Assembly (NCBI RefSeq): GCF_025753855.1
Contig: NZ_JAOWPT010000016.1
Location: forward strand, 44,503 to 108,502
Length of the DNA stretch: 64,000 bases
Source: Mesorhizobium sp. ZC-5
Lineage (GTDB): Bacteria > Pseudomonadota > Alphaproteobacteria > Rhizobiales > Rhizobiaceae
Reading direction: 5' to 3'
The translations under genes and the position numbers were made by a program. Within the stretch, counting starts at the first letter, position 1, and the number at the start of each line of letters is the position of its first letter. The notes under the pieces were generated by a model that made no database searches, had not been told where the DNA came from, and saw only the letters and a program-made list of their open reading frames with translations. Of this stretch, positions 1 to 64,000 are shown in pieces.

Positions 1-880
1 GGGAGGATCTGATATACTGCTGTTCGATGAGGACGGATTTGCGGGCCTTCGCAATCAGACCGGGCACGACGTCCATGTAGTTGTCGGGACTCAGCACCGG
101 TTGGATTGTGAGCGGCGCGTCGAGGTCGAAGGTTTCGCTTGTAAAGAGCTGCTCGGGTTTGCGTGCCGGCGCGCGCTCGACCAGGAAAAACTCGTCCTCG
201 ACCGGACGGCGCAGCATCTCAGGTACGGCATCGACAAGGGCCATGTCGGCTTCCAGAATGCCGGCAAAGAAACCGCTAAGCTCTCTCGATCTGATGGCAA
301 GGCCCGTATCGCGGTTTCCCGGACGGAAGACCCCGCCGGAGGCACCATCCTCGACGTTCATCGGAATGCTGTTGACGCTGTAGTTTCCGCTTTGGACCAG
401 GACCCATTCGTTGTCGATTACGATCACCTTCTCGTGCGAGGAACTGAACACATGGACGGTGGGATTGGCACAGGAGGGGGCCGAGACGCCGCGCGCGCCC
501 ATCTGCACCAGGCGGTCGAAAATGTCGCTCTCGGTCCTACTGTCGATGTCGAGCATCAGCGAGACCTTCACCTTGCGGGCCATCGCGGCAAGAAGCAGGT
601 CCTCCATGTAGGATGCCGTAAAATCGTAGATGCCGACGAGGATCGATTCCTTCGCGGCGTCGATCAGTCGCTTCGTCACCGCGAAGGTCGAGTCCGGCGA
701 GGCGTAGGCGATGATTTGCTCGCTGAGGTCGAAGGCTGGAACATCGCGCGCCTGGTAACCCTCGAGGTGACAGCTGCGGCCGACCATTTCGGGGACCGCG
801 ATCGCGATGGTCGGTTGAGTGCCGACGGCCTGTGCGGTGGCGAGCGTCGGGATGCGGGTCTTCAGAACATAGGTCGGCAT
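1..880 (-). CDS. Phospholipase D-like protein, cut by the window edge
   Basis: A minus-strand frame opens with ATG at 880 behind a GGGGA ribosome site and runs off the left edge, so about 293 residues are visible and the C terminus is missing. Residues 65-110 form an alternating helix/strand typical of PLD folds. A full HxK(x)4D motif with a following GN is present (H149, K151, D156, N166, in the stretch SHEKVIVIDNEWV). A second half begins near the edge (VLIEQQYIRSS), as expected for a two-lobed PLD enzyme whose second HKD lies outside. PLD-family proteins cut phosphodiesters in lipids or nucleic acids; which applies here cannot be read from the sequence. It is the last visible gene of an operon with a trypsin-like protease, with 17 bases to the gene before it. 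No signal peptide is apparent, so a cytoplasmic nuclease is plausible. Confidence 0.85.
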   Translation of the reverse strand, partial: MPTYVLKTRIPTLATAQAVGTQPTIAIAVPEMVGRSCHLEGYQARDVPAFDLSEQIIAYASPDSTFAVTKRLIDAAKESILVGIYDFTASYMEDLLLAAMARKVKVSLMLDIDSRTESDIFDRLVQMGARGVSAPSCANPTVHVFSSSHEKVIVIDNEWVLVQSGNYSVNSIPMNVEDGASGGVFRPGNRDTGLAIRSRELSGFFAGILEADMALVDAVPEMLRRPVEDEFFLVERAPARKPEQLFTSETFDLDAPLTIQPVLSPDNYMDVVPGLIAKARKSVLIEQQYIRSS

Positions 881-897
881 GAATTCCCCTTTTGCGG

Positions 898-1143
898 CTA
901 TTGCGGTTCGAACGGTTCGGCCTTCTGGACGACGAGCGGCACGTCGACGTCGTTTCCCTGGTGATTGATCGTCAGCGATTCAGGCAGCTTCACCGCCGCG
1001 CCGGGCTGCGTGTAGGCGACCACCACCCAACCCGACCGGCCGTATGGCTCGCCTTTTTCGACTCCGACCGCATGCGCGCCGATTTTTGCAAGACCATCGG
1101 CGTGCCTTTGTCGTGCGCTGTTGGCCTCGTCGAGCGTCGCCAC
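898..1143 (-). CDS. Small protein of 81 residues between protease and PLD genes
   Basis: The frame starts with GTG at 1143, preceded by GGAGG, 10 bases after the stop of the protease gene. It ends 17 bases before the PLD start. The tight spacing and good ribosome site support a real gene. The protein is soluble and has no recognised domain; the last 35 residues are rich in V and P. I do not recognise the family. Its place between an enzyme pair suggests an accessory or specificity role, which is inference only. Confidence 0.6.
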   Translation of the reverse strand: MATLDEANSARQRHADGLAKIGAHAVGVEKGEPYGRSGWVVVAYTQPGAAVKLPESLTINHQGNDVDVPLVVQKAEPFEPQ

Positions 1144-1153
1144 GATGCCTCCG

Positions 1154-2128
1154 TCAGAATGCGAATTTCAGGGCGTCCAGCACGGTACGGATGGGCGTGA
1201 AGACGCTGCCCTTGGGCGATCCCGCGAAATGCAGGCCGACGATAGCGCCTGTGTCTGCCGCAACGACTAGCGCGCCGGAATCGCCGCCGCCGGTATAAGT
1301 GTCGCACAGGACCTGGCCAATGAAGCCGACGACACCGACGCCTTCATAGCGAACGAGCACCCGGAAATCGACGTCGCGTACGACCGATTGCGTATCCCCG
1401 GTCGTGCGGCCGCGCTTCTTGACCGCCATGTCGCGCATGGGTGTGGCCACCTTCAGCGGCGTCGCAGCGCCCCAGATTTCGTTGTCGATGTCCGCCAGAT
1501 GGTCGGGATCTATCTCTGCTAGTGCGGCATCAACGGTATTCGTGAAGCTATCGCCAACCGTGAAGGGCGAAAAGGCGCTCAACGTCGCGATGATATCGGC
1601 TGGCTCCGCCCCGCCATCAGCAGGTCCCGGATAGAGGATCGGATCTCCGGCGGCCGCCAGTCCCGACTTGGCCAGAACGTGCGAGTTGCTCAGCAGAAAC
1701 AGCTTGCGTTCCTTGCGCACGATCGCCCCAAGCGTCCCTGCTGTCACATCCTTGTGCCCTACGCTGAAACCACTCTGCAATGGCGATTGCTTAGCATTCT
1801 CCTGTGGAACGATGTCGCCGATTTCCACGATGTCGGTGTAGATCGCCCGGCCGTTCGCCGCCGCCATGACCGGCGGGAGGATCTGATCGGGGCGCAGGTC
1901 GCTCATTGCCAGCTTCTGCCGGACATAAAAGACGATCCCGAGGTCATCCCTGCGTTCGCCGTCCGTCACCTTCCGCGCGATGCCGGCGCCGACGACGTTG
2001 TCGTCCTCGAAAATCGTGCGGACGCGTTGATAATGCTGAAGCGTCGTAGGGCTCAGCGATTCCGGCTCCGCAATTTCGGGAGCGGTCACGCGATCCAGAA
2101 TGTCGAGTAAGGTCCTCGGTGTCGCCAT
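1154..2128 (-). CDS. Trypsin-like serine protease (S1 fold)
   Basis: The 324-residue protein carries the chymotrypsin triad in order: His150 in SNSHVLA, Asp200 in NTVDAALAEID and Ser284 in GGGDSGALV. The start is set at the ATG at 2128, seven bases after a GGGGGGA ribosome site; a GTG six bases upstream (2134) is possible but sits against that site. There is no signal peptide or membrane segment, so it probably acts in the cytoplasm, unlike DegP-type periplasmic proteases. It heads an operon with an 81-residue protein and a PLD-type enzyme. In several known defence systems a trypsin-like protease activates or processes a partner effector; that this operon works that way is inference. Confidence in the fold is high, in the role low. 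Confidence 0.85.
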   Translation of the reverse strand: MATPRTLLDILDRVTAPEIAEPESLSPTTLQHYQRVRTIFEDDNVVGAGIARKVTDGERRDDLGIVFYVRQKLAMSDLRPDQILPPVMAAANGRAIYTDIVEIGDIVPQENAKQSPLQSGFSVGHKDVTAGTLGAIVRKERKLFLLSNSHVLAKSGLAAAGDPILYPGPADGGAEPADIIATLSAFSPFTVGDSFTNTVDAALAEIDPDHLADIDNEIWGAATPLKVATPMRDMAVKKRGRTTGDTQSVVRDVDFRVLVRYEGVGVVGFIGQVLCDTYTGGGDSGALVVAADTGAIVGLHFAGSPKGSVFTPIRTVLDALKFAF

Positions 2129-3105
2129 GCTCACGTCCCCCCAAGCAAATGCATCTTATGCATGGATTTGTGTCACCCCGATGAATTTTTACCGCGCAGA
2201 CCGTCGCGTTGCAGAGAAAATACTTCATTCGAACGGGAAGTTTATTGTAGCGCCCGGACTTGCAGTACCCGATCGCTTGATCAGCAAGCTCCCACAAGCT
2301 CCCAATGGGTGGTGGTACGATTGCTGATCCGCCTCGCGCGGCCCGACGTTTTCGGCTATTTCCTGACGCAGCTTTGGTCCTTTGATGAGACGGCGGCCGA
2401 GCGCGGTGACAAAGGCGTCGCGCAAACCTGAAACGGTTGCCGTATGGCGTCGATCCTCGGTCCTCGACTAATTGGCGGAGATGTACAGGGATTTCCTGAG
2501 GGCTTAATCTCGACCGCGCAAGACCGGCTGCGGCTGAGGAGGGGAGGGCGCTTGTCCCTGCGCTTTGGTACTGCCGCCCATCGGGGCCGGCGCGACGTCA
2601 AGTCCAAGGGCTTCCTGGGGCTTCCTCCCACGCGGTGCCGACCTTCTTCCCGAAGAGCCTCTTTGTCTGAAGACCGATGCGCGGGCATGGATGGATCAAG
2701 GCGTTGCGTCAGGACGACGCCCGGCAGGTGCGTGCGCGCATTGCCGAACTGGAGCGCGACCTCATCGCAACCACACCTCAGGGACGCCATCGACGTTTCG
2801 AAGCCGGACATGAGCTTCGCAATGCTAAGTTCCGCCTGGCACGTCTCGAGCAATGCATCGCCGAAATACCGGAGAAATGTAGGCGCTAGCGTTAAATTCG
2901 CCGCTACTCAATCCCTGCCGCGCGGTCGGCTGGGAACAGATGCAGACTGCACGGTTAACTCGTCGCCGCGCGTCCGAAGCACATAGTGTGGGGCGTCGAT
3001 AGTCGCGCTCTTCCCGGCGCCTGAATTCCCGAAGATCACCGACAGTTTGCCGTCGCGCGACGAGCCGTTTTGGACCTATCACTAAGCGCGAGACTGTGGG
3101 GAAGG
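2129..3105. other. Gene-poor stretch with one ATPase remnant
   Basis: About 980 bases lie between the protease operon and the next small gene. Open frames here overlap each other and have poor ribosome sites. One plus-strand frame at 2677-2889 encodes a charged helical stretch (ARIAELERDLIATT) that might be an old gene fragment, but I cannot assign it. The only clear remnant is the P-loop fragment at 2908-3075. Confidence 0.5.
2908..3075 (-). pseudogene. Fragment of a P-loop ATPase
   Basis: A short minus-strand frame bounded by stops on both sides encodes DGKLSVIFGNSGAGKSATID, a clear Walker A motif with the lead-in typical of large AAA/SMC-like ATPases (VxxGxxGxGKS). About 35 further residues follow before a stop. 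The rest of the ATPase is absent, so this is a remnant. The lead-in resembles AAA_13-type ATPases such as the one at 36860-39505, but the fragment is too short to place. Confidence 0.5.
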
Positions 3106-3333
3106 TCAGCCCGCCCGCCGCAAATCCTGATGCCGCGTCCGAGCTGCGCTGAGCAGGCAGGTCTCGTCGCTAATTCCGTCCTGGAAAAGTCGAACCAGCT
3201 CAGAGGCAATGTTCTCGGCTTCCGGTGACCCTGGCTGGATATGGCTCTCTTGGCAAAGCTGGTCGAAAACCGACTTGAGGCTTTGCAAATCACTCGGATA
3301 GAGGGCTGGGTCAAGGTTGGGACGATCGATCAT
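3106..3333 (-). CDS. Small conserved-looking protein of 75 residues
   Basis: The ATG at 3333 lies behind a good GGGAGG site. The protein is acidic and helical (DRPNLDPALYPSDLQSLKS, then a stretch ending SELVRLFQDGISDE). It resembles short hypothetical proteins common in rhizobia that begin with a DRPNLDPALY-type motif; this is from memory, not a search. No catalytic motif or membrane segment is seen. A longer frame reaches 3399 but lacks a ribosome site. Confidence 0.55.
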   Translation of the reverse strand: MIDRPNLDPALYPSDLQSLKSVFDQLCQESHIQPGSPEAENIASELVRLFQDGISDETCLLSAARTRHQDLRRAG

Positions 3334-3681
3334 CTGGGCCTCCCGCGGGCTGAGATCTTGAACGACACAGAGGGCGGCGACGAGGAAACCCGCCGACACG
3401 CGAAAATGACCCCGCCGAAAGGGATTGTCATTAAAAAAAGTTGTCGGGTGACGGCTTGGTGCATTCTTGACATCCCGATGTAGGTGGCCACGGATGCCTG
3501 GTCCCGTCTGCGAGGAAACGCGGCACAGGTTCGCCGTTCACGAAACAGGGGAGGCTGCGGTCATCGAGACGTTCAACGCCTCCACCACGGCGGGGGCGGA
3601 CCTGCACGACGCTTTTTGCGTGCGTTGTATTCTTTGAGGAGGATTACAAGTAGTTCGGATCCGCGCCCGATCGCAGCTCGT
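3334..3681. other. Intergenic, nothing recognised
   Basis: About 350 bases between two minus-strand small genes. Short plus-strand frames occur without ribosome sites or recognisable products. I see no terminator or repeat. Confidence 0.4.
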
Positions 3682-4155
3682 CTATGTCTTTGTAAGGATG
3701 GCTTCTACCTTCTTTTGCATCGAGATTGTCGTGCTGTAATACGGCCAAATGTAAGGCCCGCCAGCGCCTTGATTCAGGTCTTGATTGATTGACGTATATC
3801 CAGTGATGGCTGGCGGAGTGGACTGATTGGTTACAAGCAGTTGGAGGGCCGTGATAGGCTTATTGCCTGTTTCGCCGATTTTCCAGACCATGTAAATGTA
3901 CTTCCCGCCTGCTCCTTGTTTGAGGTCTTGGCCCGTCCATTGCCAACCAGAAGGCGGATTCGATTGCTGTTCATTGTATGCAACGAAGTTGATCGATGTC
4001 ACAGGATTGCTGTCGCCAAGAATATAACCGATGTAGATGTACTTCCCTCCCACGCCTGTATTCGTGTCGGTGGGCAGGAATTCCCAAGGCGGCTGGTATT
4101 TTGGCCCAACACTGTCATCGACGTGATTCGTCAATTGCTGAATCGGCACGGCCAT
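3682..4155 (-). CDS. Beta-prism protein with three MABP-like repeats
   Basis: The 157-residue protein has three copies of a repeat centred on GVGGKYIYIGYI, GAGGKYIYMVWK and GAGGPYIWPYYS, two of them preceded by DLKQ or DLNQ. This pattern (D-L/I-N-x-G-A-G-G-x-Y-I-Y) is characteristic of the MABP beta-prism domain known from MVB12 proteins and some bacterial membrane-binding proteins. There is no signal peptide or transmembrane segment. The start is the ATG at 4155 behind TGGAG; a GTG at 4164 is possible. It lies about 350 bases downstream of the type III effector gene on the same strand, but no tts box precedes it. A membrane- or lipid-binding role follows from family knowledge; the cellular role is unknown. 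Confidence 0.7.
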   Translation of the reverse strand: MAVPIQQLTNHVDDSVGPKYQPPWEFLPTDTNTGVGGKYIYIGYILGDSNPVTSINFVAYNEQQSNPPSGWQWTGQDLKQGAGGKYIYMVWKIGETGNKPITALQLLVTNQSTPPAITGYTSINQDLNQGAGGPYIWPYYSTTISMQKKVEAILTKT

Positions 4156-4506
4156 TTTTGGCACTCCAGTTTGTTTTGAATAACGGGGGCAGAGCTTGAC
4201 CCTTCCGCTGGAGCATCACGGACCCTTGGTTCGCGCGAGAGCGACTGTCGATCAGCAAGTCTCACGCCAATCAAAACTATTATTCTGGAACAATGGGTTA
4301 ACTCTGGGTGGCGTGTCCCATGTCGGACATTGTCAAATATCCCACAGCTTGGGCCTTTGGTGCCGTTCACCCAATTCGACATAAGACGACTACGCCGCGA
4401 TCTCCCAGAGATGCCTGCGGCCATCGGCCGTGCCAGCATGTCTGACCCCGTCGGCTTTCGACAACTGGTCGCTTCTTCCGGCCATATATATGGGCAGAAA
4501 CCGACG
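4156..4506. other. Intergenic, nothing recognised
   Basis: About 350 bases between the effector stop and the beta-prism gene. I find no tts box, clear terminator hairpin or coding remnant. Confidence 0.4.
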
Positions 4507-7500
4507 TCAGCCCCTGAGTCGGTACTGGAGTGCCTGCCGGTCGGCGACGAGATTGTCGAGGTGCAGCACGGCTGGCTGGTATCCTTGCGCCAATCGTCTA
4601 ACCAGAGCCCGCGTGCCGTCGACCATAAAGACGCCGCAATCATAACTGTTCGGCTGCTGGGCCATGCGGGCTGGTTCGAGGCGAGCGCCCAGCCTTGCTG
4701 CGAACTCTGCTGCGGGCTGGTCATTGTACCCGCGGGCGGAGTCGTAGTGATAGGCGACAGGGCTTTCCCGCACACGGCGGTCGACGAGCAACAGCGACCA
4801 GTGGTCGCCGGGGCGATCAGCTTGGGCATTGCTTACTGGCATAAACAGGAAGTCAGCTGTATCGTTACCCCTCTGATCATGGACTATGCGCTGGAATGCG
4901 CGTAGCGCGAGGATCTCGGCGCCCAAGCGCAGATGATAAAGGGCTACGAGGGGATCCACGAGCCGCGTCCGCGCGGCGAGATCAGGATTGTCCCTCTGCA
5001 GATCCTGTGCCAGGAGCGCGTAATCCGCCAAGATATGCTTGTCGGCCAGCCACTCACTGGCGCCGAGCTCCAGCCCGCCGCCATCGTGGAGCGAGGCTGT
5101 CGGATGCAAAGCTCCGACCTGAGCGTCGGACGGTGGGCGCGGGAGCCCCGGCGCATAGTGAGCGTCATCCCGCAGCTCCTGCGGAGTGACCGGCAAATGA
5201 ACCAGAGAGTCAAGGCCGCCGTAGATGTCCGACTGAGCCCTCGGCGTTGCCGCTGACGCAGCTTCACTCATCGGCCCATGGACGAGCTGAACGTCGGATG
5301 GTGGGCGCGGGAGCCCCGGCGCATAATGAGCGTCATCCCGCAGCTCCTGCGGAGTGACCGGCAAATGAACCAGAGAGTCAAGGCCGCCGTAGATGTCCGA
5401 CTGAGCCCTCGGCGTTGCCGCTGACGCAGCTTCACTCATCGGTCCAACTTCGGCGTGATGGACGGGCTGACCGTCGGATGGTAGGGGCGGGAGCCCCGGC
5501 GCATAGTGGGCATCATCCCGCAGCTCCTGCGGAGTGACCGGCAAATGAACCAGAGAGTCAAGGCCGCCGTAGATGTCCGACGGAGCCCTCGGCGTGGCCG
5601 CGGGCGCAGCTTCACTCATCGGCCCGACTTCGGCGTGATGGACGAGCTGAACGTCGGATGGTAGGCGCGGGAGCCCCGGCGCATAGTGAGCATCATCCCG
5701 CAGCTCCTGCGGAGTGACCGGCAAATGAACCAGAGAGTCAAGGCCGCCGTAGATGTCCGACTGAGCCCTCGGCGTGGCCGCTGACGCAGCTTCACTCATC
5801 GGCCCGACTTCGGCGTGATGGACGAGCTGTAGCTGAACGTCGGATGGTAGGCGCGGAAACCCCGGCGCATAGTGGGCATCATCCCGCAGCTCCTGCGGAG
5901 TGACCGGCAAATGAACCAGAGAGTCAAGGCCGCCGTAGATGTCCGACGGAGCCCTCGGCGTTGCCGCTGACGCAGCTTCACTCATCGGTCCAACTTCAGC
6001 GTGATGGACGAGCTGAACGTCATTCAGTCCTGCCGCCCCCTCAGCCCTTGCGGAAACCGCCCTGGGTGGTTCCATCGTCCGGTCGAACAGCTGTGGCCAG
6101 GTGGGATTCCCCGGCCGCGAGTTGGGCAGCGGAGCGGCTTCCGGTCGATATCTGAGGCGAATGGCAACGCCTCGCGGATTGAGTGGGGTTCTCGGCCTAC
6201 CCCCTAGCGGCAACCAACCCGCCGTGTAGCGCTCGCCATCAATCAAAAAGCTGGTCAGTTGAACCTCCTGGTTCGGCATGAGGTTGCTCCTGTCCAGCGC
6301 AGCGATCAACTCGTCTGGCGCGCGCTGGTGGGCGTGGCGCCAGTTCAAGTGACGAACGGCCTCTCCGAAATCCGGGGCCTGGGAATGGCGCGCGGTTGGC
6401 GCGAGGGAAGACGGTGGGCCAGCTTCTTCCAGCATCTCCCAAAGTTGATCCTGATCGTAACCTTCCCCGGGGAGGGCCACTGGAGATCCGGCAGCGCGCG
6501 GCACGGGGGCAATCTGGCGCTCAGGTTCCAACGCTTCGCTGCGCGGCAGTGACTTGCGAAGGTGAGCCAGTGCGATTCTGGCCCGTTTGTCGGTACTGGG
6601 ATAGCGATTGACATCTTCATCCAGCGACTTGTCATGAAGCCGAGCAGCAATGCCCGGCATGTTGTTTTGACGCAGGTAGTGACCGAAACTGCTAAGGGCA
6701 CTTGCGTAGTTCATGGCGGTATATGGACTGAGCCCGCTCGCAGGCGCTGCTGATTTGTACTCTTTGATGAGGGCCGCGTCGTCGGGATAAGGAGTCGGGA
6801 CAGTACGTCCTATCGTTGGCGCGGGTGCGCCCGCCTGGTATGTCTTCAGATACTTGAGAGCCGGAACGATGGACGACGACCCCCCGTTTCTTTCGAGCTC
6901 CTTGACGTCGTCGTCCAGCGACTTGTCGTGAAGCCGAGGAGCAATGCCCTGCTTGTCGTTTTCAACGAGCCAACGACTGAAGTTGAGAAGACAATTCACA
7001 TGGAGCGTGACGGTGCCGTCCTTGGCCCCACGGGCGATGAGTGCCGCCCTGAGACCCTCCATGAGGGACGCATCTTCGGAATAAAGAGGACGCTTGTCGC
7101 CACCTACGCAAACCGTTGTTGAACGATCCGGCTGCAGCGCCGAGGCGCCTAAGATCGCCCCACCACCTCCGGCGTGCGGCGCTGGTATGTAATCTTGCCC
7201 GCTCCCCTGCATTATGGGCTGCGCTTCCCTTGACGACGAAGCCAGTTGATGGATGGGGGCCTGCAGCACGCGACCGCCTGAATTGCCGATCGCGCTCAGT
7301 TGCCGCTCAATGGCATCCCCTTGGGGATTGCTCAGCGTCCTCTGCCTCTTCGCTGGTCTCAACTGCTCCGGCTGATCCGCCCCTCGCAGAACCTCCTCTG
7401 GATTGACAGCCAGCCCCGGCGAGGGGAGGGCTGGGCTTGGCTGATCAACAGCGCCTGCCGGCGAATAGGGAGGTGAGGGCACACCTTGCCAAAAGTTCGC

Positions 7501-8508
7501 CGTGCCCCAACTGTCGGCTGGCAGCTGACCAGCTTGATCCACCCCCTCCCAAAGCTCCGCTGAATTGAAACTTGACCGCGAGCGGTCGGGTTGATCGTCC
7601 AACAGTCGCCGAAGCTCCTCTGGATTGACAGACAGCACTGGCGACTGGACGGCCTGTTCCTCCGCCTGCCGAGAGCCGTCCGCCCCGAAAGGACCCTTCC
7701 AGATGCTGCTGCGGCAATCACGAATGATATTCAACCCGGTGGCGGGTGTCGTCTCTGGGCGTCCGCCGACACGAGCCACATCATCGATGAGGCGCCCGCC
7801 TTCCATGGAGGGACCATTATGGGGAGGCCTGCGATCAGCTAAAGTACCGGGCTCACGATATTCACGAAGCACCGTCAGCGCGGCTCTCATTGCCTCCTTA
7901 TCCCGGTCCCCGAATGACTTGACATGTGCGACCAAGGAATTGTGATCGAGTGCAGTAATCGTTTGGCCAGGGCCGAGAGATTTCGCCAATCTGCGAAGAG
8001 TCCTATCACACTGCCGGGCCGTGCTCGGTAGCCATCCCCGGCGCGCCGCCGCCGCCTTTACAGCCCCCTCGATGAGGTTCTTGTCTTCCACAGGGGGTTC
8101 ATTGCGCAGACGTCCGCCAGCAGGAGCGCTGGGATCGCGGTGCTTACGAAGCACCGTCAACGCGGCCACCATTGTCCCGTCATGGGCAAAGAAACTTTTA
8201 GCGTAAGCAATCAAGGATTGGTGATCGAGCGCAGAAAGCGTCTTGCCTTGCGACCCGAGATCATCCGCTAATCTGCGAAGGGTCGCTGCATAACTCTTGG
8301 CCGTTTGCCCTTTCAGATCCCGGCGCGCAACCCCGGCTTTGACCGCCGCGTCGATGAGGCTCCGGTCTTTATCAGACAGACGAGGATAACAGCGGTCCCG
8401 AGGCGCATGGACCCCTGCGACGGGCGCGGCATCGGCTCGGCGCGCCTCGCGCAGCAAGTGCTGCTCAAAGCCATTGTGCCCGGCGTGTGCCGCCTGCTGC
8501 CGTTGCAT
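4507..8508 (-). CDS. nopD: NopD-like type III effector, Ulp1/C48 SUMO protease
   Basis: The C-terminal 200 residues form a Ulp1 (C48) cysteine protease with an intact triad: His in GDHWSLLLVD, Asp in YHYDSARG and Cys in NSYDCGVFM, 43 residues from the end. Such enzymes deSUMOylate host proteins after delivery through the rhizobial type III system. Four degenerate helical repeats of about 80-100 residues occupy the N-terminal half (two ending LTVLRKHRDP / LTVLREYREP and two containing ARLHDKSLD). Next come five tandem repeats of about 60 residues, then the protease. The frame is open back to 8649, but a tts box at 8603-8631 lies inside that extension. I therefore set the start at ATG 8508 (1333 residues); an upstream TTG near 8565 is also possible. 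The protein is close in architecture to NopD and Bel2-5 of Bradyrhizobium. Confidence 0.88.
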   Translation of the reverse strand: MQRQQAAHAGHNGFEQHLLREARRADAAPVAGVHAPRDRCYPRLSDKDRSLIDAAVKAGVARRDLKGQTAKSYAATLRRLADDLGSQGKTLSALDHQSLIAYAKSFFAHDGTMVAALTVLRKHRDPSAPAGGRLRNEPPVEDKNLIEGAVKAAAARRGWLPSTARQCDRTLRRLAKSLGPGQTITALDHNSLVAHVKSFGDRDKEAMRAALTVLREYREPGTLADRRPPHNGPSMEGGRLIDDVARVGGRPETTPATGLNIIRDCRSSIWKGPFGADGSRQAEEQAVQSPVLSVNPEELRRLLDDQPDRSRSSFNSAELWEGVDQAGQLPADSWGTANFWQGVPSPPYSPAGAVDQPSPALPSPGLAVNPEEVLRGADQPEQLRPAKRQRTLSNPQGDAIERQLSAIGNSGGRVLQAPIHQLASSSREAQPIMQGSGQDYIPAPHAGGGGAILGASALQPDRSTTVCVGGDKRPLYSEDASLMEGLRAALIARGAKDGTVTLHVNCLLNFSRWLVENDKQGIAPRLHDKSLDDDVKELERNGGSSSIVPALKYLKTYQAGAPAPTIGRTVPTPYPDDAALIKEYKSAAPASGLSPYTAMNYASALSSFGHYLRQNNMPGIAARLHDKSLDEDVNRYPSTDKRARIALAHLRKSLPRSEALEPERQIAPVPRAAGSPVALPGEGYDQDQLWEMLEEAGPPSSLAPTARHSQAPDFGEAVRHLNWRHAHQRAPDELIAALDRSNLMPNQEVQLTSFLIDGERYTAGWLPLGGRPRTPLNPRGVAIRLRYRPEAAPLPNSRPGNPTWPQLFDRTMEPPRAVSARAEGAAGLNDVQLVHHAEVGPMSEAASAATPRAPSDIYGGLDSLVHLPVTPQELRDDAHYAPGFPRLPSDVQLQLVHHAEVGPMSEAASAATPRAQSDIYGGLDSLVHLPVTPQELRDDAHYAPGLPRLPSDVQLVHHAEVGPMSEAAPAATPRAPSDIYGGLDSLVHLPVTPQELRDDAHYAPGLPPLPSDGQPVHHAEVGPMSEAASAATPRAQSDIYGGLDSLVHLPVTPQELRDDAHYAPGLPRPPSDVQLVHGPMSEAASAATPRAQSDIYGGLDSLVHLPVTPQELRDDAHYAPGLPRPPSDAQVGALHPTASLHDGGGLELGASEWLADKHILADYALLAQDLQRDNPDLAARTRLVDPLVALYHLRLGAEILALRAFQRIVHDQRGNDTADFLFMPVSNAQADRPGDHWSLLLVDRRVRESPVAYHYDSARGYNDQPAAEFAARLGARLEPARMAQQPNSYDCGVFMVDGTRALVRRLAQGYQPAVLHLDNLVADRQALQYRLRG
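5122..6017 (-). repeat. Five tandem coding repeats inside the effector
   Basis: Five near-identical units of about 168-186 bases follow one another in the effector frame, each encoding a 56-62 residue unit with the core DIYGGLDSLVHLPVTPQELR and AHYAPGLPR. Units differ mainly by small in-frame changes at the junctions (for example loss or gain of HHAEV), which suggests recent expansion and contraction by recombination. Copy number is likely to vary between strains and to be misassembled with short reads. Confidence 0.9.
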
Positions 8509-8602
8509 GGCGTCGAACGTCTCCCGCCAAGCCGGATCCGTTGGATTGAAGTTAGGTAGGTCCAAGCTGGTCTCACGTTTATAGGTCACCGGAGGCTCAA
8601 AA

Positions 8603-8631
8603 CTACTCGGGCAAGCTGTCGAGAAGCTGAC
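8603..8631 (-). promoter_or_regulatory. tts box (TtsI-binding promoter element)
   Basis: Read on the minus strand, the site begins GTCAGCTTCTCGACAGCT and continues TGCCCGAGTAG. This matches the rhizobial tts box consensus GTCAGCTTNTCGAAAGCT-N3-CC-N2-CTA at nearly every position. TtsI, itself flavonoid- and NodD-induced, activates type III genes through this element. It lies about 95 bases upstream of the ATG chosen for the effector. Confidence 0.9.
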
Positions 8632-8774
8632 AATCCTCGCCGTCTGCAAAGCGTCTCACGAACGCTCGAAGAGAACAGTCTGCGATCCGGTGTGGGCTGC
8701 TCACCCGAGGCCATGGGGATTCTACAACCAGGTTGCCGTTCGGCATCGCGTTGCAGATGCAGGCGCTGTCCATG

Positions 8775-8925
8775 CTGCTTGATGCGCTCGAACACCCTCA
8801 TCACCACGGCAGGCCTCAACGACGTCGACCCGAAAGCCTGGCTTGCCGACGTCCTGGCCCGCATAGCCGATCTTCCCGCCTCGCGTCTGCACGAACTACT
8901 GCCCTGGGAATGGAAGCGTAGGCTG
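8775..8925 (+). pseudogene. IS66-family transposase C-terminal remnant
   Basis: A plus-strand stretch encodes LNDVDPKAWLADVLARIADL followed by PASRLHELLPWEWKR, the conserved C-terminal domain of IS66 TnpC transposases. The rest of the transposase and the element ends are absent. It sits just upstream of the effector promoter, as is common for type III effector genes in symbiosis islands. Confidence 0.8.
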
Positions 8926-9495
8926 CCGAACGCGCCTGTCAGTGTGGAACGATGGGCACGATGGGTCACGTCGAGTGCCTTCTGACACCGCTGTCGCGCG
9001 ATTGCGGAAATGGTCACCGTGATCGACGGTCACCGCGCGACCAAAGCCCGGATCGACGGTTTGAACGCCCATCCCGTCAAGGCGCTCGGCGCCACTTTGT
9101 CTGGGCAGTCGCTCATGGCAACCCGGTGCCGATCATCCTGGACGAGTCTCCGAGTTTGAGCACTGCCAGCGAAACGAAATAGGCTAATCGTCCGCGGCAT
9201 AGGAGTGCGGCTAGATTGGCAACGATGCCGCAGCTTTGCCTGCGTGCAATGTCATTGTCTCTGAGCCGACGGGGACCTTGATGCTTCCTTGCACGACCGA
9301 AACAAGCTCACGCGTGCCCTGGCTATGAACGTCCGAGCGATGAATGTGGCCTGCACAATCGTCGAGGACCAGATCTCGAACATGGAGCGGCCTGAGGTCG
9401 AGGCTTCCAGTCTCGCCGCGCTTCCATGCGTTGTTCTCTTAGAGTGTTGCGGGATTGGTCCGCTCAATTGCCACCGCGATGCAAGGTCAATCCCG
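8926..9495. other. Intergenic after the IS66 remnant
   Basis: About 570 bases between the IS66 fragment and the porin stop. Short frames (for example ATKARIDGLNAHPVKALGA, plus strand near 9040) look like decayed coding DNA, perhaps of the same mobile element, but I cannot assign them. Confidence 0.35.
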
Positions 9496-10656
9496 TCAGA
9501 ATGAGCGTTCGAAACGGAGGATGCCGCCGACGCTGTTCTTTTTGTCGGCGTTAGTCCAGTTCACGTTGGAAGGGTCGACCATCGCAAGGGGGAAGTCGCC
9601 GTAGTGGTCAAAGTCGACTTCGGCTGTGATCGTGAAACCTGGAACGACCGTATAGGCGACGTTCGTAGCGAAACCATAGTTCTTGAGTTGGTCGCCCGAG
9701 AGCTGAACGTTGAACGAAGTTGTCTCGTTGTATTTGTATTTGGCGCCAGCCCAGAATGCCCAGTTGCCGCCCCAATGTTTGTAGAAGCCGCGACCATGAG
9801 CGTCGCTTGCGTTAGTGGAGTCATCGTTGAGCTTGCCATTGGAGCCGTAGCCGAACATTCCGAAAAGCGACAGTTCGTGGGTGACATTGACGTCGACACG
9901 GACCTTGCTGGCCACAGAGTCGTAGTTGCTATCGTAAGCGACAACGCCGGTGATCGCGCCCCAGTGTTGTGTGTTTTTCACGCCGCCGACTACGTGCGGA
10001 ACGTAGCCGTCGATGGTGCCGACCGCGTCCGAGCCTTCTTCGAGGGAAATCACGGCCGAAAAGCCATTGCCCGCGTCAAAATAGTACTGAACCACATTGG
10101 TATCGAAGGCGCCGTACGGAACAAGCATCTGATCGAACACGTCGCCCGCGCAGCCAATAAACATGTCGAAGGCCGACCAGTCCTTGCCAACTCGGAGGCC
10201 ACCGAGCTGAATCCAGGCGTAAGTCAAGGTGATGCCTCCGTTGAAGGCATGATCATGAGGATTGTCCGGACCCGAAGGGTTGTGGTTACCGAAGTTCATG
10301 CGGGTTTCGGTATAGGTCTTCAACGTGCCGAGTTCGGTCTCCTGGCCGGTCCAAGTTTGGAATGTGAAGCGCGTGTTGTTTTGCCATGTGCCCTGATCCT
10401 CGCCGGCCCCGACGGCCGAGGTTCTTGCGTGGTCATAGGATCCGACATCGCCGAGGCCGATGTCGTAACGGACATAGCCGCCGGTGCGCAGGCAGGTCTC
10501 GGTGCCGGGGATGTAGAAGTAGCCCGAGCCGTAGACGTCGCAGATCTTGATGTATTCAGCGACCTCTGGCTCGGCGACGACGATGGCGTCGGCGCGAGCG
10601 TCGGAAACGGCGATCATGGCCCCAACCGAGCCGAGGAGAAGGCTCCTAATGTTCAT
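9496..10656 (-). CDS. Alphaproteobacterial outer-membrane porin (Omp2 family)
   Basis: The 386-residue protein starts at ATG 10656 behind GGAG with a signal peptide (RSLLLGSVGAMIAVSDARA, cleaved before DAIVVAEPE). It shows the Omp2-type N-terminal motif CDVYGSGYFYIPGTETCLR with two cysteines, followed by alternating beta strands and a C-terminal strand ending in LRFERSF with terminal Phe, the signal for BAM-mediated insertion. Rhizobial Omp2-type porins form trimeric general diffusion channels. A longer frame to 10776 has no ribosome site and would bury the signal peptide. It looks intact and is flanked by IS remnants. Confidence 0.92.
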   Translation of the reverse strand: MNIRSLLLGSVGAMIAVSDARADAIVVAEPEVAEYIKICDVYGSGYFYIPGTETCLRTGGYVRYDIGLGDVGSYDHARTSAVGAGEDQGTWQNNTRFTFQTWTGQETELGTLKTYTETRMNFGNHNPSGPDNPHDHAFNGGITLTYAWIQLGGLRVGKDWSAFDMFIGCAGDVFDQMLVPYGAFDTNVVQYYFDAGNGFSAVISLEEGSDAVGTIDGYVPHVVGGVKNTQHWGAITGVVAYDSNYDSVASKVRVDVNVTHELSLFGMFGYGSNGKLNDDSTNASDAHGRGFYKHWGGNWAFWAGAKYKYNETTSFNVQLSGDQLKNYGFATNVAYTVVPGFTITAEVDFDHYGDFPLAMVDPSNVNWTNADKKNSVGGILRFERSF

Positions 10657-10846
10657 TCTTGATCTCCGTTCAAAGATTAAAAAGGGAAGGACGTCGAACA
10701 CGAATCCTTCCCTGTCCCACGATCCCAGGATCGATAACGGTGCGGATCGAGCTGCGCTTTTCGCCGTGTTCCCCACCTGTCACGATGGTGGTTCAAGAAA
10801 AAATGTGATGAATCGAAGCCATATACTTGCGCAATAGGCTGTTATT

Positions 10847-11188
10847 TCATGTTGTTTTCTCCGCTGGTTGTGAGCAGACCGTCACGGTTTCTAGATTTGA
10901 CCGTGCAAGTGACGTGCCATCCTGACAACGTAGCTGCGCGCTGACACTCAAGTTTGCCGGCGGACCTTGGATAGCGCTTGCTTCTTTTTTGCCTTGAGGG
11001 TCAGGGCTGAGAACGAAAGCAAACGTCTCGAATATGGTTCGTCCGTTCGATAAGCGACAGTTTCGTTCAATGACGACAGCTTCTGTTTGTTGGAGCCTCG
11101 ACATTGAGACATCATTCAGTGGCGCCTCTGGTGCGTCAGGCGAGATGCCCCACTGATGCGACATGATGGTCACGAGCGAGGCCGGCAT
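10847..11188 (-). CDS. Doubtful open frame of 113 residues
   Basis: An uninterrupted minus-strand frame lies between the porin promoter region and the IS110 transposase. Its product is soluble with no recognised motif. I see no ribosome site before either ATG. It could be a real small gene or a chance frame in mobile-element flank. Confidence 0.25.
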   Translation of the reverse strand: MPASLVTIMSHQWGISPDAPEAPLNDVSMSRLQQTEAVVIERNCRLSNGRTIFETFAFVLSPDPQGKKEASAIQGPPANLSVSAQLRCQDGTSLARSNLETVTVCSQPAEKTT

Positions 11189-11212
11189 GCATGGCCCGGT
11201 CAGTAAGCGTCA

Positions 11213-12109
11213 TCAACTCTGAGAAATGGCGGCGTCCCTTAGTCTTGCATTTAGGGTAACGATGATCTTTCGCATGACGGCAGCGATTGCCAGCATTGGC
11301 TTTTTGCCGTTGGTGACGAGGCGTTTGTAGAAGGGGGCGAATTCGCCCTTTCCAGCTGCGGCGCGCAGGGCCGGCATAAACAGCGCGGTTCTGACATCAG
11401 GGCGTCCGCCGCGGATTTTTCGGTAGCCTTGCTTTTGTCCGCTGTCGTTTGGGTGTGGTGCAAGGCCAGCAAGGGCTGCAGCTTTACGGCGTGTCATGGA
11501 GCCGAGTTCGGGCAGGATAGCCAAGAGCTTAGCCGCCACGATCGGGCCGAGACTGTCCATGGCTGTGCAGATGGCGGCTCGATGCTTAAGGGCGCTGCTG
11601 TTGGCGATCAGTTCGCGGATCTCGACATCGATGATTTGGAGCTGGCGCTCGACGACTTTGACCACGGCCTCGAAAGAGGTCGCGAGCTTGCGGCCGCCAG
11701 GTGCCTTGGCACGATTCTTCTCTGCGATTTTGATGGCAATGAGTTCCTGGCGGCGGCGAACCAGGGCGCGCAAGCGGGTCTCGTCGGGGTCCGGAGCTTG
11801 CCAAAGGGACAGTTTTGCCCAGCGTTCACGGCCGTAGGCTCTCAACATCGCGGCATCGATGGCATCGCTCTTGCCGTGCGTGCCGAAGGAGCGGATGTAG
11901 CTCTTGACCTTGAGCGTGTCGGCGCGATGGCAGGCAATGCCGGCGCGCAGGCACTCTTCGAGCAGCAGGCTTTCATGGCCGCCTGTCGGCTCGCACACGA
12001 CAAGGTCGATGTGTTTGTAGCTCTTCAGGAAAGCACGGACAGCTCTGCGCTGATTGAGGATGGTGCCGGTGGTAGTCCCGTCGGCGACGGTGACACCCGA
12101 CGTCATCAT
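11213..12109 (-). CDS. IS110-family transposase, first catalytic Asp replaced
   Basis: The 298-residue protein has the IS110 layout: an N-terminal DEDD domain (VVCEPTGGHE with the Glu, then KSDAIDAAMLRAYG with two Asp) and the C-terminal Transposase_20 region (ALAGLAPHPNDSGQKQGYRK, a motif near RTALFMPALRAA). The start is ATG 12109 behind CAGGGA; the frame continues to 12178 only through a TTG. The segment that normally reads GxDV reads SGVTVADG, so the first acidic residue of the DEDD set is Thr. The enzyme may be inactive unless the next Asp, two residues later, substitutes. IS110 elements lack terminal inverted repeats, so the exact element ends are not visible. Confidence 0.9.
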   Translation of the reverse strand: MMTSGVTVADGTTTGTILNQRRAVRAFLKSYKHIDLVVCEPTGGHESLLLEECLRAGIACHRADTLKVKSYIRSFGTHGKSDAIDAAMLRAYGRERWAKLSLWQAPDPDETRLRALVRRRQELIAIKIAEKNRAKAPGGRKLATSFEAVVKVVERQLQIIDVEIRELIANSSALKHRAAICTAMDSLGPIVAAKLLAILPELGSMTRRKAAALAGLAPHPNDSGQKQGYRKIRGGRPDVRTALFMPALRAAAGKGEFAPFYKRLVTNGKKPMLAIAAVMRKIIVTLNARLRDAAISQS

Positions 12110-12359
12110 GGTCCCTGCCGTCTTTGTCCGCCATCGCTTGGAGAGTTGATTGGCCGCTGGCTCGCGCCACGCCCGCAAACAATCCGAAGCCTTATCTTTC
12201 GGATCCCGAAAGATAGCGCTGCCGGCCTCAATGCTGTGGTCATTCCCGGGTAGAGCAGAATCCGGGTACTTCGAACGGCCCCTAAGGCAGCAACTAAATT
12301 GGTCCTTCTTCAGGTTTACCTTCGAACGGCGTTCCAGGGATGTAGTGGCGTTTGCTACC

Positions 12360-12492
12360 TAACCCGAAAAATTCAAGGTGGTTGGCGGGTGTGGTCTCCG
12401 GGAAATGATTCGGATCGGCTTTAGCAACCAAATCCTACGTCATTTCAACGGCTTGCGCCACATCCGCCAACCACCCTGAATTTTTCGGGCTA
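12360..12492. mobile_element. 133-bp element with 35-bp inverted repeats (MITE-like)
   Basis: Two 35-base ends at 12360-12394 and 12458-12492 are inverted copies of each other with about three mismatches; both read inward as CCCGAAAAATTCA, then GGTGGTTGGCGG. The 63 bases between encode nothing. The size and long terminal repeats suggest a miniature inverted-repeat element or a deleted insertion sequence. It directly abuts the TauD-type gene fragment. The parent element is not identified. Confidence 0.6.
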
Positions 12493-12504
12493 GTAGGCTT
12501 TTCC

Positions 12505-12735
12505 AAGAGCGATTCCGCCAAACTCTACGAGGTGTTCCAGTCCTACGTCACTGCCCCGGAAAATACCGTGCGGTGGCGCTGGCAAGTAGGCGACGTCGCT
12601 ATCTGGGACAACCGTGCTACCCAGCATCATGCGGTTAACACTATGGCGACCAGCACCGGGTCGTGCGTCGCGCCACGGTTGACGGTGACGTTCCGGTCGG
12701 CGTCGAGGTCGCCGCAGTATAACCCATGTCAAGGC
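12505..12735 (+). pseudogene. TauD/TfdA-family dioxygenase C-terminal fragment
   Basis: The plus strand encodes AKLYEVFQSYVTAPENTVRW then RWQVGDVAIWDNRATQHHAVN, the C-terminal core of Fe/2-oxoglutarate taurine or alkylsulfate dioxygenases, with the distal metal-binding His in the HHAVN segment. The frame then shifts: the expected continuation YGDQHRVVRRATVDGDVPVG is readable only in another frame. The N-terminal half with the HxD motif is missing, cut at the inverted-repeat element. It is a dead fragment, notable because an intact sulfonate operon lies 7 kb away. Confidence 0.8.
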
Positions 12736-13082
12736 AGCCAAGCCGGCGGCGAAGGCAGCCTGACCGTCTGAACAGGGGAAAAGATCATGAAGCTTCGTGA
12801 TCGCTGCGGCCATATCGCGCTGCTTATCCGCCCCACAACGCCTTATGCTTTCCGAGAAGCAAGGCGAGTTGCTGACTTGAGGCTTGGTCCGAAATCGAGG
12901 TCCTGCAGCGTGGCGCAGGGCTCGGGTCGCTGCTCATGGCCACGCTGCTGCGGTACAGGTCCATCGCCGCCCCACCATGTCGCCCGCCTGCAACTCGGCG
13001 CCAGAAACATGGGATTGTTTATGTATTTGAGCGACGCGAACGGCGTCTTGTGCCGCTCTGCCCATTTCCCCTGCGACAGCGA
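12736..13082. other. Intergenic, decayed DNA
   Basis: About 350 bases after the dioxygenase fragment. Plus-strand frames here have no recognisable product and no ribosome site. Probably decayed coding sequence. Confidence 0.35.
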
Positions 13083-13319
13083 TCATTTCACCTGTGGATC
13101 GCTAATGCAAAGGAGCCGAAGTATACAACTCCAGCTTTTCCAGCTTTCAACACCCCAGCTTTGGTCGGAGTAGTGCTTGTCAACGTCTAGGGTGACGGCT
13201 GGAGCTGGAGCGGTCATTACAATGGCCAACGCCGTGGCAGCAAGGATCGTTCGTGGCCAGCGAGACCGCAATTTCTGGAGCCTCGAGCGCCCCACAGCGT
13301 CTTTTTCTGAGGTAGGCAT
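13083..13319 (-). CDS. Possible small secreted protein of 78 residues
   Basis: An ATG at 13319 follows AGGA. The product has a basic N terminus, a hydrophobic stretch TILAATALAIVMTAPAPA that looks like a signal peptide, and a short mature part of about 36 residues containing two cysteines (SCILRLLC). No family is recognised. It stands alone among IS remnants, so a chance frame cannot be ruled out. Confidence 0.35.
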   Translation of the reverse strand: MPTSEKDAVGRSRLQKLRSRWPRTILAATALAIVMTAPAPAVTLDVDKHYSDQSWGVESWKSWSCILRLLCISDPQVK

Positions 13320-13929
13320 GTTTCGTTTTCCTTTTGGATCATCACGGATTTGAAGAGGATCTGGTGTTATGTCCCGTTGGGACAGCCGGCGAAGCGGCCG
13401 ATATTCATGTGGTCGAGTCATAAGTTCTCCTGAATGTTTGTTTTACGAGAACCCTTATGGCAGCCCCAGCTGACAACAGGCTGAAAGCGGTCTTCGGGAT
13501 GGCAATCCTGTCTGCCGATCGCAGCGAGATCCAACCGAGCTGGGGGGTCCCATGGGATGCGCAGCCTGTATTGCGTTCGGGCGAATGTCATGTGAACTCC
13601 TGGGCTAAAGACTGCGCGACGAGCCATGTCGGAACACGTATCATGGCTATGAATATGCAATTGGCGTGCCACCAAACGGGTTGTGAGCAGCGACCACAAA
13701 TCGGAGGAGTCGCCCTCTGGCCGGCTTGATCCTAACCCCTAGGATGTCTGGATCTGAACACAGATTGTCGTCAATCGGACTCGGACAAAATGCTGTGACC
13801 GGCTTCGGCACCGGCTGACGCTAGAGTCCTCGGTTGAGAATTGCGCGTCTGAGGGCGGATTGGGCAACAGGCGATCGCCGGGGCCGGTCGATTTGCGCAG
13901 CCGTGTGTTGCGGTTAGCGTGGCGGCATA
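13320..13929. other. Intergenic, nothing recognised
   Basis: About 600 bases with only short overlapping frames on both strands. No promoter element, repeat or coding remnant could be assigned. Confidence 0.35.
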
Positions 13930-14110
13930 GGGCCGTACGTGCGAGCCCGCCTCGTAGCAGAGGTGGATCCGATCGAACTTGGCGGCGATCCGTTAGATAA
14001 CGCGGCGCATGCTTGTGTCCGATGCATCGACCTCACCGAAGTAGAGAACCTCTCCTTCCCGGCCGGCTTCCGCAATCGTCGGGACGCACAGGCTCCGCCG
14101 TCAAAATCTC
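13930..14110 (-). pseudogene. IS110-family transposase N-terminal remnant
   Basis: The minus strand encodes IAEAGREGEVLYFGEVDASD, then TSMRRVI, an in-frame stop, and IAAKFDRIHLCYEAG. This matches the N-terminal region of IS110 transposases (xGEVRxxGE, then LxxxYExxHFCYEAGPTGY). It is interrupted by a stop and cut after CYEAG. It is a different lineage from the IS110 at 11213-12109, so at least two IS110 insertions have occurred here. Confidence 0.65.
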
Positions 14111-14396
14111 GAATGTTCGATGATGGCTCATACTGTCGCTCATAGGATTCTCCGCATGATTCATGCTGAAAATGAGCGATCAACCGCCTTCACACTACGT
14201 GGGGACGCGGGGCGGTGTCTTTGGGAAGGTGATGGTGCGCTTGTCGCTGACGGCGAGGTGCTCATACCATCACCATCCAGCCAAAAGATTGCTGCGAAAT
14301 ACAGGTTTTGTGAAGACGGAACGGACTGACATAGCGCAAAGACACAGGCGAGCGCGGTGGTAGGGATGACAGTTATCAGCATAGGAACGGTACCTG

Positions 14397-15728
14397 TTGC
14401 AAACCTCACTGACAAAATATCGCGAGGCCCGCCTGCCTTGGTACACCATCTATCCGACTGTGTCGGAGTTCTCTGGGGCGGTTGGAGCCGAGGCTTATGA
14501 GGAATGGCTCAGGAACCTGCCGGCTGACGATCCGGTGTCACTCTATTTCCATGTTCCGTTCTGCCGATCAATGTGCTGGTATTGCGGCTTCCCCACCACC
14601 ATCACCCGCCATAATGCACCGATCCACAACTATCTGGCGGTGCTGCTTGACGAGATCCGTTTGGTCTCAGAACGAGCGCCGCAGGCGCTGCCTGTGAGCG
14701 ACGTTCATTTCGGCGGCGGAACGCCGACTCTCATCGGGCCAGCTGATTTCCTCGCTCTGATGGGATTCCTGCGCCACCGCTTTGCGCTCACGAAAACAGC
14801 TACGGTCGCCGTCGAGATTGACCCACGCACGCTCACGGCCGAGATGGCCGATGCCTTAGGAGCAGCCGGCGTCAGCCGCGCGAGCCTCGGCGTGCAGAGC
14901 TTCGACCCCATTGTTCAAAAAGCGATCAACCGGGTCCAGAGTGAAGCACAAACGGTGGCCGCCGTCGAAATGCTGCGTCGCAACGGAATAAGCCGCATCA
15001 ACTTCGACCTCATCTTCGGTCTCCCGCATCAAACGGTGCAGTCTTGCGTCGAGACCGCGAGGACGGCGGTCGCCATGCGCCCCAGCCGGCTCGCGGTGTT
15101 CGGTTACTCGCACATTCCGTCCTTCATAAAGAATCAGCGCCTCATCGAGGACGCATCTCTTCCGGGCAGCGCTGCCCGCGCCGAACAGGAGGCGGCCGTG
15201 GCCGTGACGCTGATTGCCGCCGGCTACCGAGAGATCGGGCTTGACCATTTCGCCTTGCCGGATGACGAGCTCGCGCTGGCCCAGAAAACCGGTCGCCTGC
15301 GGCGCAACTCGCTGGGCTACTCGGGCGACACCTGCAAAACCCTGATCGGTTTCGGCGCGTCGGCTATCGGCCGTGTCGGCGAGGGGTACGTCCAGAATGA
15401 GGTTACACGGGAGTCCTATATCGGACACGTCGCAGCTGGCCGTCTGGCGACGTCAAAGGGCTGCCGCCTTAGCGACGACGACCGCGTGCGAGCTGCAATC
15501 ATCGAGCGACTAATGTGCGATCTCGAGGCCGATGTGCCTGCAATCTGTGCCGCCCACGGATCTGATACGATCCGTTTGCTCGATTCAGCTAAAGGCTTGG
15601 CTATGCTGGCCGAGGACGGGATAGTGGACATCGAAAAGGGTTTTATCCGCGTGCGGCCGGAGCATCGATTTGTGGTTCGCTCTGTTGCTGCTGCATTCGA
15701 TTCTTTTCTCGACCGGATTGTCCCGTAA
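14397..15728 (+). CDS. hemN: HemN-type oxygen-independent coproporphyrinogen III oxidase
   Basis: This 443-residue radical SAM protein carries the CxxxCxxC cluster motif as Cys56, Cys60 and Cys63 in PFCRSMCWYCGF. It also has the HemN-type Gly-rich motif FGGGTPT, the MRPSRLAVFGYSHIPSFIK segment and a C-terminal HemN domain. HemN decarboxylates coproporphyrinogen III to protoporphyrinogen IX without oxygen, using two SAM; rhizobia need it for haem under microaerobic or bacteroid conditions. An in-frame stop at 14382 rules out an upstream ATG, so the start is TTG 14397 behind AGGA (or a CTG just before). I found no convincing FixK/FNR box in the 250 bases upstream. It stands alone between mobile-element fragments. 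Confidence 0.9.
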   Translation: MQTSLTKYREARLPWYTIYPTVSEFSGAVGAEAYEEWLRNLPADDPVSLYFHVPFCRSMCWYCGFPTTITRHNAPIHNYLAVLLDEIRLVSERAPQALPVSDVHFGGGTPTLIGPADFLALMGFLRHRFALTKTATVAVEIDPRTLTAEMADALGAAGVSRASLGVQSFDPIVQKAINRVQSEAQTVAAVEMLRRNGISRINFDLIFGLPHQTVQSCVETARTAVAMRPSRLAVFGYSHIPSFIKNQRLIEDASLPGSAARAEQEAAVAVTLIAAGYREIGLDHFALPDDELALAQKTGRLRRNSLGYSGDTCKTLIGFGASAIGRVGEGYVQNEVTRESYIGHVAAGRLATSKGCRLSDDDRVRAAIIERLMCDLEADVPAICAAHGSDTIRLLDSAKGLAMLAEDGIVDIEKGFIRVRPEHRFVVRSVAAAFDSFLDRIVP

Positions 15729-16215
15729 CGGCGCGCCCTATGGGCGGACAGGTCTCCGGGCCGTTCTGCAGGGCGACGATACCTCGGCGTTGGCCGTTGC
15801 AGAAGGTAAGACCAGGGCGACTTCAACTAAACGGGGCGTTCCGCCTCCCGCCGATTTCGCGCGCGCGAATCTGGAAATCAAGCCCATACAGCGCCGGTGG
15901 CAGCCATTCAGTCGGACCGTGAGGGCGAGCGCACCCCGTGCGACCGCGATAGGCCGAGACCGCTGCTCCGCCCACGCCCCGAACAGTTCCATCTGCGCAG
16001 GGAATGGCAGCCGCTTCGGGACCGCGTGCTAGACCTCCTCCGTCCAACTACGGTGATTGCGCTTTAAGGGCGTACGCCTCGTGTGCGAGCTGCCGCAGCT
16101 GCCGTCCCCATTCGCGAGCCTCAGCCGTCTTGGTGCAGTTGAGGAGAGTGTGAGCATGCGGCTTCTCACAACACTGTGGATTGTCCAACGGCAACTTGGT
16201 GCTGGCGGTGCTTTC
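15729..16215. other. Intergenic, nothing recognised
   Basis: About 490 GC-rich bases downstream of hemN. Overlapping frames on both strands have no recognisable product. No U-tract terminator follows hemN. Confidence 0.4.
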
Positions 16216-16745
16216 TCAGTTGAACTTGAGGCCTGCCTGCACGAACACGCCATACCGCTCAGCCTCCCAATGCAGTTCCTTCGGCCTCCCCCCGAGCGGC
16301 GTCTCCTCGAAATGCGCGGTGCCAGTAGATGCCGCGCATTGGCAGCGGCCGATCTTGAACAAATTCGTGACCTTGTAGTTCAACACCGCCTCGAGCTGGA
16401 CGCCATGCCCGTCGCCGTCGTCGGGAAGCGGGTTGATCCCGGGGCGCAGATGGTGGCGATCCTTGCCGTCAAGCCGCGTGAACCGAAACGCCACGTCGCC
16501 AGAGAGGCTGAGTCGTTCGGTGAGTTGCGTCTGCCGGCCAGGCCGAGTCGCAGCGATGCCAATCGTTGTCCTGGCTGATGATACCGACGTTGGTTGGGAT
16601 GGCTGGTACGCAAATCCGCTGCGCGCAACCGACGGCGTCGTAGCTCTTGCTCCAGAAATTGTAGCCCGACAAGAGCAGCGATGCGGTAGCGCGGCGTGTT
16701 CCAGAAATTGTAGCCGAGCCGCGAGACCAGCACCGTGCCGCTAGT
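16216..16745 (-). pseudogene. Outer-membrane beta-barrel protein, frameshifted
   Basis: Pieces of one protein can be read on the minus strand only by changing frame at least twice: VSRLGYNFWNTPRYRIAAL, then SGYNFWSKSYDAVGCAQ and SQDNDWH, then AFRFTRLDGKDRHH, and a C-terminal YGVFVQAGLKFN ending at the stop. The alternating aromatic strands and terminal strand mark an outer-membrane barrel. The N-terminal part is missing. The gene is dead. Confidence 0.65.
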
Positions 16746-16799
16746 GTAGAAAAGTCCTTCGATGCTTCGCCGCTATCCCTCGACGTCCGGTCGGGCGAA

Positions 16800-17022
16800 T
16801 GCCTGGTCATCACGGCGCCGGCGGCTCGTGCAAGACCATGCTGTCGCGCATTCTTGTCGGACTGGAGACCGCCGACAGCGGCCGTTGCGCCATCGACGGC
16901 AAACCGGTGCATGGGGTCTGCCGAACGCGCGCTGATCTTCCAGGAACCACGCCTGCTGCTCTGGCTGACAGTGCTCCGCAACGTCGCCGTCGCCGCGGTT
17001 GAGGCGGCGCGGCACGGTTGAT
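16800..17022 (+). pseudogene. TauB/SsuB-type ABC ATPase fragment
   Basis: The plus strand encodes GGSCKTMLSRILVGLETADS then RCAIDGKPVHG, and after a frameshift ALIFQEPRLLLWLTVLRNVA. This is the Walker A to Q-loop region of a nitrate/sulfonate-type ABC ATPase, with the family hallmark LLxWLTV. The Walker A Gly before Lys is Cys, and the frame is broken. It is not the 5' part of any local gene; the intact tauB at 21132-21926 is a separate copy. Confidence 0.65.
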
Positions 17023-17188
17023 GCTCCATCGCGTCTTGTGGCCAAATTGCTGCCAGAACGTGTCCGCTTTGCCTCCTAATTGCGACGTGGAACGCTCTCC
17101 GACACACGTAGGCGGACAGCACCAATTTGGCACCGCTGCGGCGAGCAGTTCGAAGTTCCATTCAATCGAAACCAAAGAGGAGGAGGCA

Positions 17189-18619
17189 GTGGCGAAGGCG
17201 AAAGGTTCGATGAAGACGGCCAAGACGGAGGGAAGCAATTCGGTTTCCGTATGGGAGGACGATCCTGGAACGGGGGTACTGGTTAGCCGACCCATTCCAG
17301 ACCTTTCCAGGAAGCCTCTTGCCTTTGGGTTTCCCAAGCCTGCTCCAAAGCCAAGCGTATATCCTCCCGGAGCGGCCGATTTCAGGTATTGGACTGCAGC
17401 CGAAGCGTTGCGACGGGGCGCAGACTTCTGGTCGGCGCGCGTTCCGCTGACGAAGTGGCAGGTCGGTGCGACGCTGAAGGTCATCCTCGACGAAGGAGTC
17501 GATCTCAACGCCTATTATGATCGCACGGCGCTTAACTTCTTCCACGGCCACTCTCCAACGGGCACCGTCTATTCGGGAGAGAGCCCCGATGTGGTTTGCC
17601 ACGAGATGGGACACGCGGTGTTGGACTCCTTCAAGCCGGAGTTGTGGGACGTAGGCAGCCAGGAAGTCGCGGCATTCCATGAATCTTTCGCGGACATCAG
17701 CGCCATCTTGTCGGCCATCCAGCTACCGTCGCTCCGCACCAGCATACTGGAGGATACATGCGGCCGCCTGTACAGGAACTCACGGCTTTCTCGCCTCGCT
17801 GAGCAGCTCGGAGCGGCCATCCGCGCGCGGCATCCGGACACTGTAGATGCGGACTGCCTGCGCAACGCAGTGAATTCCTTTGCGTACCAAGATCCGAGCA
17901 CGCTCCCCAATTCCGCTCCGGCAGCACACCTTTCCTCCGAGCCGCACTCGTTCTCGCGAGTTTTTACAGGCGCGTTCTTCGAGTCGCTCGGTACGGCTCT
18001 TTCCGCCAAGGCGCAAAATCCGGCGATGCCGACGGAGGCTGAATTGCTATCAGTTGCAAGCGATCTGGCTGGCATTCTCATAACTGCGATCAAAGCTTCG
18101 CCGGTGGTGCCCAACTGGTACGCCCAAGTGGCCGCGAATATGGTGATCGCAGCTGGCTCGGTGGATGCCAGATACCCGCCGATCATCAAGGCAATCTACG
18201 TGCGTCGTTTGATCCTCTCTCTGCACTCCGCAGCGAGTATTGCCCATGTGCCGCCGGCGCGAGCTGCCGTGGCTGCCCCCACTACCGCACAGGAAGACCT
18301 GGCCGAGACAGCGTTGCCCGCAGACGACTACGGCATCAGCGGGGTGCTCTTCGTCAAGACGCCATCTCAGAGTTGCCATTTCGTCGCATTAAGCGCGGCC
18401 GGCGACTTGTCTTCGGTACAGCCTCTGGGCGCAGCGACCGCGGCTCAGATGTTCGTCGACGATCTGTTTTGCCGAGGTCGCGTGGACTATGGCAAGGTGG
18501 TCTTGCCTGAGGCTCGGCTGGATCACGGACATAACCTAAAGTCACATCGGCTGGTGATGGCCCCCGGCGGCGCGCGCTTGGATAGGCTGCTATTCGATTG
18601 CGGCTGTAGATGCCAATGA
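17189..18619 (+). CDS. Gluzincin (M4-like) zinc metalloprotease
   Basis: The 476-residue protein has a thermolysin-type zinc site: HExxH as His138-Glu139-His142 in CHEMGHAVLD and the downstream Glu165 in HESFADI, giving ExxxD. Upstream motifs (LNAYYDRTALNFFHG, GTVYSGESPDVVCHEMGHAV) fit the M4 substrate-cleft strand. No signal peptide is seen; the N terminus is basic and Pro-rich. The start is GTG 17189, directly after AGGAGGAGG; an ATG at 17210 is the alternative. The open frame reaches 17018 but that part overlaps a pseudogene. The C-terminal 150 residues match no domain I know and include a Cys-rich tail (FDCGCRCQ). A 66-residue protein follows 44 bases later. Substrate and role are unknown. 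Confidence 0.8.
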   Translation: MAKAKGSMKTAKTEGSNSVSVWEDDPGTGVLVSRPIPDLSRKPLAFGFPKPAPKPSVYPPGAADFRYWTAAEALRRGADFWSARVPLTKWQVGATLKVILDEGVDLNAYYDRTALNFFHGHSPTGTVYSGESPDVVCHEMGHAVLDSFKPELWDVGSQEVAAFHESFADISAILSAIQLPSLRTSILEDTCGRLYRNSRLSRLAEQLGAAIRARHPDTVDADCLRNAVNSFAYQDPSTLPNSAPAAHLSSEPHSFSRVFTGAFFESLGTALSAKAQNPAMPTEAELLSVASDLAGILITAIKASPVVPNWYAQVAANMVIAAGSVDARYPPIIKAIYVRRLILSLHSAASIAHVPPARAAVAAPTTAQEDLAETALPADDYGISGVLFVKTPSQSCHFVALSAAGDLSSVQPLGAATAAQMFVDDLFCRGRVDYGKVVLPEARLDHGHNLKSHRLVMAPGGARLDRLLFDCGCRCQ

Positions 18620-18663
18620 TAAGTTGGGCAATATGATAGTGGAACTTGATTGAGAGAGCGAAG

Positions 18664-18864
18664 GTGCCATCTAAAAGGGAGGCCGATCTAATCGTCCCGG
18701 ACGACGCCGAGAAAGCGGCGTTCGTACGAGGTTTGATCGAACGGGGCGAAGCCGTAGAGGCCAATCCCGACGGCTCTTTGCCTCCTGGGGCCACGCATCT
18801 AATTGTCGGCAAGACAGAGAATGGGCTGCCGATCGTAATGCGTGCCAGGTTCAGCGCATTCTAG
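18664..18864 (+). CDS. Small protein downstream of the metalloprotease
   Basis: A 66-residue acidic protein starts at GTG 18664, 44 bases after the metalloprotease stop (TTG 18646 is an in-frame alternative). It contains VPDDAEKAAFVRGLIERGEA and PPGATHLIVGKTENGLP. The second part resembles short regulatory or immunity-type proteins, but I recognise no family. Its position suggests co-expression with the protease, possibly as an inhibitor or substrate; this is inference. Confidence 0.55.
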   Translation: MPSKREADLIVPDDAEKAAFVRGLIERGEAVEANPDGSLPPGATHLIVGKTENGLPIVMRARFSAF

Positions 18865-19090
18865 ACCCACCCACCACATCGTCCTGGAAGACTATGTCAA
18901 AGATCGGCAAAGCTGACCTCAACGACCGACTGCTGCGCAGAGCAGCTATTAGGTGAGAGCCTCAGGAAGTTCACCTATGAATCAGAGGCCGACAATCGGC
19001 TGGTGGGCCGCTGGTACGGCGCGCGCTAAGTTGCCGAAACTTCCGTTTGTCGCTTGAAGCCAACCTTGGCGAATTAACAAATGGCGTGCC

Positions 19091-20242
19091 CTACGATGCG
19101 GATGCTGCGACCTTGGAAGGCACACCGCGTCCGAACTCGACGTCCCAGCTTCGCTCCACGGGTGCGGCTTCGCCACTCAACCCGAGTTTGGGGAAAAGCA
19201 GTTCGGCGACGTTGAACGCCTCTTCCAGGTGCGGGTAGCCGGACGCGATGATCGTTTCGATGCCGATGTCCTGATACTCACGTATGCGCGCTGCAACATT
19301 GTCGGGATTGCCGACCAGCGCCGTTCCCGCGCCGCCACGCACCAGCCCAGGTCCAGCCCACAGATGCGGACCGACAACCAGCCGGTCGCGCCGGCCCTGA
19401 TGAAGTGCCGACATTCGCTTCTGCCCAACGGATTCCGAGATGTGGACAAATCCGTTCTGGGCTTCGGCGATCAGGTCGTCGGTGACGTGGCTGATCAGCC
19501 GGTCAGCGGCAGCCCAGGCCTCATCCTCCGTTTCGCGTACGATCAGATGAATGCGAAGGCCGAAACGGATCGTGCGGCCTTGTGCAGCCGTTGCTTTCCT
19601 CACGCGATCGATCTTCTCAGCAAGCTGGTCCACCGGTTCGCCCCAGCTCAGATAGGCGTCCACATGCTTGGCGGCGATTGCAATGCCGGCGTCGGAAGAG
19701 CCTCCGAACCAGAGTGGCGGATGGGGTTGCTGAACCGGCGGGAAGGAAATGTCGGTGCCGTGGGCGGACAGGTACTTGCCCTCGAAATCCGCTGGCTCAC
19801 CCGAAAGGATCCGCCGCCAGATGGTCAGGAACTCGTCGGTTTGCGCATAGCGCTCGTCATGGCCGAGCTTGTTGCCGTCGCCGGCGAGGTCGGCTGGATC
19901 TGCACCGGTGACGACATTGAGCAGGACGCGGCCGCCGGAGATGCGGTCCAAGGTGGCGGCATGACGGGCAAACAGGGCCGGTGTTCCGCTGCCCGGCCGA
20001 AGCGCCACGAGGAACTTCAGCCGTTCGGTGAGCGGGATCAGCCCGGCCGCTACGATCCAGGCGTCCTCACACCGCGTCCCCGTGGGCAGCAGCACGCCCT
20101 TGAAGCCAAGCCGGTCGGCGGCCTGGGCGATCTCCTTGAGATAGCCGAAGGTTGCCGGGCGGTGGCGCTCGTCGGTGCCGAGATACGGTCCATCGCCATG
20201 CGTCGGCAGGTACCAGTAGAGGTCGAGCGGCTTGCTGGGCAT
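19091..20242 (-). CDS. ssuD: FMNH2-dependent alkanesulfonate monooxygenase
   Basis: This 383-residue bacterial luciferase-fold enzyme opens with the SsuD signature [16 protein letters not shown] and contains [20 protein letters not shown] and [13 protein letters not shown]. SsuD cleaves alkanesulfonates to aldehyde and sulfite using FMNH2 from a separate reductase and O2, releasing sulfur for assimilation. The length is normal. It is the last gene of a minus-strand operon with tauABC, 44 bases after tauC. No ssuE-type flavin reductase is in the operon. Confidence 0.93.
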
Positions 20243-20286
20243 CGGATTGTTCCTTCAGCGATTTGGAATGTGTGGGCAGGCAAGCT

Positions 20287-21135
20287 TCAGAGCTTGCCCT
20301 TCCAGGGGATGAGATGGTGCTCCAGCCAGCGCATGCCGCTGGTGAAGGCAAAGGCAAGGATGGCGATGACGATGAGGCCGACGAAGACGACGTCGGTGGC
20401 GAGGAAATTGGCGGCCGACATGATCATGTAGCCAAGGCCCGACTGGGCCGCGATAAGCTCGGCCGCGACCAGCGTCGACAATCCGGCACCGATGGCAATC
20501 TTCAGGCCGGTCATGATTTCCGGCAATGCGGACGGCAGGATGATGGTGGTGAACAGTTGCAGCCGGCTGGCGCCGAGCGACAGCGCGGCATTGATGCGTT
20601 CAACCGGCACTGACCGGACACCGGCCTGTGCGGCAAAGCAGATTGGGGCAAAGGTTGACAGCGACAGGAGCACGATCTTGGAAGTCTCGCCGATGCCCAG
20701 CCAGATGATCAGCAGCGGCAGGTAGGCCAGCGGCGGCAAGCCCCAGTAGAGATCGATCGGCACGCTGAAGATGCCTTTGACCCAGCGATTGAGGCCCATC
20801 AGCAGGCCAAGCGGAATGCCAAGGAAAATGCCGACGCCGAGCGCCGCCGCGATACGGCCCAGGCTTGCCAGTGTGTGGTCGAGAAGCGTGCCGTTGGCAT
20901 AACCGTCGGCCCAGACGGCACTGAACTGGGTCAGCACCTCGGCCGGAGACGGCAGGAACAGCGGCGACGCCCAGCCAAAGCGCGCGGCGATGAACCACAA
21001 CGCAATCAGCGCAGCCAGCGTGACCAAGCTGATGCCGAGCGTGCTTGTCGACGCGGATCGGCGTGGCCGGAGGGACGGCCTGCGCTGGGTCGTCGAAGGT
21101 GGGAACGAAGTCGGAGAATTGGCGGCAAGCGTCAT
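20287..21135 (-). CDS. tauC: Taurine/sulfonate ABC transporter permease
   Basis: The 282-residue inner-membrane permease has about six hydrophobic segments and the TauC-like core [20 protein letters not shown], followed by the EAA-loop region [20 protein letters not shown] and the C-terminal [18 protein letters not shown]. It closely follows E. coli TauC (compared from memory). Its start overlaps the tauB stop by four bases (ATGA), showing translational coupling. It forms the channel with TauB and receives substrate from TauA. Confidence 0.92.
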
Positions 21136-21926
21136 TGCAAGGTTCCTGTGCGGGCGCCTTCCGGCTGGTGGATCAGCGAGCGGATTTCCTGACGCAGTTC
21201 AATGAAACGAGGGTGGGACTGGATCGGCCCGATGTCGCCACTCCTGGCAAACTCGCGGACGAAATCGGCCTCGAACCTGGCAACGATACGGCCAGGTCGT
21301 GGAGACATCACAACGATGGTCGTGCCGAGCGTGAGGGCTTCCTCGATGGAATGGGTGATGAACAGGATCTGCTTGCCGGTCTTGGCCCAGACCGAGGCCA
21401 GAAGCTGCTGCATTGTCTCGCGCGTCAGACTGTCGAGGGCGCCGAACGGCTCATCCATCAGCAGGATCTTCGGATCGGTGGCCAGGGCTCGCGCGATGCC
21501 GACGCGCTGGCGCATGCCGCCGGACAGTTCATAGGGCGGCTTTTCGGCGAAATCGGCGAGCCCGACCAGTTCCAGCAGACGCCTTGATCGCTCATGGCGT
21601 TCGCTGCGCCGCACGCCCCGGTATTTCAGGCCGAGAGCAACATTTTCCAGCACATTGGCCCAGGGCAACAAGGTATCCTTCTGGAAGACGACACCACGAT
21701 CGCCGCCGGGCGCGACAATCTCCTTTCCATCCAGAGTGATCGTGCCCTCGGTGAGCGGCAAGAAGCCGGCGATTGCGTTGAGCAATGTCGACTTGCCGCA
21801 TCCGGAAGCACCGACGGCGACGACAATGGAATCAGGTGCAATGTCGAGCGAGACGTGATCGAGCGCGTGAACGTCCTGGCCGTCGGAAGCTGGAAAGGTG
21901 ACGCTGGCGTCGCGAATTCGAAGCAT
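21132..21926 (-). CDS. tauB: Taurine/sulfonate ABC transporter ATP-binding protein
   Basis: The 264-residue ATPase has Walker [11 protein letters not shown]-loop [12 protein letters not shown], signature [16 protein letters not shown], Walker [13 protein letters not shown] and switch His in [10 protein letters not shown]. The LLPWxNV segment is the hallmark of nitrate/sulfonate/taurine importers. It lies between tauA and tauC in the operon; a decayed paralogue remains at 16800-17022. Confidence 0.93.
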
Positions 21927-21993
21927 GGTGGCCTCCAGGCAGTCTGGCTGGCGAGATTGCCGCCAGCCAGAACCGAATGTCGTTCAGGGATGT

Positions 21994-23001
21994 CTAGTTG
22001 GAGGCCTTGGCGGCCTGCACATATTGCGGGTCGGCGGCTGCGGCGTAGCTGTCCTTGATGGCGGTGATCTTCTTCTGGTCCTTCAGGAAGCCCGCAGTGT
22101 CCTTGAGGATTTTCGCGACGGCGCTCTTGTCACCACCGCCCAGCCATTTATCGGAAACCTGCTCATCGAGTGGCGGAACAACCGTCGTCTTCAGCTGCTC
22201 CGAATTCTCGGCCGCCGTGCCGCCCTGCAATTTGGCGATCGCCTTGGCGCTCTCGGAGTCCGGTCCCCAGGAAGCTGGGTTGGTCAGGTATGACGTTGTG
22301 TAGCCATCGATCAGCCGGACATACTGGCCGAGGAAGTCGGGATTGGCCTTGGCGAATTCACCGGTCACGACAAGTGCGCTGAAGGTCGGAGCGCCACGAT
22401 CGGCGACCTGGCCGGCTGTGAGCAGGACCTTTCCGTTCTTCTTGAGTTCGGAGAGTGCCGGATCCCAGACGAAGGCGCCATCGATGTCACCGCGCTTCCA
22501 GGCAGCGACGATTTCGGGCTGCGGAATGGCGATGACCTGGGTTTCCTTCTCCGTGATACCTTCCTGCTTGAGTACGGCGAGAAGCTGGTAATGGTCAGTC
22601 GAGACGGGTGCTGCGGCGAGCTTCTTGCCCCGCAAGTCGGCCGGCGACTTGATCTCGGGCCGCACCACCAGGGCTTCGCCGTCACGAGAGACCGAGGAGA
22701 TGTAGAACGCCTTCACGTCGATGCCCCTGCTGACAGCAGCGGCGAACGGGCTCGATCCGACATCGCCAATCTGGACGTCGCCGGATGCAATGGCGGCGAA
22801 AATGTCGGCGCCCGAATTGAAGCGGCGGAATTCGATGTCCCAGCCGGTCTTCTTGGCAAGATCGCCATTGGCAATGCCGAGATTGTATGGATTGGCACCC
22901 GTCTGGTAGGCGATGACGACTTTCTTGTCGGCGGCAAGCGCTGCGGCGGAGCTGGCAGCCAGGGCAAGCCCGACAAGGGCAGCGGAAATCAGTTTTCGCA
23001 T
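21994..23001 (-). CDS. tauA: Taurine/sulfonate ABC transporter substrate-binding protein
   Basis: The 335-residue periplasmic protein starts at ATG 23001 with a Sec signal peptide (KLISAALVGLALAASSAAALA). The mature part carries TauA-type motifs VVIAYQTGANPYNLGIA, ASGDVQIGDVGSSPFAAAVS and FVWDPALSELKKNGKVL. It delivers taurine or related sulfonates to TauBC. The first gene of the tauABC-ssuD operon, it is preceded by a promoter-like sequence at 23063-23092. Pairing with SsuD rather than TauD suggests a broad alkanesulfonate range. Confidence 0.93.
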   Translation of the reverse strand: MRKLISAALVGLALAASSAAALAADKKVVIAYQTGANPYNLGIANGDLAKKTGWDIEFRRFNSGADIFAAIASGDVQIGDVGSSPFAAAVSRGIDVKAFYISSVSRDGEALVVRPEIKSPADLRGKKLAAAPVSTDHYQLLAVLKQEGITEKETQVIAIPQPEIVAAWKRGDIDGAFVWDPALSELKKNGKVLLTAGQVADRGAPTFSALVVTGEFAKANPDFLGQYVRLIDGYTTSYLTNPASWGPDSESAKAIAKLQGGTAAENSEQLKTTVVPPLDEQVSDKWLGGGDKSAVAKILKDTAGFLKDQKKITAIKDSYAAAADPQYVQAAKASN

Positions 23002-23062
23002 GGGCGTAATCCTTTGAAGGAGGTCATGGCCTCGATTGCCAGCCCCATCGTGGGGACCACGC

Positions 23063-23092
23063 ATTATAGTCCACTAATTTTATAGACTTAAC
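23063..23092 (-). promoter_or_regulatory. Likely promoter of the tauABC-ssuD operon
   Basis: On the minus strand a perfect -10 hexamer TATAAT (23063-23068) lies 18 bases downstream of a weak -35-like GTTAAG (23087-23092) in an AT-rich stretch. It sits about 60 bases upstream of the tauA start. The weak -35 suggests need for an activator, such as a CysB/Cbl-type LysR regulator; none is encoded nearby. Confidence 0.5.
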
Positions 23093-23544
23093 AGAAATGA
23101 AATCCTGAAAACGCGTCTTGGGTTGAAAAATTGACCAGCTTAAAGGCCACGAAGCCGTTCTAGAAATGATGCCCGCCCCAAAACGCGGCGTTCTCAATTA
23201 CTCGGGTTTATGGGCTCAGTGGCGTGCGCGCTGGTTGTTAAGACCAATAGCGTTCGCAGCATCATAGCAATTTATCGTCCGGGACTAACACGAGGCGACC
23301 TACTGCGTGGTTCTCGGTTATGTCCCGCTATAAGGAATTGACAAAGCTAACTTCCATCCGGTTTCGCCACCAGTCTCGAACGCTGGCTCGCCTCCTACAA
23401 TGGTAATCGTGAGAATTCGCTGCGTTGCGCCGGAGTTCAGGAGATTGTCGAGGTGGCCCGCCCAGGCGGCGCCCAATCGCCTGCCTGGAATGGTCGTCGT
23501 GCCTAGGATCCCGGAAATTCTGCGATAACCCCCACCTGAACCCG
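23093..23544. other. Intergenic between sulfonate and peptide-export operons
   Basis: About 450 bases. A plus-strand stretch near 23370 (SLERWLASYNGNREN) faintly resembles the end of a transposase, but it is too short to call. No terminator for the exporter operon is visible. Confidence 0.35.
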
Positions 23545-25701
23545 TCAACTGGATCCGGTTTGCGCCCGCCACAGGCGAGCGTAAGCGCCTTCAGCTGTCA
23601 GCAGATCAGCATGCCTTCCCTCCGCAACAACCCGCCCCTTTTCCAAGACCACGATCTTGTCGGCCCCACGAATGGTGCTGAGTCGATGAGCGATGACCAC
23701 GATGGTCTTACCAGCCCGACGCAGATCTTCAACGACCCCCAGGACAAACGCTTCGGCGATCGAGTCAAGAGAGGAGGTCGCCTCGTCGAGGATCAGGATC
23801 TCTGGATCCCGGTAGAGAGCCCGAGCCAATGCAAGGCGTTGCTTCTCGCCGCCGGAGAGGCGTAGGCCGTTCTCGCCAAGATAGGCCTGGAAGCCACCGG
23901 GCCAGCGCTCAGCTAACTCCCGTAGCCCTATTTGATCGCAGATTTGCAGGATCTTCTCCATGTCCGGCTCGAACTCGCCAAGGGCGATGTTCTCGATCAC
24001 CGAGCCCGAGAACACGTCGATCGATTGCGGTACCGCTGCGACAACCTTGAGCAGCGATTCGGTCGAGAGGTCCTGGAGGGCATAGGGGCCGATCCGGATG
24101 CGTCCACCCTCAAGCGGGTAGACATTCTGCAGCAGCGCCGCAAGGGTACTCTTGCCGGAGCCACTTTCCCCTACCACGGCCGTCATCTCGCCCCGACGGA
24201 AGGTGACGCTGAGATCCTCGAAAAGATGCGGCTGCGCGCCATGGCGGAACGTCACGTTTTCCAAACAGACATTGCCAAGGTCGGACTTGGTGGCATCGAT
24301 GCCCCCGCCGCTTGCCGACTCCAGGTCCAATATCTCGAACAGGCGATCCGCCGCGATAAAGGCATCCTGAACGATCCGGTTGGTTTGGATCAGGCTGGCA
24401 ACCGGTCGGGTGACATAGCCAAGCAACGTATAGCAGGACAGCAATTCGCCGGGCGTTACGGTCTGATCGAGGACAAGCGTCGTTCCGAACCACATCAGCA
24501 CGATGGTGAATATGGTCGAGACGAAAGTCGAGGCATTATCTCCGAAGATCGAGATGAGGCCGGAGCTGTAGACGGAGTGCAGCATCTTGACGAAGCGGGT
24601 CTCCATCTTGAAGTTGGCGAAGCTCTCCATGCCGGAGGTCTTGATCGTGGAGACAGCTCCAAGTGATTCCACCAGTTGCGCCTCCAGATCGGCGGCATTC
24701 TCCATAATGGCGCGCTGGCGCTTCCTATTCAGCCGGTTGATGGTCCAATAGACGAAGAGGTACAACGGGATGGAGATCGCCACGACCAAGGCGATCTTCC
24801 ACGAGTAGATGCACATCAGCCCGAACGAAAACAGTATCACCAGCACGTCGACGAACATGTTGATCGACACGTCGTTCAGGAAGCTCCTGATCTTCACCGC
24901 GTCGTTCATGCGGGAGACGATTTCGCCCATGCGCATGCTGTCGAAGAATTTCTGGGGCAGGCTTAGGATGTGATTGTAGTAGCCGAGGATCAAGTAGACA
25001 TCGATCTTCTGCCCCGTTTGCAGGACGAGCCGGTTTCTGAGGAGATTGATCAGGATCTGCGCCACCAGGATCAGCACCATAGCGACGCTCATCAGGTTGA
25101 GGAGGTTGCGGTTGCCCGCTGTGATCACATGATCAACGACCTTCTGGACGTAGATAGCCGTCGAGAGGCCGAGGATTGTCGTCACCAGTGCCCCGACGAG
25201 AGCCTGCGCCATCACCGCCCTGTGTGGCGCAAGCACACTGGCGAGGCGGGCGAGGGGCGAGGTGGTCTCTTCGCCGCGCTTGAAGGTGTCTGCCGGAACC
25301 AAGAGCACCAGGACGCCAGTCCATTGCGTCTTGAATTCCTCGTGTGGCATCTTGCGGATTTCGCCATAGGCTGGGTCCATGACGGTGATCCACCTCGCGT
25401 CGATCGACTGGATGACGACGAAGTGGTGAAGGACCTCCTTGACGACGACGTGCGCGATAGCGGGTTTGGGGATTTTGTATAGGCTGTCGAAGCCGCCCTT
25501 CACCCCCTTGGCAACGAACCCCAGCTTCCGGGCCGCTTCCGTGAGGCCCAGCACGGTGGTCCCGGAGCGGTCGGTCGAGGCATACTGGCGGATGCGCGAC
25601 AATGGCTGCTTGTGGCCATAGAAGGCAGCGACAGAGGCAAGGCTGGCGGCCCCGCAATCGGTGATGTCGCGCTGCTTGAACTTGATGACCTTGCTCGACA
25701 T
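23545..25701 (-). CDS. C39 peptidase-containing ABC exporter (PCAT)
   Basis: This 718-residue protein combines an N-terminal C39 protease, a six-helix membrane domain and a nucleotide-binding domain. The protease site is complete: Gln10 and Cys16 in QRDITDCGAAS, His93 in LHHFVVI and Asp109 in MDPAYG. The ATPase has Walker A VGESGSGKST, signature LSGGEKQRLALARAL and Walker B ILILDEATSSLD. PCATs cut substrates after a double glycine and export the cargo across the inner membrane. A HlyD-type adaptor gene ends 33 bases upstream of its start and two double-glycine peptide genes precede that, so substrate and machine are in one operon. The outer-membrane partner is not encoded here and is probably a housekeeping TolC. 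Confidence 0.95.
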   Translation of the reverse strand: MSSKVIKFKQRDITDCGAASLASVAAFYGHKQPLSRIRQYASTDRSGTTVLGLTEAARKLGFVAKGVKGGFDSLYKIPKPAIAHVVVKEVLHHFVVIQSIDARWITVMDPAYGEIRKMPHEEFKTQWTGVLVLLVPADTFKRGEETTSPLARLASVLAPHRAVMAQALVGALVTTILGLSTAIYVQKVVDHVITAGNRNLLNLMSVAMVLILVAQILINLLRNRLVLQTGQKIDVYLILGYYNHILSLPQKFFDSMRMGEIVSRMNDAVKIRSFLNDVSINMFVDVLVILFSFGLMCIYSWKIALVVAISIPLYLFVYWTINRLNRKRQRAIMENAADLEAQLVESLGAVSTIKTSGMESFANFKMETRFVKMLHSVYSSGLISIFGDNASTFVSTIFTIVLMWFGTTLVLDQTVTPGELLSCYTLLGYVTRPVASLIQTNRIVQDAFIAADRLFEILDLESASGGGIDATKSDLGNVCLENVTFRHGAQPHLFEDLSVTFRRGEMTAVVGESGSGKSTLAALLQNVYPLEGGRIRIGPYALQDLSTESLLKVVAAVPQSIDVFSGSVIENIALGEFEPDMEKILQICDQIGLRELAERWPGGFQAYLGENGLRLSGGEKQRLALARALYRDPEILILDEATSSLDSIAEAFVLGVVEDLRRAGKTIVVIAHRLSTIRGADKIVVLEKGRVVAEGRHADLLTAEGAYARLWRAQTGSS

Positions 25702-25734
25702 GGCGGCTCGCTGGCGTTTTGGAAAAATGAAGGA

Positions 25735-26931
25735 TCAGCGGCCCGCCAGAAGCGGATCGAGCCAATCGTCGATCTCATTGTAGAGGAGTTGCAGGAGGGT
25801 GCGGTCGGCCACGAGGAAGCGGGCCCGCACGGTCATGCCTTTCTTCAGGTGACCGGTGACGCCGTTCTTGAGAACGAGATAGTTGCGAGAGAGCGCGCAG
25901 CGGACCTTGAAGACCGGGCTCCTGTCATGGAGGGTGAAGTCCTGCGCCACGTCGAGTACTGTCGCATCAATGACACCCCATTGATTGTAGTTGAAGGCAT
26001 CCACTTGGAGCCGCACCGACTGGCCCGGCCGCACGAAGCCGATGTCGTTGGGGGAAACGTAGATTTCCGCCACCAGTCCGCCGTCCGGCGAGACCCAAGC
26101 GACGGTTTGCCCCGCCTGGATGTAGCTACCGGGGGTGAGGCCGGAGAATTCCTCAATAGCGCCTGACACGGGGGCTCGAATGCGGGTCAGATCCCGTTCG
26201 TTCTCGAGCTGATGCAAGGTGGCCGTGAGTTCCTTGAGGCGTAGGCAAATATCGAAGAGCTGCTGGTTCCATTCAGCGGATTTGCGCCGGGCGAGGATCT
26301 CGCCCTGAATCTCAATGCTCTGGAGGGCGAAAGCCTTCTCGTCAACCACCTTTGCGGGCGTTGCGGCAGCGGAGAGCAGTTGCTTAGCGCGGTCGAGTTC
26401 CGCTGCCGCATTACTGCGGGCATATTGGTTCTCCCGCAGCAGGTTGAGAAAATGTGCCCGCTCCGCCGTGGCGAACTCGGTCAGGAGGCGGATCGGGTCC
26501 TTGGCCTGTGTGCCGGAGGAGATCAGGGTTTCGAGGTCACGGGCAAGATCGCTTTTAGCGCGGATGTCGCCAGTAAGCGCCAGGAGCTTTTCCTCGACCA
26601 CCTCATCATCGAGGCTGAGGATCTCCTGCCCCTGAGCAACGGGATCGTTCTCAACGGCAAGGATACGGGAAATTCGTCCGGAGACAGGTGCGATCAGGGG
26701 CGTCTTCTCGATCGTGGGGCGAATGATACCGGCACTTTGGGCAGAGACCGTTACGGTGATGAGTGGTAGCGACCCCAATGTCGCAACCACAGAGAGCACA
26801 ATCATCCAATAGATGATCAAAGATCGTCCTGATCGTCGGGAGAGAATGCTCTCTACAGTGTAGCGGGCAATTTCAGGAGGAAGGGGAACTGCCGATCTGT
26901 GTTCAGTATGAAGAAAAGCTAGCTTGCGCAC
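25735..26931 (-). CDS. HlyD-family membrane fusion protein
   Basis: The 398-residue adaptor has a short cytoplasmic N terminus, one membrane segment around residues 38-62 (IIYWMIVLSVVATLGSLPL), a lipoyl-type half (IAPVSGRISRILAVENDPVA), a helical hairpin, the second lipoyl half (TRIRAPVSGAIEEFSGLTPG) and a beta-barrel domain. Such adaptors link inner-membrane peptide exporters to TolC. The frame starts with GTG 26931, seven bases after the second peptide stop; the strongest ribosome site is rather far upstream, so expression may depend on coupling to the peptide gene. Confidence 0.92.
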   Translation of the reverse strand: MRKLAFLHTEHRSAVPLPPEIARYTVESILSRRSGRSLIIYWMIVLSVVATLGSLPLITVTVSAQSAGIIRPTIEKTPLIAPVSGRISRILAVENDPVAQGQEILSLDDEVVEEKLLALTGDIRAKSDLARDLETLISSGTQAKDPIRLLTEFATAERAHFLNLLRENQYARSNAAAELDRAKQLLSAAATPAKVVDEKAFALQSIEIQGEILARRKSAEWNQQLFDICLRLKELTATLHQLENERDLTRIRAPVSGAIEEFSGLTPGSYIQAGQTVAWVSPDGGLVAEIYVSPNDIGFVRPGQSVRLQVDAFNYNQWGVIDATVLDVAQDFTLHDRSPVFKVRCALSRNYLVLKNGVTGHLKKGMTVRARFLVADRTLLQLLYNEIDDWLDPLLAGR

Positions 26932-26938
26932 TCATTTT

Positions 26939-27106
26939 CTAACCGCGGTTCCTCCCGCGTACTGCCCCTTCCGCTATAGTTGCAGCTGCAAAAGCGAGTA
27001 GCGCAGAAGCTGACCAAACTATCTGCCAGAATAGCCCTCCCGAAATTGCAGATGCTTCTTCAGGTGCCAGTTCGTTCACGCCATAAGCTGACATATCGGT
27101 TTTCAT
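26939..27106 (-). CDS. Double-glycine bacteriocin-like peptide, copy 2
   Basis: A 55-residue peptide starts at ATG 27106 behind AGGAGACCACA. The 24-residue leader ends in NELAPEEASAISGG, the classic GG leader with hydrophobic positions before the cut. The predicted 31-residue core starts LFWQIVWSASALLAFAAA and ends in a basic tail VRGRNRG. A hydrophobic helix with small-residue spacing and a cationic end fits membrane-active class II bacteriocins or microcins. Its leader is identical in protein sequence to that of copy 1. It immediately precedes the HlyD and PCAT genes. Too short for ordinary gene callers; function is inferred from leader and context. Confidence 0.88.
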   Translation of the reverse strand: MKTDMSAYGVNELAPEEASAISGGLFWQIVWSASALLAFAAATIAEGAVRGRNRG

Positions 27107-27144
27107 TGTGGTCTCCTTTCCAACAGATCAAATACGAGGAATAA

Positions 27145-27306
27145 TCAGCGACGCCCACCGACCGCGTTTGCCGCTATACTTACAGCTGCAAGGCCCACGA
27201 CCCCGAAAACCACGAAAGCGAGTGCCCAGAATACCCCTCCCGAAATTGCAGATGCTTCTTCAGGTGCCAGTTCGTTCACGCCATAGGCTGACATGTCCGT
27301 CTTCAT
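27145..27306 (-). CDS. Double-glycine bacteriocin-like peptide, copy 1
   Basis: A 53-residue peptide starts at ATG 27306 with the same ribosome site (AAAGGAGACCACA). The leader ends in EEASAISGG and is identical to copy 2 although the codons differ at four synonymous positions. The predicted 29-residue core begins VFWALAFVVFGVVGLAAV and ends AVGGRR. Aligned with copy 2 it keeps FW at core positions 2-3, the AA and IA pairs and the basic C terminus, while most other core residues differ. The two could form a two-peptide bacteriocin or be two single toxins. No obvious immunity gene lies nearby. Confidence 0.88.
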   Translation of the reverse strand: MKTDMSAYGVNELAPEEASAISGGVFWALAFVVFGVVGLAAVSIAANAVGGRR

Positions 27307-27964
27307 TGTGGTCTCCTTTCCTAGAGATCAAATACGAGGATCAATCAGTGCTTCCGGTCGGCGCGTGTGCCGCCGCACAACGAGAACATCAAGAGTCGTG
27401 CCAACCGCGCAGGAAGCGCCTCAGGCAAACTGTTTCGCATTCTATTCAGCAGCTTAGCTGGGAGTGCGGCAGGGCACCGGATGAACACACCGTGTCGAGG
27501 ATGCGACAAACCCGACAGCACTGTGTCAACGCAAGCATATGCACGCACCTGGTTGCGCCGCCAGGTGGCGAATGACGTTGCTGTCGTAGGCGCGATCTAC
27601 GAGCAGGATCGCGGCGGGCTGAAGTATGTCGAGCATGGCGACTGCGCACTTGCAGGCATGGTGAGCCTTACACTGCTGCGCGGCTGGTGGGTGCAGTAGC
27701 TGGTGAGTAGAATGTCGCGAGCCAGCGCTGCTTGAGTTTGGCGAACGCGAGTCGAGTCGGAACACCCCGCGGCCACGACACGCCGGCGGTCGTCTACAAG
27801 GGCGGCGAGTACACTTTCTCCAAGGCCGATATCGGCCCATGATCTGTCGTTATGGCCGCCCGGCATTCGTGAACCCTCCCGACCCGCCGGGGACGCCGCC
27901 TTGTTTTTCCCAGACTACAATTCGCAAGCGCGGGCACGATTATCGCTCAATTGGCTACACGGGC
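27307..27964. other. Intergenic between peptide operon and aminotransferase
   Basis: About 660 bases. The part near 27307-27345 is the promoter-side copy of the duplicated block and probably carries the peptide-operon promoter, although no strong -35/-10 pair is clear. An IS5-type fragment occupies 27540-27660. A plus-strand stretch near 27780 (GHDTPAVVYKGGEYTFSKAD) looks like another decayed frame. Confidence 0.4.
27540..27660 (-). pseudogene. IS5-family transposase fragment
   Basis: The minus strand encodes AMLDILQPAAILLVDRAYDS then NVIRHLAAQPGACICLR, matching the DRGYD catalytic-region motif of IS5-type DDE transposases (the second Asp). The remainder is missing. It separates the peptide operon from the biosynthetic operon. 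Confidence 0.6.
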
Positions 27965-29092
27965 CTACAAGAGGCCTTTATAGGCTGCCTCAATGTCGCG
28001 CAGGCCAGACTGCACTTTTTCCATCGGCATATAGCTGAAGCAGAGTCTGACGTGCTGCCGGGAAGTAGGACCATGACGGTATCCTTCTACCAAATGCACG
28101 TCATACTTCTTCCTGACGGACTCCAACAAAGCTGCAGGGGCTACAGCGCCAGCTAGCCGTACCCAGAACGAAAATCCCCCCAGAGGCACCTCGTATGATG
28201 GTTCGCAGAACGTGCAGCTCTGCAGGAGGGCGTGCATGCTGTCTCGCTTGTGACGGTAATGTTGCCGAAGTCCAGCAATATGTGCCTTTAATTCCGGTGT
28301 CCCCAACAACGCAAGAGCGACATTGCTCGCTACGGGGCTGACGCCGCCGTCACATTTCAGGCGCGTCAACTGCGCTATCATCTGCGCTTCCGCCACAACC
28401 CAGCCCACCCGCAGCCCGGGTCCGGCGATCTTTGAGATACTGTATACATTGATCACATGCTCTCCCGATGCAATGATTGCAGGTGGTGGGTCGTCATATG
28501 GTAGATCTGCATAGACGAGATCCTGCACCATGAGCACGCCATACCTTGCCAGCAGGGCTGCTACTTGGCCCATACGGTGCACTGAAAAACGGCGTCCGGT
28601 CGGATTGTGGAAAACTGGCGCGGTGTAGAACAGCCTGACCCGCCCAGTCGTGCGCAAAGCCTCTTCCAGTTGACCGAGATCAACACCATCCTTATCCATA
28701 CCTAATTGAACCATCGTGGCACCAGCAATCGAAAATATCCGTAGTGCGCCAAGATAAGACGGGTCTTCGGTCAGCACTACATCGCCAGGGTCGAGCACTG
28801 CATCGGCGATCAGCTGTAGTGCCTGCGATGCGCCATTGGTGATAAGGACGTTGTCGCACGCGACTGCATGCTGGTGGGCCAATTTCTCCCGCAATTGCGG
28901 GAGGCCGCTGCCATCGGTGTATTGCAGCAGATCGGAGAAGCTGACACCGGTGTGTGTCGAGATTGCCTCTGGCCATCGCAGTTTCCCGAACATTTCCGGA
29001 TCGGGAAGCCCGTACGCAAAATTGATCGATTGCTTGGTCGATGAATAATCGAAAGCGCTATATGCAGTGGAAATCCGGCTGCGTATCGACAT
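27965..29092 (-). CDS. PLP-dependent aminotransferase of the N-N cluster
   Basis: The 375-residue fold-type I enzyme has the PLP lysine Lys221 in YSISKIAGPGLRVGW, Asn163 in FHNPTGRRFS and Asp191 in VQDLVYADLP. It resembles the 2-aminoadipate/LysN and MocR-catalytic group of aminotransferases. The start is ATG 29092 behind CTGGAG, 19 bases after the MetRS-like stop; an upstream extension to 29197 would overlap that gene. As the last gene of the operon it probably transaminates the product or a precursor amino acid. The substrate is unknown. Confidence 0.85.
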   Translation of the reverse strand: MSIRSRISTAYSAFDYSSTKQSINFAYGLPDPEMFGKLRWPEAISTHTGVSFSDLLQYTDGSGLPQLREKLAHQHAVACDNVLITNGASQALQLIADAVLDPGDVVLTEDPSYLGALRIFSIAGATMVQLGMDKDGVDLGQLEEALRTTGRVRLFYTAPVFHNPTGRRFSVHRMGQVAALLARYGVLMVQDLVYADLPYDDPPPAIIASGEHVINVYSISKIAGPGLRVGWVVAEAQMIAQLTRLKCDGGVSPVASNVALALLGTPELKAHIAGLRQHYRHKRDSMHALLQSCTFCEPSYEVPLGGFSFWVRLAGAVAPAALLESVRKKYDVHLVEGYRHGPTSRQHVRLCFSYMPMEKVQSGLRDIEAAYKGLL

Positions 29093-29111
29093 CTTTGCTC
29101 CAGGGAAGAGG

Positions 29112-30701
29112 CTAGGTGGTGGCAGGAGCCGCTCTGAAGCGCTGTTCATAAGCAGCAATGAACGCGTCAGGAATGGGTTCGCCGAACAGGGGGGCATCCA
29201 TCACTGACAACGTGTCTGCACTTGGCCAGACTGCACAGTTATCGAGCCCAGGTCGCCATCCGGCGCCAAAAAAGAACGCGCCGTAACGCGCCGCGAGCAC
29301 CGGCACCACGGGGTGTAGCATGCTCAGGAAGACCGAAATTTCCGTGGCGCTAGCCCCGGCCTCGTCCCTTGCAAGGCCTCCGCCTTCAAAGAAAGCATCT
29401 ATAGCATCGAGTGCAGCCCACACGCGCGCCTCATGCATGGCTTGGCAATAGCGTTCAACATCAAGCACTCGCTCAGGCTTCAGGGTGTCCACCGTCAGCT
29501 TTGCGTTGGATCCAGCATGTTTGCGCAAAGCGGTCTCGAAGAGATGGATCCGAGCTGCCGCCCGCACCAGCCCTTCGATTTGAAAATCGTTGTCGTCGCT
29601 GCCAAATGCTTTGGCAATGCGCGCTAAATAGTAGCGCAGCACGCTCGGATCGATATCTCTCGCCACCTCGTCGGCCCATATGGCGTGGTCACGACCTGTG
29701 GAAAACTTTGCTCCTTCGAGCTTATAATAATCTTGAATCGCATGATTGTGTGGAATTGCATATCCTCTTGCGAGCAAGCTGGCGGTAACACCGATTGTGT
29801 AATAAAAGCGGTTGTCCTGCCCCATGAAGAACAGGAGTTTCGTGTCAGGGCTGCGCATGGTGTCATCATAGTCGGCGCCATTCTGCTTGCAGATGCGTTC
29901 TATGCCCGTATCGAAGCACCATAATCCTTCAAACCAAGTCAGTAAGGTCTGGCCTGCCACTTCTGCCGGGGCGACCAGGGTCACTCCGCGGTCGAAATGG
30001 CGCGACATAGGCAAGGCCCGCAATTCGGTCCGAAGCCACTCGATTTCCTTGTGTTTGATGGTGTCTGGCCATCCACTGCCTTCGATAGCGCGATCCAGCG
30101 TCGGGGCAAGCCGCTCGAAGTTGAAATGCGCCTGGCGGATCGGACGTAGCGTCAGGGCATGGCCGCACGGTGTGTGGACCGGATCGCGGAGCAGACTGTG
30201 CTGGATTGCAAGGCCGCAGTTTTCACAAAGGTTGCTGTCGGCCGCGGCGTTGCAGGCCGGGCACTTGCCGACGGCAAGCGAGTCCGCTGCAAACTCATCA
30301 CACGACTCGCAATAGAGTTGCTCGGCGTCCCGCAGCTCGATATAGCCTGCCGCATCGAGCTGCTTGTAGATCGCAAGGCTACGTCGTTTGTGCTCTTCAC
30401 TTGAAGTCCGGACAAATACGTCCGGAGCAATATGCACTGCCCTCAGACATTGCAGGATTTCGTCGATGTGCATTTGTGCGACATCATCGACCGACCTGCC
30501 AAGCTTGCGAGCCTTCACCAGCGTGTAGGTGCCATGCTCGTCCGCGCCGGTTACATGATAGGCCACATGGCCGATCATGCGCTGGTAACGCACGAAAATG
30601 TCGGCAAGAAGGTACACGCCGCCAATATGGCCAAGATGTAATTTACCGTTTGGGCACGGCGGGGCGGGGCATACGAAATAGGTTTGTCGATTCTCGCTCA
30701 C
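29112..30701 (-). CDS. Methionyl-tRNA synthetase-like protein, hydrazine synthetase subunit
   Basis: This 529-residue protein is a class I MetRS relative: HIGH-type HLGH (His22-His25) in PNGKLHLGHIGG, a KMSKS-type KFSTG (Lys332-Gly336), and a zinc insert with Cys131, Cys134, Cys147, Cys150, Cys159 and Cys162. In known hydrazine synthetases (Spb40 of s56-p1, Tri28 of triacsin, the formycin/pyrazofurin enzymes) a MetRS-like domain activates an amino acid and esterifies it to an N-hydroxy amino acid; a fused cupin then forms the N-N bond. Here the cupin is the separate gene just upstream (one base between stop and start). Clustering with cupin and N-hydroxylase argues against a role as housekeeping MetRS. 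Confidence 0.85.
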   Translation of the reverse strand: MSENRQTYFVCPAPPCPNGKLHLGHIGGVYLLADIFVRYQRMIGHVAYHVTGADEHGTYTLVKARKLGRSVDDVAQMHIDEILQCLRAVHIAPDVFVRTSSEEHKRRSLAIYKQLDAAGYIELRDAEQLYCESCDEFAADSLAVGKCPACNAAADSNLCENCGLAIQHSLLRDPVHTPCGHALTLRPIRQAHFNFERLAPTLDRAIEGSGWPDTIKHKEIEWLRTELRALPMSRHFDRGVTLVAPAEVAGQTLLTWFEGLWCFDTGIERICKQNGADYDDTMRSPDTKLLFFMGQDNRFYYTIGVTASLLARGYAIPHNHAIQDYYKLEGAKFSTGRDHAIWADEVARDIDPSVLRYYLARIAKAFGSDDNDFQIEGLVRAAARIHLFETALRKHAGSNAKLTVDTLKPERVLDVERYCQAMHEARVWAALDAIDAFFEGGGLARDEAGASATEISVFLSMLHPVVPVLAARYGAFFFGAGWRPGLDNCAVWPSADTLSVMDAPLFGEPIPDAFIAAYEQRFRAAPATT

Positions 30702-30702
30702 T

Positions 30703-31026
30703 TCAATCCCACCACATCGAAAGGAAGTTCAGGCTGATTTCGGGGTCGGTATTTCTGATGGCATGCATCTGATGCGGCGCTATGTAGAACAGCGTGGTCC
30801 CCGTGACTGGCGTGGTTTGTCCATCCGCTTCGAAGAGGCCGCTGCCCGAAATCAGTACCCACAGTTCATGCTCGTGGTGCGAATGAAGGTCTACCGCCCC
30901 GCCCGGCACTACCTCCACAATCGACGTCCCGAAGCCCGTCGCAACGGGCTTCGGGAGATGCTCCAGTAAGCGGCACACCAGAACGCCATATTCTGGGCGC
31001 ATTACTGAGCGATCAATTTTTTTCAT
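30703..31026 (-). CDS. Cupin, predicted N-N-forming partner of the MetRS-like protein
   Basis: A single-domain cupin of 107 residues with both metal motifs: His48, His50 and Glu54 in LHSHHEHELWVL, and His88 in APHQMHAIRN. In fused hydrazine synthetases this cupin binds zinc and rearranges the aminoacyl-hydroxylamine ester into a hydrazine; that role here is inference from gene order. The ATG at 31026 has GGAGG 13 bases upstream. A GTG at 31059 overlapping the previous stop (GTGA) would add 11 residues and may be used through coupling. It abuts the MetRS-like gene. Confidence 0.85.
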   Translation of the reverse strand: MKKIDRSVMRPEYGVLVCRLLEHLPKPVATGFGTSIVEVVPGGAVDLHSHHEHELWVLISGSGLFEADGQTTPVTGTTLFYIAPHQMHAIRNTDPEISLNFLSMWWD

Positions 31027-31055
31027 GTACAATGTCTCGCCTCCGCTCTGCGAGT

Positions 31056-31835
31056 TCACTCACGATAAAAAATGCCGTTTGGAAGCTTAAGGTTATCGAG
31101 GTCCGACACTTTGTTCTCGGGCGGATTATAGGCGCGCTTAAGTGCGTTATATTCAGCGCGCGTCGGTCCACCTGTTGATGCTCGCTGGAATACCAGGTAG
31201 ATTACTCGCCGGGAACGGTCACTCTTGTTCGGTAGCGAGTAGTGCGGCGCGTAGTCGTCGAAGATGAAGACGTCACCAGCCTTCCACGACACTGGTTCCC
31301 ATGAGAACGTTTCGGCCACTTCAGGGTCGATCACACCACCGGCATCCATGGGGAATACCCCTTTCTTGTGGTTGCCAGGGCTGAAGAAAAGGCCGCCATT
31401 GTCCGGGCCAGAATCGTCGATACCGATCGCAGCTATTGCATGAACCATCCGATCAGGCAGCTTGTGCGGGATGTGGTAAATGTCCTGATGGGGGCGATAG
31501 CCACCGCTGTCGGGATACTTGAAGATCAGCAACTCTTTGAGCCTGCGTGCATTTTCCTCCAACAGCGTCTCGACGACCGACTTGATACGCTGATCTGCAA
31601 GGAGCAAATCGCGTAGCTGATCGTTGAAATCGAGAAAGTTCTCGACCTTAGAAACAATCTTTCTATTGTCTGTCGTCTTCTCAAACCACATAAGCCATTT
31701 GTCGTCGCTGACATCCCATTGGGAGACATCTTCCACAAGACTAGCGATACGCTCCAGAGCAATAGGATCAAAGAATCTCTCGATCGTGACATATCCATCG
31801 TCCTGCCACTTTGTTTTTTTTGCTTCACTTATCAT
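31056..31835 (-). CDS. Phytanoyl-CoA dioxygenase-family Fe/2-oxoglutarate enzyme
   Basis: The 259-residue enzyme has the facial triad His116 and Asp118 in RPHQDIY and His198 in DDYAPHYSL, with Arg209 for 2-oxoglutarate. PhyH-family enzymes hydroxylate or desaturate small molecules and amino acids. The start ATG 31835 has a perfect AGGAGG eight bases before it. It sits between the N-hydroxylase and the cupin, so it likely oxidises the amino acid substrate or the hydrazine product. It is not part of the known two-protein hydrazine machinery. Confidence 0.88.
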   Translation of the reverse strand: MISEAKKTKWQDDGYVTIERFFDPIALERIASLVEDVSQWDVSDDKWLMWFEKTTDNRKIVSKVENFLDFNDQLRDLLLADQRIKSVVETLLEENARRLKELLIFKYPDSGGYRPHQDIYHIPHKLPDRMVHAIAAIGIDDSGPDNGGLFFSPGNHKKGVFPMDAGGVIDPEVAETFSWEPVSWKAGDVFIFDDYAPHYSLPNKSDRSRRVIYLVFQRASTGGPTRAEYNALKRAYNPPENKVSDLDNLKLPNGIFYRE

Positions 31836-31898
31836 ACGAAGAACCTCCTATTTGAAAGAACCATATTCTTGAATAATCTAATTCCAGCGCCGGTCAGG

Positions 31899-33278
31899 TT
31901 ATGGGTCCTCTGAAATGGCAACGCTGGCACGGGGAGCGACGCTGTCGGGCGCAGATGAATTCCGTTGCGGTGGAATTGTGCGATTCTGTTGCGCTTCCTC
32001 GTCAGAAAGATCGCCCAGGCTCTTAAGGAGATGTCGATCCGGTGCGTATGTGTAGTATTCTTTGCCAATGATACTGTTAATGATGCGACTGTTTCGAAAG
32101 GCAACCAGCGATAAATTTACACTCTGCAAACCGTTCTGGAAGAGAGTCCTGTTCTGCAAGTAGACGCTGCCAGAGATATTATCCTTAAATTTAACGGCGT
32201 AGTCGTCTCTCACGACCGGCAGGCCTTCTTCCATGCAGGCAGAGGCCAGCAGCGTGTCGATAAAAGGCAAAGTGCGCGGCTGGAATCCGGTGGCGAGGAT
32301 GATGCGATCAACCGCCACGGCGCGCCGCTGGCCTGTGTTGTGTGAAGCGAGCAGCGCATGCCAGCATTGCACATTGGGAGAGAGGTCTTCGGGAAAGAGG
32401 TCTTCCATAACGACAGCGGGCAGAAGTTGGATGATATCGTCGATATTGCCGCTTGCGCTGCGTTCATAGACCATCTTGTAGATGCAGTTGCTCAGCTCCG
32501 ACGAGATGCCATCGCTGGTTAGCTTCTCGTTTTCGACGATGCTGCGGCGCTCTTTCAACGGCAACGCATGAAAGCGCAGGCTGTAGGACGGCATGTACGA
32601 TTCGTTTACGAAGGCGCTATCATCCATCGTGAACAGATTCGCACGCGACGTTACCCACGTGATCTTGCCGATGGCTGGATTGCCGAGCAGATGTTCGATG
32701 ATCTCCGCCCCGCTCTGACCGCCACCGACGACCATGACGCGTTCACCGATACCGATAGGTAACCGGTGCAGATAGTTCGCCACATGGTAGACATCCTTGC
32801 CGAGCCAGGGCCTGGCGCATTCTGGGATTTTTGGAACTATCCCGACGCCAATCGCAACTGCGCGTGCAAGATAACGGTCCTTGGTCGTCGTCACGCGGTA
32901 ACCTTTCTCGATCTTGGCGATGTCAGTGACCTCTTCGCCAAACCTGAGATTGGGTAACTGCCGTGCCACCCACTGATAATACTGCGTGAACTCGCTGCGC
33001 GACGTAGTCGTTTGCCGCCGGTTAATAAAGCTGTAAAGCCGTCCGTGCACCGAAAGATAATTGAGAAACGAATATGGGCTGGTGGGATCTGCAAGCGTTA
33101 CGCAGTCTTTCAGAGGAGATACCTGCAGACGGCTATTGGGAAGCAACAACCCGGGGTGCCACGTGAAGCCAGCTTCCTTCTCGAAGAACATAGTGCGTAG
33201 TGGCGTGGGCTGCGCCAGTGCGGCCAGACTGAGATTGAACGGACCGACGCCGATACCGATGAGATCGAGCATTTCCAT
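31899..33278 (-). CDS. Lysine/ornithine N-monooxygenase-like enzyme
   Basis: The 459-residue flavoprotein follows the IucD/SidA family: FAD motif GIGVGPFNLSLAA, LKDCVTLADPTSPYSFLNYL, NADPH motif VVGGGQSGAE and the LATGF motif. Family members make N6-hydroxylysine or N5-hydroxyornithine, usually for siderophores. No siderophore synthetase is nearby; instead the operon holds a cupin and a MetRS-like protein, the partners this enzyme has in hydrazine synthesis (Spb38 with Spb40). The C-terminal 40 residues are low-complexity and probably disordered. The start is 80 bases after the exporter stop. Confidence 0.9.
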   Translation of the reverse strand: MEMLDLIGIGVGPFNLSLAALAQPTPLRTMFFEKEAGFTWHPGLLLPNSRLQVSPLKDCVTLADPTSPYSFLNYLSVHGRLYSFINRRQTTTSRSEFTQYYQWVARQLPNLRFGEEVTDIAKIEKGYRVTTTKDRYLARAVAIGVGIVPKIPECARPWLGKDVYHVANYLHRLPIGIGERVMVVGGGQSGAEIIEHLLGNPAIGKITWVTSRANLFTMDDSAFVNESYMPSYSLRFHALPLKERRSIVENEKLTSDGISSELSNCIYKMVYERSASGNIDDIIQLLPAVVMEDLFPEDLSPNVQCWHALLASHNTGQRRAVAVDRIILATGFQPRTLPFIDTLLASACMEEGLPVVRDDYAVKFKDNISGSVYLQNRTLFQNGLQSVNLSLVAFRNSRIINSIIGKEYYTYAPDRHLLKSLGDLSDEEAQQNRTIPPQRNSSAPDSVAPRASVAISEDP

Positions 33279-33359
33279 GCATTACGCCTTTCAACGATCG
33301 AGTTTCTTCATCGCTCTTTAGTATCGTGCGTTTGTGCACTGCCGGGATGGCTGGAAAGC

Positions 33360-34640
33360 TCAGGGGAATCGCGAAATGGTCTCGGTTTCCATCCTTGGCC
33401 TCCACGGTATCCGGCTAGCAATTGCGATGTTGGTAACCACCAGCCCCGCCATCACCATCAGTGCGGCGTCGAAGCTATAGGCAGCGATCAAACTCCCCGC
33501 GAAGAACGGGAAGCCGAACGCGCCGACGAAGTGTCCGAGCGTGAACACCTGGGAGGCCACCGGAATCGATAGGCCCCGCTCGCCCGCCAGGTTCACGACC
33601 ATCGCATTTAATGTCGAATAGGTGAGACCATAGCCTGTCGCAAAGAAAACGGTCGCAAGGACATACAAGACCGGGCTTCCCGCGTTCACCACCAGAAACC
33701 CAATCCCGATAAGCGTCGTGACAAACAAGGCAAGCGCGAGACGCTCGAGCGGGAGTTTCCCAATCATCGACGCGACCGAAAAACGCAAAGCCACCGTCGT
33801 TACGGTGAACGTCAGGAAGAAGATATCCGGGGTTAGTCCGCGCGATCCGGCATAAAGGCTCTGAAACGTGGATAGGCCGGCGAATGTGCAGGCGGCGAGG
33901 CTCATCATAATGACTGGCAAGACCGTTTTCGCGCGCAGAATGGACAGGGTCGCCCGAACGGATAACGCCACGGCTACCATCGGCAGTTGCGGCTGGTCCC
34001 TCAAGCGCCTCTGTATGAGAATGGCGAAGGCTGCAGCCATCGCGCAGAAGACGGCATAAAATGCATAAGCAGTGCTGGGGCCGCCAAGATGGTCGGCGAT
34101 CAAGTGGCCAAGCGGCGCTGATCCGCCGACGCCGACCATCTGCGATCCCGACAAGAGGGTCAGTGCTTCCAGGCGTGCGGAAGGCTTGAGACAGTGGATG
34201 AGTTGGATCGGTGCCAGCATGTAGAAGATCGCCCAGCCGAGGCCGAGCAAGAGGCCGCCAGCATAGGCGAGCAGCAGGCCGCCTGTTCCGATCAGAGCGA
34301 AGCATCCCATGGCGGCCGCCATGACCAGGGCGGAGACGGCGACCAACGGCAATATGCCCGTACGTTCGGCCAACCGTCCCGCGAACAGGGAACCGATCAG
34401 GGTTGCTACGGTGCCTGTGCTGACTACGGCCCCAGCCGTCGATGCTTGAAACCCAGCCGAGCGCAGGCTATCCGCCAGCAGAAAGCTTGAGCCGTAGGCC
34501 ATGGCAAGTGCGACGGCAGTGACGAGATAGGGGGCAAAGACGTTGGCCGGCAATCTGTCGAGCAGGCTTTGGGTCGTGTCGGCTGTGACGGGCTTTAATG
34601 TCGAAAGCGTTTCCGTCTTTTCACGAGTAGTGTTATCCAT
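33360..34640 (-). CDS. MFS transporter, probable product exporter
   Basis: The protein of about 426 residues has twelve hydrophobic segments and an MFS loop motif (GSLFAGRLAERTGILPLV). It is the first gene of the biosynthetic operon and divergent from a MocR-type regulator, so export of the product or uptake of a precursor is likely. The start may be ATG 34640 or ATG 34649; the latter overlaps the ATG of the divergent gene. The first membrane segment begins near residue 38. Confidence 0.85.
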   Translation of the reverse strand: MDNTTREKTETLSTLKPVTADTTQSLLDRLPANVFAPYLVTAVALAMAYGSSFLLADSLRSAGFQASTAGAVVSTGTVATLIGSLFAGRLAERTGILPLVAVSALVMAAAMGCFALIGTGGLLLAYAGGLLLGLGWAIFYMLAPIQLIHCLKPSARLEALTLLSGSQMVGVGGSAPLGHLIADHLGGPSTAYAFYAVFCAMAAAFAILIQRRLRDQPQLPMVAVALSVRATLSILRAKTVLPVIMMSLAACTFAGLSTFQSLYAGSRGLTPDIFFLTFTVTTVALRFSVASMIGKLPLERLALALFVTTLIGIGFLVVNAGSPVLYVLATVFFATGYGLTYSTLNAMVVNLAGERGLSIPVASQVFTLGHFVGAFGFPFFAGSLIAAYSFDAALMVMAGLVVTNIAIASRIPWRPRMETETISRFP

Positions 34641-34647
34641 ACATCTC

Positions 34648-36051
34648 ATGAAAACAGATAACAGACTCCTTGCCGTTATTCAATCCCTACGTGATGCGGT
34701 GGCCTTGGCTCGCCCGGGTACGCGCCTGCCTTCCGTGCGAACGCTGATCAAGGAGCACCATGTCAGCCCGGCGACGGTCGAGCGGGCCTTCGCCCAACTC
34801 GTCGTTGAAGGCCTCATCGAGCCCCGCCCGGGCCAGGGAACCTTTGTTCGCGAAGCGCCGGAAAGTGCGTCCGAAGGGTCCGATTTTTCGTGGCAGTCGG
34901 CAGCGCTTGGGGCCGCCCGCGGAGATAGCGGCTTCCTGGGCAAGTTGTTGAGAGTGCCCCCGGCTGACAGCCTCATCCTCAGCATGGGCTATCTGCCGCC
35001 CGACCTTCAGGCGTCAGGGCTCCTGGCGACTGCGCTCCGCCAAGCTGCCGGACGGTCCGAGCTTTGGGACCGCTTGCCGATCGAGGGCTTGGAACCTTTG
35101 CGAACGTGGTTCGCGCGCGAGATCGGAAATGGCGCAGTGTTCTCCCCCCACGATGTCATCATATATGGCGGTGGGCAGGCCGCCATTGCCTCCATTTTTC
35201 GGGCGCTGGTGCCTCCCGGACGTCCGATTCTTGTCGAGACGCCGACCTACACGGGTGCCATTTCGGCTGCCCGTGCGGCGGGCCTTTTACTGGTCCCCGT
35301 GGCAATGGACGAACACGGGGTTCGGCCGGAATTGCTGGCGGACGCCTTCCGGCAAACGGGAGCGCGTGTTTTCTATAGTCAGCCGACCTTCTCCAATCCG
35401 CCCGGTATCGTCATGTCCACTGAGCGGCGCGCCGTTGTCCTCGACATTGCGGCAAAGGCGAGGGCCTTTATCGTAGAGGATGACTGGGCGCGCGATCTCC
35501 ACCTCACAGGTATCGCGCCAGCGCCGCTGGCGGCGGGCGACCGGAATGGTCATGTTGTCTATGTCCGCTCTCTCGCCAAATCGGCTGCGCCTGGGTTGAG
35601 GGTCGCGGCCGTCATGGCGCGCGGGGCGGCGCTGGCACGGTTGAGATCCGCTCGCGGCAGCGACGACTTTTTCGTTTCTGGTCCATTGCAGGCAGCAGCT
35701 TTGGCCGTTGTCTCCGCGCCAGGCTGGAAACGTCATCTTAGTGCAATTCGCGCTGCTCTGATCGAGCGGCGTGACGCGCTTGTCGGCGCTTTGCACGTGG
35801 AACTGGGAAATTGCGTTGCGTTCCAGATACCCACTGGAGGCATGCATTTATGGCTGCGGCTGCCTGATCACATCTCGGATATTGAGCTCGCGACGGAAAT
35901 GGCTCGGCAGGGCGTCGTCGTCAGCGCCGGTCGGGCATGGTTTCCTGCCGACCCTGAAGGTTCGTTCCTACGGCTGACATACGCAAGTGTCCCCGCCTCC
36001 CTTCGTGAGGGGATAAGACGGATAGGGCAGGTTATTAAGCCGCAAATCTAG
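34648..36051 (+). CDS. MocR-type (GntR/aminotransferase) transcriptional regulator
   Basis: The 467-residue protein has an N-terminal winged helix (GTRLPSVRTLIKEHHVSPAT, then VERAFAQLVVEGLIEPRPGQ) and an aminotransferase-like domain with the PLP lysine in VRSLAKSAAPGLRV. MocR proteins sense PLP or amino-acid aldimines and often control adjacent transporters or PLP-linked pathways. Its ATG at 34648 overlaps the start region of the divergent MFS gene, leaving no room for a conventional intergenic operator. It probably regulates the N-N cluster. Confidence 0.88.
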   Translation: MKTDNRLLAVIQSLRDAVALARPGTRLPSVRTLIKEHHVSPATVERAFAQLVVEGLIEPRPGQGTFVREAPESASEGSDFSWQSAALGAARGDSGFLGKLLRVPPADSLILSMGYLPPDLQASGLLATALRQAAGRSELWDRLPIEGLEPLRTWFAREIGNGAVFSPHDVIIYGGGQAAIASIFRALVPPGRPILVETPTYTGAISAARAAGLLLVPVAMDEHGVRPELLADAFRQTGARVFYSQPTFSNPPGIVMSTERRAVVLDIAAKARAFIVEDDWARDLHLTGIAPAPLAAGDRNGHVVYVRSLAKSAAPGLRVAAVMARGAALARLRSARGSDDFFVSGPLQAAALAVVSAPGWKRHLSAIRAALIERRDALVGALHVELGNCVAFQIPTGGMHLWLRLPDHISDIELATEMARQGVVVSAGRAWFPADPEGSFLRLTYASVPASLREGIRRIGQVIKPQI

Positions 36052-36189
36052 TATGCCGACGATAGGGGGAATCGAGGGCTTCGCTGTTCTCGCACCAAAC
36101 AGCCTTTCGCCCAGCTTCTCCACCGGCCGGAGTGCCGGCGCGCCGATCAGCCCGGCCTATCCCGGAAGGCACGGCGACCAATGCCGCCA

Positions 36190-36660
36190 AGCTACCCCGC
36201 AACCTGGGAGTACGTCAGGCAAAGAGCTGATATTGCTTCTGGGTGCAAGTCCCAGCCGGCCAAAGCGGTGAGGGCGTCGCGGCAACACGCGGTCTGAAGT
36301 GTAGACAGGAGCCATGCCGGGTGCGGGAATGAGCCTCGAAAGGTGGATGTTCGCGGAGGCCACCGTTGTGTTCCTTGGTCACGAAGGCATCGTTGGTACG
36401 CGAGACGATGCCGCTCCGCCAGGTCGATAGCCGGAATGCCAGAGCTGCGTCCGAGCTGAGGTCGGGAGTCGGACTGGTTCATCGCACCCGTGGAGGCGTC
36501 GAAGGAAACGAGGGAGTGGAGGGAAGGGACCTGCCTGAGCGGAGCCTGCGCGAGATCGCGTATGATCCTGTCTGGGGCTGAGCAGATGTTTGCGGCGCTG
36601 CAGGCGCTCGGCGGATTGAGGACACCGCCGTGCGTAACACCCAACGCTTGCTCTGCTTCG
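36190..36660 (+). ncRNA. Possible group II intron RNA remnant
   Basis: This gene-free stretch has features reminiscent of bacterial group II intron 5' domains: a CTGGGTGCAAGTCCCAG hairpin at about 36238, GAAGTGTAGACAGGAGCCAT and a GAATGAGCCTCGAAAGGTGG run with GNRA-like tetraloops. No reverse transcriptase frame follows and domains V-VI are not identified. The assignment is tentative; it may instead be unrelated structured RNA. Confidence 0.3.
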
Positions 36661-36750
36661 TCCGTCGAAAACACAACACGCCCGGCAGAGAGTAGGTTAC
36701 CTTGATCGTGACCTATGTAATGATCTGTTCGGCGTGGATAAGTCGTGTCG

Positions 36751-36772
36751 AAAAATCCGCGCCCAGCGCGGA
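36751..36772 (-). terminator. Rho-independent terminator of the AAA/helicase operon
   Basis: On the minus strand TCCGCGC, TGG, GCGCGGA forms a perfect 7-bp stem with a 3-base loop followed by TTTTT. It lies about 90 bases past the stop of the AAA ATPase gene, the last gene of the minus-strand pair. Confidence 0.85.
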
Positions 36773-36859
36773 AAATTCAGCGCGCGGGCAGAAGTCTCCC
36801 CCAAGCATTGTCGCTGAGAAGTGACGGAGTCCAAGTTCGAACCCCGTCAGCGCAGGCCG

Positions 36860-39505
36860 TTACTTCTTAGGTTTCATCTGCGGACGATCTGCTTCTGCAG
36901 CCTCGCTCTCGGCCTTGAGATCAACAATCAGGGCTTCGAGCTCAGAAATATGCTCGGTGAATTCGTTGGGAAGCGGAACGGCTACCGTGTCGGCCGCTGG
37001 ATTGTCATGGCTGTGAGTGTTTGCGCGGGTCATGCCCTCGTGGAATCGGATTGCCAATGCGTCAGGAAAGCGAACGTAGCGCAACAACTGGGTCTGGATG
37101 ACATCAGTTCCACGTCGCACGATATCCCGGAAGATCACTTCCTCCACCACGCGCTCATAAGTGTCGCGCAGTCGGCCATAGAGGTTCTTCACCTGATATT
37201 CATATTCCGCCGGGCTCGCAGCATGCAGCTTGGGCAGTGGTGCGGCGTCATTTTTCAATCGGCTGATGCGCTTGGCGACGTTTTGCCCCTTCCACGGCAT
37301 CCCTGCCGTGTCCACTTTGCCAGCGGCAGACTTGTCGCTGAACAGTGCCACCGTCACAGGCTCGATGCCCACTTCGTCAGCGGCGCGGGACAGCTCGTTA
37401 AAGAAGACAATATCGTGGGTAAACACGACTACCTGTCGCCGAGATGCCTCCTCCGCGATCCGCTCGGCCACCTTGGCGCTTCTGTCGCGATCGAGGGACG
37501 ACACGGGATCGTCTATCACAATCGGTCCTGAACCGTCGGTCAAGGCGACTTCGGTGAGGAACCCAGCAAGAGCCAATGCACGCTGCTCACCCTCGCTCAG
37601 GATTTCCGACGTCACCTTGGTCAGCTTGGTCCTGGGATCAACCTCGAATTCCGCCTTGGTCTGACCGCTCTTGCGTGCCAAACCGACGTTGAGATGCATG
37701 ATATCGAAGCGTGCGCGTTCGGCATCAAAGCGTGTGACAACCGCAGTGGTCAGATGAGCGTCCACAAGCTCATTCGCGCGCTGCGTAATCCCCCGGGTCT
37801 GAACGTTGGCGAGAGCCTTCGTGTAGCCATCATCAACGACGAGCAAGTTCCGCCGGGTGGTGAGCAGCAACTTATTGGCCGCCAAGAGTTTCCGATCCTC
37901 GAGCTCTGCTTTCTCGGCCACGAGCTTGGCCCGCTCTTCGCTATTGCCAGCCTGCGCCAGCCCATCCTTTTCGGCTTTCAGTCTGAGCGCGAAAACCTTC
38001 AGATCGTCGATCGGCACGACGAGGGGAGGAACCATCCCGTTTTCTTCGCCCCCCTGTTTCGCGAGCGCTTCTTCCCGCCGTATAACCGCTGATGTCCGGA
38101 GGTTCGCGAGCGCATCAGCCAGCGCCTCATCGCGCTTTCGGACCTGTTCGATGCGGTCGGCAAAGTCAGAGGCGCGAAGACATATCAGCTCGTGAACACC
38201 TCTCAGTGCATCTTCGACCGCTTGCTCCGCCTTCCTGGCCGCGGCATCAAGGATGTCGTCCATGTACTTCTGAAATCGCTGCATGCGAGCAGCACCTTCC
38301 GGCAAAAGCGACTGCTGGCACAACACGCATGCCGCGGCCCCACCATCTGCCATCAGAACCGGGAACGTCTTCTCTTTGTAGGCTTCCGTCACCGAGTAGT
38401 CACGCGCCGCAGCCCAAAGCGACCGCCAGGCATCACCACCGACACCTAACAGGGGCTCGTCGGTGAACAACGCGCCGGCGGCCACCGTGGCCGCCTGGCG
38501 TGCCGCAGCTGCTGTTGAGCGGAGTTTTCGAAGTTTTTCCAACGCGCCATCCGTGAATGCCGATCCAACGGCCTCGGATTCGAGCAGGAGGGCGTCTGTC
38601 CATTTCGAAAGCGCATTGACGTCAGCGGCGGCGGCAGCACCTGCGGAAAGGGCAGCGGTGAGTTCTTCGATACGCTGCTCATCGGCATTGCTGAACGACG
38701 TTGCTGACTCAATCTGGGCGTCGGTTGTCAACTTGTTCAGCTGCTTGTCAAAGAGCTGAGCCTTACAATTGCGCTGAGCGGCGAAAACGATCGAGGTCAG
38801 GCCTACCTTGTTGCCGACTGCTACCGCCCGTTCTGCCTCCAGTTTCTCCTTCAGGGTGATGCAGATGGCGTTCAGCCGATGCGGAAGGGCCAGTCCGAAG
38901 GGTAGAAAGCGGATTTGATTTCCGCCATCGACGTAAAGTTGTGCGGATGCCGTATCGAAGACCGCAACCTGCATGAGCTGCGGCGATGCCGCCTTACCGG
39001 GCGACCAAGGAATTACCACCTCACCATCGCCGGCATTGACCACGATTTCGGCCGTCTGCGGACCGGGCGTGCCGCCATAGACGTCAGCAAGAACCTTGAG
39101 CTTGACCGGATTCTCAACGCGCGTACGACAAGCTGTGCGCAGGATCCTTACGAAACCGCTCTTGCCGCTTCCGTTTCGGCCATAGACGATCGTCAGAGCC
39201 TTGGGGCAGAAGGCGAGAGATGCCTTGGGCACCAGCCGATTCACGTTCTCGACATTGGCGATGCGCGTCAAGACGATCGGCTGATGCTCCCCGTTTCCAA
39301 AATGAGCTTTCGTGAACGGTATGGCAGGTTGCGGCCCAGCCGCGAGTTTGAAGCCGGCCGCGGACTTGACCATAGCCAGCAGAGCGTCAATGTCAGCATC
39401 TATAAGCTCATTGCTGATCGCCAGTCGGCGAAGGGCATCCTGCTTCCAAGATGAGAGCGTCTGCGACCATTCCATAACGTCATCAATCGGCGCCCCCGCC
39501 ATCAT
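36860..39505 (-). CDS. AAA_13-type ATPase, PrrC/RloC-like
   Basis: This 881-residue protein has an early Walker A (GRNGSGKS at 109-116), a long coiled-coil middle with a CxxC at VCVLCQQSL near residue 400, then the ABC signature LSEGEQRALALAGFL and Walker B GPIVIDDPVSSLDR, an SMC/Rad50-like layout with a possible zinc hook. The family (PF13166) includes RloC and PrrC anticodon nucleases. The C-terminal 100 residues contain R785-x3-E789 in ERVVEEVIF and later His822, His831 and His833, spacing compatible with the PrrC Arg-Glu-His nuclease triad, though I cannot prove it. The gene follows the giant helicase by 30 bases and has GGGGGA before ATG 39505. A translation-blocking defence role is inferred. 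Confidence 0.85.
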   Translation of the reverse strand: MMAGAPIDDVMEWSQTLSSWKQDALRRLAISNELIDADIDALLAMVKSAAGFKLAAGPQPAIPFTKAHFGNGEHQPIVLTRIANVENVNRLVPKASLAFCPKALTIVYGRNGSGKSGFVRILRTACRTRVENPVKLKVLADVYGGTPGPQTAEIVVNAGDGEVVIPWSPGKAASPQLMQVAVFDTASAQLYVDGGNQIRFLPFGLALPHRLNAICITLKEKLEAERAVAVGNKVGLTSIVFAAQRNCKAQLFDKQLNKLTTDAQIESATSFSNADEQRIEELTAALSAGAAAAADVNALSKWTDALLLESEAVGSAFTDGALEKLRKLRSTAAAARQAATVAAGALFTDEPLLGVGGDAWRSLWAAARDYSVTEAYKEKTFPVLMADGGAAACVLCQQSLLPEGAARMQRFQKYMDDILDAAARKAEQAVEDALRGVHELICLRASDFADRIEQVRKRDEALADALANLRTSAVIRREEALAKQGGEENGMVPPLVVPIDDLKVFALRLKAEKDGLAQAGNSEERAKLVAEKAELEDRKLLAANKLLLTTRRNLLVVDDGYTKALANVQTRGITQRANELVDAHLTTAVVTRFDAERARFDIMHLNVGLARKSGQTKAEFEVDPRTKLTKVTSEILSEGEQRALALAGFLTEVALTDGSGPIVIDDPVSSLDRDRSAKVAERIAEEASRRQVVVFTHDIVFFNELSRAADEVGIEPVTVALFSDKSAAGKVDTAGMPWKGQNVAKRISRLKNDAAPLPKLHAASPAEYEYQVKNLYGRLRDTYERVVEEVIFRDIVRRGTDVIQTQLLRYVRFPDALAIRFHEGMTRANTHSHDNPAADTVAVPLPNEFTEHISELEALIVDLKAESEAAEADRPQMKPKK

Positions 39506-39535
39506 ACTTCCCCCGATAACATCGTTTGCTCATTC

Positions 39536-42500
39536 CTATTCGCTCTGAACGATATGCTGCTTGGCCCTGGCGATTGCCTCGTCCAAGCGTGCACGTGAGA
39601 TCGCCGCAAGACGTTCTACCCCAAGCAGACGAGCTAGATCGCGTGCGGGATCGTGCATGTCCAGAAGATCGGGGTTGCCAATCACCATCGAGGCAAGTTC
39701 AGCCAGCGGTATATCGGCAATCGAACGTCGCGCTTCCTCATCGACCGGTTGACGATATGGCAGGAGGTCCAAGACCTTGCCCTTTTTCCAGATGAACTCG
39801 CCGCTCGACTCTTGTGTCCTGTCCAGATCCCGCAAATGAAGGTCGATCCTCTCGCGGATGCGTCCACCGGTGCGGAGCCAACCATGGACCCGAGCAATCC
39901 GTTGGGCGAGGACATCTGTTCGCAATGGACTTTCAGTTTCGATGACGGTTTCTATCATGCCATGCAGCGTGGCTCGGTAGCCAAATTTGAAGAACTGTTC
40001 GGGGTCTGCGCGGAAACCGGTGAGATCGGCCACTGCGTAACGCCCTTCCGCGGCGCCGATGGCATGCTGGCCGGTCGTCGTTGATGGTGGGGTTCCCTCA
40101 GAGTGGCTGGAAGCCGCGGGAATGTTCACCGATACGAGTTCGGTTTCGGCAACCGTCCACGGCAGTGGAGGCTCTTCGATCGGCCTCGCGTGGTCTTGCG
40201 CACTCTCGTCGATCGGGTTGACCTGGCGCCCCATGTCCCAGTGAGACTCAGTCTTCGGTTCTTCGGTCGCGCGTTTCGCCCGGCCCTCCTCCAGCAGGGT
40301 TTCCAGGCTGGTGTGCAACCGTTCGGCGCATCCGTTGGCGTCGAACCACCAATCCGTTGACCAGACGCGCAGGATGTTCCAGCCCAGCCCCTTCAGCACT
40401 TGTTCGCGAATCTTGTCGCGATCTCTTGCCGTTGACGACCGGTGATAGGTCGCACCATCGCATTCCACCCCAGCAAGGTAGGCGCCAGCCAAATCCGGGT
40501 TCTGGATCGCGAGATCGATGCGGAAGCCGGAAATCCCGACTTGCGGGACGACAACCCATCCTCTTCGTTCCAACTGCGTGGCCACGGCTTCCTCGAAGGG
40601 AGAATCGAAACCTCCGACAGAGCCAATGTCCTGGGCCGGCAGCGCGATAGCGCCTCTCTCGGCATAATCAAGGTACGTCTTGAGATGCTGAACGCCGAGC
40701 GCCTTGCTTCTGGCCGGGTCGATCTGGTCTGCCGTGAAACCGGAGAAGACGATGAGTTCCTGACGCGCGCGCGTCACGGCGACGTTGAGGCGACGCTCAC
40801 CCCCATCGCGGTTCAGTGCCCCGAAATCCATTGGTGGGGGCTTTCCGGAGGCATCTTTCCAGAATGTGATCGAGAACAGGATGATATCCCTCTCGTCGCC
40901 TTGCACGTTCTCGAGATTCTTGACGATCGTTGGCTCGACGCGATCTTCGGCGAAGAACCATTCGAGCTCCGGGTGATCACGACGCGCTGCGTCAAGCAGA
41001 TCCAGGATCAAGGACTGTTGCTGGGCATTGAAGGTAATCACGCCAAGCGTCGGCCGGCCGATTTCGGGGAGTTTTAGCCAGCTCTTCAGCCGCGCGACCG
41101 CTTCAGCCGTCACAGCTTCCGCCTCGATCCGGTTCGTACGGCTCTTGCCACGGTCATAGATGCCATTCGGCACCTTTCGCAGGCGCACCGCGCGATCCTC
41201 GACCGCTGGCGACGGAAATGTCACCAGCCGGTTCTGATAGTAGTGATGGTTCGAGAAAGCGATCAGGGATTCGCTTCGGCTGCGGTAATGCCACCTCAGG
41301 TCGCGCACCGGAATGCCGGACGCCCTTGCCTCGTCCAGGATGCTTTCCAGGTCCTTCTCGTGGTCGGCGACCTCCTGCTCATCCTCGTTGCGTCCGAAGA
41401 AATTGGTCGGTGGCAGCTGCTTGGGATCGCCCACGATGATTGTCTGACGCGCCCTGGCAATGGCGCCGACCGCGTCCCAAGTGGTAATCTGCGAAGCCTC
41501 GTCGAAGATCACCACGTCAAACAGAGCCTGGTTCGAAGGAAGATACTGGGCAATGGAGAGCGGCGACATCAACATGCAGGGCGCAAGCTTGGAAAAGCAC
41601 TCCGGCATCTTGCCGATCATGTCTCGGATCGACTGGCTCGGCCGCTGAAGCTCCATCTGGTGACGCAGCAGGCCCAGTTCCGAGTTGCGAGAGACACCCT
41701 GGACTGCCGGCAGGCCATGCGCGATCGAACTGATGACACGCTGCGTGGCGTGCGACCGCACCAGATCGTCGATCTCACGGAACTCCTTGATGGCGTTCTC
41801 GTGTTGAAACCTGCGGAAGTTTCGCAAGACAAGGTCTTCATCAAGGACCTTCGGGAGCCACCATCGCGCATAGCCTACCCGAAACGCCGAACGCGCATGC
41901 TCGGGGCGGATTGCTCCCGTCTCGATCTGCTCGACCAGAGGGGCAAGGTTGTGGCGGATTGCCCTGCTCCGGGCCCCACACCATGCCGACCAGTCGCGCA
42001 ACAGATTTCGCGCGCCTATCAGAGCACCGAGCTTCGTCTTGAGTGCAGCAAGACTGGCGCCGTCACCGCTGTCGGGAGTGTCGCGCCCGGCAATCTCACC
42101 GAACACCCGACGCGCGACCTCGAGACTTTTCGTGGCAGCGAGAAGCCGGTCTCCTGCCTGGCGTACCCTGTCATTTTCCAGCGTGCCGCGAAGGCTCGGC
42201 GCAACAGAACGCAACACGGATCGTATTTCCTCTTGTGAGCACCCGGGAATACGCAGGGCACCGCGAAGGCGTTGGGCGAGTTCCAGGATGTCCGTCACTG
42301 CCTTGACATCCGTGGCCAGGCCCTCGAGCCGTAGCGGCTTCCCAGCCAACAGGTTTTGGTCGATGGCGAAGAGAGCCTGCTTCATGCGCTGCAGCGGCGA
42401 CAGGTCGCGGCCGGGGTCTGCGGTGCCAAGGTCGGCATAACCCTGCAGAAGCTTCTGGACCTTGCGCCTGCCAAGCATGGAGTTCGGCCAGAACGATGCC

Positions 42501-45500
42501 TTCGCTTCGCGCCATTGGCGGTCCAGACCGTCGGGATCCAGCTCGCGAACCCGATCAACGCCATAGGTAGCGGCAAGGCCGCGCTCAGCGTCGCGATAGG
42601 TTTCGATCGAACGTCCCAGATCCACGAGGGCGGTCCTGCACTGAGCGAAGTCCCGGTCGAAGGCAATTGAGATGTCGCGACCTCGGCTTTGGCTCAGGAC
42701 CTCCGCCAGGCTTGCAAGGCAATTGAGTACTGCGTGCGACACCGGCTCTTTGGCGCCGAGGCCCAGACTGGCGAGGTAGTCCCTGATCGAGCTCATCAAA
42801 AGTTCGATTGCAGTCTGAAGCGATTTCGCCGCGGAAAGCAGGTTTTCTTGCCAACCGATGCTCCACTCGCCAACATCGATCAGGTCGAGTGCCGGCTCGC
42901 GGTCGACCGAAGCAAAGACAAGGCCGACTTCTGCGGCAAGCTCTTCCAGATCAAAGAGTGTTTGCGCGTCGTGCGTATCGCGCGCCTGCCATGTGAGCAC
43001 AGGCGCAGGCTCATCTGCCGATCTAAGGGCGATCCCCAATGCCAGATAGGGTGTCCAGCCATTTGCGTAGCGTTGGTGAAGCGCCTCGACATAGGCATTC
43101 AATTCGTCGCGCCTCACCCGCAGCCGCTCATTGATGGCGACCCATTCGGACGCGTCCGCCCGCCCACCATGCTCCCAGGACGATTTCAACTGCGCGAGAA
43201 AATGCCTGCGGTCGGCCTTGTTCGAATGCAGCTCGATACAGTGATTTCCCAGGCCATGTTCCCGCAGCCGGCGATAGACGACGTCGAGAGCGGCCGTCTT
43301 CTCGGCCACGAAAAGGACGGTCTTGCCCACACCCAGGCAGTTGGCGATCATGTTTGCGATGGTCTGGCTCTTGCCCGTTCCCGGGGGGCCCACGATGACG
43401 AAGTCATGGCCCTCGGCAGCCGCGAGACTTGCGGCCGTCTGCGATGAATCCAACGGCAGAAGGCTTATGATGCTTGAGGGCGCATAGGCGCGATCCAAGT
43501 CACTTTCTTCTCGAAACGGCGACTGTCCATCTGCTGCCTGAAAGGCCTGCTCCGGTGTGTCGATGAGGTGGCGCACGACCCTGTTTTGGCGCAGCGCCTC
43601 GGTACGCTCGACCAGATCCTTCCACATGAGGAATTTTGCGAAGGAAAAGGTTGATAGCGCGGTTTCGTCGATCACCTCCATCCCGGGAACGTCACGCACC
43701 GCCTGGCGCATCATGGTGAGGACCCGCGGCACATCAATGCCATTGTCGTCCAGCGGCAGATCGCCGCCAAACTGCGGAAGGCGCAGATCAAAGTCCCGCT
43801 CCAGAAATTGAAGAAGCGTTGCGTTGAAACGGGGCTCGTCCTCATGGAAGCGGATCGTGAAGCGCGAAGTCGCACTGCGGCGCTCAAGCCGTGCCGGCAC
43901 AAGAAGCAGTGGTGCCCGATAGCTGCGTTCATCGTCCGGCTTCTTTTTCCAGCGCAGGAAGCCCACGGCGAGGAATAAGGTATTTGCCCCTCCCTCGGCG
44001 AAATCGTTACGGACCTGTCGATGCAGGTCGATCAGCCTGGCGTCCAACTGACGGGCGTCCAGCGTCGAGGGCAGCTCGTCCCTGAGCAGAGCCTCCGCCG
44101 CGAAACCGCGCTGAAGGTCGCGTCCGTGAACGTCGCGGTAAAGCACCTCGTCGCGCTCACCCAACGGATTCTGTTCGGGCAGGGATATGAGACGGATAGC
44201 GACACCGTTTGCCAGCCGATCCTCCAGATAGGCCACATCGGTGCACAGAAACGGGATCGTCTTCTTCGAATCCGGGAGATTGAGGAGCCGGTTTCGCAGC
44301 GTCAGGTCGAGCAGCTTTTTCTGCCAGCGCTCGATACGGCCAGCGGCACTGGTCGGCTTTACCTCGATAGTCTCGGCTGGCAGTTCGCCAATGGCCGGGG
44401 CAGGGGGAAGTGGTAGAACGGCGGCGACCTCGGCCTCATCCTCGACGACATTGCGACGGATCGGCTCGTGTGAAGCGAGCGGCGTTATGCCGCCGCTGCG
44501 AGAGCGGCGTACGTCTATAGCCGCCACGAAGACGTGTGCCTGGTCCTCCGCCAGACGGTTGCTCAACGCACTTTGCGCGCCGTCGAGCGTGAGCGCAGGT
44601 CGATGGGTGACGCCAGTTGTCTCGAAAGCGATGAATTCGCGGGACGCCAATGCCTTGCGGACCTCCATCTGATCCGTCTCGATGGCATTGCCGAAGGTTC
44701 TCTTGGCCAGCCAGACGCCGACCGCTGCATGCCCATCGAACATCAAGACGACCGGGTGCAAGCCGGCGGCCTCCAGGGCAGCGGCAAACAGGAGGGTGGT
44801 GTCGAGGCAAGTCGCGAGGCACTCCTGCGCGATCGTCGTCGGACGCCTGATCTTCTGGCCGCGACTCTCAAAGCTGGCCGGCGGCTCCGCATAGTGCAAT
44901 CCCATGCCGGCGATCGCCGAATAGATGGCCGCCGTCAGCATGTATGTCCGCTGGGGACTTTGGGACTGATATCCGTCCAAGCTACTCGGGTGACCATGTG
45001 CGGCAAGACGTTCCGCTGCGGCCCGCAGAATCTGCGCCACGCCCGGATCATTCGGCATGGCGAATGCCGGCAGCAGTTGAGCCATGTCCGCGACGCCACC
45101 CCACTCGTCGCGAGCGAGCAGTCTGACTGTCAGACGTCTTTCATCGAGAATCTTTCCCCCCGAGCTGAGGCGAAGCGTGATCTCACCGCGTTCGGCCTCG
45201 TTCAAGCCGGCGAGATAACCGGCATCGAGCTCAACCTTGCGGTCGCTTAACTGAAGGCTGTCACCAGGGATGAGCCGATCGACCGTCCATGTCTTCGGCC
45301 GCAGGAACGACGGTGACGATGTCAACTCAACGCGGCAGTTTTCAAAATGAAAGGTCGAGTTGTTCTCAATTCGTATCGAGCGGATGACCGGTATCGCATT
45401 CTGATAGGACCCATACGTAAAGCTGGGAGCGACATCGGCAACGATGCAGGGCGCAGCAGAAATATCGGATGCGGCACTGTCAATTGTTGCGTACTGAGAA

Positions 45501-45517
45501 CTATCGTGTGATTCCAT
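39536..45517 (-). CDS. TGase-like/DUF4011/SF1 helicase/Vsr-like nuclease/DUF3320 defence protein
   Basis: This 1993-residue protein has an ordered set of domains. Residues about 190-300 look like a transglutaminase fold (Cys237 in ATCLDTTLLFA, His263 in DGHAAVGVW). DUF4011 follows from about 394 (ERWQKKLLDLTLRNRLLNLP). An SF1 helicase has Walker A GPPGTGKS at 710-717, Walker B VVIFDEASQI, VGDPKQLPPTNFF and LNVAVTRARQELIVFSG. A PD-(D/E)xK Vsr/DUF559-type nuclease follows (SPFEEAVATQLERRGW, FRIDLAI, AGVECDGATYH), and DUF3320 ends the protein. The architecture matches the DUF4011-helicase-Vsr family reported as the defence gene hhe by Gao et al. 2020 (from memory). It forms an operon with the AAA ATPase. 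Confidence 0.88.
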   Translation of the reverse strand: MESHDSSQYATIDSAASDISAAPCIVADVAPSFTYGSYQNAIPVIRSIRIENNSTFHFENCRVELTSSPSFLRPKTWTVDRLIPGDSLQLSDRKVELDAGYLAGLNEAERGEITLRLSSGGKILDERRLTVRLLARDEWGGVADMAQLLPAFAMPNDPGVAQILRAAAERLAAHGHPSSLDGYQSQSPQRTYMLTAAIYSAIAGMGLHYAEPPASFESRGQKIRRPTTIAQECLATCLDTTLLFAAALEAAGLHPVVLMFDGHAAVGVWLAKRTFGNAIETDQMEVRKALASREFIAFETTGVTHRPALTLDGAQSALSNRLAEDQAHVFVAAIDVRRSRSGGITPLASHEPIRRNVVEDEAEVAAVLPLPPAPAIGELPAETIEVKPTSAAGRIERWQKKLLDLTLRNRLLNLPDSKKTIPFLCTDVAYLEDRLANGVAIRLISLPEQNPLGERDEVLYRDVHGRDLQRGFAAEALLRDELPSTLDARQLDARLIDLHRQVRNDFAEGGANTLFLAVGFLRWKKKPDDERSYRAPLLLVPARLERRSATSRFTIRFHEDEPRFNATLLQFLERDFDLRLPQFGGDLPLDDNGIDVPRVLTMMRQAVRDVPGMEVIDETALSTFSFAKFLMWKDLVERTEALRQNRVVRHLIDTPEQAFQAADGQSPFREESDLDRAYAPSSIISLLPLDSSQTAASLAAAEGHDFVIVGPPGTGKSQTIANMIANCLGVGKTVLFVAEKTAALDVVYRRLREHGLGNHCIELHSNKADRRHFLAQLKSSWEHGGRADASEWVAINERLRVRRDELNAYVEALHQRYANGWTPYLALGIALRSADEPAPVLTWQARDTHDAQTLFDLEELAAEVGLVFASVDREPALDLIDVGEWSIGWQENLLSAAKSLQTAIELLMSSIRDYLASLGLGAKEPVSHAVLNCLASLAEVLSQSRGRDISIAFDRDFAQCRTALVDLGRSIETYRDAERGLAATYGVDRVRELDPDGLDRQWREAKASFWPNSMLGRRKVQKLLQGYADLGTADPGRDLSPLQRMKQALFAIDQNLLAGKPLRLEGLATDVKAVTDILELAQRLRGALRIPGCSQEEIRSVLRSVAPSLRGTLENDRVRQAGDRLLAATKSLEVARRVFGEIAGRDTPDSGDGASLAALKTKLGALIGARNLLRDWSAWCGARSRAIRHNLAPLVEQIETGAIRPEHARSAFRVGYARWWLPKVLDEDLVLRNFRRFQHENAIKEFREIDDLVRSHATQRVISSIAHGLPAVQGVSRNSELGLLRHQMELQRPSQSIRDMIGKMPECFSKLAPCMLMSPLSIAQYLPSNQALFDVVIFDEASQITTWDAVGAIARARQTIIVGDPKQLPPTNFFGRNEDEQEVADHEKDLESILDEARASGIPVRDLRWHYRSRSESLIAFSNHHYYQNRLVTFPSPAVEDRAVRLRKVPNGIYDRGKSRTNRIEAEAVTAEAVARLKSWLKLPEIGRPTLGVITFNAQQQSLILDLLDAARRDHPELEWFFAEDRVEPTIVKNLENVQGDERDIILFSITFWKDASGKPPPMDFGALNRDGGERRLNVAVTRARQELIVFSGFTADQIDPARSKALGVQHLKTYLDYAERGAIALPAQDIGSVGGFDSPFEEAVATQLERRGWVVVPQVGISGFRIDLAIQNPDLAGAYLAGVECDGATYHRSSTARDRDKIREQVLKGLGWNILRVWSTDWWFDANGCAERLHTSLETLLEEGRAKRATEEPKTESHWDMGRQVNPIDESAQDHARPIEEPPLPWTVAETELVSVNIPAASSHSEGTPPSTTTGQHAIGAAEGRYAVADLTGFRADPEQFFKFGYRATLHGMIETVIETESPLRTDVLAQRIARVHGWLRTGGRIRERIDLHLRDLDRTQESSGEFIWKKGKVLDLLPYRQPVDEEARRSIADIPLAELASMVIGNPDLLDMHDPARDLARLLGVERLAAISRARLDEAIARAKQHIVQSE

Positions 45518-45879
45518 TGATGCAGCACCCCCCTTGAGAGAATAGCGGCTTTTTGTCCTTTGAAGAAGGCTCTTGTCGTGTTTTTGGATGTCTTATCAGA
45601 ACAAGAAGCTCTCAGTCCGATAGTTTAGAGTACAGATAATTTTTGGAGTGAGCTGACCGCAGCATTTCCCGGCGAAACTCATCAAGGCCCGATCACGCCG
45701 TTCCAGGGCCATAAAGAGAGTTGCCGAATGCCGTTGAGCTTTGCTAACCGGGTATGAGGGGTAGCGAAGCCGGGCCAGCAACGCCTGAATGAAGAGTCGC
45801 CTGAACTCAGCCCGCTGAGACCGGGTGCCGAAGAATTCTCGTCGAACCACATCCCTTGTTCGGGACCGGAGATCGCCCA
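45518..45879. promoter_or_regulatory. Divergent promoter region of the two defence-type operons
   Basis: About 360 bases separate the diverging starts of the giant helicase and the YhaO-like gene. Local AT content rises near 45600-45640, the likely promoter area. No strong -35/-10 pair or operator palindrome is obvious. Overlapping frames here have no recognisable product. Confidence 0.4.
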
Positions 45880-47139
45880 GTGGCATTTCGCTTCATCCAT
45901 ACGGCCGATATCCATCTCGACTCGCCGCTGCGCTCGCTGGCGATGCGAAACCCCGATCTTGCCGAACTGGTGGGAGACGCCAGTCGTCAGGCGTTTGTCT
46001 CCATCGTCGACCTTTGCCTTGCCGAGCGTGTCGATGCCCTCGTCATTGCCGGCGATCTTTACGACGGCGATCAGACGTCGATGAAAACGGCACGCTTTCT
46101 GGCGTTGCAGATTACCCGGCTCCACCAGGCCGGTGTCAGGGTCTTCATGATCCGAGGAAATCACGACGCCATGTCGCGGATTACGAAACAGCTCGTGTTT
46201 CCCGATACCGTGACGATCTTCGGTGGCCGTGCCCAACCGGTGCTGCAATCAGCCGGAGGTCTGGACGTCATGGTCCATGGCTTGAGCTTCGCAAACCCAA
46301 AGGCGCCAGAGTGCCTGCTGCCCAAATATACGGCTCCCCGCGAAGGGGCGGTCAATGTCGGGATCATGCACACCAGTCTGGCAGGATCCCCCGGTCATGA
46401 CGTCTACGCCCCCTGCAGCGTTGCCGACTTGCACGGCCACGGTTTCGACTATTGGGCGCTGGGGCACATTCATGTTCGGAAAGTCCATCCCGGCGCGAGC
46501 ACGGTGGTGATGCCGGGAATGCCACAAGGCAGGGACATCAATGAGGCTGGAGAGAAATCCGTCAGCCTGGTAACGATAAGCGATGACCGGACCGTCACGA
46601 TTGAAGAGAGGCTGACCAGTGTCGCGCAATTCGAGCGGATGAATGTTGATCTAACCGGGACGCTGGAATGGCCCGAGGCCGTCGGACGGATCCGGTCCGC
46701 GCTGGAGCAAACCCGGGCCGCCGTTCGATCCCGCCATGCTGTGGTCCGCCTCGGCCTGACCGGTACGTCGCCGCTGTCCTGGAAAATAATCCGCGACAGG
46801 GATCTGCTGCTCGGGGAGGCTGAACAGGCTGCCGACCAGGTGGGTGATGCGTGGATCGAGAAGCTCGAGCTGGACCTGTCAACGCCTAACAGTGAGGCAT
46901 CCGACGGCGTCGCCGATCCGGTTCTGGAGCTCGCGCAATCCATGCACACCGTTGCCAGGTCGGAAGCTTTCCGAGCGGAAGCCAAAGCCCTGGTTTTGAA
47001 AACCATCGCGGATCTTCCGCCGGACGCGCGCGACTTTGCCGGAAAGGACGAAGCCGCGCTGGACGTGTTCCTCGACGGGGCTCTCGCCCGTGGTGCCGGT
47101 CTGGTCACGGCCCGCCTCAAGGCAGGCGGGCAGCAATGA
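45880..47139 (+). CDS. YhaO/SbcD-like metallophosphoesterase (DNA exonuclease)
   Basis: The 419-residue protein has the Mre11/SbcD phosphodiesterase motifs in order: FIHTADIHLDSPL, VIAGDLYDG, IRGNHDAMSR, VGIMHTSLAGS and ALGHIHVRK. Such enzymes are Mn-dependent nucleases that process DNA ends with an SMC-like ATPase. The start is GTG 45880 behind GGAG; the frame extends to 45856 without better support. It overlaps the yhaN-like start by four bases (ATGA), so the two proteins are made together and likely form a complex. Confidence 0.92.
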   Translation: MAFRFIHTADIHLDSPLRSLAMRNPDLAELVGDASRQAFVSIVDLCLAERVDALVIAGDLYDGDQTSMKTARFLALQITRLHQAGVRVFMIRGNHDAMSRITKQLVFPDTVTIFGGRAQPVLQSAGGLDVMVHGLSFANPKAPECLLPKYTAPREGAVNVGIMHTSLAGSPGHDVYAPCSVADLHGHGFDYWALGHIHVRKVHPGASTVVMPGMPQGRDINEAGEKSVSLVTISDDRTVTIEERLTSVAQFERMNVDLTGTLEWPEAVGRIRSALEQTRAAVRSRHAVVRLGLTGTSPLSWKIIRDRDLLLGEAEQAADQVGDAWIEKLELDLSTPNSEASDGVADPVLELAQSMHTVARSEAFRAEAKALVLKTIADLPPDARDFAGKDEAALDVFLDGALARGAGLVTARLKAGGQQ

Positions 47140-50100
47140 GACTACGGCGCCTCGACCTCATTCGCTACGGGAAGTTTACCGACAGGGCGCTCGACTTCGG
47201 GCCAAAGCCGGAGTCCGGACCCGATCTGCACATTGTGTTCGGCTTGAACGAGGCTGGAAAATCGACGGCACTTTCCGGTTATCTGGACCTGCTGTTTGGC
47301 ATTGAGGAACGCAGCCGCTACAATTTCCTGCATGAGTATAGCGCCATGCGCGTCGGCGGCGTGCTCGAACTCGCCGGCGAAGAACGGACCTTCTCGCGTA
47401 CGAAACAACGCAGCAACTCGCTGCACGATGCGGCCGGCCAGCCGGCAAGTGAAGTGGCGATATCGGCACATCTGGCAGGCCTGTCGCGCGAGGCCTACAG
47501 CACCATGTTCTCACTGGACGACGAGACGCTGGAAGCAGGCGGAAAATCGATCCTGGAATCGCGCGGAGACCTCGGCAAGCTGCTTTTTGCGGCCAGCGCC
47601 GGACTGGGGCACGCAAGTGACATCCTGAGCGCGCTCGAGGCGGAAGCAGACAGCCTCTATCGCAAGCAGGCACACGGAACCGAACTTGCGCTGCTCAAAA
47701 AGCGGTTTGCCGAACTGAAATCCCGCAAGGATGAAATCGACACGTTGGCCTCCACTTTCGAAACCTTGGAGGCGGAACGTGTCGAGGCCGCGGAAAAATA
47801 CGATCGAAGCGTAGCCGAACGATCGGTGCTGTTGGCTCGACTGGAGACAATCGCGAAGTATCTGCGCGCGGCTCCCCTCGCGGCCGATACGCAGCGGAGG
47901 GCCGCTCGGCTTGCCGAATTGCCTGACCTGGCTTCGCCGCCCCGGACCTGGACGGGGAGTGTCGCCGAAATGATCGATCAGGACGCCAGCCTGCGAACGC
48001 GCCAATTGGCAAACGACGACGAAATGGAGAGACTAAGGGCGAGGATCGCGGCGATCGCCGTGGATGAGGCGATCCTCGCAATCTCCGAACAGGTTCGCGC
48101 ACTGGCCGATCGCAAGGCACGATATGTGTCTGCTGGCCTGGACCTGCCTACCCGCAGGATGGAGCTTCAAATCCTCGACAACGCCGTGGCGAATTGCCTT
48201 GCCGCTCTGGGGAAATCCACGGAACAGGAGCCGGCCTCGCTTCTCCTGCCCGCTGCCATTGTCGGGTCTGTTCGCAATATGCTCGAACAGCGATCAGGAA
48301 TAACCACCAGCGTCCGCGTCGCCCGCGATGAATCCGCGGCAGCCCTGGATGCGCTTCACACGGCAAGGCAACGGGTCGGTGAAGAACGGGCTGTGCCTGA
48401 GCCTGCCCGGGCAAGGCTGACGTCGGCGCTGTCCAAGGCGAGAGGAAGCGGGCATCTGAGCGAGATTAAGGCGGCTTGTGAGGCGGAAGACGCAAGTCAA
48501 AATCGTTGGCAGGCGGCGATCCGGCGACTGAAGCCGTGGGAGGGGAACGCCGAGACGCTCTGTGCGATGTCAGTTCCGAGCGCCAGCAAGATCGCGGCCT
48601 GGAAGACACTTTCGGCAGAGCACCAGAGGAACAAAGCCATCCTTTCCCAACGTCTGGCGGAGCAGGAACAAACGCATGCTTCGCTGCTGGCACGATTGGA
48701 AACCATCCGGTCCTCGGTCGATGTGGCGGATGATGAAGCGGCAATGGCTGTCCGACGCAAGAGGGACGAGGCTTGGAAAGGACATCGAGAAAAGCTGCTC
48801 GCCGAGACGGCAGACATTTTCGAGGCGGCGTTGGCTCGTGACGACGGTGTTGCAGCGATACGTCTGGTCCATGCGCGCGAACTCGCTGAAATCCGAACAA
48901 CACAACGTAGCCTTGCTGAGAGCGCCGCTGTCATCACGCGCACGGCTGATCAACTAGGGCAGTTCGCCTCCAGTGGGGAAGCGGCAGTCTCGGAAATCAT
49001 CGCCGCAGCGACAGACTTGCTTGGCGCATGCCAGGAACCCTCGCTTGAGCTTTTGATCGGGCTGATCGAGGAGCGTAGTTCCGCCCGCGCCGATGCACTC
49101 TCGGCCTGGGACGAGATCCTGGTCGCGCGCAAGAAGCTTGAGCGGGCAACTGACGACGGGAATCTCATACGCCTTGAGGTGAGCGCGGCCCTCGAAAGCG
49201 TCGGGATACAGCCGAACGAGAGGCTGGAAGTCATGGTGGCCGTCGCGGAACGGTTTCTCGACAGGCAAGCCAAGGTGGACGCCGAACGCGCGGAGGCGGT
49301 GAGGACCGTAAGCGCGAGGGAGGAAGAACTGGCAGTCAGGCGACGCGCCCTGGAGGTGGCGGAAAGGCGCGAGGAGGAATGGGTGGCCGACGTCACCGAA
49401 GCACTCAAGGGAACCTGGCTGGAAAGAGGGATTTCCGTGCCTGGCGTCGGCGGCGTACTCGATCAGTTGGCTGAGCTGTCAAAGGCTATTCAGGACCGGG
49501 ACGCCATGCGGCTGCGTATTGCGAAGATGGAGGCAGACAGAAGCATTTTCATCGAGGAGATTACCGCTGCCGCGGCACTAATGGCTGAACCGGCGAACGA
49601 CGAGGACCCGGAACAGTTGGCCATCAGGCTTGCCGAGCGCCTGGAGCGCGCCGATCGCGCCCGTGAGGCAAAGCTGAGTCTCCTCAATGACCTGCAGCGC
49701 CTGCAAGATGTTCGTGACGCTCTCGATCTGGAAGTCGCGGTTCATGAACGACGCAAGCGAGATGTTTTGGGCGCCTTCGGCGTGGCCACCTTGGCGCAAG
49801 TCGTTGAGCGCGACGAGCTGCTCAAGGAAAGGGACCGCTTGCGTGCCACCGTCACCGATCTCGAGGAACAGCTGTTGGCTGAACTCACGGTGGACACGAT
49901 CGAGCAGGCCCATTCGATCCTGGATGGCCTCGATTCGCATATCCTTGCGATCGAGAAGGCCGACAGCGAGCGGCGGCTTGGCGATCTTGACGAACTGATA
50001 CAGCACCAGCTCATCCGGCGGACCCGCGCGGCCGACAAGCTGGATGCCATTGGCGGCGACAGCGCGGTTGCCCGAATAGACGCGGAGCGTCGCACCGTGC

Positions 50101-50600
50101 TTCTGGAAATCGAGGAGAAGGCGGTTCGGTATATCGAGTTGAAGTTGGGAGCAATGTCGGCCTCAAACGCCCTGAGGGTCTATCGTGAGCAACATCGTTC
50201 CGGGATGATGGTGCGGGCATCGGATGCCTTCGCGCTCATCACACGCTGTCAATACACGGGCTTGGCGACCCAACCGGCAAAAGGTGGTGAAGTCCTCATC
50301 GCCATGCAACGCGACGGGCAGTCCAAGGTCGCAGACGCCCTGTCGAAGGGCGCTCGGTTTCAGCTCTACCTCGCCCTGAGGCTCGCAGGCTACTACGAGT
50401 TTGCGCGGCTTAGACCTTCTGTGCCCTTTATCGCCGATGATATCATGGAGACCTTCGACCACGTCCGATCCGAGGAGGTTTTCAAGCTGTTTGGTCAGAT
50501 GGCATGTGCGGGCCAGGTGATCTACCTCACGCATCACCAACACCTGTGCGAGATCGCCAAGGCCGTTATTCCCAGCGTGACGATCCATGAGCTCGGATAG
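47136..50600 (+). CDS. YhaN/SbcC-like AAA ATPase
   Basis: The 1154-residue protein starts with a Walker A (GLNEAGKST near residue 36), has about 900 residues of coiled coil and ends with a signature-like LSKGARFQLYLALRLAG, Walker B VPFIADDIMETFDH and switch His in YLTHHQHLC. This is the AAA_27 (YhaN) family, partner of YhaO nucleases. Together they form an Mre11-Rad50-like machine for DNA ends. Location next to two large defence-type genes suggests a role against foreign DNA, but a repair role is equally possible. Confidence 0.92.
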   Translation: MRLRRLDLIRYGKFTDRALDFGPKPESGPDLHIVFGLNEAGKSTALSGYLDLLFGIEERSRYNFLHEYSAMRVGGVLELAGEERTFSRTKQRSNSLHDAAGQPASEVAISAHLAGLSREAYSTMFSLDDETLEAGGKSILESRGDLGKLLFAASAGLGHASDILSALEAEADSLYRKQAHGTELALLKKRFAELKSRKDEIDTLASTFETLEAERVEAAEKYDRSVAERSVLLARLETIAKYLRAAPLAADTQRRAARLAELPDLASPPRTWTGSVAEMIDQDASLRTRQLANDDEMERLRARIAAIAVDEAILAISEQVRALADRKARYVSAGLDLPTRRMELQILDNAVANCLAALGKSTEQEPASLLLPAAIVGSVRNMLEQRSGITTSVRVARDESAAALDALHTARQRVGEERAVPEPARARLTSALSKARGSGHLSEIKAACEAEDASQNRWQAAIRRLKPWEGNAETLCAMSVPSASKIAAWKTLSAEHQRNKAILSQRLAEQEQTHASLLARLETIRSSVDVADDEAAMAVRRKRDEAWKGHREKLLAETADIFEAALARDDGVAAIRLVHARELAEIRTTQRSLAESAAVITRTADQLGQFASSGEAAVSEIIAAATDLLGACQEPSLELLIGLIEERSSARADALSAWDEILVARKKLERATDDGNLIRLEVSAALESVGIQPNERLEVMVAVAERFLDRQAKVDAERAEAVRTVSAREEELAVRRRALEVAERREEEWVADVTEALKGTWLERGISVPGVGGVLDQLAELSKAIQDRDAMRLRIAKMEADRSIFIEEITAAAALMAEPANDEDPEQLAIRLAERLERADRAREAKLSLLNDLQRLQDVRDALDLEVAVHERRKRDVLGAFGVATLAQVVERDELLKERDRLRATVTDLEEQLLAELTVDTIEQAHSILDGLDSHILAIEKADSERRLGDLDELIQHQLIRRTRAADKLDAIGGDSAVARIDAERRTVLLEIEEKAVRYIELKLGAMSASNALRVYREQHRSGMMVRASDAFALITRCQYTGLATQPAKGGEVLIAMQRDGQSKVADALSKGARFQLYLALRLAGYYEFARLRPSVPFIADDIMETFDHVRSEEVFKLFGQMACAGQVIYLTHHQHLCEIAKAVIPSVTIHELG

Positions 50601-50722
50601 GTGTGCACGCTTTGCGTTGGTGCAAACGATCGCCTTGGACTCGATCCAAGCGTCCACGCCCATGTCATGGGCAATTTGAATCAGACACCTGCGGGGAATG
50701 TTCCTCAACTCGCTCGGAAAAC

Positions 50723-51799
50723 TCAGGCGGGAAACAGAAACGCCGCCGCCGGGTCGAAAAACACCTGCCGGCTGCAGGGCGACACATCCTGCGACGGCAT
50801 GGCGGCCGAGGTCGGCCTGATGTCGACCCCCTCGCCGGCGGCGGTGCGCGCGACGATGCGCCGCCGTTCGCCATAGAAGGCGACATCGACAATCTCGACG
50901 TTGAGCTCTGCGCTCGCCGGGCTCCGTTCCATGCCAAACGCCTCCGGCCGGATCATCAGCCTGGTTTTCTGGCCGTTGCCAAACGTGCCGTTGGCTCTGA
51001 CGCCGGAGATGACAGAGCCGTCGGCCAGCCGGATCGTTGCCGTGCCGTCGGTGGTGTCGAGATGTTCGGCGGCAAGAAAATTCGAATTGCCGATGAAGCC
51101 GGCGACGAAATCGGTCGCCGGCCTCAGATAAAGGTCTTCGCCGCTGCCGGTCTGCTCAATGCGACCGTCCCGGAACAGGGCGATCCGGTCCGACAGATGC
51201 AGCGCTTCCTCCTGGTCGTGGGTGACGTAGAGGATGGTGACGCCGGTCTCGCGATGGATGCGGCGGATCTCGCCCTGGATTTCCTCGCGCAACTTCTTGT
51301 CGAGCGCCGACAGTGGTTCGTCCATCAAAAGGATCGGCGGATCGTAGGCCAGCGCCCTGGCCAGTGCGACGCGCTGCTGCTGGCCGCCCGACAGCGCGCC
51401 CGGCAAGCGCGTGGCGAAGCTTTCGAGCCGCACCAGCGCCAGCATGTCGGCGACCTTCTTCTTCACCTCGGCTTCCGGCCGGCGGCGAACCCGAAGCGGA
51501 AAGGCGACGTTCTCGGCCACCGTCAGATGCGGAAAGAGCGTGTAGCGCTGGAAGACCATGCCGATGTTGCGCTTGTGCGAGGGCACGGCGAGCAGCGACT
51601 TTCCTTCCAGCTGCACATCGCCGGAACTCGGATCCTGGAAGCCGGCAATCGCGTAGAGCGTCGTCGATTTTCCCGAACCCGAAGGCCCGAGGAAGGTCAG
51701 GAACTCGCCTTTGGGGATCTCGAGGGTGACGTCGTGCACGGCGGTGATCGCCCCGAACGCCTTGCGCAGATTGCGGATGGAGAGGAAGGGCTGGGTCAT
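50723..51799 (-). CDS. Polyamine-type ABC transporter ATP-binding protein
   Basis: The 358-residue ATPase of the PotA/FbpC class has Walker A GPSGSGKST, signature LSGGQQQRVALARAL, Walker B ILLMDEPLSALD, switch His in VTHDQEEAL and a C-terminal TOBE domain (RLMIRPEAFGME). The start is ATG 51799, overlapping the upstream permease stop by four bases; the longer frame to 51982 is a chance extension into that gene. It powers an importer for a polyamine, iron or other organic cation or acid. Confidence 0.92.
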   Translation of the reverse strand: MTQPFLSIRNLRKAFGAITAVHDVTLEIPKGEFLTFLGPSGSGKSTTLYAIAGFQDPSSGDVQLEGKSLLAVPSHKRNIGMVFQRYTLFPHLTVAENVAFPLRVRRRPEAEVKKKVADMLALVRLESFATRLPGALSGGQQQRVALARALAYDPPILLMDEPLSALDKKLREEIQGEIRRIHRETGVTILYVTHDQEEALHLSDRIALFRDGRIEQTGSGEDLYLRPATDFVAGFIGNSNFLAAEHLDTTDGTATIRLADGSVISGVRANGTFGNGQKTRLMIRPEAFGMERSPASAELNVEIVDVAFYGERRRIVARTAAGEGVDIRPTSAAMPSQDVSPCSRQVFFDPAAAFLFPA

Positions 51800-52596
51800 G
51801 TGCGGACCTTTCGCTGCAGCAGCGCCGTCACCACCATCAGGGCAAGCGTCAGCCCGACGAGCAGACTGGAGGCGGCGGCGATCACCGGGCTCAAATCCGA
51901 CCGCAAACTGCCCCAGATCTTGACGGGCAAGGTCTGCAAGCTGGGGCTGGCCATGAAGATCGCCACCACGACTTCGTCCCACGAGGCGAGGAAGGAAAAG
52001 ATCGCGGCGGAGAAGATGCCGATCCGGATCGACGGCAAGGTGATCCTGAGCCTGGCCTCGAGCGGGCTGGCGCCGCAGACGATCGCCGCGTCCTCGATCG
52101 ACTTGTCGAAGCCTTCGAGCGCGGTGGCGATCGGGATGATGGCGAAGGGCAGCGCCAAAACGGTGTGGGCGATGACGAAGCCGATGCTGGTGCCGCCGAG
52201 GCCAAGGCGAAGGAAGAAGGCATAGATGGCGATGGCGAAGACGACAACGGGCAGCACCATCGGCGTCAGCAGCAGGCCGCGCAGGATCTCACGCCCGGCA
52301 AACTGTCCGCGAACCAGGGCAAAGGAGGCGAGCAGGCCGATCGCGACCGCCAGCATCGCCGTCATGGTGGCGATCTTGGCGCTGGTCAGCGCCGCATCGA
52401 GCCAGGCCGGATCGGCAAAAAGCTCCTGGTACCATTTGAGCGTCCAGCCGGGCGGCGGGAAGGCCAGCCAGCGCGACGAGCCGAACGAGAGCAGGACGAT
52501 GAAGACGACCGGCAACAGGAGAAAGCCGGCGACCAGAGCGGTGAAGCCGAGCAGGGCAATCTTCAGCCATCCCATGCGGTCATAGTCGAGCAGCAT
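51796..52596 (-). CDS. Polyamine-type ABC transporter permease (PotC class)
   Basis: The 266-residue permease has six hydrophobic segments and the EAA motif DAAIVCGASPLEARLRITLP with FLASWDEVVVAIFM, typical of PotC. It overlaps the ATPase gene at its 3' end and begins one base after the other permease stops, so all are co-translated. Confidence 0.92.
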   Translation of the reverse strand: MLLDYDRMGWLKIALLGFTALVAGFLLLPVVFIVLLSFGSSRWLAFPPPGWTLKWYQELFADPAWLDAALTSAKIATMTAMLAVAIGLLASFALVRGQFAGREILRGLLLTPMVLPVVVFAIAIYAFFLRLGLGGTSIGFVIAHTVLALPFAIIPIATALEGFDKSIEDAAIVCGASPLEARLRITLPSIRIGIFSAAIFSFLASWDEVVVAIFMASPSLQTLPVKIWGSLRSDLSPVIAAASSLLVGLTLALMVVTALLQRKVRT

Positions 52597-52597
52597 C

Positions 52598-53458
52598 TCA
52601 GATGCCTCCGCTCATGCGCCTGGCGCCGACGAGGCGCAGCTGCAGCGCGTAGAGCGCCATGGTGACGACAAGCAGGATGAAGGCCGCGGCGCTGCCGAGC
52701 CCCCAGTTGAGCAGCGACTGGATCATCTGCGCGATCATTTCGGCGAGCATCATGTTCGACGTACCGCCGAGCAGTGCCGGGGTGACGAAGTAGCCGAGCG
52801 ACATGACGAAGACCATCAGGCCGCCGGCCGCCACGCCAGGCAGCGACAGCGGCAAAAGGATGCGGCGGAATGCCTGGAAGGGGCTGGCGCCGCACAGTGC
52901 CGCCGCGCGCAGCGTCATCGGATCGATCGCCCGCAGCGTGCCGACCAGCGGCAGGATCATGAAGGGCAGCATGATGTAGACCATGCCGATGGTGACGCCG
53001 GTGAGATTGTTAATGAGCGGCAGCGGCTGGTCGATGATCCCGGCGGCCATCAGCGTCCGGTTGATGACGCCGGTGCGCTGCAGCAGCACCATCCAGGCAT
53101 AGGTGCGGGTCAAGAGATTGGTCCACATCGACAGGATGATGACGCCGAAGACGATCGAGGCCAGCGCCGAGGGCATGATCGCCAGCATCCAGGCAACCGG
53201 AAAGGCGACGAGGACGGTGACGATCGTGACCACCGACGCGACCAGGAAGGTGTTGAAGAAGACCCGCGCATAGGTGCCGTCGCCAAGCAGGGCCGCGTAG
53301 TTCTGCAGGCCGGGCTCGGGCTCCGTGACGCTGCGCAAAAGCAGGGCCAGGACCGGGACGACGAAGAACAGCACGATCAGGATCAGCGCCGGCAGCAGGC
53401 CGTTGAAGCCTGCCGGCATGCGGAATGTTGGTGGGCTCTGGCGTGTTTCGACCGACAT
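52598..53458 (-). CDS. Polyamine-type ABC transporter permease (PotB class)
   Basis: The 286-residue permease starts at ATG 53458 (VETRQSPPTFRMPAGFNG) and has six membrane segments with the PotB EAA region AAALCGASPFQAFRRILLPL and FVTPALLGGTSNMMLAEMI. The open frame extends to 54064 through the binding-protein gene by chance. It pairs with the PotC-type permease. Confidence 0.92.
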   Translation of the reverse strand: MSVETRQSPPTFRMPAGFNGLLPALILIVLFFVVPVLALLLRSVTEPEPGLQNYAALLGDGTYARVFFNTFLVASVVTIVTVLVAFPVAWMLAIMPSALASIVFGVIILSMWTNLLTRTYAWMVLLQRTGVINRTLMAAGIIDQPLPLINNLTGVTIGMVYIMLPFMILPLVGTLRAIDPMTLRAAALCGASPFQAFRRILLPLSLPGVAAGGLMVFVMSLGYFVTPALLGGTSNMMLAEMIAQMIQSLLNWGLGSAAAFILLVVTMALYALQLRLVGARRMSGGI

Positions 53459-53526
53459 GGCAGCGACCTGGGCTACGGGACGAGACGACGCAGACCGTCC
53501 CGTCCCTTGCTGTTCAAGGGGCAGGC

Positions 53527-54561
53527 TTATTTCGCCTGCCAAGCATACCAGCGCGTGGCGATCTCGTCGCGGTGCTCGGCCCAGTAGTTCATGTCGAGGT
53601 TGATCTGTCCGTCGACATGGGCGTCCGGCAGCGCCTTCACCGCATCGGCCGGCATCTCGGCCTTGGCCTTGGTGTTGATGGGCGCATAGCCACTGGCTTC
53701 GGCGAACTTCGCCTGGCCGGCCGGGCTGCTTGCCGCGGCGAGGAACTTCATCGCGGCGTCCTTGTTCTTGGCGCCCTTCGGCACCACCAGGACGTCGGCG
53801 GCGGTCAGGTTCTGGTTCCAGGAGACGCCGACATCGGCGCCATCCTTCTCCAGCGCGAAGACACGACCGTTCCACAGCTGGCCGAAGGTTGCTTCGCCGG
53901 ACGCGATCAATTGCTGCGACTCCGCGCCGCCGCCCCACCAGACGATGTCCGACTTGATGGTGTCGAGCTTCTTGAAGGCGCGATCGAGATCGAGCGGATA
54001 GAGCTTGTCGGCGGGAACGCCATCGGCCAGCAAGGCGATCTCGATGACACCGGGCGCCGACCATTTGTAGAAGGTCCGCTTGCCCGGGAATTTCTTCAGG
54101 TCGAACATGTCGGCCCAGCCGGCCGGTTCGCCCGAAACGGCGCCCTTGTTCCAGGCGAGCACGAAGGAATAATAGAAACTGCCGACGGCATGATCGGTGG
54201 TGAAGCGCGGATCGAGGTCGGCCTTCGGCACAGCAGTGAAGTCGATCGGCTCGAGCAGGCCGTCCTTGGCCGCCTTGATGGCGAAATCCATCTCGACGTC
54301 GACGACATCCCAGTTGACGCTGCCGCTGTCGACCATCGCCTTCAGCTTGCCGTAGTCGGTCGGGCCGTCCTGCATGACCTTGATGCCGGAGGCGGCGGTG
54401 AACGGTTCGGCCCAGGACTTGGTCTGCGCTTCCTGGGTCGTCCCGCCCCAGCTGGTGAACACCATGTCCTCGGCCTTTGCGGCCGTCGTTGCCAGAAGTG
54501 TTGTTGCGAGCAGTGTCGTTGCAAGAAGGCGGGCAAGGGCGCCGGTGATGATCAGTTTCAT
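53527..54561 (-). CDS. Polyamine-type periplasmic substrate-binding protein
   Basis: The 344-residue protein starts at ATG 54561 with a signal peptide that contains a direct repeat (LLATTLLATTLLATT) and cleaves after AAKA. The mature part shows PotD-like motifs FTSWGGTTQEAQTKSWAEPF, SGSVNWDVVDVEMD and WWGGGAESQQLIASGEA. It delivers the substrate to the two permeases. The ligand is unknown; linkage to a flavin monooxygenase operon suggests the compound degraded downstream. Confidence 0.92.
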   Translation of the reverse strand: MKLIITGALARLLATTLLATTLLATTAAKAEDMVFTSWGGTTQEAQTKSWAEPFTAASGIKVMQDGPTDYGKLKAMVDSGSVNWDVVDVEMDFAIKAAKDGLLEPIDFTAVPKADLDPRFTTDHAVGSFYYSFVLAWNKGAVSGEPAGWADMFDLKKFPGKRTFYKWSAPGVIEIALLADGVPADKLYPLDLDRAFKKLDTIKSDIVWWGGGAESQQLIASGEATFGQLWNGRVFALEKDGADVGVSWNQNLTAADVLVVPKGAKNKDAAMKFLAAASSPAGQAKFAEASGYAPINTKAKAEMPADAVKALPDAHVDGQINLDMNYWAEHRDEIATRWYAWQAK

Positions 54562-54643
54562 GTCGTTCTCCTCTGTTTGTTTTCGTTGTTGGCTGTTCGC
54601 GACCGGCGTTTTCGCCTTGATCGCGAATCCCCGTCCGCGGCGG

Positions 54644-56122
54644 CTACCGCATGACAAAAGGATCGGGAATCGGGTCGTCCGAGATGCGTATCCACACCGA
54701 CTTCGAACGCGTGTAGTCGCGGATCGCATCGAGGCCGCCTTCGCGGCCGAGGCCCGACTGGCCATAGCCGCCGAACGGAACCAGCGGCGAGACGGCGCGA
54801 TAGGTGTTGATCCAGACCACGCCGGCATGGATGCCGCGCGCCATGCGATGGGCTTTCGCGAGATTGGTGGTGAACACGCCGGACGCCAGGCCGAACGGCG
54901 TGTCGTTGGCCAGCGCCAGGGCTTCGGCTTCCGCGTCGAAGGCGATCACGGAGAGCACGGGACCGAACAGCTCCTCGCGCACGCAGGGCAAGCCGGTGTT
55001 GTCGTTGGCATCGATGATCGTCGGCGCGTAGTAGAGGCCGCCGGCGTGACCGGCGGGCCTTTCGCCGCCGGTGACCAGCCGTCCACCTGCGGCAAGGCTT
55101 GCCGCCACGATCTTCTCGATCCATTCGCGCTGCCGCGACGTGGCCAGCGGCCCCATTTCGGTTGCCGGATCCTGCGGATCGCCGATCCGGATCGCCTCGG
55201 CCTTGTGCTTGAGCCGGGCGAGGAATTCGTCCTTCACCGAACGCTCGACCAGCAGGCGCGAGCCGGCGACGCAGCTCTGGCCGGTGGCGGCGAAGATGCC
55301 GGCGACGACCGCGTTGGCGGCGCTGTCGAGATCGGCATCGGCAAACACCACGACCGGGCTCTTGCCGCCGAGTTCGAGCGTCGTGTAGGCAAGGTTTTCC
55401 GCGGTGTTCCTGACGATCTGCTGGGCGGTTGCCGGACCACCGGTGAAGGCGACACGGGCGACGAGCGGATGGCTGGTCAGGCGGTGACCGCAATCATGGC
55501 CGAAGCCGGTCAGGATGTTCACGCTGCCGGCGGGAAAGCCCGCCTCATGGACGAGCTCGGCGAAGGCCAGCAACGGGGCAGGGCCGTCCTCGGACGCCTT
55601 GAGGACGACGGTGCAGCCGGCCGCCAGCGCCGGCCCGAGCTTGACGGCGGACAGGAAGAGTTGCGAATTCCACGGCACGACCGCGGCGACGACGCCGATC
55701 GGCTCGGGCCGGATCGTCACTTCCATGTCCGCCTTGTCGATGGGGACAAACGAGCCTTCGTGCTTGTCGGCCAGCCCGCCATAGTAGCGGTAGTAGTCGC
55801 CGACATAGGCGATCTGGGCGCGGGTCTCGCGGATGATCTTGCCGGTGTCGCGCGTCTCGAGTTCCGCCAGCCGGTCGGCATTGGCGACCACCAGGTCGCC
55901 GAGCCGCACCAGCAGCTTGCCGCGCGCTGTTGCCGTCATCGCCGCCCATGGGCCGGAGCGCAGCGCCCGGTGAGCGGCCTCGACGGCGCGGTCGACATCG
56001 GCCGATGATGCAGCGGGCATCCTGGCCCATGCCGTGCCGGTCGACGGGTCGATGCTGTCGAAAGTCGCGGGCGCGTCCTCGAAGCTGCCGTCGACATAGT
56101 TCCTGAATTGAGCGGTGCTCAT
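54644..56122 (-). CDS. NAD(P)-dependent aldehyde dehydrogenase
   Basis: The 492-residue enzyme has the ALDH catalytic set: Asn152 in VVPWNSQL, Glu250 in LELGGKSPVVVF and Cys284 in TGQSCVAGSR, with the cofactor loop FTGGPATAQQI. It oxidises an aldehyde to the acid, probably the aldehyde released by the neighbouring monooxygenase. Its start overlaps the LLM enzyme stop by four bases. Confidence 0.93.
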   Translation of the reverse strand: MSTAQFRNYVDGSFEDAPATFDSIDPSTGTAWARMPAASSADVDRAVEAAHRALRSGPWAAMTATARGKLLVRLGDLVVANADRLAELETRDTGKIIRETRAQIAYVGDYYRYYGGLADKHEGSFVPIDKADMEVTIRPEPIGVVAAVVPWNSQLFLSAVKLGPALAAGCTVVLKASEDGPAPLLAFAELVHEAGFPAGSVNILTGFGHDCGHRLTSHPLVARVAFTGGPATAQQIVRNTAENLAYTTLELGGKSPVVVFADADLDSAANAVVAGIFAATGQSCVAGSRLLVERSVKDEFLARLKHKAEAIRIGDPQDPATEMGPLATSRQREWIEKIVAASLAAGGRLVTGGERPAGHAGGLYYAPTIIDANDNTGLPCVREELFGPVLSVIAFDAEAEALALANDTPFGLASGVFTTNLAKAHRMARGIHAGVVWINTYRAVSPLVPFGGYGQSGLGREGGLDAIRDYTRSKSVWIRISDDPIPDPFVMR

Positions 56123-57171
56123 CGCGTATGCGGTCCCTGGAAGGCCGGCATCACCCTATCGATGAAGAGCTGCAGCGATTTCTTCTTGCGCTGGTGGGAG
56201 AGGCCGCTGTCGATCCAGATCGAATACTGGTCGTAGCCGAGCGCCTCATAGGCCTTCAGCCTGGCGATCACCTCGTCGGCTTCGCCGATAACAAGGTTCT
56301 GCCGGATCTTGTCGGGCGCATATTGCGGCATGGCCGCGATCTCGGCCTCGGTTAGCGCCTCCAGAACGCCCTGGCGCACCGGCTTCTTGTTCTGGAACCA
56401 GGCCCCGAACTGGCAGTAGAACTGCGACAGGTCCTGCGCCAGGCGATCAGCATCGGCTGCGTCCTCGGCAACGAATGTGTGCATCAGCAGCATGATTTCC
56501 GGCCGCGCTATGTCGGGGTGAGCAGCGCAGGCGGTGTTGAAGCGCTCCATCAGGCTGGTCACCTCGCCATCGCCGGAGGCCAGCGGCGTCACCTGCACAT
56601 TGCATTTGCTGGCGACGGCAAAGTCATGCGAGTTCGGATCACGCGCCGCCACCCAGATCGGCGGATAAGGCTTTTGCAGCGGCTTGGGTGACGAGGTGGT
56701 CGACGGGAACGACCAGAACTCGCCAGTGAGTTCGAAATCGCCATCCCACAGGCCGCGGATCGCCGGCACCATCTCGCGCATGCGCTGGCCGGCGCCCCAG
56801 GCTTCAAGCCCAGGAAAAAGCCGCTGGTATTCGTAGGCGTAGGCGCCGCGCGCAATGCCGATGTCGAGGCGGCCGCCGGAGATGACGTCGGCCATTGCCG
56901 CTTCGCCGGCAAGCTTGATCGGGTGCCAGAACGGCGCGACGATGGTTCCGGTGCCGAGCCTTATGCGCCTGGTCTTGGCGGCGAGCCAGGCGATGTTGAT
57001 GAACGGGTTCGGCGAGATGGTGAATTCCATACCGTGATGCTCGCCGATCCAGGCGGTCTCGAAACCTGCCTCTTCGGCCTGCACGACCAGCTCTTCCAAT
57101 TCACCGACAAGCTCGGAATGCGGCTTGGCCAGATCCGAGCGCTCCATGTGGACGAACAGCGAGAATTTCAT
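56119..57171 (-). CDS. Luciferase-like FMN-dependent monooxygenase
   Basis: The 350-residue LLM-class flavin enzyme starts MKFSLFVHMERSDL at ATG 57171 (a GTG at 57180 overlapping the previous stop is possible). It has FETAWIGEHHG, the (beta/alpha)8 core and GGRLDIGIARGAYAYEYQRL. It needs reduced flavin from a partner, likely the reductase domain of the upstream fusion protein. Substrate is unknown; related enzymes open N-heterocycles or oxidise sulfonates and EDTA-like compounds. Confidence 0.9.
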   Translation of the reverse strand: MKFSLFVHMERSDLAKPHSELVGELEELVVQAEEAGFETAWIGEHHGMEFTISPNPFINIAWLAAKTRRIRLGTGTIVAPFWHPIKLAGEAAMADVISGGRLDIGIARGAYAYEYQRLFPGLEAWGAGQRMREMVPAIRGLWDGDFELTGEFWSFPSTTSSPKPLQKPYPPIWVAARDPNSHDFAVASKCNVQVTPLASGDGEVTSLMERFNTACAAHPDIARPEIMLLMHTFVAEDAADADRLAQDLSQFYCQFGAWFQNKKPVRQGVLEALTEAEIAAMPQYAPDKIRQNLVIGEADEVIARLKAYEALGYDQYSIWIDSGLSHQRKKKSLQLFIDRVMPAFQGPHTR

Positions 57172-57176
57172 CAGCG

Positions 57177-58961
57177 TCACCCGCGACCGGAAAGAAGAAC
57201 TGGCGAAGGCTTGGCGAGCGGCCGGACTTCGCCTTCGACCTCGTTGCCTACATAGACGCCGAACGCATCTTCCATGCGCTCGCGTGCATAGCGGGCAAGC
57301 ATCGACCGCACCGCAGGGTCGGCAATCCTCAGATCGGCGATCTTCTCGATGTCGACAAGCCGCACATGGCGATCGTCGGAATGAGGGCCGTCGACCGTGC
57401 CGCGATAGTAGACATGCGTGCGCGAGGGGTCGGCGGCATCGTCCCAGACGGCGAACAGGAAGCCGAGCTGGGCGTCGATGGTCCTGGCGGCAAGGCTCCC
57501 CTTGAGGCTGCGCGCATCTTTCGGTGTGCCCAGTCCGCGCCCAGCCGGCAATTCATGGAAGCCGTCAGATGTCTCGAAGAACAGCACCCGGCCATCGTTC
57601 TCGAGAATGGCGCCGACTTCCGTATCGGGCGGTGCAGCCGCCAGCGCCTCCTGGCTGAGGCCGGGCGTCACATAGGTGCCCCGGCAATAGCCGAGCGGCT
57701 GTGCTCCGTTGTGGCTGAAATCGCGGACGCGGCCGATGAGGATCGAATGATCGCCGGCATCGACCAGCTGCTGCATGGCGCAATCGAACACCGCGACGGA
57801 ACCGTCGATCAGCGGATTACCGGTCTGGCCCGGTTGCCAGGCCACGCTCGCGAACTTGTCGGCGGCCTTGGAGGCAAAGATGCCGGAGTGGGCTTTCTGG
57901 CTCTCCGACAGGATGTTGATGGCGAAGCCCTTCGATGTCGAGAAGGCGCTGTGTCCCAGCGCCTTCTTGGCGATGCAGACAAGCACCAGCGGCGGTTCGA
58001 GCGAGACCGAGGTGAAGGAGTTGGCGGTGAAGCCGCGCGGCTCGCCTTCCGCACTGATCGTGGTGACGATGGTGACGCCGGTCAGGAAGGAGCCGAGCGC
58101 GCGCCGGAATTCGCCGCTGTCGAAGGCGAGATCGGCCTGCGGCGTCGCGGCTTCGGCGTCGACAAAGGCGCTGATGTGGTGAGTCACTTTTTCGGGCGAA
58201 GCCATTGCCATCATGTGCCTTTCTCCGCCGAGCACAAGGCATTGCCCGTGCGGCGCGAGCCTCGCCATCGCCGCCGACATGGCCGGGGTCGAATTGCTGT
58301 CGTCGGACCCGGTCATGAACAAGGCTGGCGCCGCCAGCCCGGCCAGGGCATAGGCATGCTCGGCATCGGCATGGGCAAAAAGGCGATAGGTGCGCGCGTA
58401 GCCTTCCGGGTCGACGCCTTCAAGAGCCGCGCGTGCGGTGGCGGCCGCACCCGCTAGGCTCTCCGGCAGCGGGTCGCCGAACCAGCGGGCAAGCGTTGCC
58501 GCGATGGCGGAAGGATCGCCATGCGTGCCGAGTGCCGCCGCTCGTTCGCGCACGGCCTGCGCCAGGGCTTCGGGGCGGCGGAAGACCGCGTTGAGGCAGA
58601 CGATGGAGCGGACGCGCGACGGCGCGCGAAGGGCGATTTCCAAGGCGACCAGCGCGCCCATCGAATGGCCGACGATCGATACCGAGGCGAGACCGAGATG
58701 ATCGAGCAGACGCAGCGCCTGCTCGGCGAAATCCGACAGGGCGGCATTTTCCGGCGGCAGGGGCGAGGTGCCGTGGCCGAGCATATCGACGGCGATCAGG
58801 TCGTGGCGATCTTTCATCGAGGCTATCTGATCCTGCCAGATCGTTGCGTTCATGCCGACGCCGTGGATGAGCAGAACCGGCGTGCCGGAACCGGCACGGA
58901 TGAAGCCGGTGCCGTCGGGAGCTATGCCCCGGACCCATGCGGAGGCGGCGACGTCAGCCAT
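57177..58961 (-). CDS. Fusion of alpha/beta hydrolase and flavin reductase
   Basis: This 594-residue protein joins two enzymes. Residues 1-265 are an alpha/beta hydrolase with oxyanion motif HGVGMNATIW, nucleophile Ser in GHSMGALV and the catalytic His in GERHMMAMA. Residues about 280-445 are an FMN-binding flavin reductase (LGSFLTGVTIVTTISAEG, GFTANSFTSVSLEPPLVLVC). About 150 further residues form a C-terminal domain I do not recognise. The reductase would supply FMNH2 to the adjacent LLM monooxygenase and the hydrolase would act on its product. It overlaps the DUF1185 gene by eight bases. Confidence 0.9.
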   Translation of the reverse strand: MADVAASAWVRGIAPDGTGFIRAGSGTPVLLIHGVGMNATIWQDQIASMKDRHDLIAVDMLGHGTSPLPPENAALSDFAEQALRLLDHLGLASVSIVGHSMGALVALEIALRAPSRVRSIVCLNAVFRRPEALAQAVRERAAALGTHGDPSAIAATLARWFGDPLPESLAGAAATARAALEGVDPEGYARTYRLFAHADAEHAYALAGLAAPALFMTGSDDSNSTPAMSAAMARLAPHGQCLVLGGERHMMAMASPEKVTHHISAFVDAEAATPQADLAFDSGEFRRALGSFLTGVTIVTTISAEGEPRGFTANSFTSVSLEPPLVLVCIAKKALGHSAFSTSKGFAINILSESQKAHSGIFASKAADKFASVAWQPGQTGNPLIDGSVAVFDCAMQQLVDAGDHSILIGRVRDFSHNGAQPLGYCRGTYVTPGLSQEALAAAPPDTEVGAILENDGRVLFFETSDGFHELPAGRGLGTPKDARSLKGSLAARTIDAQLGFLFAVWDDAADPSRTHVYYRGTVDGPHSDDRHVRLVDIEKIADLRIADPAVRSMLARYARERMEDAFGVYVGNEVEGEVRPLAKPSPVLLSGRG

Positions 58962-59541
58962 GCAGATCCCCGACCTCTTTCAGATCCTGATAGCGGTCGC
59001 CTATGCGATGGTGCGGGCGGCCGCCGATCGAAGCGCCAAGCGCCACCACCAGCTCGTCGGGCCCGGGCGCGTCGCCGATCTGGAAATGCACGGTGAGATA
59101 GTGGGAGCGACGGCCGTCGTCGTTTTTGTCCATCAGCGGGATCATGATCGGCGTGTTCGGTCCGCCGCGCAGATTGGTGAAGGCCAGATAGGTTTTGGCG
59201 CCGACAGCACGGCGATAGTGATTGCCGAAATGCAGTGTGTGGATCAGCGCCGAGGCGTGCTCGATCTCGCCTGAGGTGCCGCAGATGGCCGCCTTGCCGT
59301 AGCCTTCAATCGCCTCGCCCGAACCGGCGACGGCGATGATCTCGCGGGTCAGCATCTCGCCGAGAACGGGGGCAAGGGCGCGGATTTCCGGCGACAGGTC
59401 GTCAGTGAAACCACGGCCGGCCCAGGGGTTGGTCAGCACCGCGGCAACGCCGATCAGGCGCAAGGGCTTAGGCGCCGCCTTGCCGCCCTCGATAAGCGTG
59501 TTCTCGATGTAGGTGACGGTCTTCCGAATGGCAGGTCTCAT
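58954..59541 (-). CDS. DUF1185 (amino acid synthesis family) protein
   Basis: The 195-residue protein starts at ATG 59541 behind GAGGA and matches PF06684 features (GVAAVLTNPWAGRGF, GYGKAAICGTSGEIEHASAL, FTNLRGGPNTPIMIPLMDKN). Family function is poorly defined; members often sit beside LLM oxidoreductases and ABC importers. It is the first gene of the minus-strand catabolic operon, facing the GntR regulator. Confidence 0.85.
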   Translation of the reverse strand: MRPAIRKTVTYIENTLIEGGKAAPKPLRLIGVAAVLTNPWAGRGFTDDLSPEIRALAPVLGEMLTREIIAVAGSGEAIEGYGKAAICGTSGEIEHASALIHTLHFGNHYRRAVGAKTYLAFTNLRGGPNTPIMIPLMDKNDDGRRSHYLTVHFQIGDAPGPDELVVALGASIGGRPHHRIGDRYQDLKEVGDLHG

Positions 59542-59595
59542 GAAGGTCCTCGGTCGCGACGGCGTTGCCCAACGCCGCAATCTTTGATATCATCT

Positions 59596-59609
59596 TATGG
59601 TATACCATA
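59596..59609. promoter_or_regulatory. GntR/FCD operator palindrome
   Basis: TATGGTATACCATA is a perfect 14-base palindrome in the 141-base divergent region. It contains TGGTATACCA, matching the FadR-subfamily GntR consensus TNGTNNNACNA in form. It lies 55 bases before the DUF1185 start and 74 before gntR, so it probably controls both operons. Confidence 0.8.
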
Positions 59610-59682
59610 CTATGGAGCGCCGAGAGCCTTGTCAATCGCCCTTGGAATCTGTTTTGTGGCAGCACGAGGACGCGGAGAAAAA

Positions 59683-60360
59683 ATGTCAGACGATACGCTG
59701 CGGATCGACCGCTCTGCCAAGACGTTGAGGACGCTGGCGCTGGAGCGCATGCGCGAGGCGATCATGGGCTTCCATTTCCAGCCTGGTGAAAGGCTGGTCG
59801 AGCGGCCGCTTTGCGATCAGCTCGGGGTCAGCCGGTCGGTCGTGCGCGAGGTCCTGCGGCAACTGGAGGCGGAAGGCCTGGTGCAGATGATACCGGGCCA
59901 TGGGCCCGCCGTCGCCAAGCCGGATCTCGGCCGCACCGACGAAATCTACGAATTGCGGGCCCTTCTGGAGGGCATCGCGGCGCGGGCTTGCGCCTTAGCG
60001 GCCACCGACGCGCAGATCGCGGCGCTCGATGCCGCCTTGACGAACCTGCTTGACGCGTGGGCGTCAGGCGCGCCGGTCGAGGTGATGCGGGCCACGACCA
60101 AGTTCTACGAAGCGCTGTTCGAAGCGGCCGACAAGCGCATTGCCTGGGAAATCGTGACGGGTCTGAATGTCCGCATCAACCAGCTCCGCTCGATGACCAT
60201 CGCGTCGGAGAACCGGCGCGAGCCGGCGATCGCCGAAATGACCGAAATCATGGATGCCATCCGCTCGCGCAAGCCGGACGAGGCGGCGGCGGCAGCCCGG
60301 CGGCATGTCGAATCCGCCTGGCAGATCGCACGTAACACGCTGCGCCTTGGTCCCCCTTAG
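59683..60360 (+). CDS. GntR-family regulator, FCD (FadR) type
   Basis: The 225-residue protein has an N-terminal winged helix (ERPLCDQLGVSRSVVREVLR, QLEAEGLVQMIPGHGPAV) and an all-helical FCD ligand domain from about residue 85 (DEIYELRALLEGIAARACAL) with a His in the last helix (AARRHVESAW). The start is ATG 59683 behind GGAG. FCD regulators bind small acids, often with a metal. It likely represses the divergent catabolic operon until substrate binds. Confidence 0.92.
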   Translation: MSDDTLRIDRSAKTLRTLALERMREAIMGFHFQPGERLVERPLCDQLGVSRSVVREVLRQLEAEGLVQMIPGHGPAVAKPDLGRTDEIYELRALLEGIAARACALAATDAQIAALDAALTNLLDAWASGAPVEVMRATTKFYEALFEAADKRIAWEIVTGLNVRINQLRSMTIASENRREPAIAEMTEIMDAIRSRKPDEAAAAARRHVESAWQIARNTLRLGPP

Positions 60361-60590
60361 CGACAGCCGCAGTCTTTACAGCGCTCCACCCCGTAACTGG
60401 CCAGCGCGGCATCCTATCGTCCATCCTGGCCTTGCGATAGGGCTCGGTATCGTGTCGGGCGTGTAGATCAGGCGGCCTTGTGCTGGGGTTTGAAGTGCCG
60501 CATCTACACGGTCCGTGGCGTGCGAACCCTGTGCTCTTGAAAGCCCAGGGGTGATCGCGGCTTTCCATCGACCAACAGCTCATCATGACG

Positions 60591-62234
60591 TCACCTCGGA
60601 GGACGAGAAAAGACTGTTAAGGCACGGGTGCGAGCTGCCTCCGTCGTTCGCTCGATCGAAAGCACCGTGCGTGGAGGAAGTTCGCCATCATGCAGCGCGA
60701 GAAGATGTTCGTCTGCTTCCTTATCCGCCGCCGTAAGCCGGTGATTTAGACGAAGAAAGTCCATCCAGGTGGGCGTGCGGAATGTCTCTGTCCAAAGTGA
60801 AGGCGTTTGAAGATTTCGCTGGAGCGTCCAGTTTCGTGCACCGGCGCGGCTAAGAGCGTGCCGCTTTGTCCGCATGCAGCCGAGAAAGGCGTCGATATTC
60901 TTCTCTGATATGGAATAGTCGACCTTGGCAACGATCGGGCCACTTCTGGGCTTCAGATCGAGTGCCAGCTCCGGTGCGCGAAAATCCGAACTTTCTTGAT
61001 CCGTTTCTTCCCATGGACGGACCGGCAGCACTATTCCCGCTGCTGCAACCAGCAACAGAGCCCCCGCAGCGCCTTCCAAAGCCCAGGGCAAGGAGTAGTT
61101 CTGCGCGACAGAACCCCAAATCCAGCTGCCTGCTGCCATGCCCCCGGCGCTCAGGGCGTAGTAGATCGAGAGCGTCCGGCCGACTACCCACCTTGGGCTT
61201 GCCAGCTGCACCGACACGTCAATGCCCGTCCAGGTGAGAAGCCAACCGGCGCCACCGAATGCCAGCGAAATGGCGGCCACAGCGACCGACGATGTAAGCG
61301 CAAGGGAGAGGCAACATGCTGCACAAGCGACAGAGGCGCACGCCACCAGTCTGTTTTGAGACGTGATCCGCCTCAAGAAGCCGTTGCTCATGCCCGCAAT
61401 GAACGCCCCCATTCCGAATCCGGCCAACAAGATGCCGTACACGATTGGCCCGCTCCTCAATTGATCCCGCACGACAAGAGGCAGAAGCGCGAGGATGGAG
61501 ATGCTTGCCAAGCCGAAAAGGGTTGCACGGGCGATTGCAACTCTGATCTCCGACGATAACGCCGTAAAGCGCACTCCATCATGAATCGCCATCGTCATTC
61601 TCTCACGAGGGAGAGGCGAAGAGCGGACTTGCCATTTGGTGCGCCATATTGCGCCCAGCGGCGCCAGATCACTCAGCGCGGCCAAGGCGAAAGCGGCAAG
61701 CGGCCCAAAGAACGCCAGAATGACGCCTCCCAAAGCCGGACCAACGCTGCGCACAATGTTGTATCCGACAGACATAAGCGTCACCGCAGCCGGAATTTCG
61801 CGCTTGTGAAGAATATCGCCCACGGACGCATGCCAGGCCGGATCGGTTAGCGCGAAGCCGCAGCCAGCCAGGAAACCCAATCCGAGTATGAGCCAGGGAC
61901 TAACAAATCCAAGGCCGACAGAAATCATCAGCGTTGTTGATGCCGATGCTATCAGGCAGTGCCCCGCAAACATGACCCATCGGCGACTGAAGTTGTCGGC
62001 GATGGCTCCGGCGAGAACTGAGAGGAAGAACACCGGCAATGTGGATGCGGCCTGCACGAGTGCAACCATCAGGTCTGAGGCAGAAATAGTGACCATGAGC
62101 CAACTGATGGCTACTGTTTGCACGAGCCATCCCAGGCTGGATATCTGTGTAGATACCCAGATCGAACGAAAAACCTGGTTCCGAAGCGGGGCAAGCGTCG
62201 TTGGAACGGACGGATGAGGATTTTCGTGCGGCAT
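60591..62234 (-). CDS. MFS_3-family exporter with soluble C-terminal domain
   Basis: The 547-residue protein has about twelve membrane segments in residues 20-410 (SIWVSTQISSLGWLVQTVAI, AISWLMVTISASDLMVALVQ) of the MFS_3/EntS-like type and a C-terminal soluble ABM-like region of about 115 residues (VAKVDYSISEKNIDAFLGCM). Such transporters export siderophores or drugs. Start ATG 62234. It stands alone, convergent with gntR. Confidence 0.9.
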   Translation of the reverse strand: MPHENPHPSVPTTLAPLRNQVFRSIWVSTQISSLGWLVQTVAISWLMVTISASDLMVALVQAASTLPVFFLSVLAGAIADNFSRRWVMFAGHCLIASASTTLMISVGLGFVSPWLILGLGFLAGCGFALTDPAWHASVGDILHKREIPAAVTLMSVGYNIVRSVGPALGGVILAFFGPLAAFALAALSDLAPLGAIWRTKWQVRSSPLPRERMTMAIHDGVRFTALSSEIRVAIARATLFGLASISILALLPLVVRDQLRSGPIVYGILLAGFGMGAFIAGMSNGFLRRITSQNRLVACASVACAACCLSLALTSSVAVAAISLAFGGAGWLLTWTGIDVSVQLASPRWVVGRTLSIYYALSAGGMAAGSWIWGSVAQNYSLPWALEGAAGALLLVAAAGIVLPVRPWEETDQESSDFRAPELALDLKPRSGPIVAKVDYSISEKNIDAFLGCMRTKRHALSRAGARNWTLQRNLQTPSLWTETFRTPTWMDFLRLNHRLTAADKEADEHLLALHDGELPPRTVLSIERTTEAARTRALTVFSRPPR

Positions 62235-62889
62235 GCGTTTCTTACCTTCGACGAGCCGATTGTTTAATTCACGGCTGCCACTTCCTTTTTGCCTCTATGA
62301 TGTTGAGCAATGGGTCAGTGCTTCCAAGGCGTAACCAAGCACCTGCTTCCGCATGCTTTTGCGTTCATCCTAGGAACCGGCATACCGGTTTGGGATCCCC
62401 CGCTCAATCCGGAGGTCTTAGCAGAGAGTCGGAAGTGTAGCATTGAGCCACATAGCGGAATGCGCGGGGCAAGTATCCGTTTTGGTGAGCGCGAATTTCC
62501 TGCCCATTGCCGCACGCCTCGGCTGCGGCGTGTCCGGCGATTGTGCGTTCCATGGTCAGAGCTCGCTCGAATGCAGCCAGCGTGGGATGACACGATCGAA
62601 GGTAACGATAGAGTAGATGTTATTCTTGATAACGTGGAAACAATACCATTTCGGCAATGCGGCAACGACTCGCGTGCCCGGCCGCGAGACCCGCGAACCT
62701 TCCGAGCTCTTGTTCGTCGCAGGCAAGTTCGCCGAATACCAACGCTTGGGCGATACCGCGATCGCGATTCTTGGCGACGAGATCCGCCCAATAGTCGATA
62801 GGTCGGTAATCGCAACCATCTCAATCTTTTGTCCCAGACTGAGAAACCGGTATTTTGCCTCTGGCTTGGAAAACCGCAGCCCCGCGAAT
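62235..62889. other. Intergenic, nothing firmly recognised
   Basis: About 650 bases upstream of the exporter. Some in-frame stretches (for example ELLFVAGKFAEYQRLGDTA, plus strand) look like decayed coding DNA, but I cannot name them. The exporter promoter should lie near 62240-62320. Confidence 0.35.
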
Positions 62890-63130
62890 ATGCAGCAGAT
62901 TGACGCCGCAGCCATCAGTGCAGCGATCGCCCGGAGCTCAGGGCAGACCAGATCCCGCCCCGTAAGCTGGTCCCATGTGCCATCGGCAAGGTATTCTTGG
63001 TGCCTGTGAGCATGAAGGTGATGGCAATCTGGTCGAGCGCACTGCCAACGATGGCAGTCGTCAGGTTCGTTAGCACGACGCGAAAAAGGTCTCGCTGGTT
63101 CCAGCGCCTAAGTCCTGGCTTGCTTCCTCT
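62890..63130 (-). pseudogene. ABC transporter permease remnant
   Basis: The minus strand encodes FRVVLTNLTTAIVGSALDQI then AITFMLTGTKNTLPMAHGT and GIWSALSSGRSLHALMAAAS, matching the C-terminal part of PotC/ThiP-type permeases (VVxFFLTGxxxTLPxxIWxxLRxGxxPEINAL) with small rearrangements. The N-terminal membrane segments are missing. It follows a TPP-riboswitch-like element, so the lost transporter may have carried thiamine or a precursor. Confidence 0.6.
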
Positions 63131-63177
63131 AGGCGCGGATCCAGTCGCCGCAAGCGGTCGTTGGCACGCCATCCTCA

Positions 63178-63264
63178 CCGTCCCAGCGCCAGTATGAGCT
63201 GGATCAGGTTCAACGGGTCTCTGCGTCAAGCGTATTCGGCCCGCGGCGACGACAGGCGCTCGAT
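63178..63264 (-). ncRNA. Degenerate TPP riboswitch (THI element)
   Basis: The minus strand has GAGACCCGTTGAACCTGATC followed by CAGCTCATACTGGCGCTGGG, close to the conserved 3' half of TPP riboswitches (ACCTGATCxxGxTxATxCxGGCGxAGGGA). The 5' half is weaker: GAGCGCC and GCGGGCCGAATACG replace the expected GGGGTGCC and GGGCTGAGAT, so the essential CUGAGA pocket is altered. It precedes the ABC permease remnant and is probably decayed along with it. Confidence 0.7.
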
Positions 63265-63303
63265 TATTGCGGTGCAAAAGCTCGCACACGTGTCGGATAC
63301 AAG

Positions 63304-63756
63304 TCACGCGCCGGAGAGCAGGGCAGGGGTGGCCAAAGCCTCCCCCGCCTCGTCAAGGATGGAGAAACAGTAACGGCCATGGGCGTCGAGATCGACGGAG
63401 TAGCTCAGGCGGTCGAGTATGTGGTTGTCCTGATCGAACGTGACGACCCGCGGCTTCAGCGAGGTGATATGCGCTTCATCCAGGTAGATGGAGCTGCAGA
63501 CAATGATCTGGTCGTCTGGCTGGCAGGTGCGGGCGGCCGCTCCGTTGAGGATACAGCAGCGTGACCCGCGTTCGCCGAGAATGACGTAGGTCGAAATCCG
63601 CGCGCCGGAGTTCTTGTTCCATATCTCGACAAACTCCATCGGCAGGATCCCGGCTTCTTCGCAGTGGTCAGGGTCGAGCGTTATCGAACCGTGGTAGTTG
63701 AGGTTTGCTTCGGTGACGTGGATGCCGTGCAGCTTGCCGGCGACTAGTTTTCGCAT
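63304..63756 (-). CDS. panD: Aspartate 1-decarboxylase
   Basis: The 150-residue proenzyme shows the PanD self-cleavage site Gly23-Ser24 in YHGSITLD, Lys8 in GKLHGIHVTEANL and the conserved CCILNGAAARTCQPDD. Cleavage gives the pyruvoyl group that decarboxylates aspartate to beta-alanine for pantothenate and CoA. The start is ATG 63756 behind AGGAAACAG (an ATG at 63774 is possible). The C-terminal 25 residues exceed the usual 126-residue length. It lies 55 bases after a bioZ/fabH-like gene on the same strand. Confidence 0.93.
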   Translation of the reverse strand: MRKLVAGKLHGIHVTEANLNYHGSITLDPDHCEEAGILPMEFVEIWNKNSGARISTYVILGERGSRCCILNGAAARTCQPDDQIIVCSSIYLDEAHITSLKPRVVTFDQDNHILDRLSYSVDLDAHGRYCFSILDEAGEALATPALLSGA

Positions 63757-63811
63757 GGTCTGTTTCCTATCCATCATGAATGACCAGTCCGTTGGGCGGC
63801 CGGTTGCTCGG

Positions 63812-64000
63812 CTAAGTTCCGACGACGAGGGCGCCGCCGCTGAGACCCGCACCCGCTGCAGCGAGAAGGATTTTCTCCCCCGGCCGAAACGGTTCCATCT
63901 GATGGGCTAGCGAAAGCGATAGCGGGATCGTCGCGGCGGAAGAGTTGCCGTAGTCGGCGATTGTCTTGACGATTGCGTGATCTGCAATGCCGAGGCTCCT
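63812..64000 (-). CDS. bioZ: BioZ/FabH-type ketoacyl-ACP synthase III, C-terminal end
   Basis: The last 62 residues of a KAS III enzyme enter from the right edge: [20 protein letters not shown] carries the catalytic Asn region, then [20 protein letters not shown] ends the fold. In Mesorhizobium symbiosis islands a KAS III called BioZ makes the pimeloyl precursor in a bio operon; the adjacent panD supports that reading, but a plain fabH cannot be excluded from this fragment. Confidence 0.8.

Follow-up and report, generated by a model that had tools for sequence, protein, structure and literature searches.

A predicted hydrazine-synthetase operon of Mesorhizobium sp. ZC-5 in which a PhyH dioxygenase probably takes the place of the customary FAD enzyme

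The window, a stretch of 64,000 nucleotides from Mesorhizobium sp. ZC-5, contains a minus-strand operon of six genes, coding for an MFS protein, a SidA/IucD-type N-hydroxylase, a PhyH protein, a cupin, a MetRS-like protein and a PLP enzyme, and a divergent MocR regulator gene (Table 1). Families were assigned with Pfam/NCBIfam, and the genes named in an earlier sequence-only reading were all recovered, on the minus strand, at the positions and in the families it had given. Homology to the annotated pM0123d genes places the starts of the PLP, cupin and MFS genes probably at 29092, 31026 and 34640, respectively, while the PLP open reading frame (ORF) extends to 29197, the 118-aa cupin ORF extends to 31059 and the MFS ORF has its own ATG at 34649. 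The regulator, with its stop at 36051, starts either at ATG 34648 or, as annotated on pM0123d, at GTG 34630. The former overlaps the ATG of the MFS ORF at 34649 (CATG, 34647-34650), and every pair of starts except MFS 34640 with ATG 34648 makes the 5' ends of the two genes overlap. The GntR/MocR gene belongs to the locus, and among 36 loci surveyed it adjoins the operon divergently only in the window, L009, L010, L047 and L048.

Table 1. Positions in the window, strands and supporting matches of the operon genes and the regulator
Feature	Coordinates	Strand	Match
GntR/MocR-type regulator, PLP-binding fold	34648..36051	+	Pfam GntR 2.1e-11 + Aminotran_1_2 3.7e-27
MFS exporter, predicted	33360..34649	-	MFS_1 PF07690 8.7e-21
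SidA/IucD-type flavin N-hydroxylase	31899..33278	-	Lys_Orn_oxgnase PF13434 3e-102
PhyH Fe(II)/2-oxoglutarate dioxygenase	31056..31835	-	PF05721 5.2e-38
Standalone cupin, N-N bond-forming type (predicted)	30703..31026	-	Cupin_2 4.8e-10; RHS1/5UQP 2.2e-8
MetRS-like, standalone; predicted to activate an amino acid and form the ester as one half of a hydrazine synthetase	29112..30701	-	tRNA-synt_1g 4.9e-71
PLP-dependent fold type I enzyme, SISK lysine; accessory	27965..29092	-	Aminotran_1_2 2.7e-36

The MetRS-like protein carries KFSTGR, and the 17 aligned window-type MetRS rows all have HLGH and KFST[G/S]R. These motifs, like the metal-site pattern of the cupin, had been pointed out earlier and proved real and conserved in alignments of window-type rows. 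The KFST[G/S]R-type motif alone is not diagnostic, since a KISTSR-type motif also occurs in L082, a housekeeping MetRS and one of three such rows. In the tree, 17 window-type MetRS-like and 17 hydrazine-synthetase rows separated from the three housekeeping rows and L060 (support 100/99), and the clade of the window's protein had support of 100/100; the program flagged long branches in this tree, from which near-copies and fragments were dropped (L009, L014, L020, L026, L030, L031, L034, L035, L036, L081) and in which window-type loci L013, L015-L019, L033 and L037 were never entered. The kinship to hydrazine synthetases rather than housekeeping MetRS, which the sequence-only reading had proposed, was thus borne out. 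L060 (Cupriavidus), first taken as a synthetase, was set aside as it groups with housekeeping MetRS, and the matches on Escherichia plasmids, among the 60 listed of 310 records, are mostly annotated metG rather than synthetases.

A second, possibly inhibitor-resistant methionyl-tRNA synthetase, with neighbours making an unrelated hydroxamate siderophore or antibiotic, would agree with the tRNA-synt_1g match, with the NCBIfam best matches (methionine--tRNA ligase models, all below cut-off) and with the SidA/IucD-type family, whose N-hydroxylases often serve siderophores. We consider it very improbable, as it is at odds with the tree placement, with the RHS1-type cupin alongside, with the operon's lack of any siderophore synthetase family and with KFSTGR in place of the KMSKS of the genome's own housekeeping MetRS. 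The latter is a separate protein with Anticodon_3 (6.1e-14), a domain not found in the window's MetRS-like protein at E up to 0.5 in the Pfam comparison. A housekeeping MetRS identity was rejected on the tree split and on this result.

The gene pair for the cupin and the MetRS-like protein adjoins that of the flavin N-hydroxylase. RHS1 (5UQP) was the second-best PDB match of the cupin, and H59/H61/E65/H99 (118-aa ORF numbering) have the same spacing as D63/H65/E69/H103 of RHS1, in agreement with the kinship to hydrazine-synthetase cupins suggested before. Each of the four metal/catalytic positions is present, the essential Glu among them (PyrN equivalents H50/H52/E56/H90), and H-x-H-x3-E with a distal H was seen in 12 of 12 window-type cupins aligned. 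The N-hydroxylase, whose tree included 13 window-type rows, shares Lys57 and DDSAFVNE (Asn225) with amino-acid enzymes in the alignments, and its TSDGIS stretch resembles that of the L079 (RHS1-cluster) enzyme. Its TIGR04439 score (histamine N-monooxygenase; 264.9 bits, cut-off 700) and its PDB ranking pull towards diamine-type enzymes. A diamine substrate was set aside because diamine-type enzymes differ from the window's protein at Lys57 and in the DDSxFVNE stretch of the alignment, and an amino acid may, by a weak preference, be the substrate.

The split enzyme, which the sequence-only reading had pointed out, is already known, as standalone cupin and MetRS-like pairs were described by Zhao 2021 (PMC8664883). 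The RHS1 system of Rhodococcus jostii RHA1 in that paper resembles the window in having the cupin and the MetRS-like part as two proteins accompanied by an N-hydroxylase, in the cupin ligand positions and in the TSDGIS/ASDGIS stretch of the N-hydroxylase. L079 (Rhodococcus sp. DK17), which carries the accession given there for the RHS1 cupin (WP_007299751.1), has, unlike the window, a saccharopine dehydrogenase as neighbour and no PhyH; its N-hydroxylase is 34% identical to that of the window and its MetRS-like protein lies in another deep clade. Passages of the review PMC11705231 describe Spb38/Spb39/Spb40 and Tri26/27/28 as N-hydroxylase, FAD oxidase and fused cupin-MetRS; the first three steps are expected to be the same as in the window, which by these descriptions is set apart by PhyH in place of the FAD oxidase and by the split enzyme. 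Albofungin Afn8/Afn9/Afn18, compared by description in the same passages, are like the window in their separate MetRS-like and cupin proteins and lysine N6-hydroxylase, but belong to a Streptomyces polyketide cluster. The passages, which thus list separate Afn8/Afn9, also include in Table 2 a rhizobial hydrazine synthetase, Q8KGM6 of Mesorhizobium japonicum R7A, which may, as a guess, be a fused enzyme of the L056 type described below, and Ral1-Ral2 of Ralstonia solanacearum CFBP2957, which may fall in the clade holding Ralstonia pickettii L024. The genome of the window itself has a second hydrazine cluster, of saccharopine-dehydrogenase type (L064); this cluster, and the NifA/sigma54-type promoters of relatives described below, had been missed in the sequence-only reading.

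Operon carriers are root-nodule bacteria and some relatives, and symbiosis plasmids are included. The gene set is kept in other species, among them members of Bradyrhizobium, Paraburkholderia and Ralstonia, in which MFS and N-hydroxylase swap order, and is therefore not a chance assembly (L039, at 20% identity, was left out of this comparison). Full-length PhyH was found in 33 of 36 loci and the PLP gene in 18. PhyH is thus a core gene and the PLP gene is accessory. In bean Rhizobium loci of the survey the MFS gene is degenerate. Plasmid p42d of R. etli CFN42 is without PhyH and N-hydroxylase and retains a cupin stub, which shows that some bean strains can do without the pathway; L017 and L019 show the same losses, L018 has a broken N-hydroxylase, and the MetRS-like gene is split over more than one open frame in L026, L036 and L037. 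Such losses would suit an operon that in many strains is a decaying relic, its intact copies being symbiosis-plasmid passengers without a role there. This appears quite unlikely, as pairwise dN/dS is 0.03-0.25 across the intact genes tested (N-hydroxylases 0.10-0.17; cupin 0.18), the gene set persists in the three genera named above and a promoter is kept in eight of ten Bradyrhizobium loci.

PhyH was found in 30 of 32 window-type loci, none of which has an intact FAD (DAO) oxidoreductase (L011 has a remnant) or a saccharopine dehydrogenase (profile from two sequences) beside the synthetase; this count leaves out L009 and L045, which in the 36-locus survey are with and without PhyH, respectively. 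Among 18 other hydrazine-synthetase loci, 11 have a full-length FAD oxidoreductase and two a saccharopine dehydrogenase. L076 has neither of these nor PhyH, which means that not every locus has a cleavage gene linked to it. H116-x-D118, H198 and R209 of PhyH are invariant in all 20 aligned rows. The PhyH tree had a total of 20 rows. Of the 37 plasmid PhyH records, 34 are full-length at at least 75% identity, all 0.3-0.4 kb from a synthetase gene (coordinates compared by eye), and five of five genome matches adjoin a synthetase gene.

Three hybrid loci (L011, L056 and L072), drawn from both locus sets, have a PhyH 83-86% identical to that of the window, placed after a different N-hydroxylase and remnants of a FAD gene. 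In L056, the N-hydroxylase is foreign (35%) and the synthetase is fused (29% to the window's MetRS-like protein), yet PhyH has 82.6% identity and is flanked by a 5' FAD remnant at 6776-7270 and a 3' remnant at 8407-8607 (searches without composition correction). L072 has the same layout, with a 3' piece of 24 residues, and in L011 the FAD 5' part is present beside PhyH. The remnant is evolving at close to the neutral rate (dN/dS 0.88 over 166 codons; 0.52 over 92 codons for L056 against L072, less clearly neutral), whereas PhyH is constrained (0.23, 0.11, 0.086, 0.080 and 0.030). The search for more hybrid loci gave one new one (G064) among 395 genomes of the family, a synthetase search giving the same, and none new among 397 genomes of the order; the exchange is seen in one junction lineage (L011, L056, L072). 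From the locus counts, the remnants and their drift against the constraint on PhyH, we infer that PhyH took over from the FAD enzyme that cleaves the C-N bond. PhyH is the unusual part of this operon. Since N-hydroxylase and synthetase modules interchange around one PhyH, divergent modules of this kind are suggested to feed the same PhyH step.

PhyH enzymes mostly hydroxylate, and the one in the window could do so and leave the C-N bond uncut, or have a precursor as its substrate. It would then be a tailoring hydroxylase of the intact adduct or of the amino acid before N-N bond formation, the FAD enzyme having become useless and decayed, and the pathway would end in a hydrazine amino acid that is hydroxylated but not cleaved, and that the PLP enzyme might cyclise. 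The sole NCBIfam match of PhyH, methylphosphonate hydroxylase, points this way at a score far below cut-off (176.4 of 500), as do MppQ (8TN2), GntC and VioD, found with 2-aminoadipate aminotransferase 2EGY among relatives of the PLP enzyme. We hold this to be somewhat unlikely, as PhyH sits exactly where the cleaving FAD enzyme had its gene and many loci keep PhyH yet have no PLP gene. Tailoring by PhyH and the aminotransferase, as first suggested, thus agrees with the accessory nature of the PLP gene but not with PhyH, a core gene in the place of the FAD enzyme.

On balance, the operon probably encodes a split cupin/MetRS-like hydrazine-synthetase pathway with PhyH standing in for the usual FAD enzyme. 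The flavin N-hydroxylase would form an N-omega-hydroxy amino acid, for which N6-hydroxylysine is the likeliest candidate. By analogy with the proven PyrN/RHS chemistry, the MetRS-like protein would adenylate a second amino acid and pass it to the hydroxylamine oxygen, and the zinc cupin, by comparison with RHS1/PyrN and given that the ligand positions are conserved, would rearrange the ester to form the N-N bond. PhyH, as the gene replacement suggests, would then hydroxylate the adduct carbon adjoining the hydrazine nitrogen, and collapse of the carbinolamine would free a hydrazino acid. In sister pathways the equivalent step belongs to a Spb39-type FAD oxidase or, as suggested for pyrazomycin, a saccharopine-dehydrogenase homologue. 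The PLP enzyme, where present, might act on the product or on an aminoadipate-type co-product, and the MFS protein would export.

Promoters were searched with the -24/-12 and TGT-N10-ACA motifs, which we take to mark sigma54 and NifA sites. The promoter kept in Bradyrhizobium is a perfect -24/-12 sigma54-type match 5' of the operon, and five of the ten loci have both -24/-12 and an upstream TGT-N10-ACA box. The NifA box is exact in L011, L056 and L072, where -24/-12 has one mismatch. No sigma54-type promoter was found before the operon in the window. Perfect sigma54 matches in bean Rhizobium (seven of nine loci) were set aside because the site falls inside decayed MFS coding sequence, the homologous stretch in L047/L048 being made of intact MFS codons. 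The open-access literature searched gave no account of the operon in nodules; passages of PMC5011921, PMC3973600, PMC9611204, PMC8305402, PMC7950203, PMC8632152 and PMC7347517 do not describe it, and passages of PMC13274452 and PMC12154687 make no mention of a PhyH enzyme.

The FAD-gene remnants around PhyH look like the fossil trace of an enzyme exchange; the specific prediction from them is that an Fe(II)/2-oxoglutarate enzyme would cleave a C-N bond in a hydrazine. Hydrazino acids block PLP enzymes, and rhizobitoxine lowers ethylene. It is conceivable, though speculative and rather doubtful, that in several genera of nodule bacteria a hydrazino acid is produced within nitrogen-fixing nodules under NifA control, with the Fe(II)/2-oxoglutarate oxygenase cleaving the adduct, the product blocking plant PLP enzymes such as ACC synthase, and MocR sensing it via PLP. 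The operon ties a pathway for N-N bonds, known best from the natural products of actinomycetes, to symbiosis plasmids and, in some lineages, also to nitrogen-fixation-type promoters. If the nodule proposal is true, the hydrazino acid would be a second, chemically unrelated route to the symbiotic end that rhizobitoxine serves, namely lower ethylene.

The operon lies at the position claimed by the sequence-only reading, as six ORFs on the minus strand with a regulator gene divergent from them. The ATG codons of the regulator and the MFS exporter overlap within the tetranucleotide CATG at 34647-34650. The 5' ends of this divergent pair overlap at window positions 34630-34650, so that a classical promoter would scarcely fit between them.

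Coordinates of the operon and its divergent regulator in the window
Feature	Coordinates	Strand	Basis
MFS ORF	34649-33360	minus	Pfam/NCBIfam family
SidA/IucD-type N-hydroxylase	33278-31899	minus	Pfam/NCBIfam family
PhyH	31835-31056	minus	Pfam/NCBIfam family
Cupin ORF	31059-30703	minus	Pfam/NCBIfam family
MetRS-like	30701-29112	minus	Pfam/NCBIfam family
PLP enzyme ORF	29197-27965	minus	Pfam/NCBIfam family
GntR/MocR regulator	start ATG 34648, or GTG 34630 as on pM0123d; end 36051	divergent from operon	

Kinship of the cupin to those of hydrazine synthetases, as earlier proposed, was borne out by a match to 5UQP (2.2e-8), which ranked second among the 59 PDB sequences matching at E up to 1. According to the available text of Zhao 2021 (PMC8664883), 5UQP is RHS1, a standalone cupin proven to form an N-N bond, and the accession given there for RHS1, WP_007299751, is borne by a locus of Rhodococcus sp. 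DK17 (L079). The L079 cupin has D63, H65, E69 and H103 at RHS1 numbers, and the window cupin ORF has H59, H61, E65 and H99 at the same spacing, a ligand pattern kept in 12/12 window-type cupins aligned. The MetRS-like protein was compared in a tree of 38 rows (17 window-type, 17 hydrazine-synthetase, 3 housekeeping and locus L060), for which the program gave a long-branch warning that included L079 and the housekeeping row of the ZC-5 genome (G000). All 17 window-type rows fell on one side of a branch with support 100/100. Together with the 17 hydrazine-synthetase rows they were split from the three housekeeping rows and L060 (100/99), so that the protein does stand apart from housekeeping MetRS, as the sequence-only reading had it. 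The Anticodon_3 domain matched the G000 housekeeping MetRS (6.1e-14) and an Escherichia plasmid MetRS (4.8e-8), scored below the cut-off in the L056 synthetase (0.0004), and was not found in the L079 and window MetRS-like proteins. Window-type rows have KFST[G/S]R as the ATP motif, and 2/3 housekeeping rows have KMSKS; since the third has KISTSR, the motif alone is not decisive. On the kinship of both cupin and MetRS-like protein, the split synthetase therefore belongs, very probably, to the known kind of hydrazine synthetase.

The window N-hydroxylase has Lys57 in LQVSPLKD, presumably the same position as Lys107 of SidA, and Asn225 in DDSAFVNE, both as in MbtG and PvdA, and in its TSDGIS stretch it is similar to the L079 enzyme. 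In the accessible parts of the sources, SidA Lys107 binds the substrate carboxylate (PMC7347517) and the R. jostii counterpart of the L079 enzyme is termed N6-lysine hydroxylase (Zhao 2021, PMC8664883). Because of the residues shared with MbtG and PvdA and the likeness to L079, lysine is favoured, without certainty, as the putative substrate. Counting against lysine is the ranking of PDB entries, of which the three best-scoring are enzymes that we take to act on diamines, one being named putrescine N-hydroxylase; these three differ from the window enzyme at the Lys57 and Asn225 stretches.

Among 18 other hydrazine-synthetase loci, a full-length FAD oxidoreductase was present in 11. The FAD profile was built from nine of these 11, and the nine therefore match it by construction; they are annotated as FAD-dependent or FAD-binding oxidoreductase, and the three tested were DAO (Pfam). 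L081, one of the two FAD loci outside the profile, has a synthetase scoring the same as that of L057. As for the rest of the 18, L063 shows a piece of an FAD gene that runs off the end of the record, L080 matches FAD weakly on the other strand, L079 and L064 carry a saccharopine dehydrogenase, PhyH accompanied by FAD remnants is present in L056 and L072, and L076 has none of the three genes. The parts of the literature available to us state that the FAD enzyme Spb39 cleaves the hydrazine adduct (review PMC11705231), and that a putative saccharopine dehydrogenase had been suggested as adduct cleaver for pyrazomycin (Zhao 2021, PMC8664883). PhyH was found in 30/32 window-type loci examined for cleavage genes (not L017 and L019) and an intact FAD gene in 0/32, a remnant being present in L011. 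The plasmid listing for PhyH held 37 records, one truncated and two at 33-34% identity (Dietzia, Rhodococcus); in each of the 34 full-length records at 75% identity or more, PhyH and a synthetase gene were 0.3-0.4 kb apart, as judged by eye from the coordinates. In genomes, 5/5 matches adjoin a synthetase.

Three hybrid loci bear on the relation between PhyH and the FAD enzyme. L056, from Mesorhizobium sp. 131-3-5 (source Lotus japonicus), shares 82.6% identity with the window in PhyH as against 35% in the N-hydroxylase and 29% in the fused synthetase. The latter two show 45-49% identity to counterparts in Sinorhizobium meliloti SM11 and Streptomyces sp. SAT1; in both of those loci an intact FAD gene separates the N-hydroxylase and synthetase genes. 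In L056 this slot is taken up by PhyH between two FAD remnants, one 5' (6776-7270) and one 3' that contains a stop (8407-8607), which match at E 2.5e-8 and 7.9e-5 in a search without composition correction; the 3' remnant ends ~40 bases before the synthetase, versus ~28 bases for the SM11 FAD gene. L072 (genome G064) is laid out in the same way; it and L056 match at 94.3% across 6075 bases, and its 3' remnant is 24 residues long (E 0.007). L011 (M. albiziae) has the left junction common to L056 and L072, including a 37-residue remnant of a window-type N-hydroxylase, and beyond the junction carries window-type cupin and MetRS-like genes; this arrangement implies that the L056 N-hydroxylase may be able to supply the window synthetase. 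In the PhyH tree the three stand next to the window PhyH, with supports of 84-87, not starred. Pairwise dN/dS of the FAD remnant was 0.88 for L056/L011 (166 codons) and 0.52 for L056/L072 (92 codons); PhyH gave 0.23 and 0.11 for these pairs, 0.086 and 0.080 for the window against L011 and L056, and 0.030, with dS saturated, against L012. Values were 0.10-0.17 for N-hydroxylases, 0.18 for the cupin, 0.11-0.17 for MetRS-like genes, 0.25 for the fused synthetase and 0.087, with dS saturated, for the PLP gene. From the remnant layout and dN/dS, we read this as PhyH having probably replaced the FAD enzyme. H116, D118, H198 and R209 of PhyH, presumably the Fe(II) and 2-oxoglutarate ligands, are kept in 20/20 aligned proteins. 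PhyH would oxygenate the carbon next to nitrogen and the adduct would then collapse, giving cleavage as by the FAD enzyme; our judgement on PhyH as the C-N cleaver is evenly balanced.

The locus search gave 31 loci, 30 of them window-type with best-segment identities of 57-99%; L039 (20%) was dropped. Window-type loci occur in Mesorhizobium, Rhizobium, Bradyrhizobium, Paraburkholderia, Ralstonia pickettii and Burkholderiaceae bacterium 26. On plasmids, 38 records matched 80% or more of the query at a single place, with Phaseolus as the stated source in 33. On R. etli CFN42 p42d, nodA and nodD2 flank the MetRS-like gene, with nifHDK close by; only the last 48 residues of the cupin are left there, and a search of this plasmid found neither N-hydroxylase nor PhyH. 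Among 36 loci, PhyH is full length in a single open frame in 33 (exceptions L017, L019 and L045). The PLP gene was seen in 18, incomplete in L029 and L032, and was not seen in the Rhizobium loci, L011 (a 24-residue remnant kept), L056, L072 or L033, whose contig ends before it. In L018 of R. sophoriradicis the middle part of the N-hydroxylase gene (837-2009) is inverted.

Among named records, the closest are Mesorhizobium sp. YC-39 (L009) and M. amorphae plasmid pM0123d (L010, L046), in which the seven genes all show 97-99% identity at the protein level. The ZC-5 genome (6.34 Mb, 68 contigs) has nodA and nifH on contigs other than the window's, and a separate housekeeping MetRS. It also holds a second hydrazine-synthetase cluster, L064 (G000:C14:70000-89500, at 9576-15346), ~22 kb from nodA, with fused cupin-MetRS, N-hydroxylase, saccharopine dehydrogenase and MFS genes. 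Within the window, an Ulp1-type protease (4510-8589) is 97% identical to its pM0123d homologue, and related sequence is also present close to the operon in two Bradyrhizobium loci, L029 and L034. A peptidase-domain ABC transporter and HlyD-type adaptor adjoin the operon (23545-26931; 83% and 74% identity to R. etli p42d genes). Large ORFs of 881, 1993 and 1154 aa at 36860-50600, sizes as annotated on pM0123d for AAA ATPase, DUF3320 and AAA ATPase, might form a defence island.

Sigma54 promoters are recognised by the -24/-12 pattern and NifA boxes by TGT-N10-ACA. A perfect -24/-12 lies upstream of the N-hydroxylase in 8/10 Bradyrhizobium loci (not L026 and L028), with the box exactly 100 bases further upstream in five of the eight; in L027 and L033 the box is off by one base. 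The Bradyrhizobium loci are related to one another, and the eight promoters are thus not eight independent events. L011, L056 and L072 have a -24/-12 with one mismatch and an exact box 58-61 bases upstream. No -24/-12 was found upstream of the operon in the five Paraburkholderia and Ralstonia-type loci or in the window, which has one NifA-type promoter elsewhere (position 13671). Both strands of 14 loci (564,322 bases) held six perfect sites, as many as stand upstream of the operon in the 14, and 11 sites when up to one mismatch was allowed. In 57 partly overlapping loci (2,130,234 bases), eight of 15 distinct site pairs were upstream of the operon's N-hydroxylase; others included pairs in nif-gene neighbourhoods of L056 and L072. 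In 5,700 shuffles of 19 upstream regions, perfect sites numbered 0.001 per shuffled region.

In the open-access text available to us, no description of the operon in rhizobia or nodules was found. Available portions of the sources list Q8KGM6 of Mesorhizobium and Ral1-Ral2 of Ralstonia (review PMC11705231), give -5.83 for the cupin gene Bphy_7689 of Paraburkholderia phymatum in a NifA-study table (PMC8305402), and include Bradyrhizobium diazoefficiens blr2131 (lysine/ornithine N-monooxygenase) and blr2106 (cupin-superfamily) in a table of orthologues of genes with differential expression at the nodule stage (PMC8632152). That the product acts in symbiosis would be speculation, and rather unlikely. 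Taken as a whole, the operon is somewhat more probably than otherwise a split cupin/MetRS-like hydrazine-synthetase pathway with PhyH in place of the FAD enzyme.
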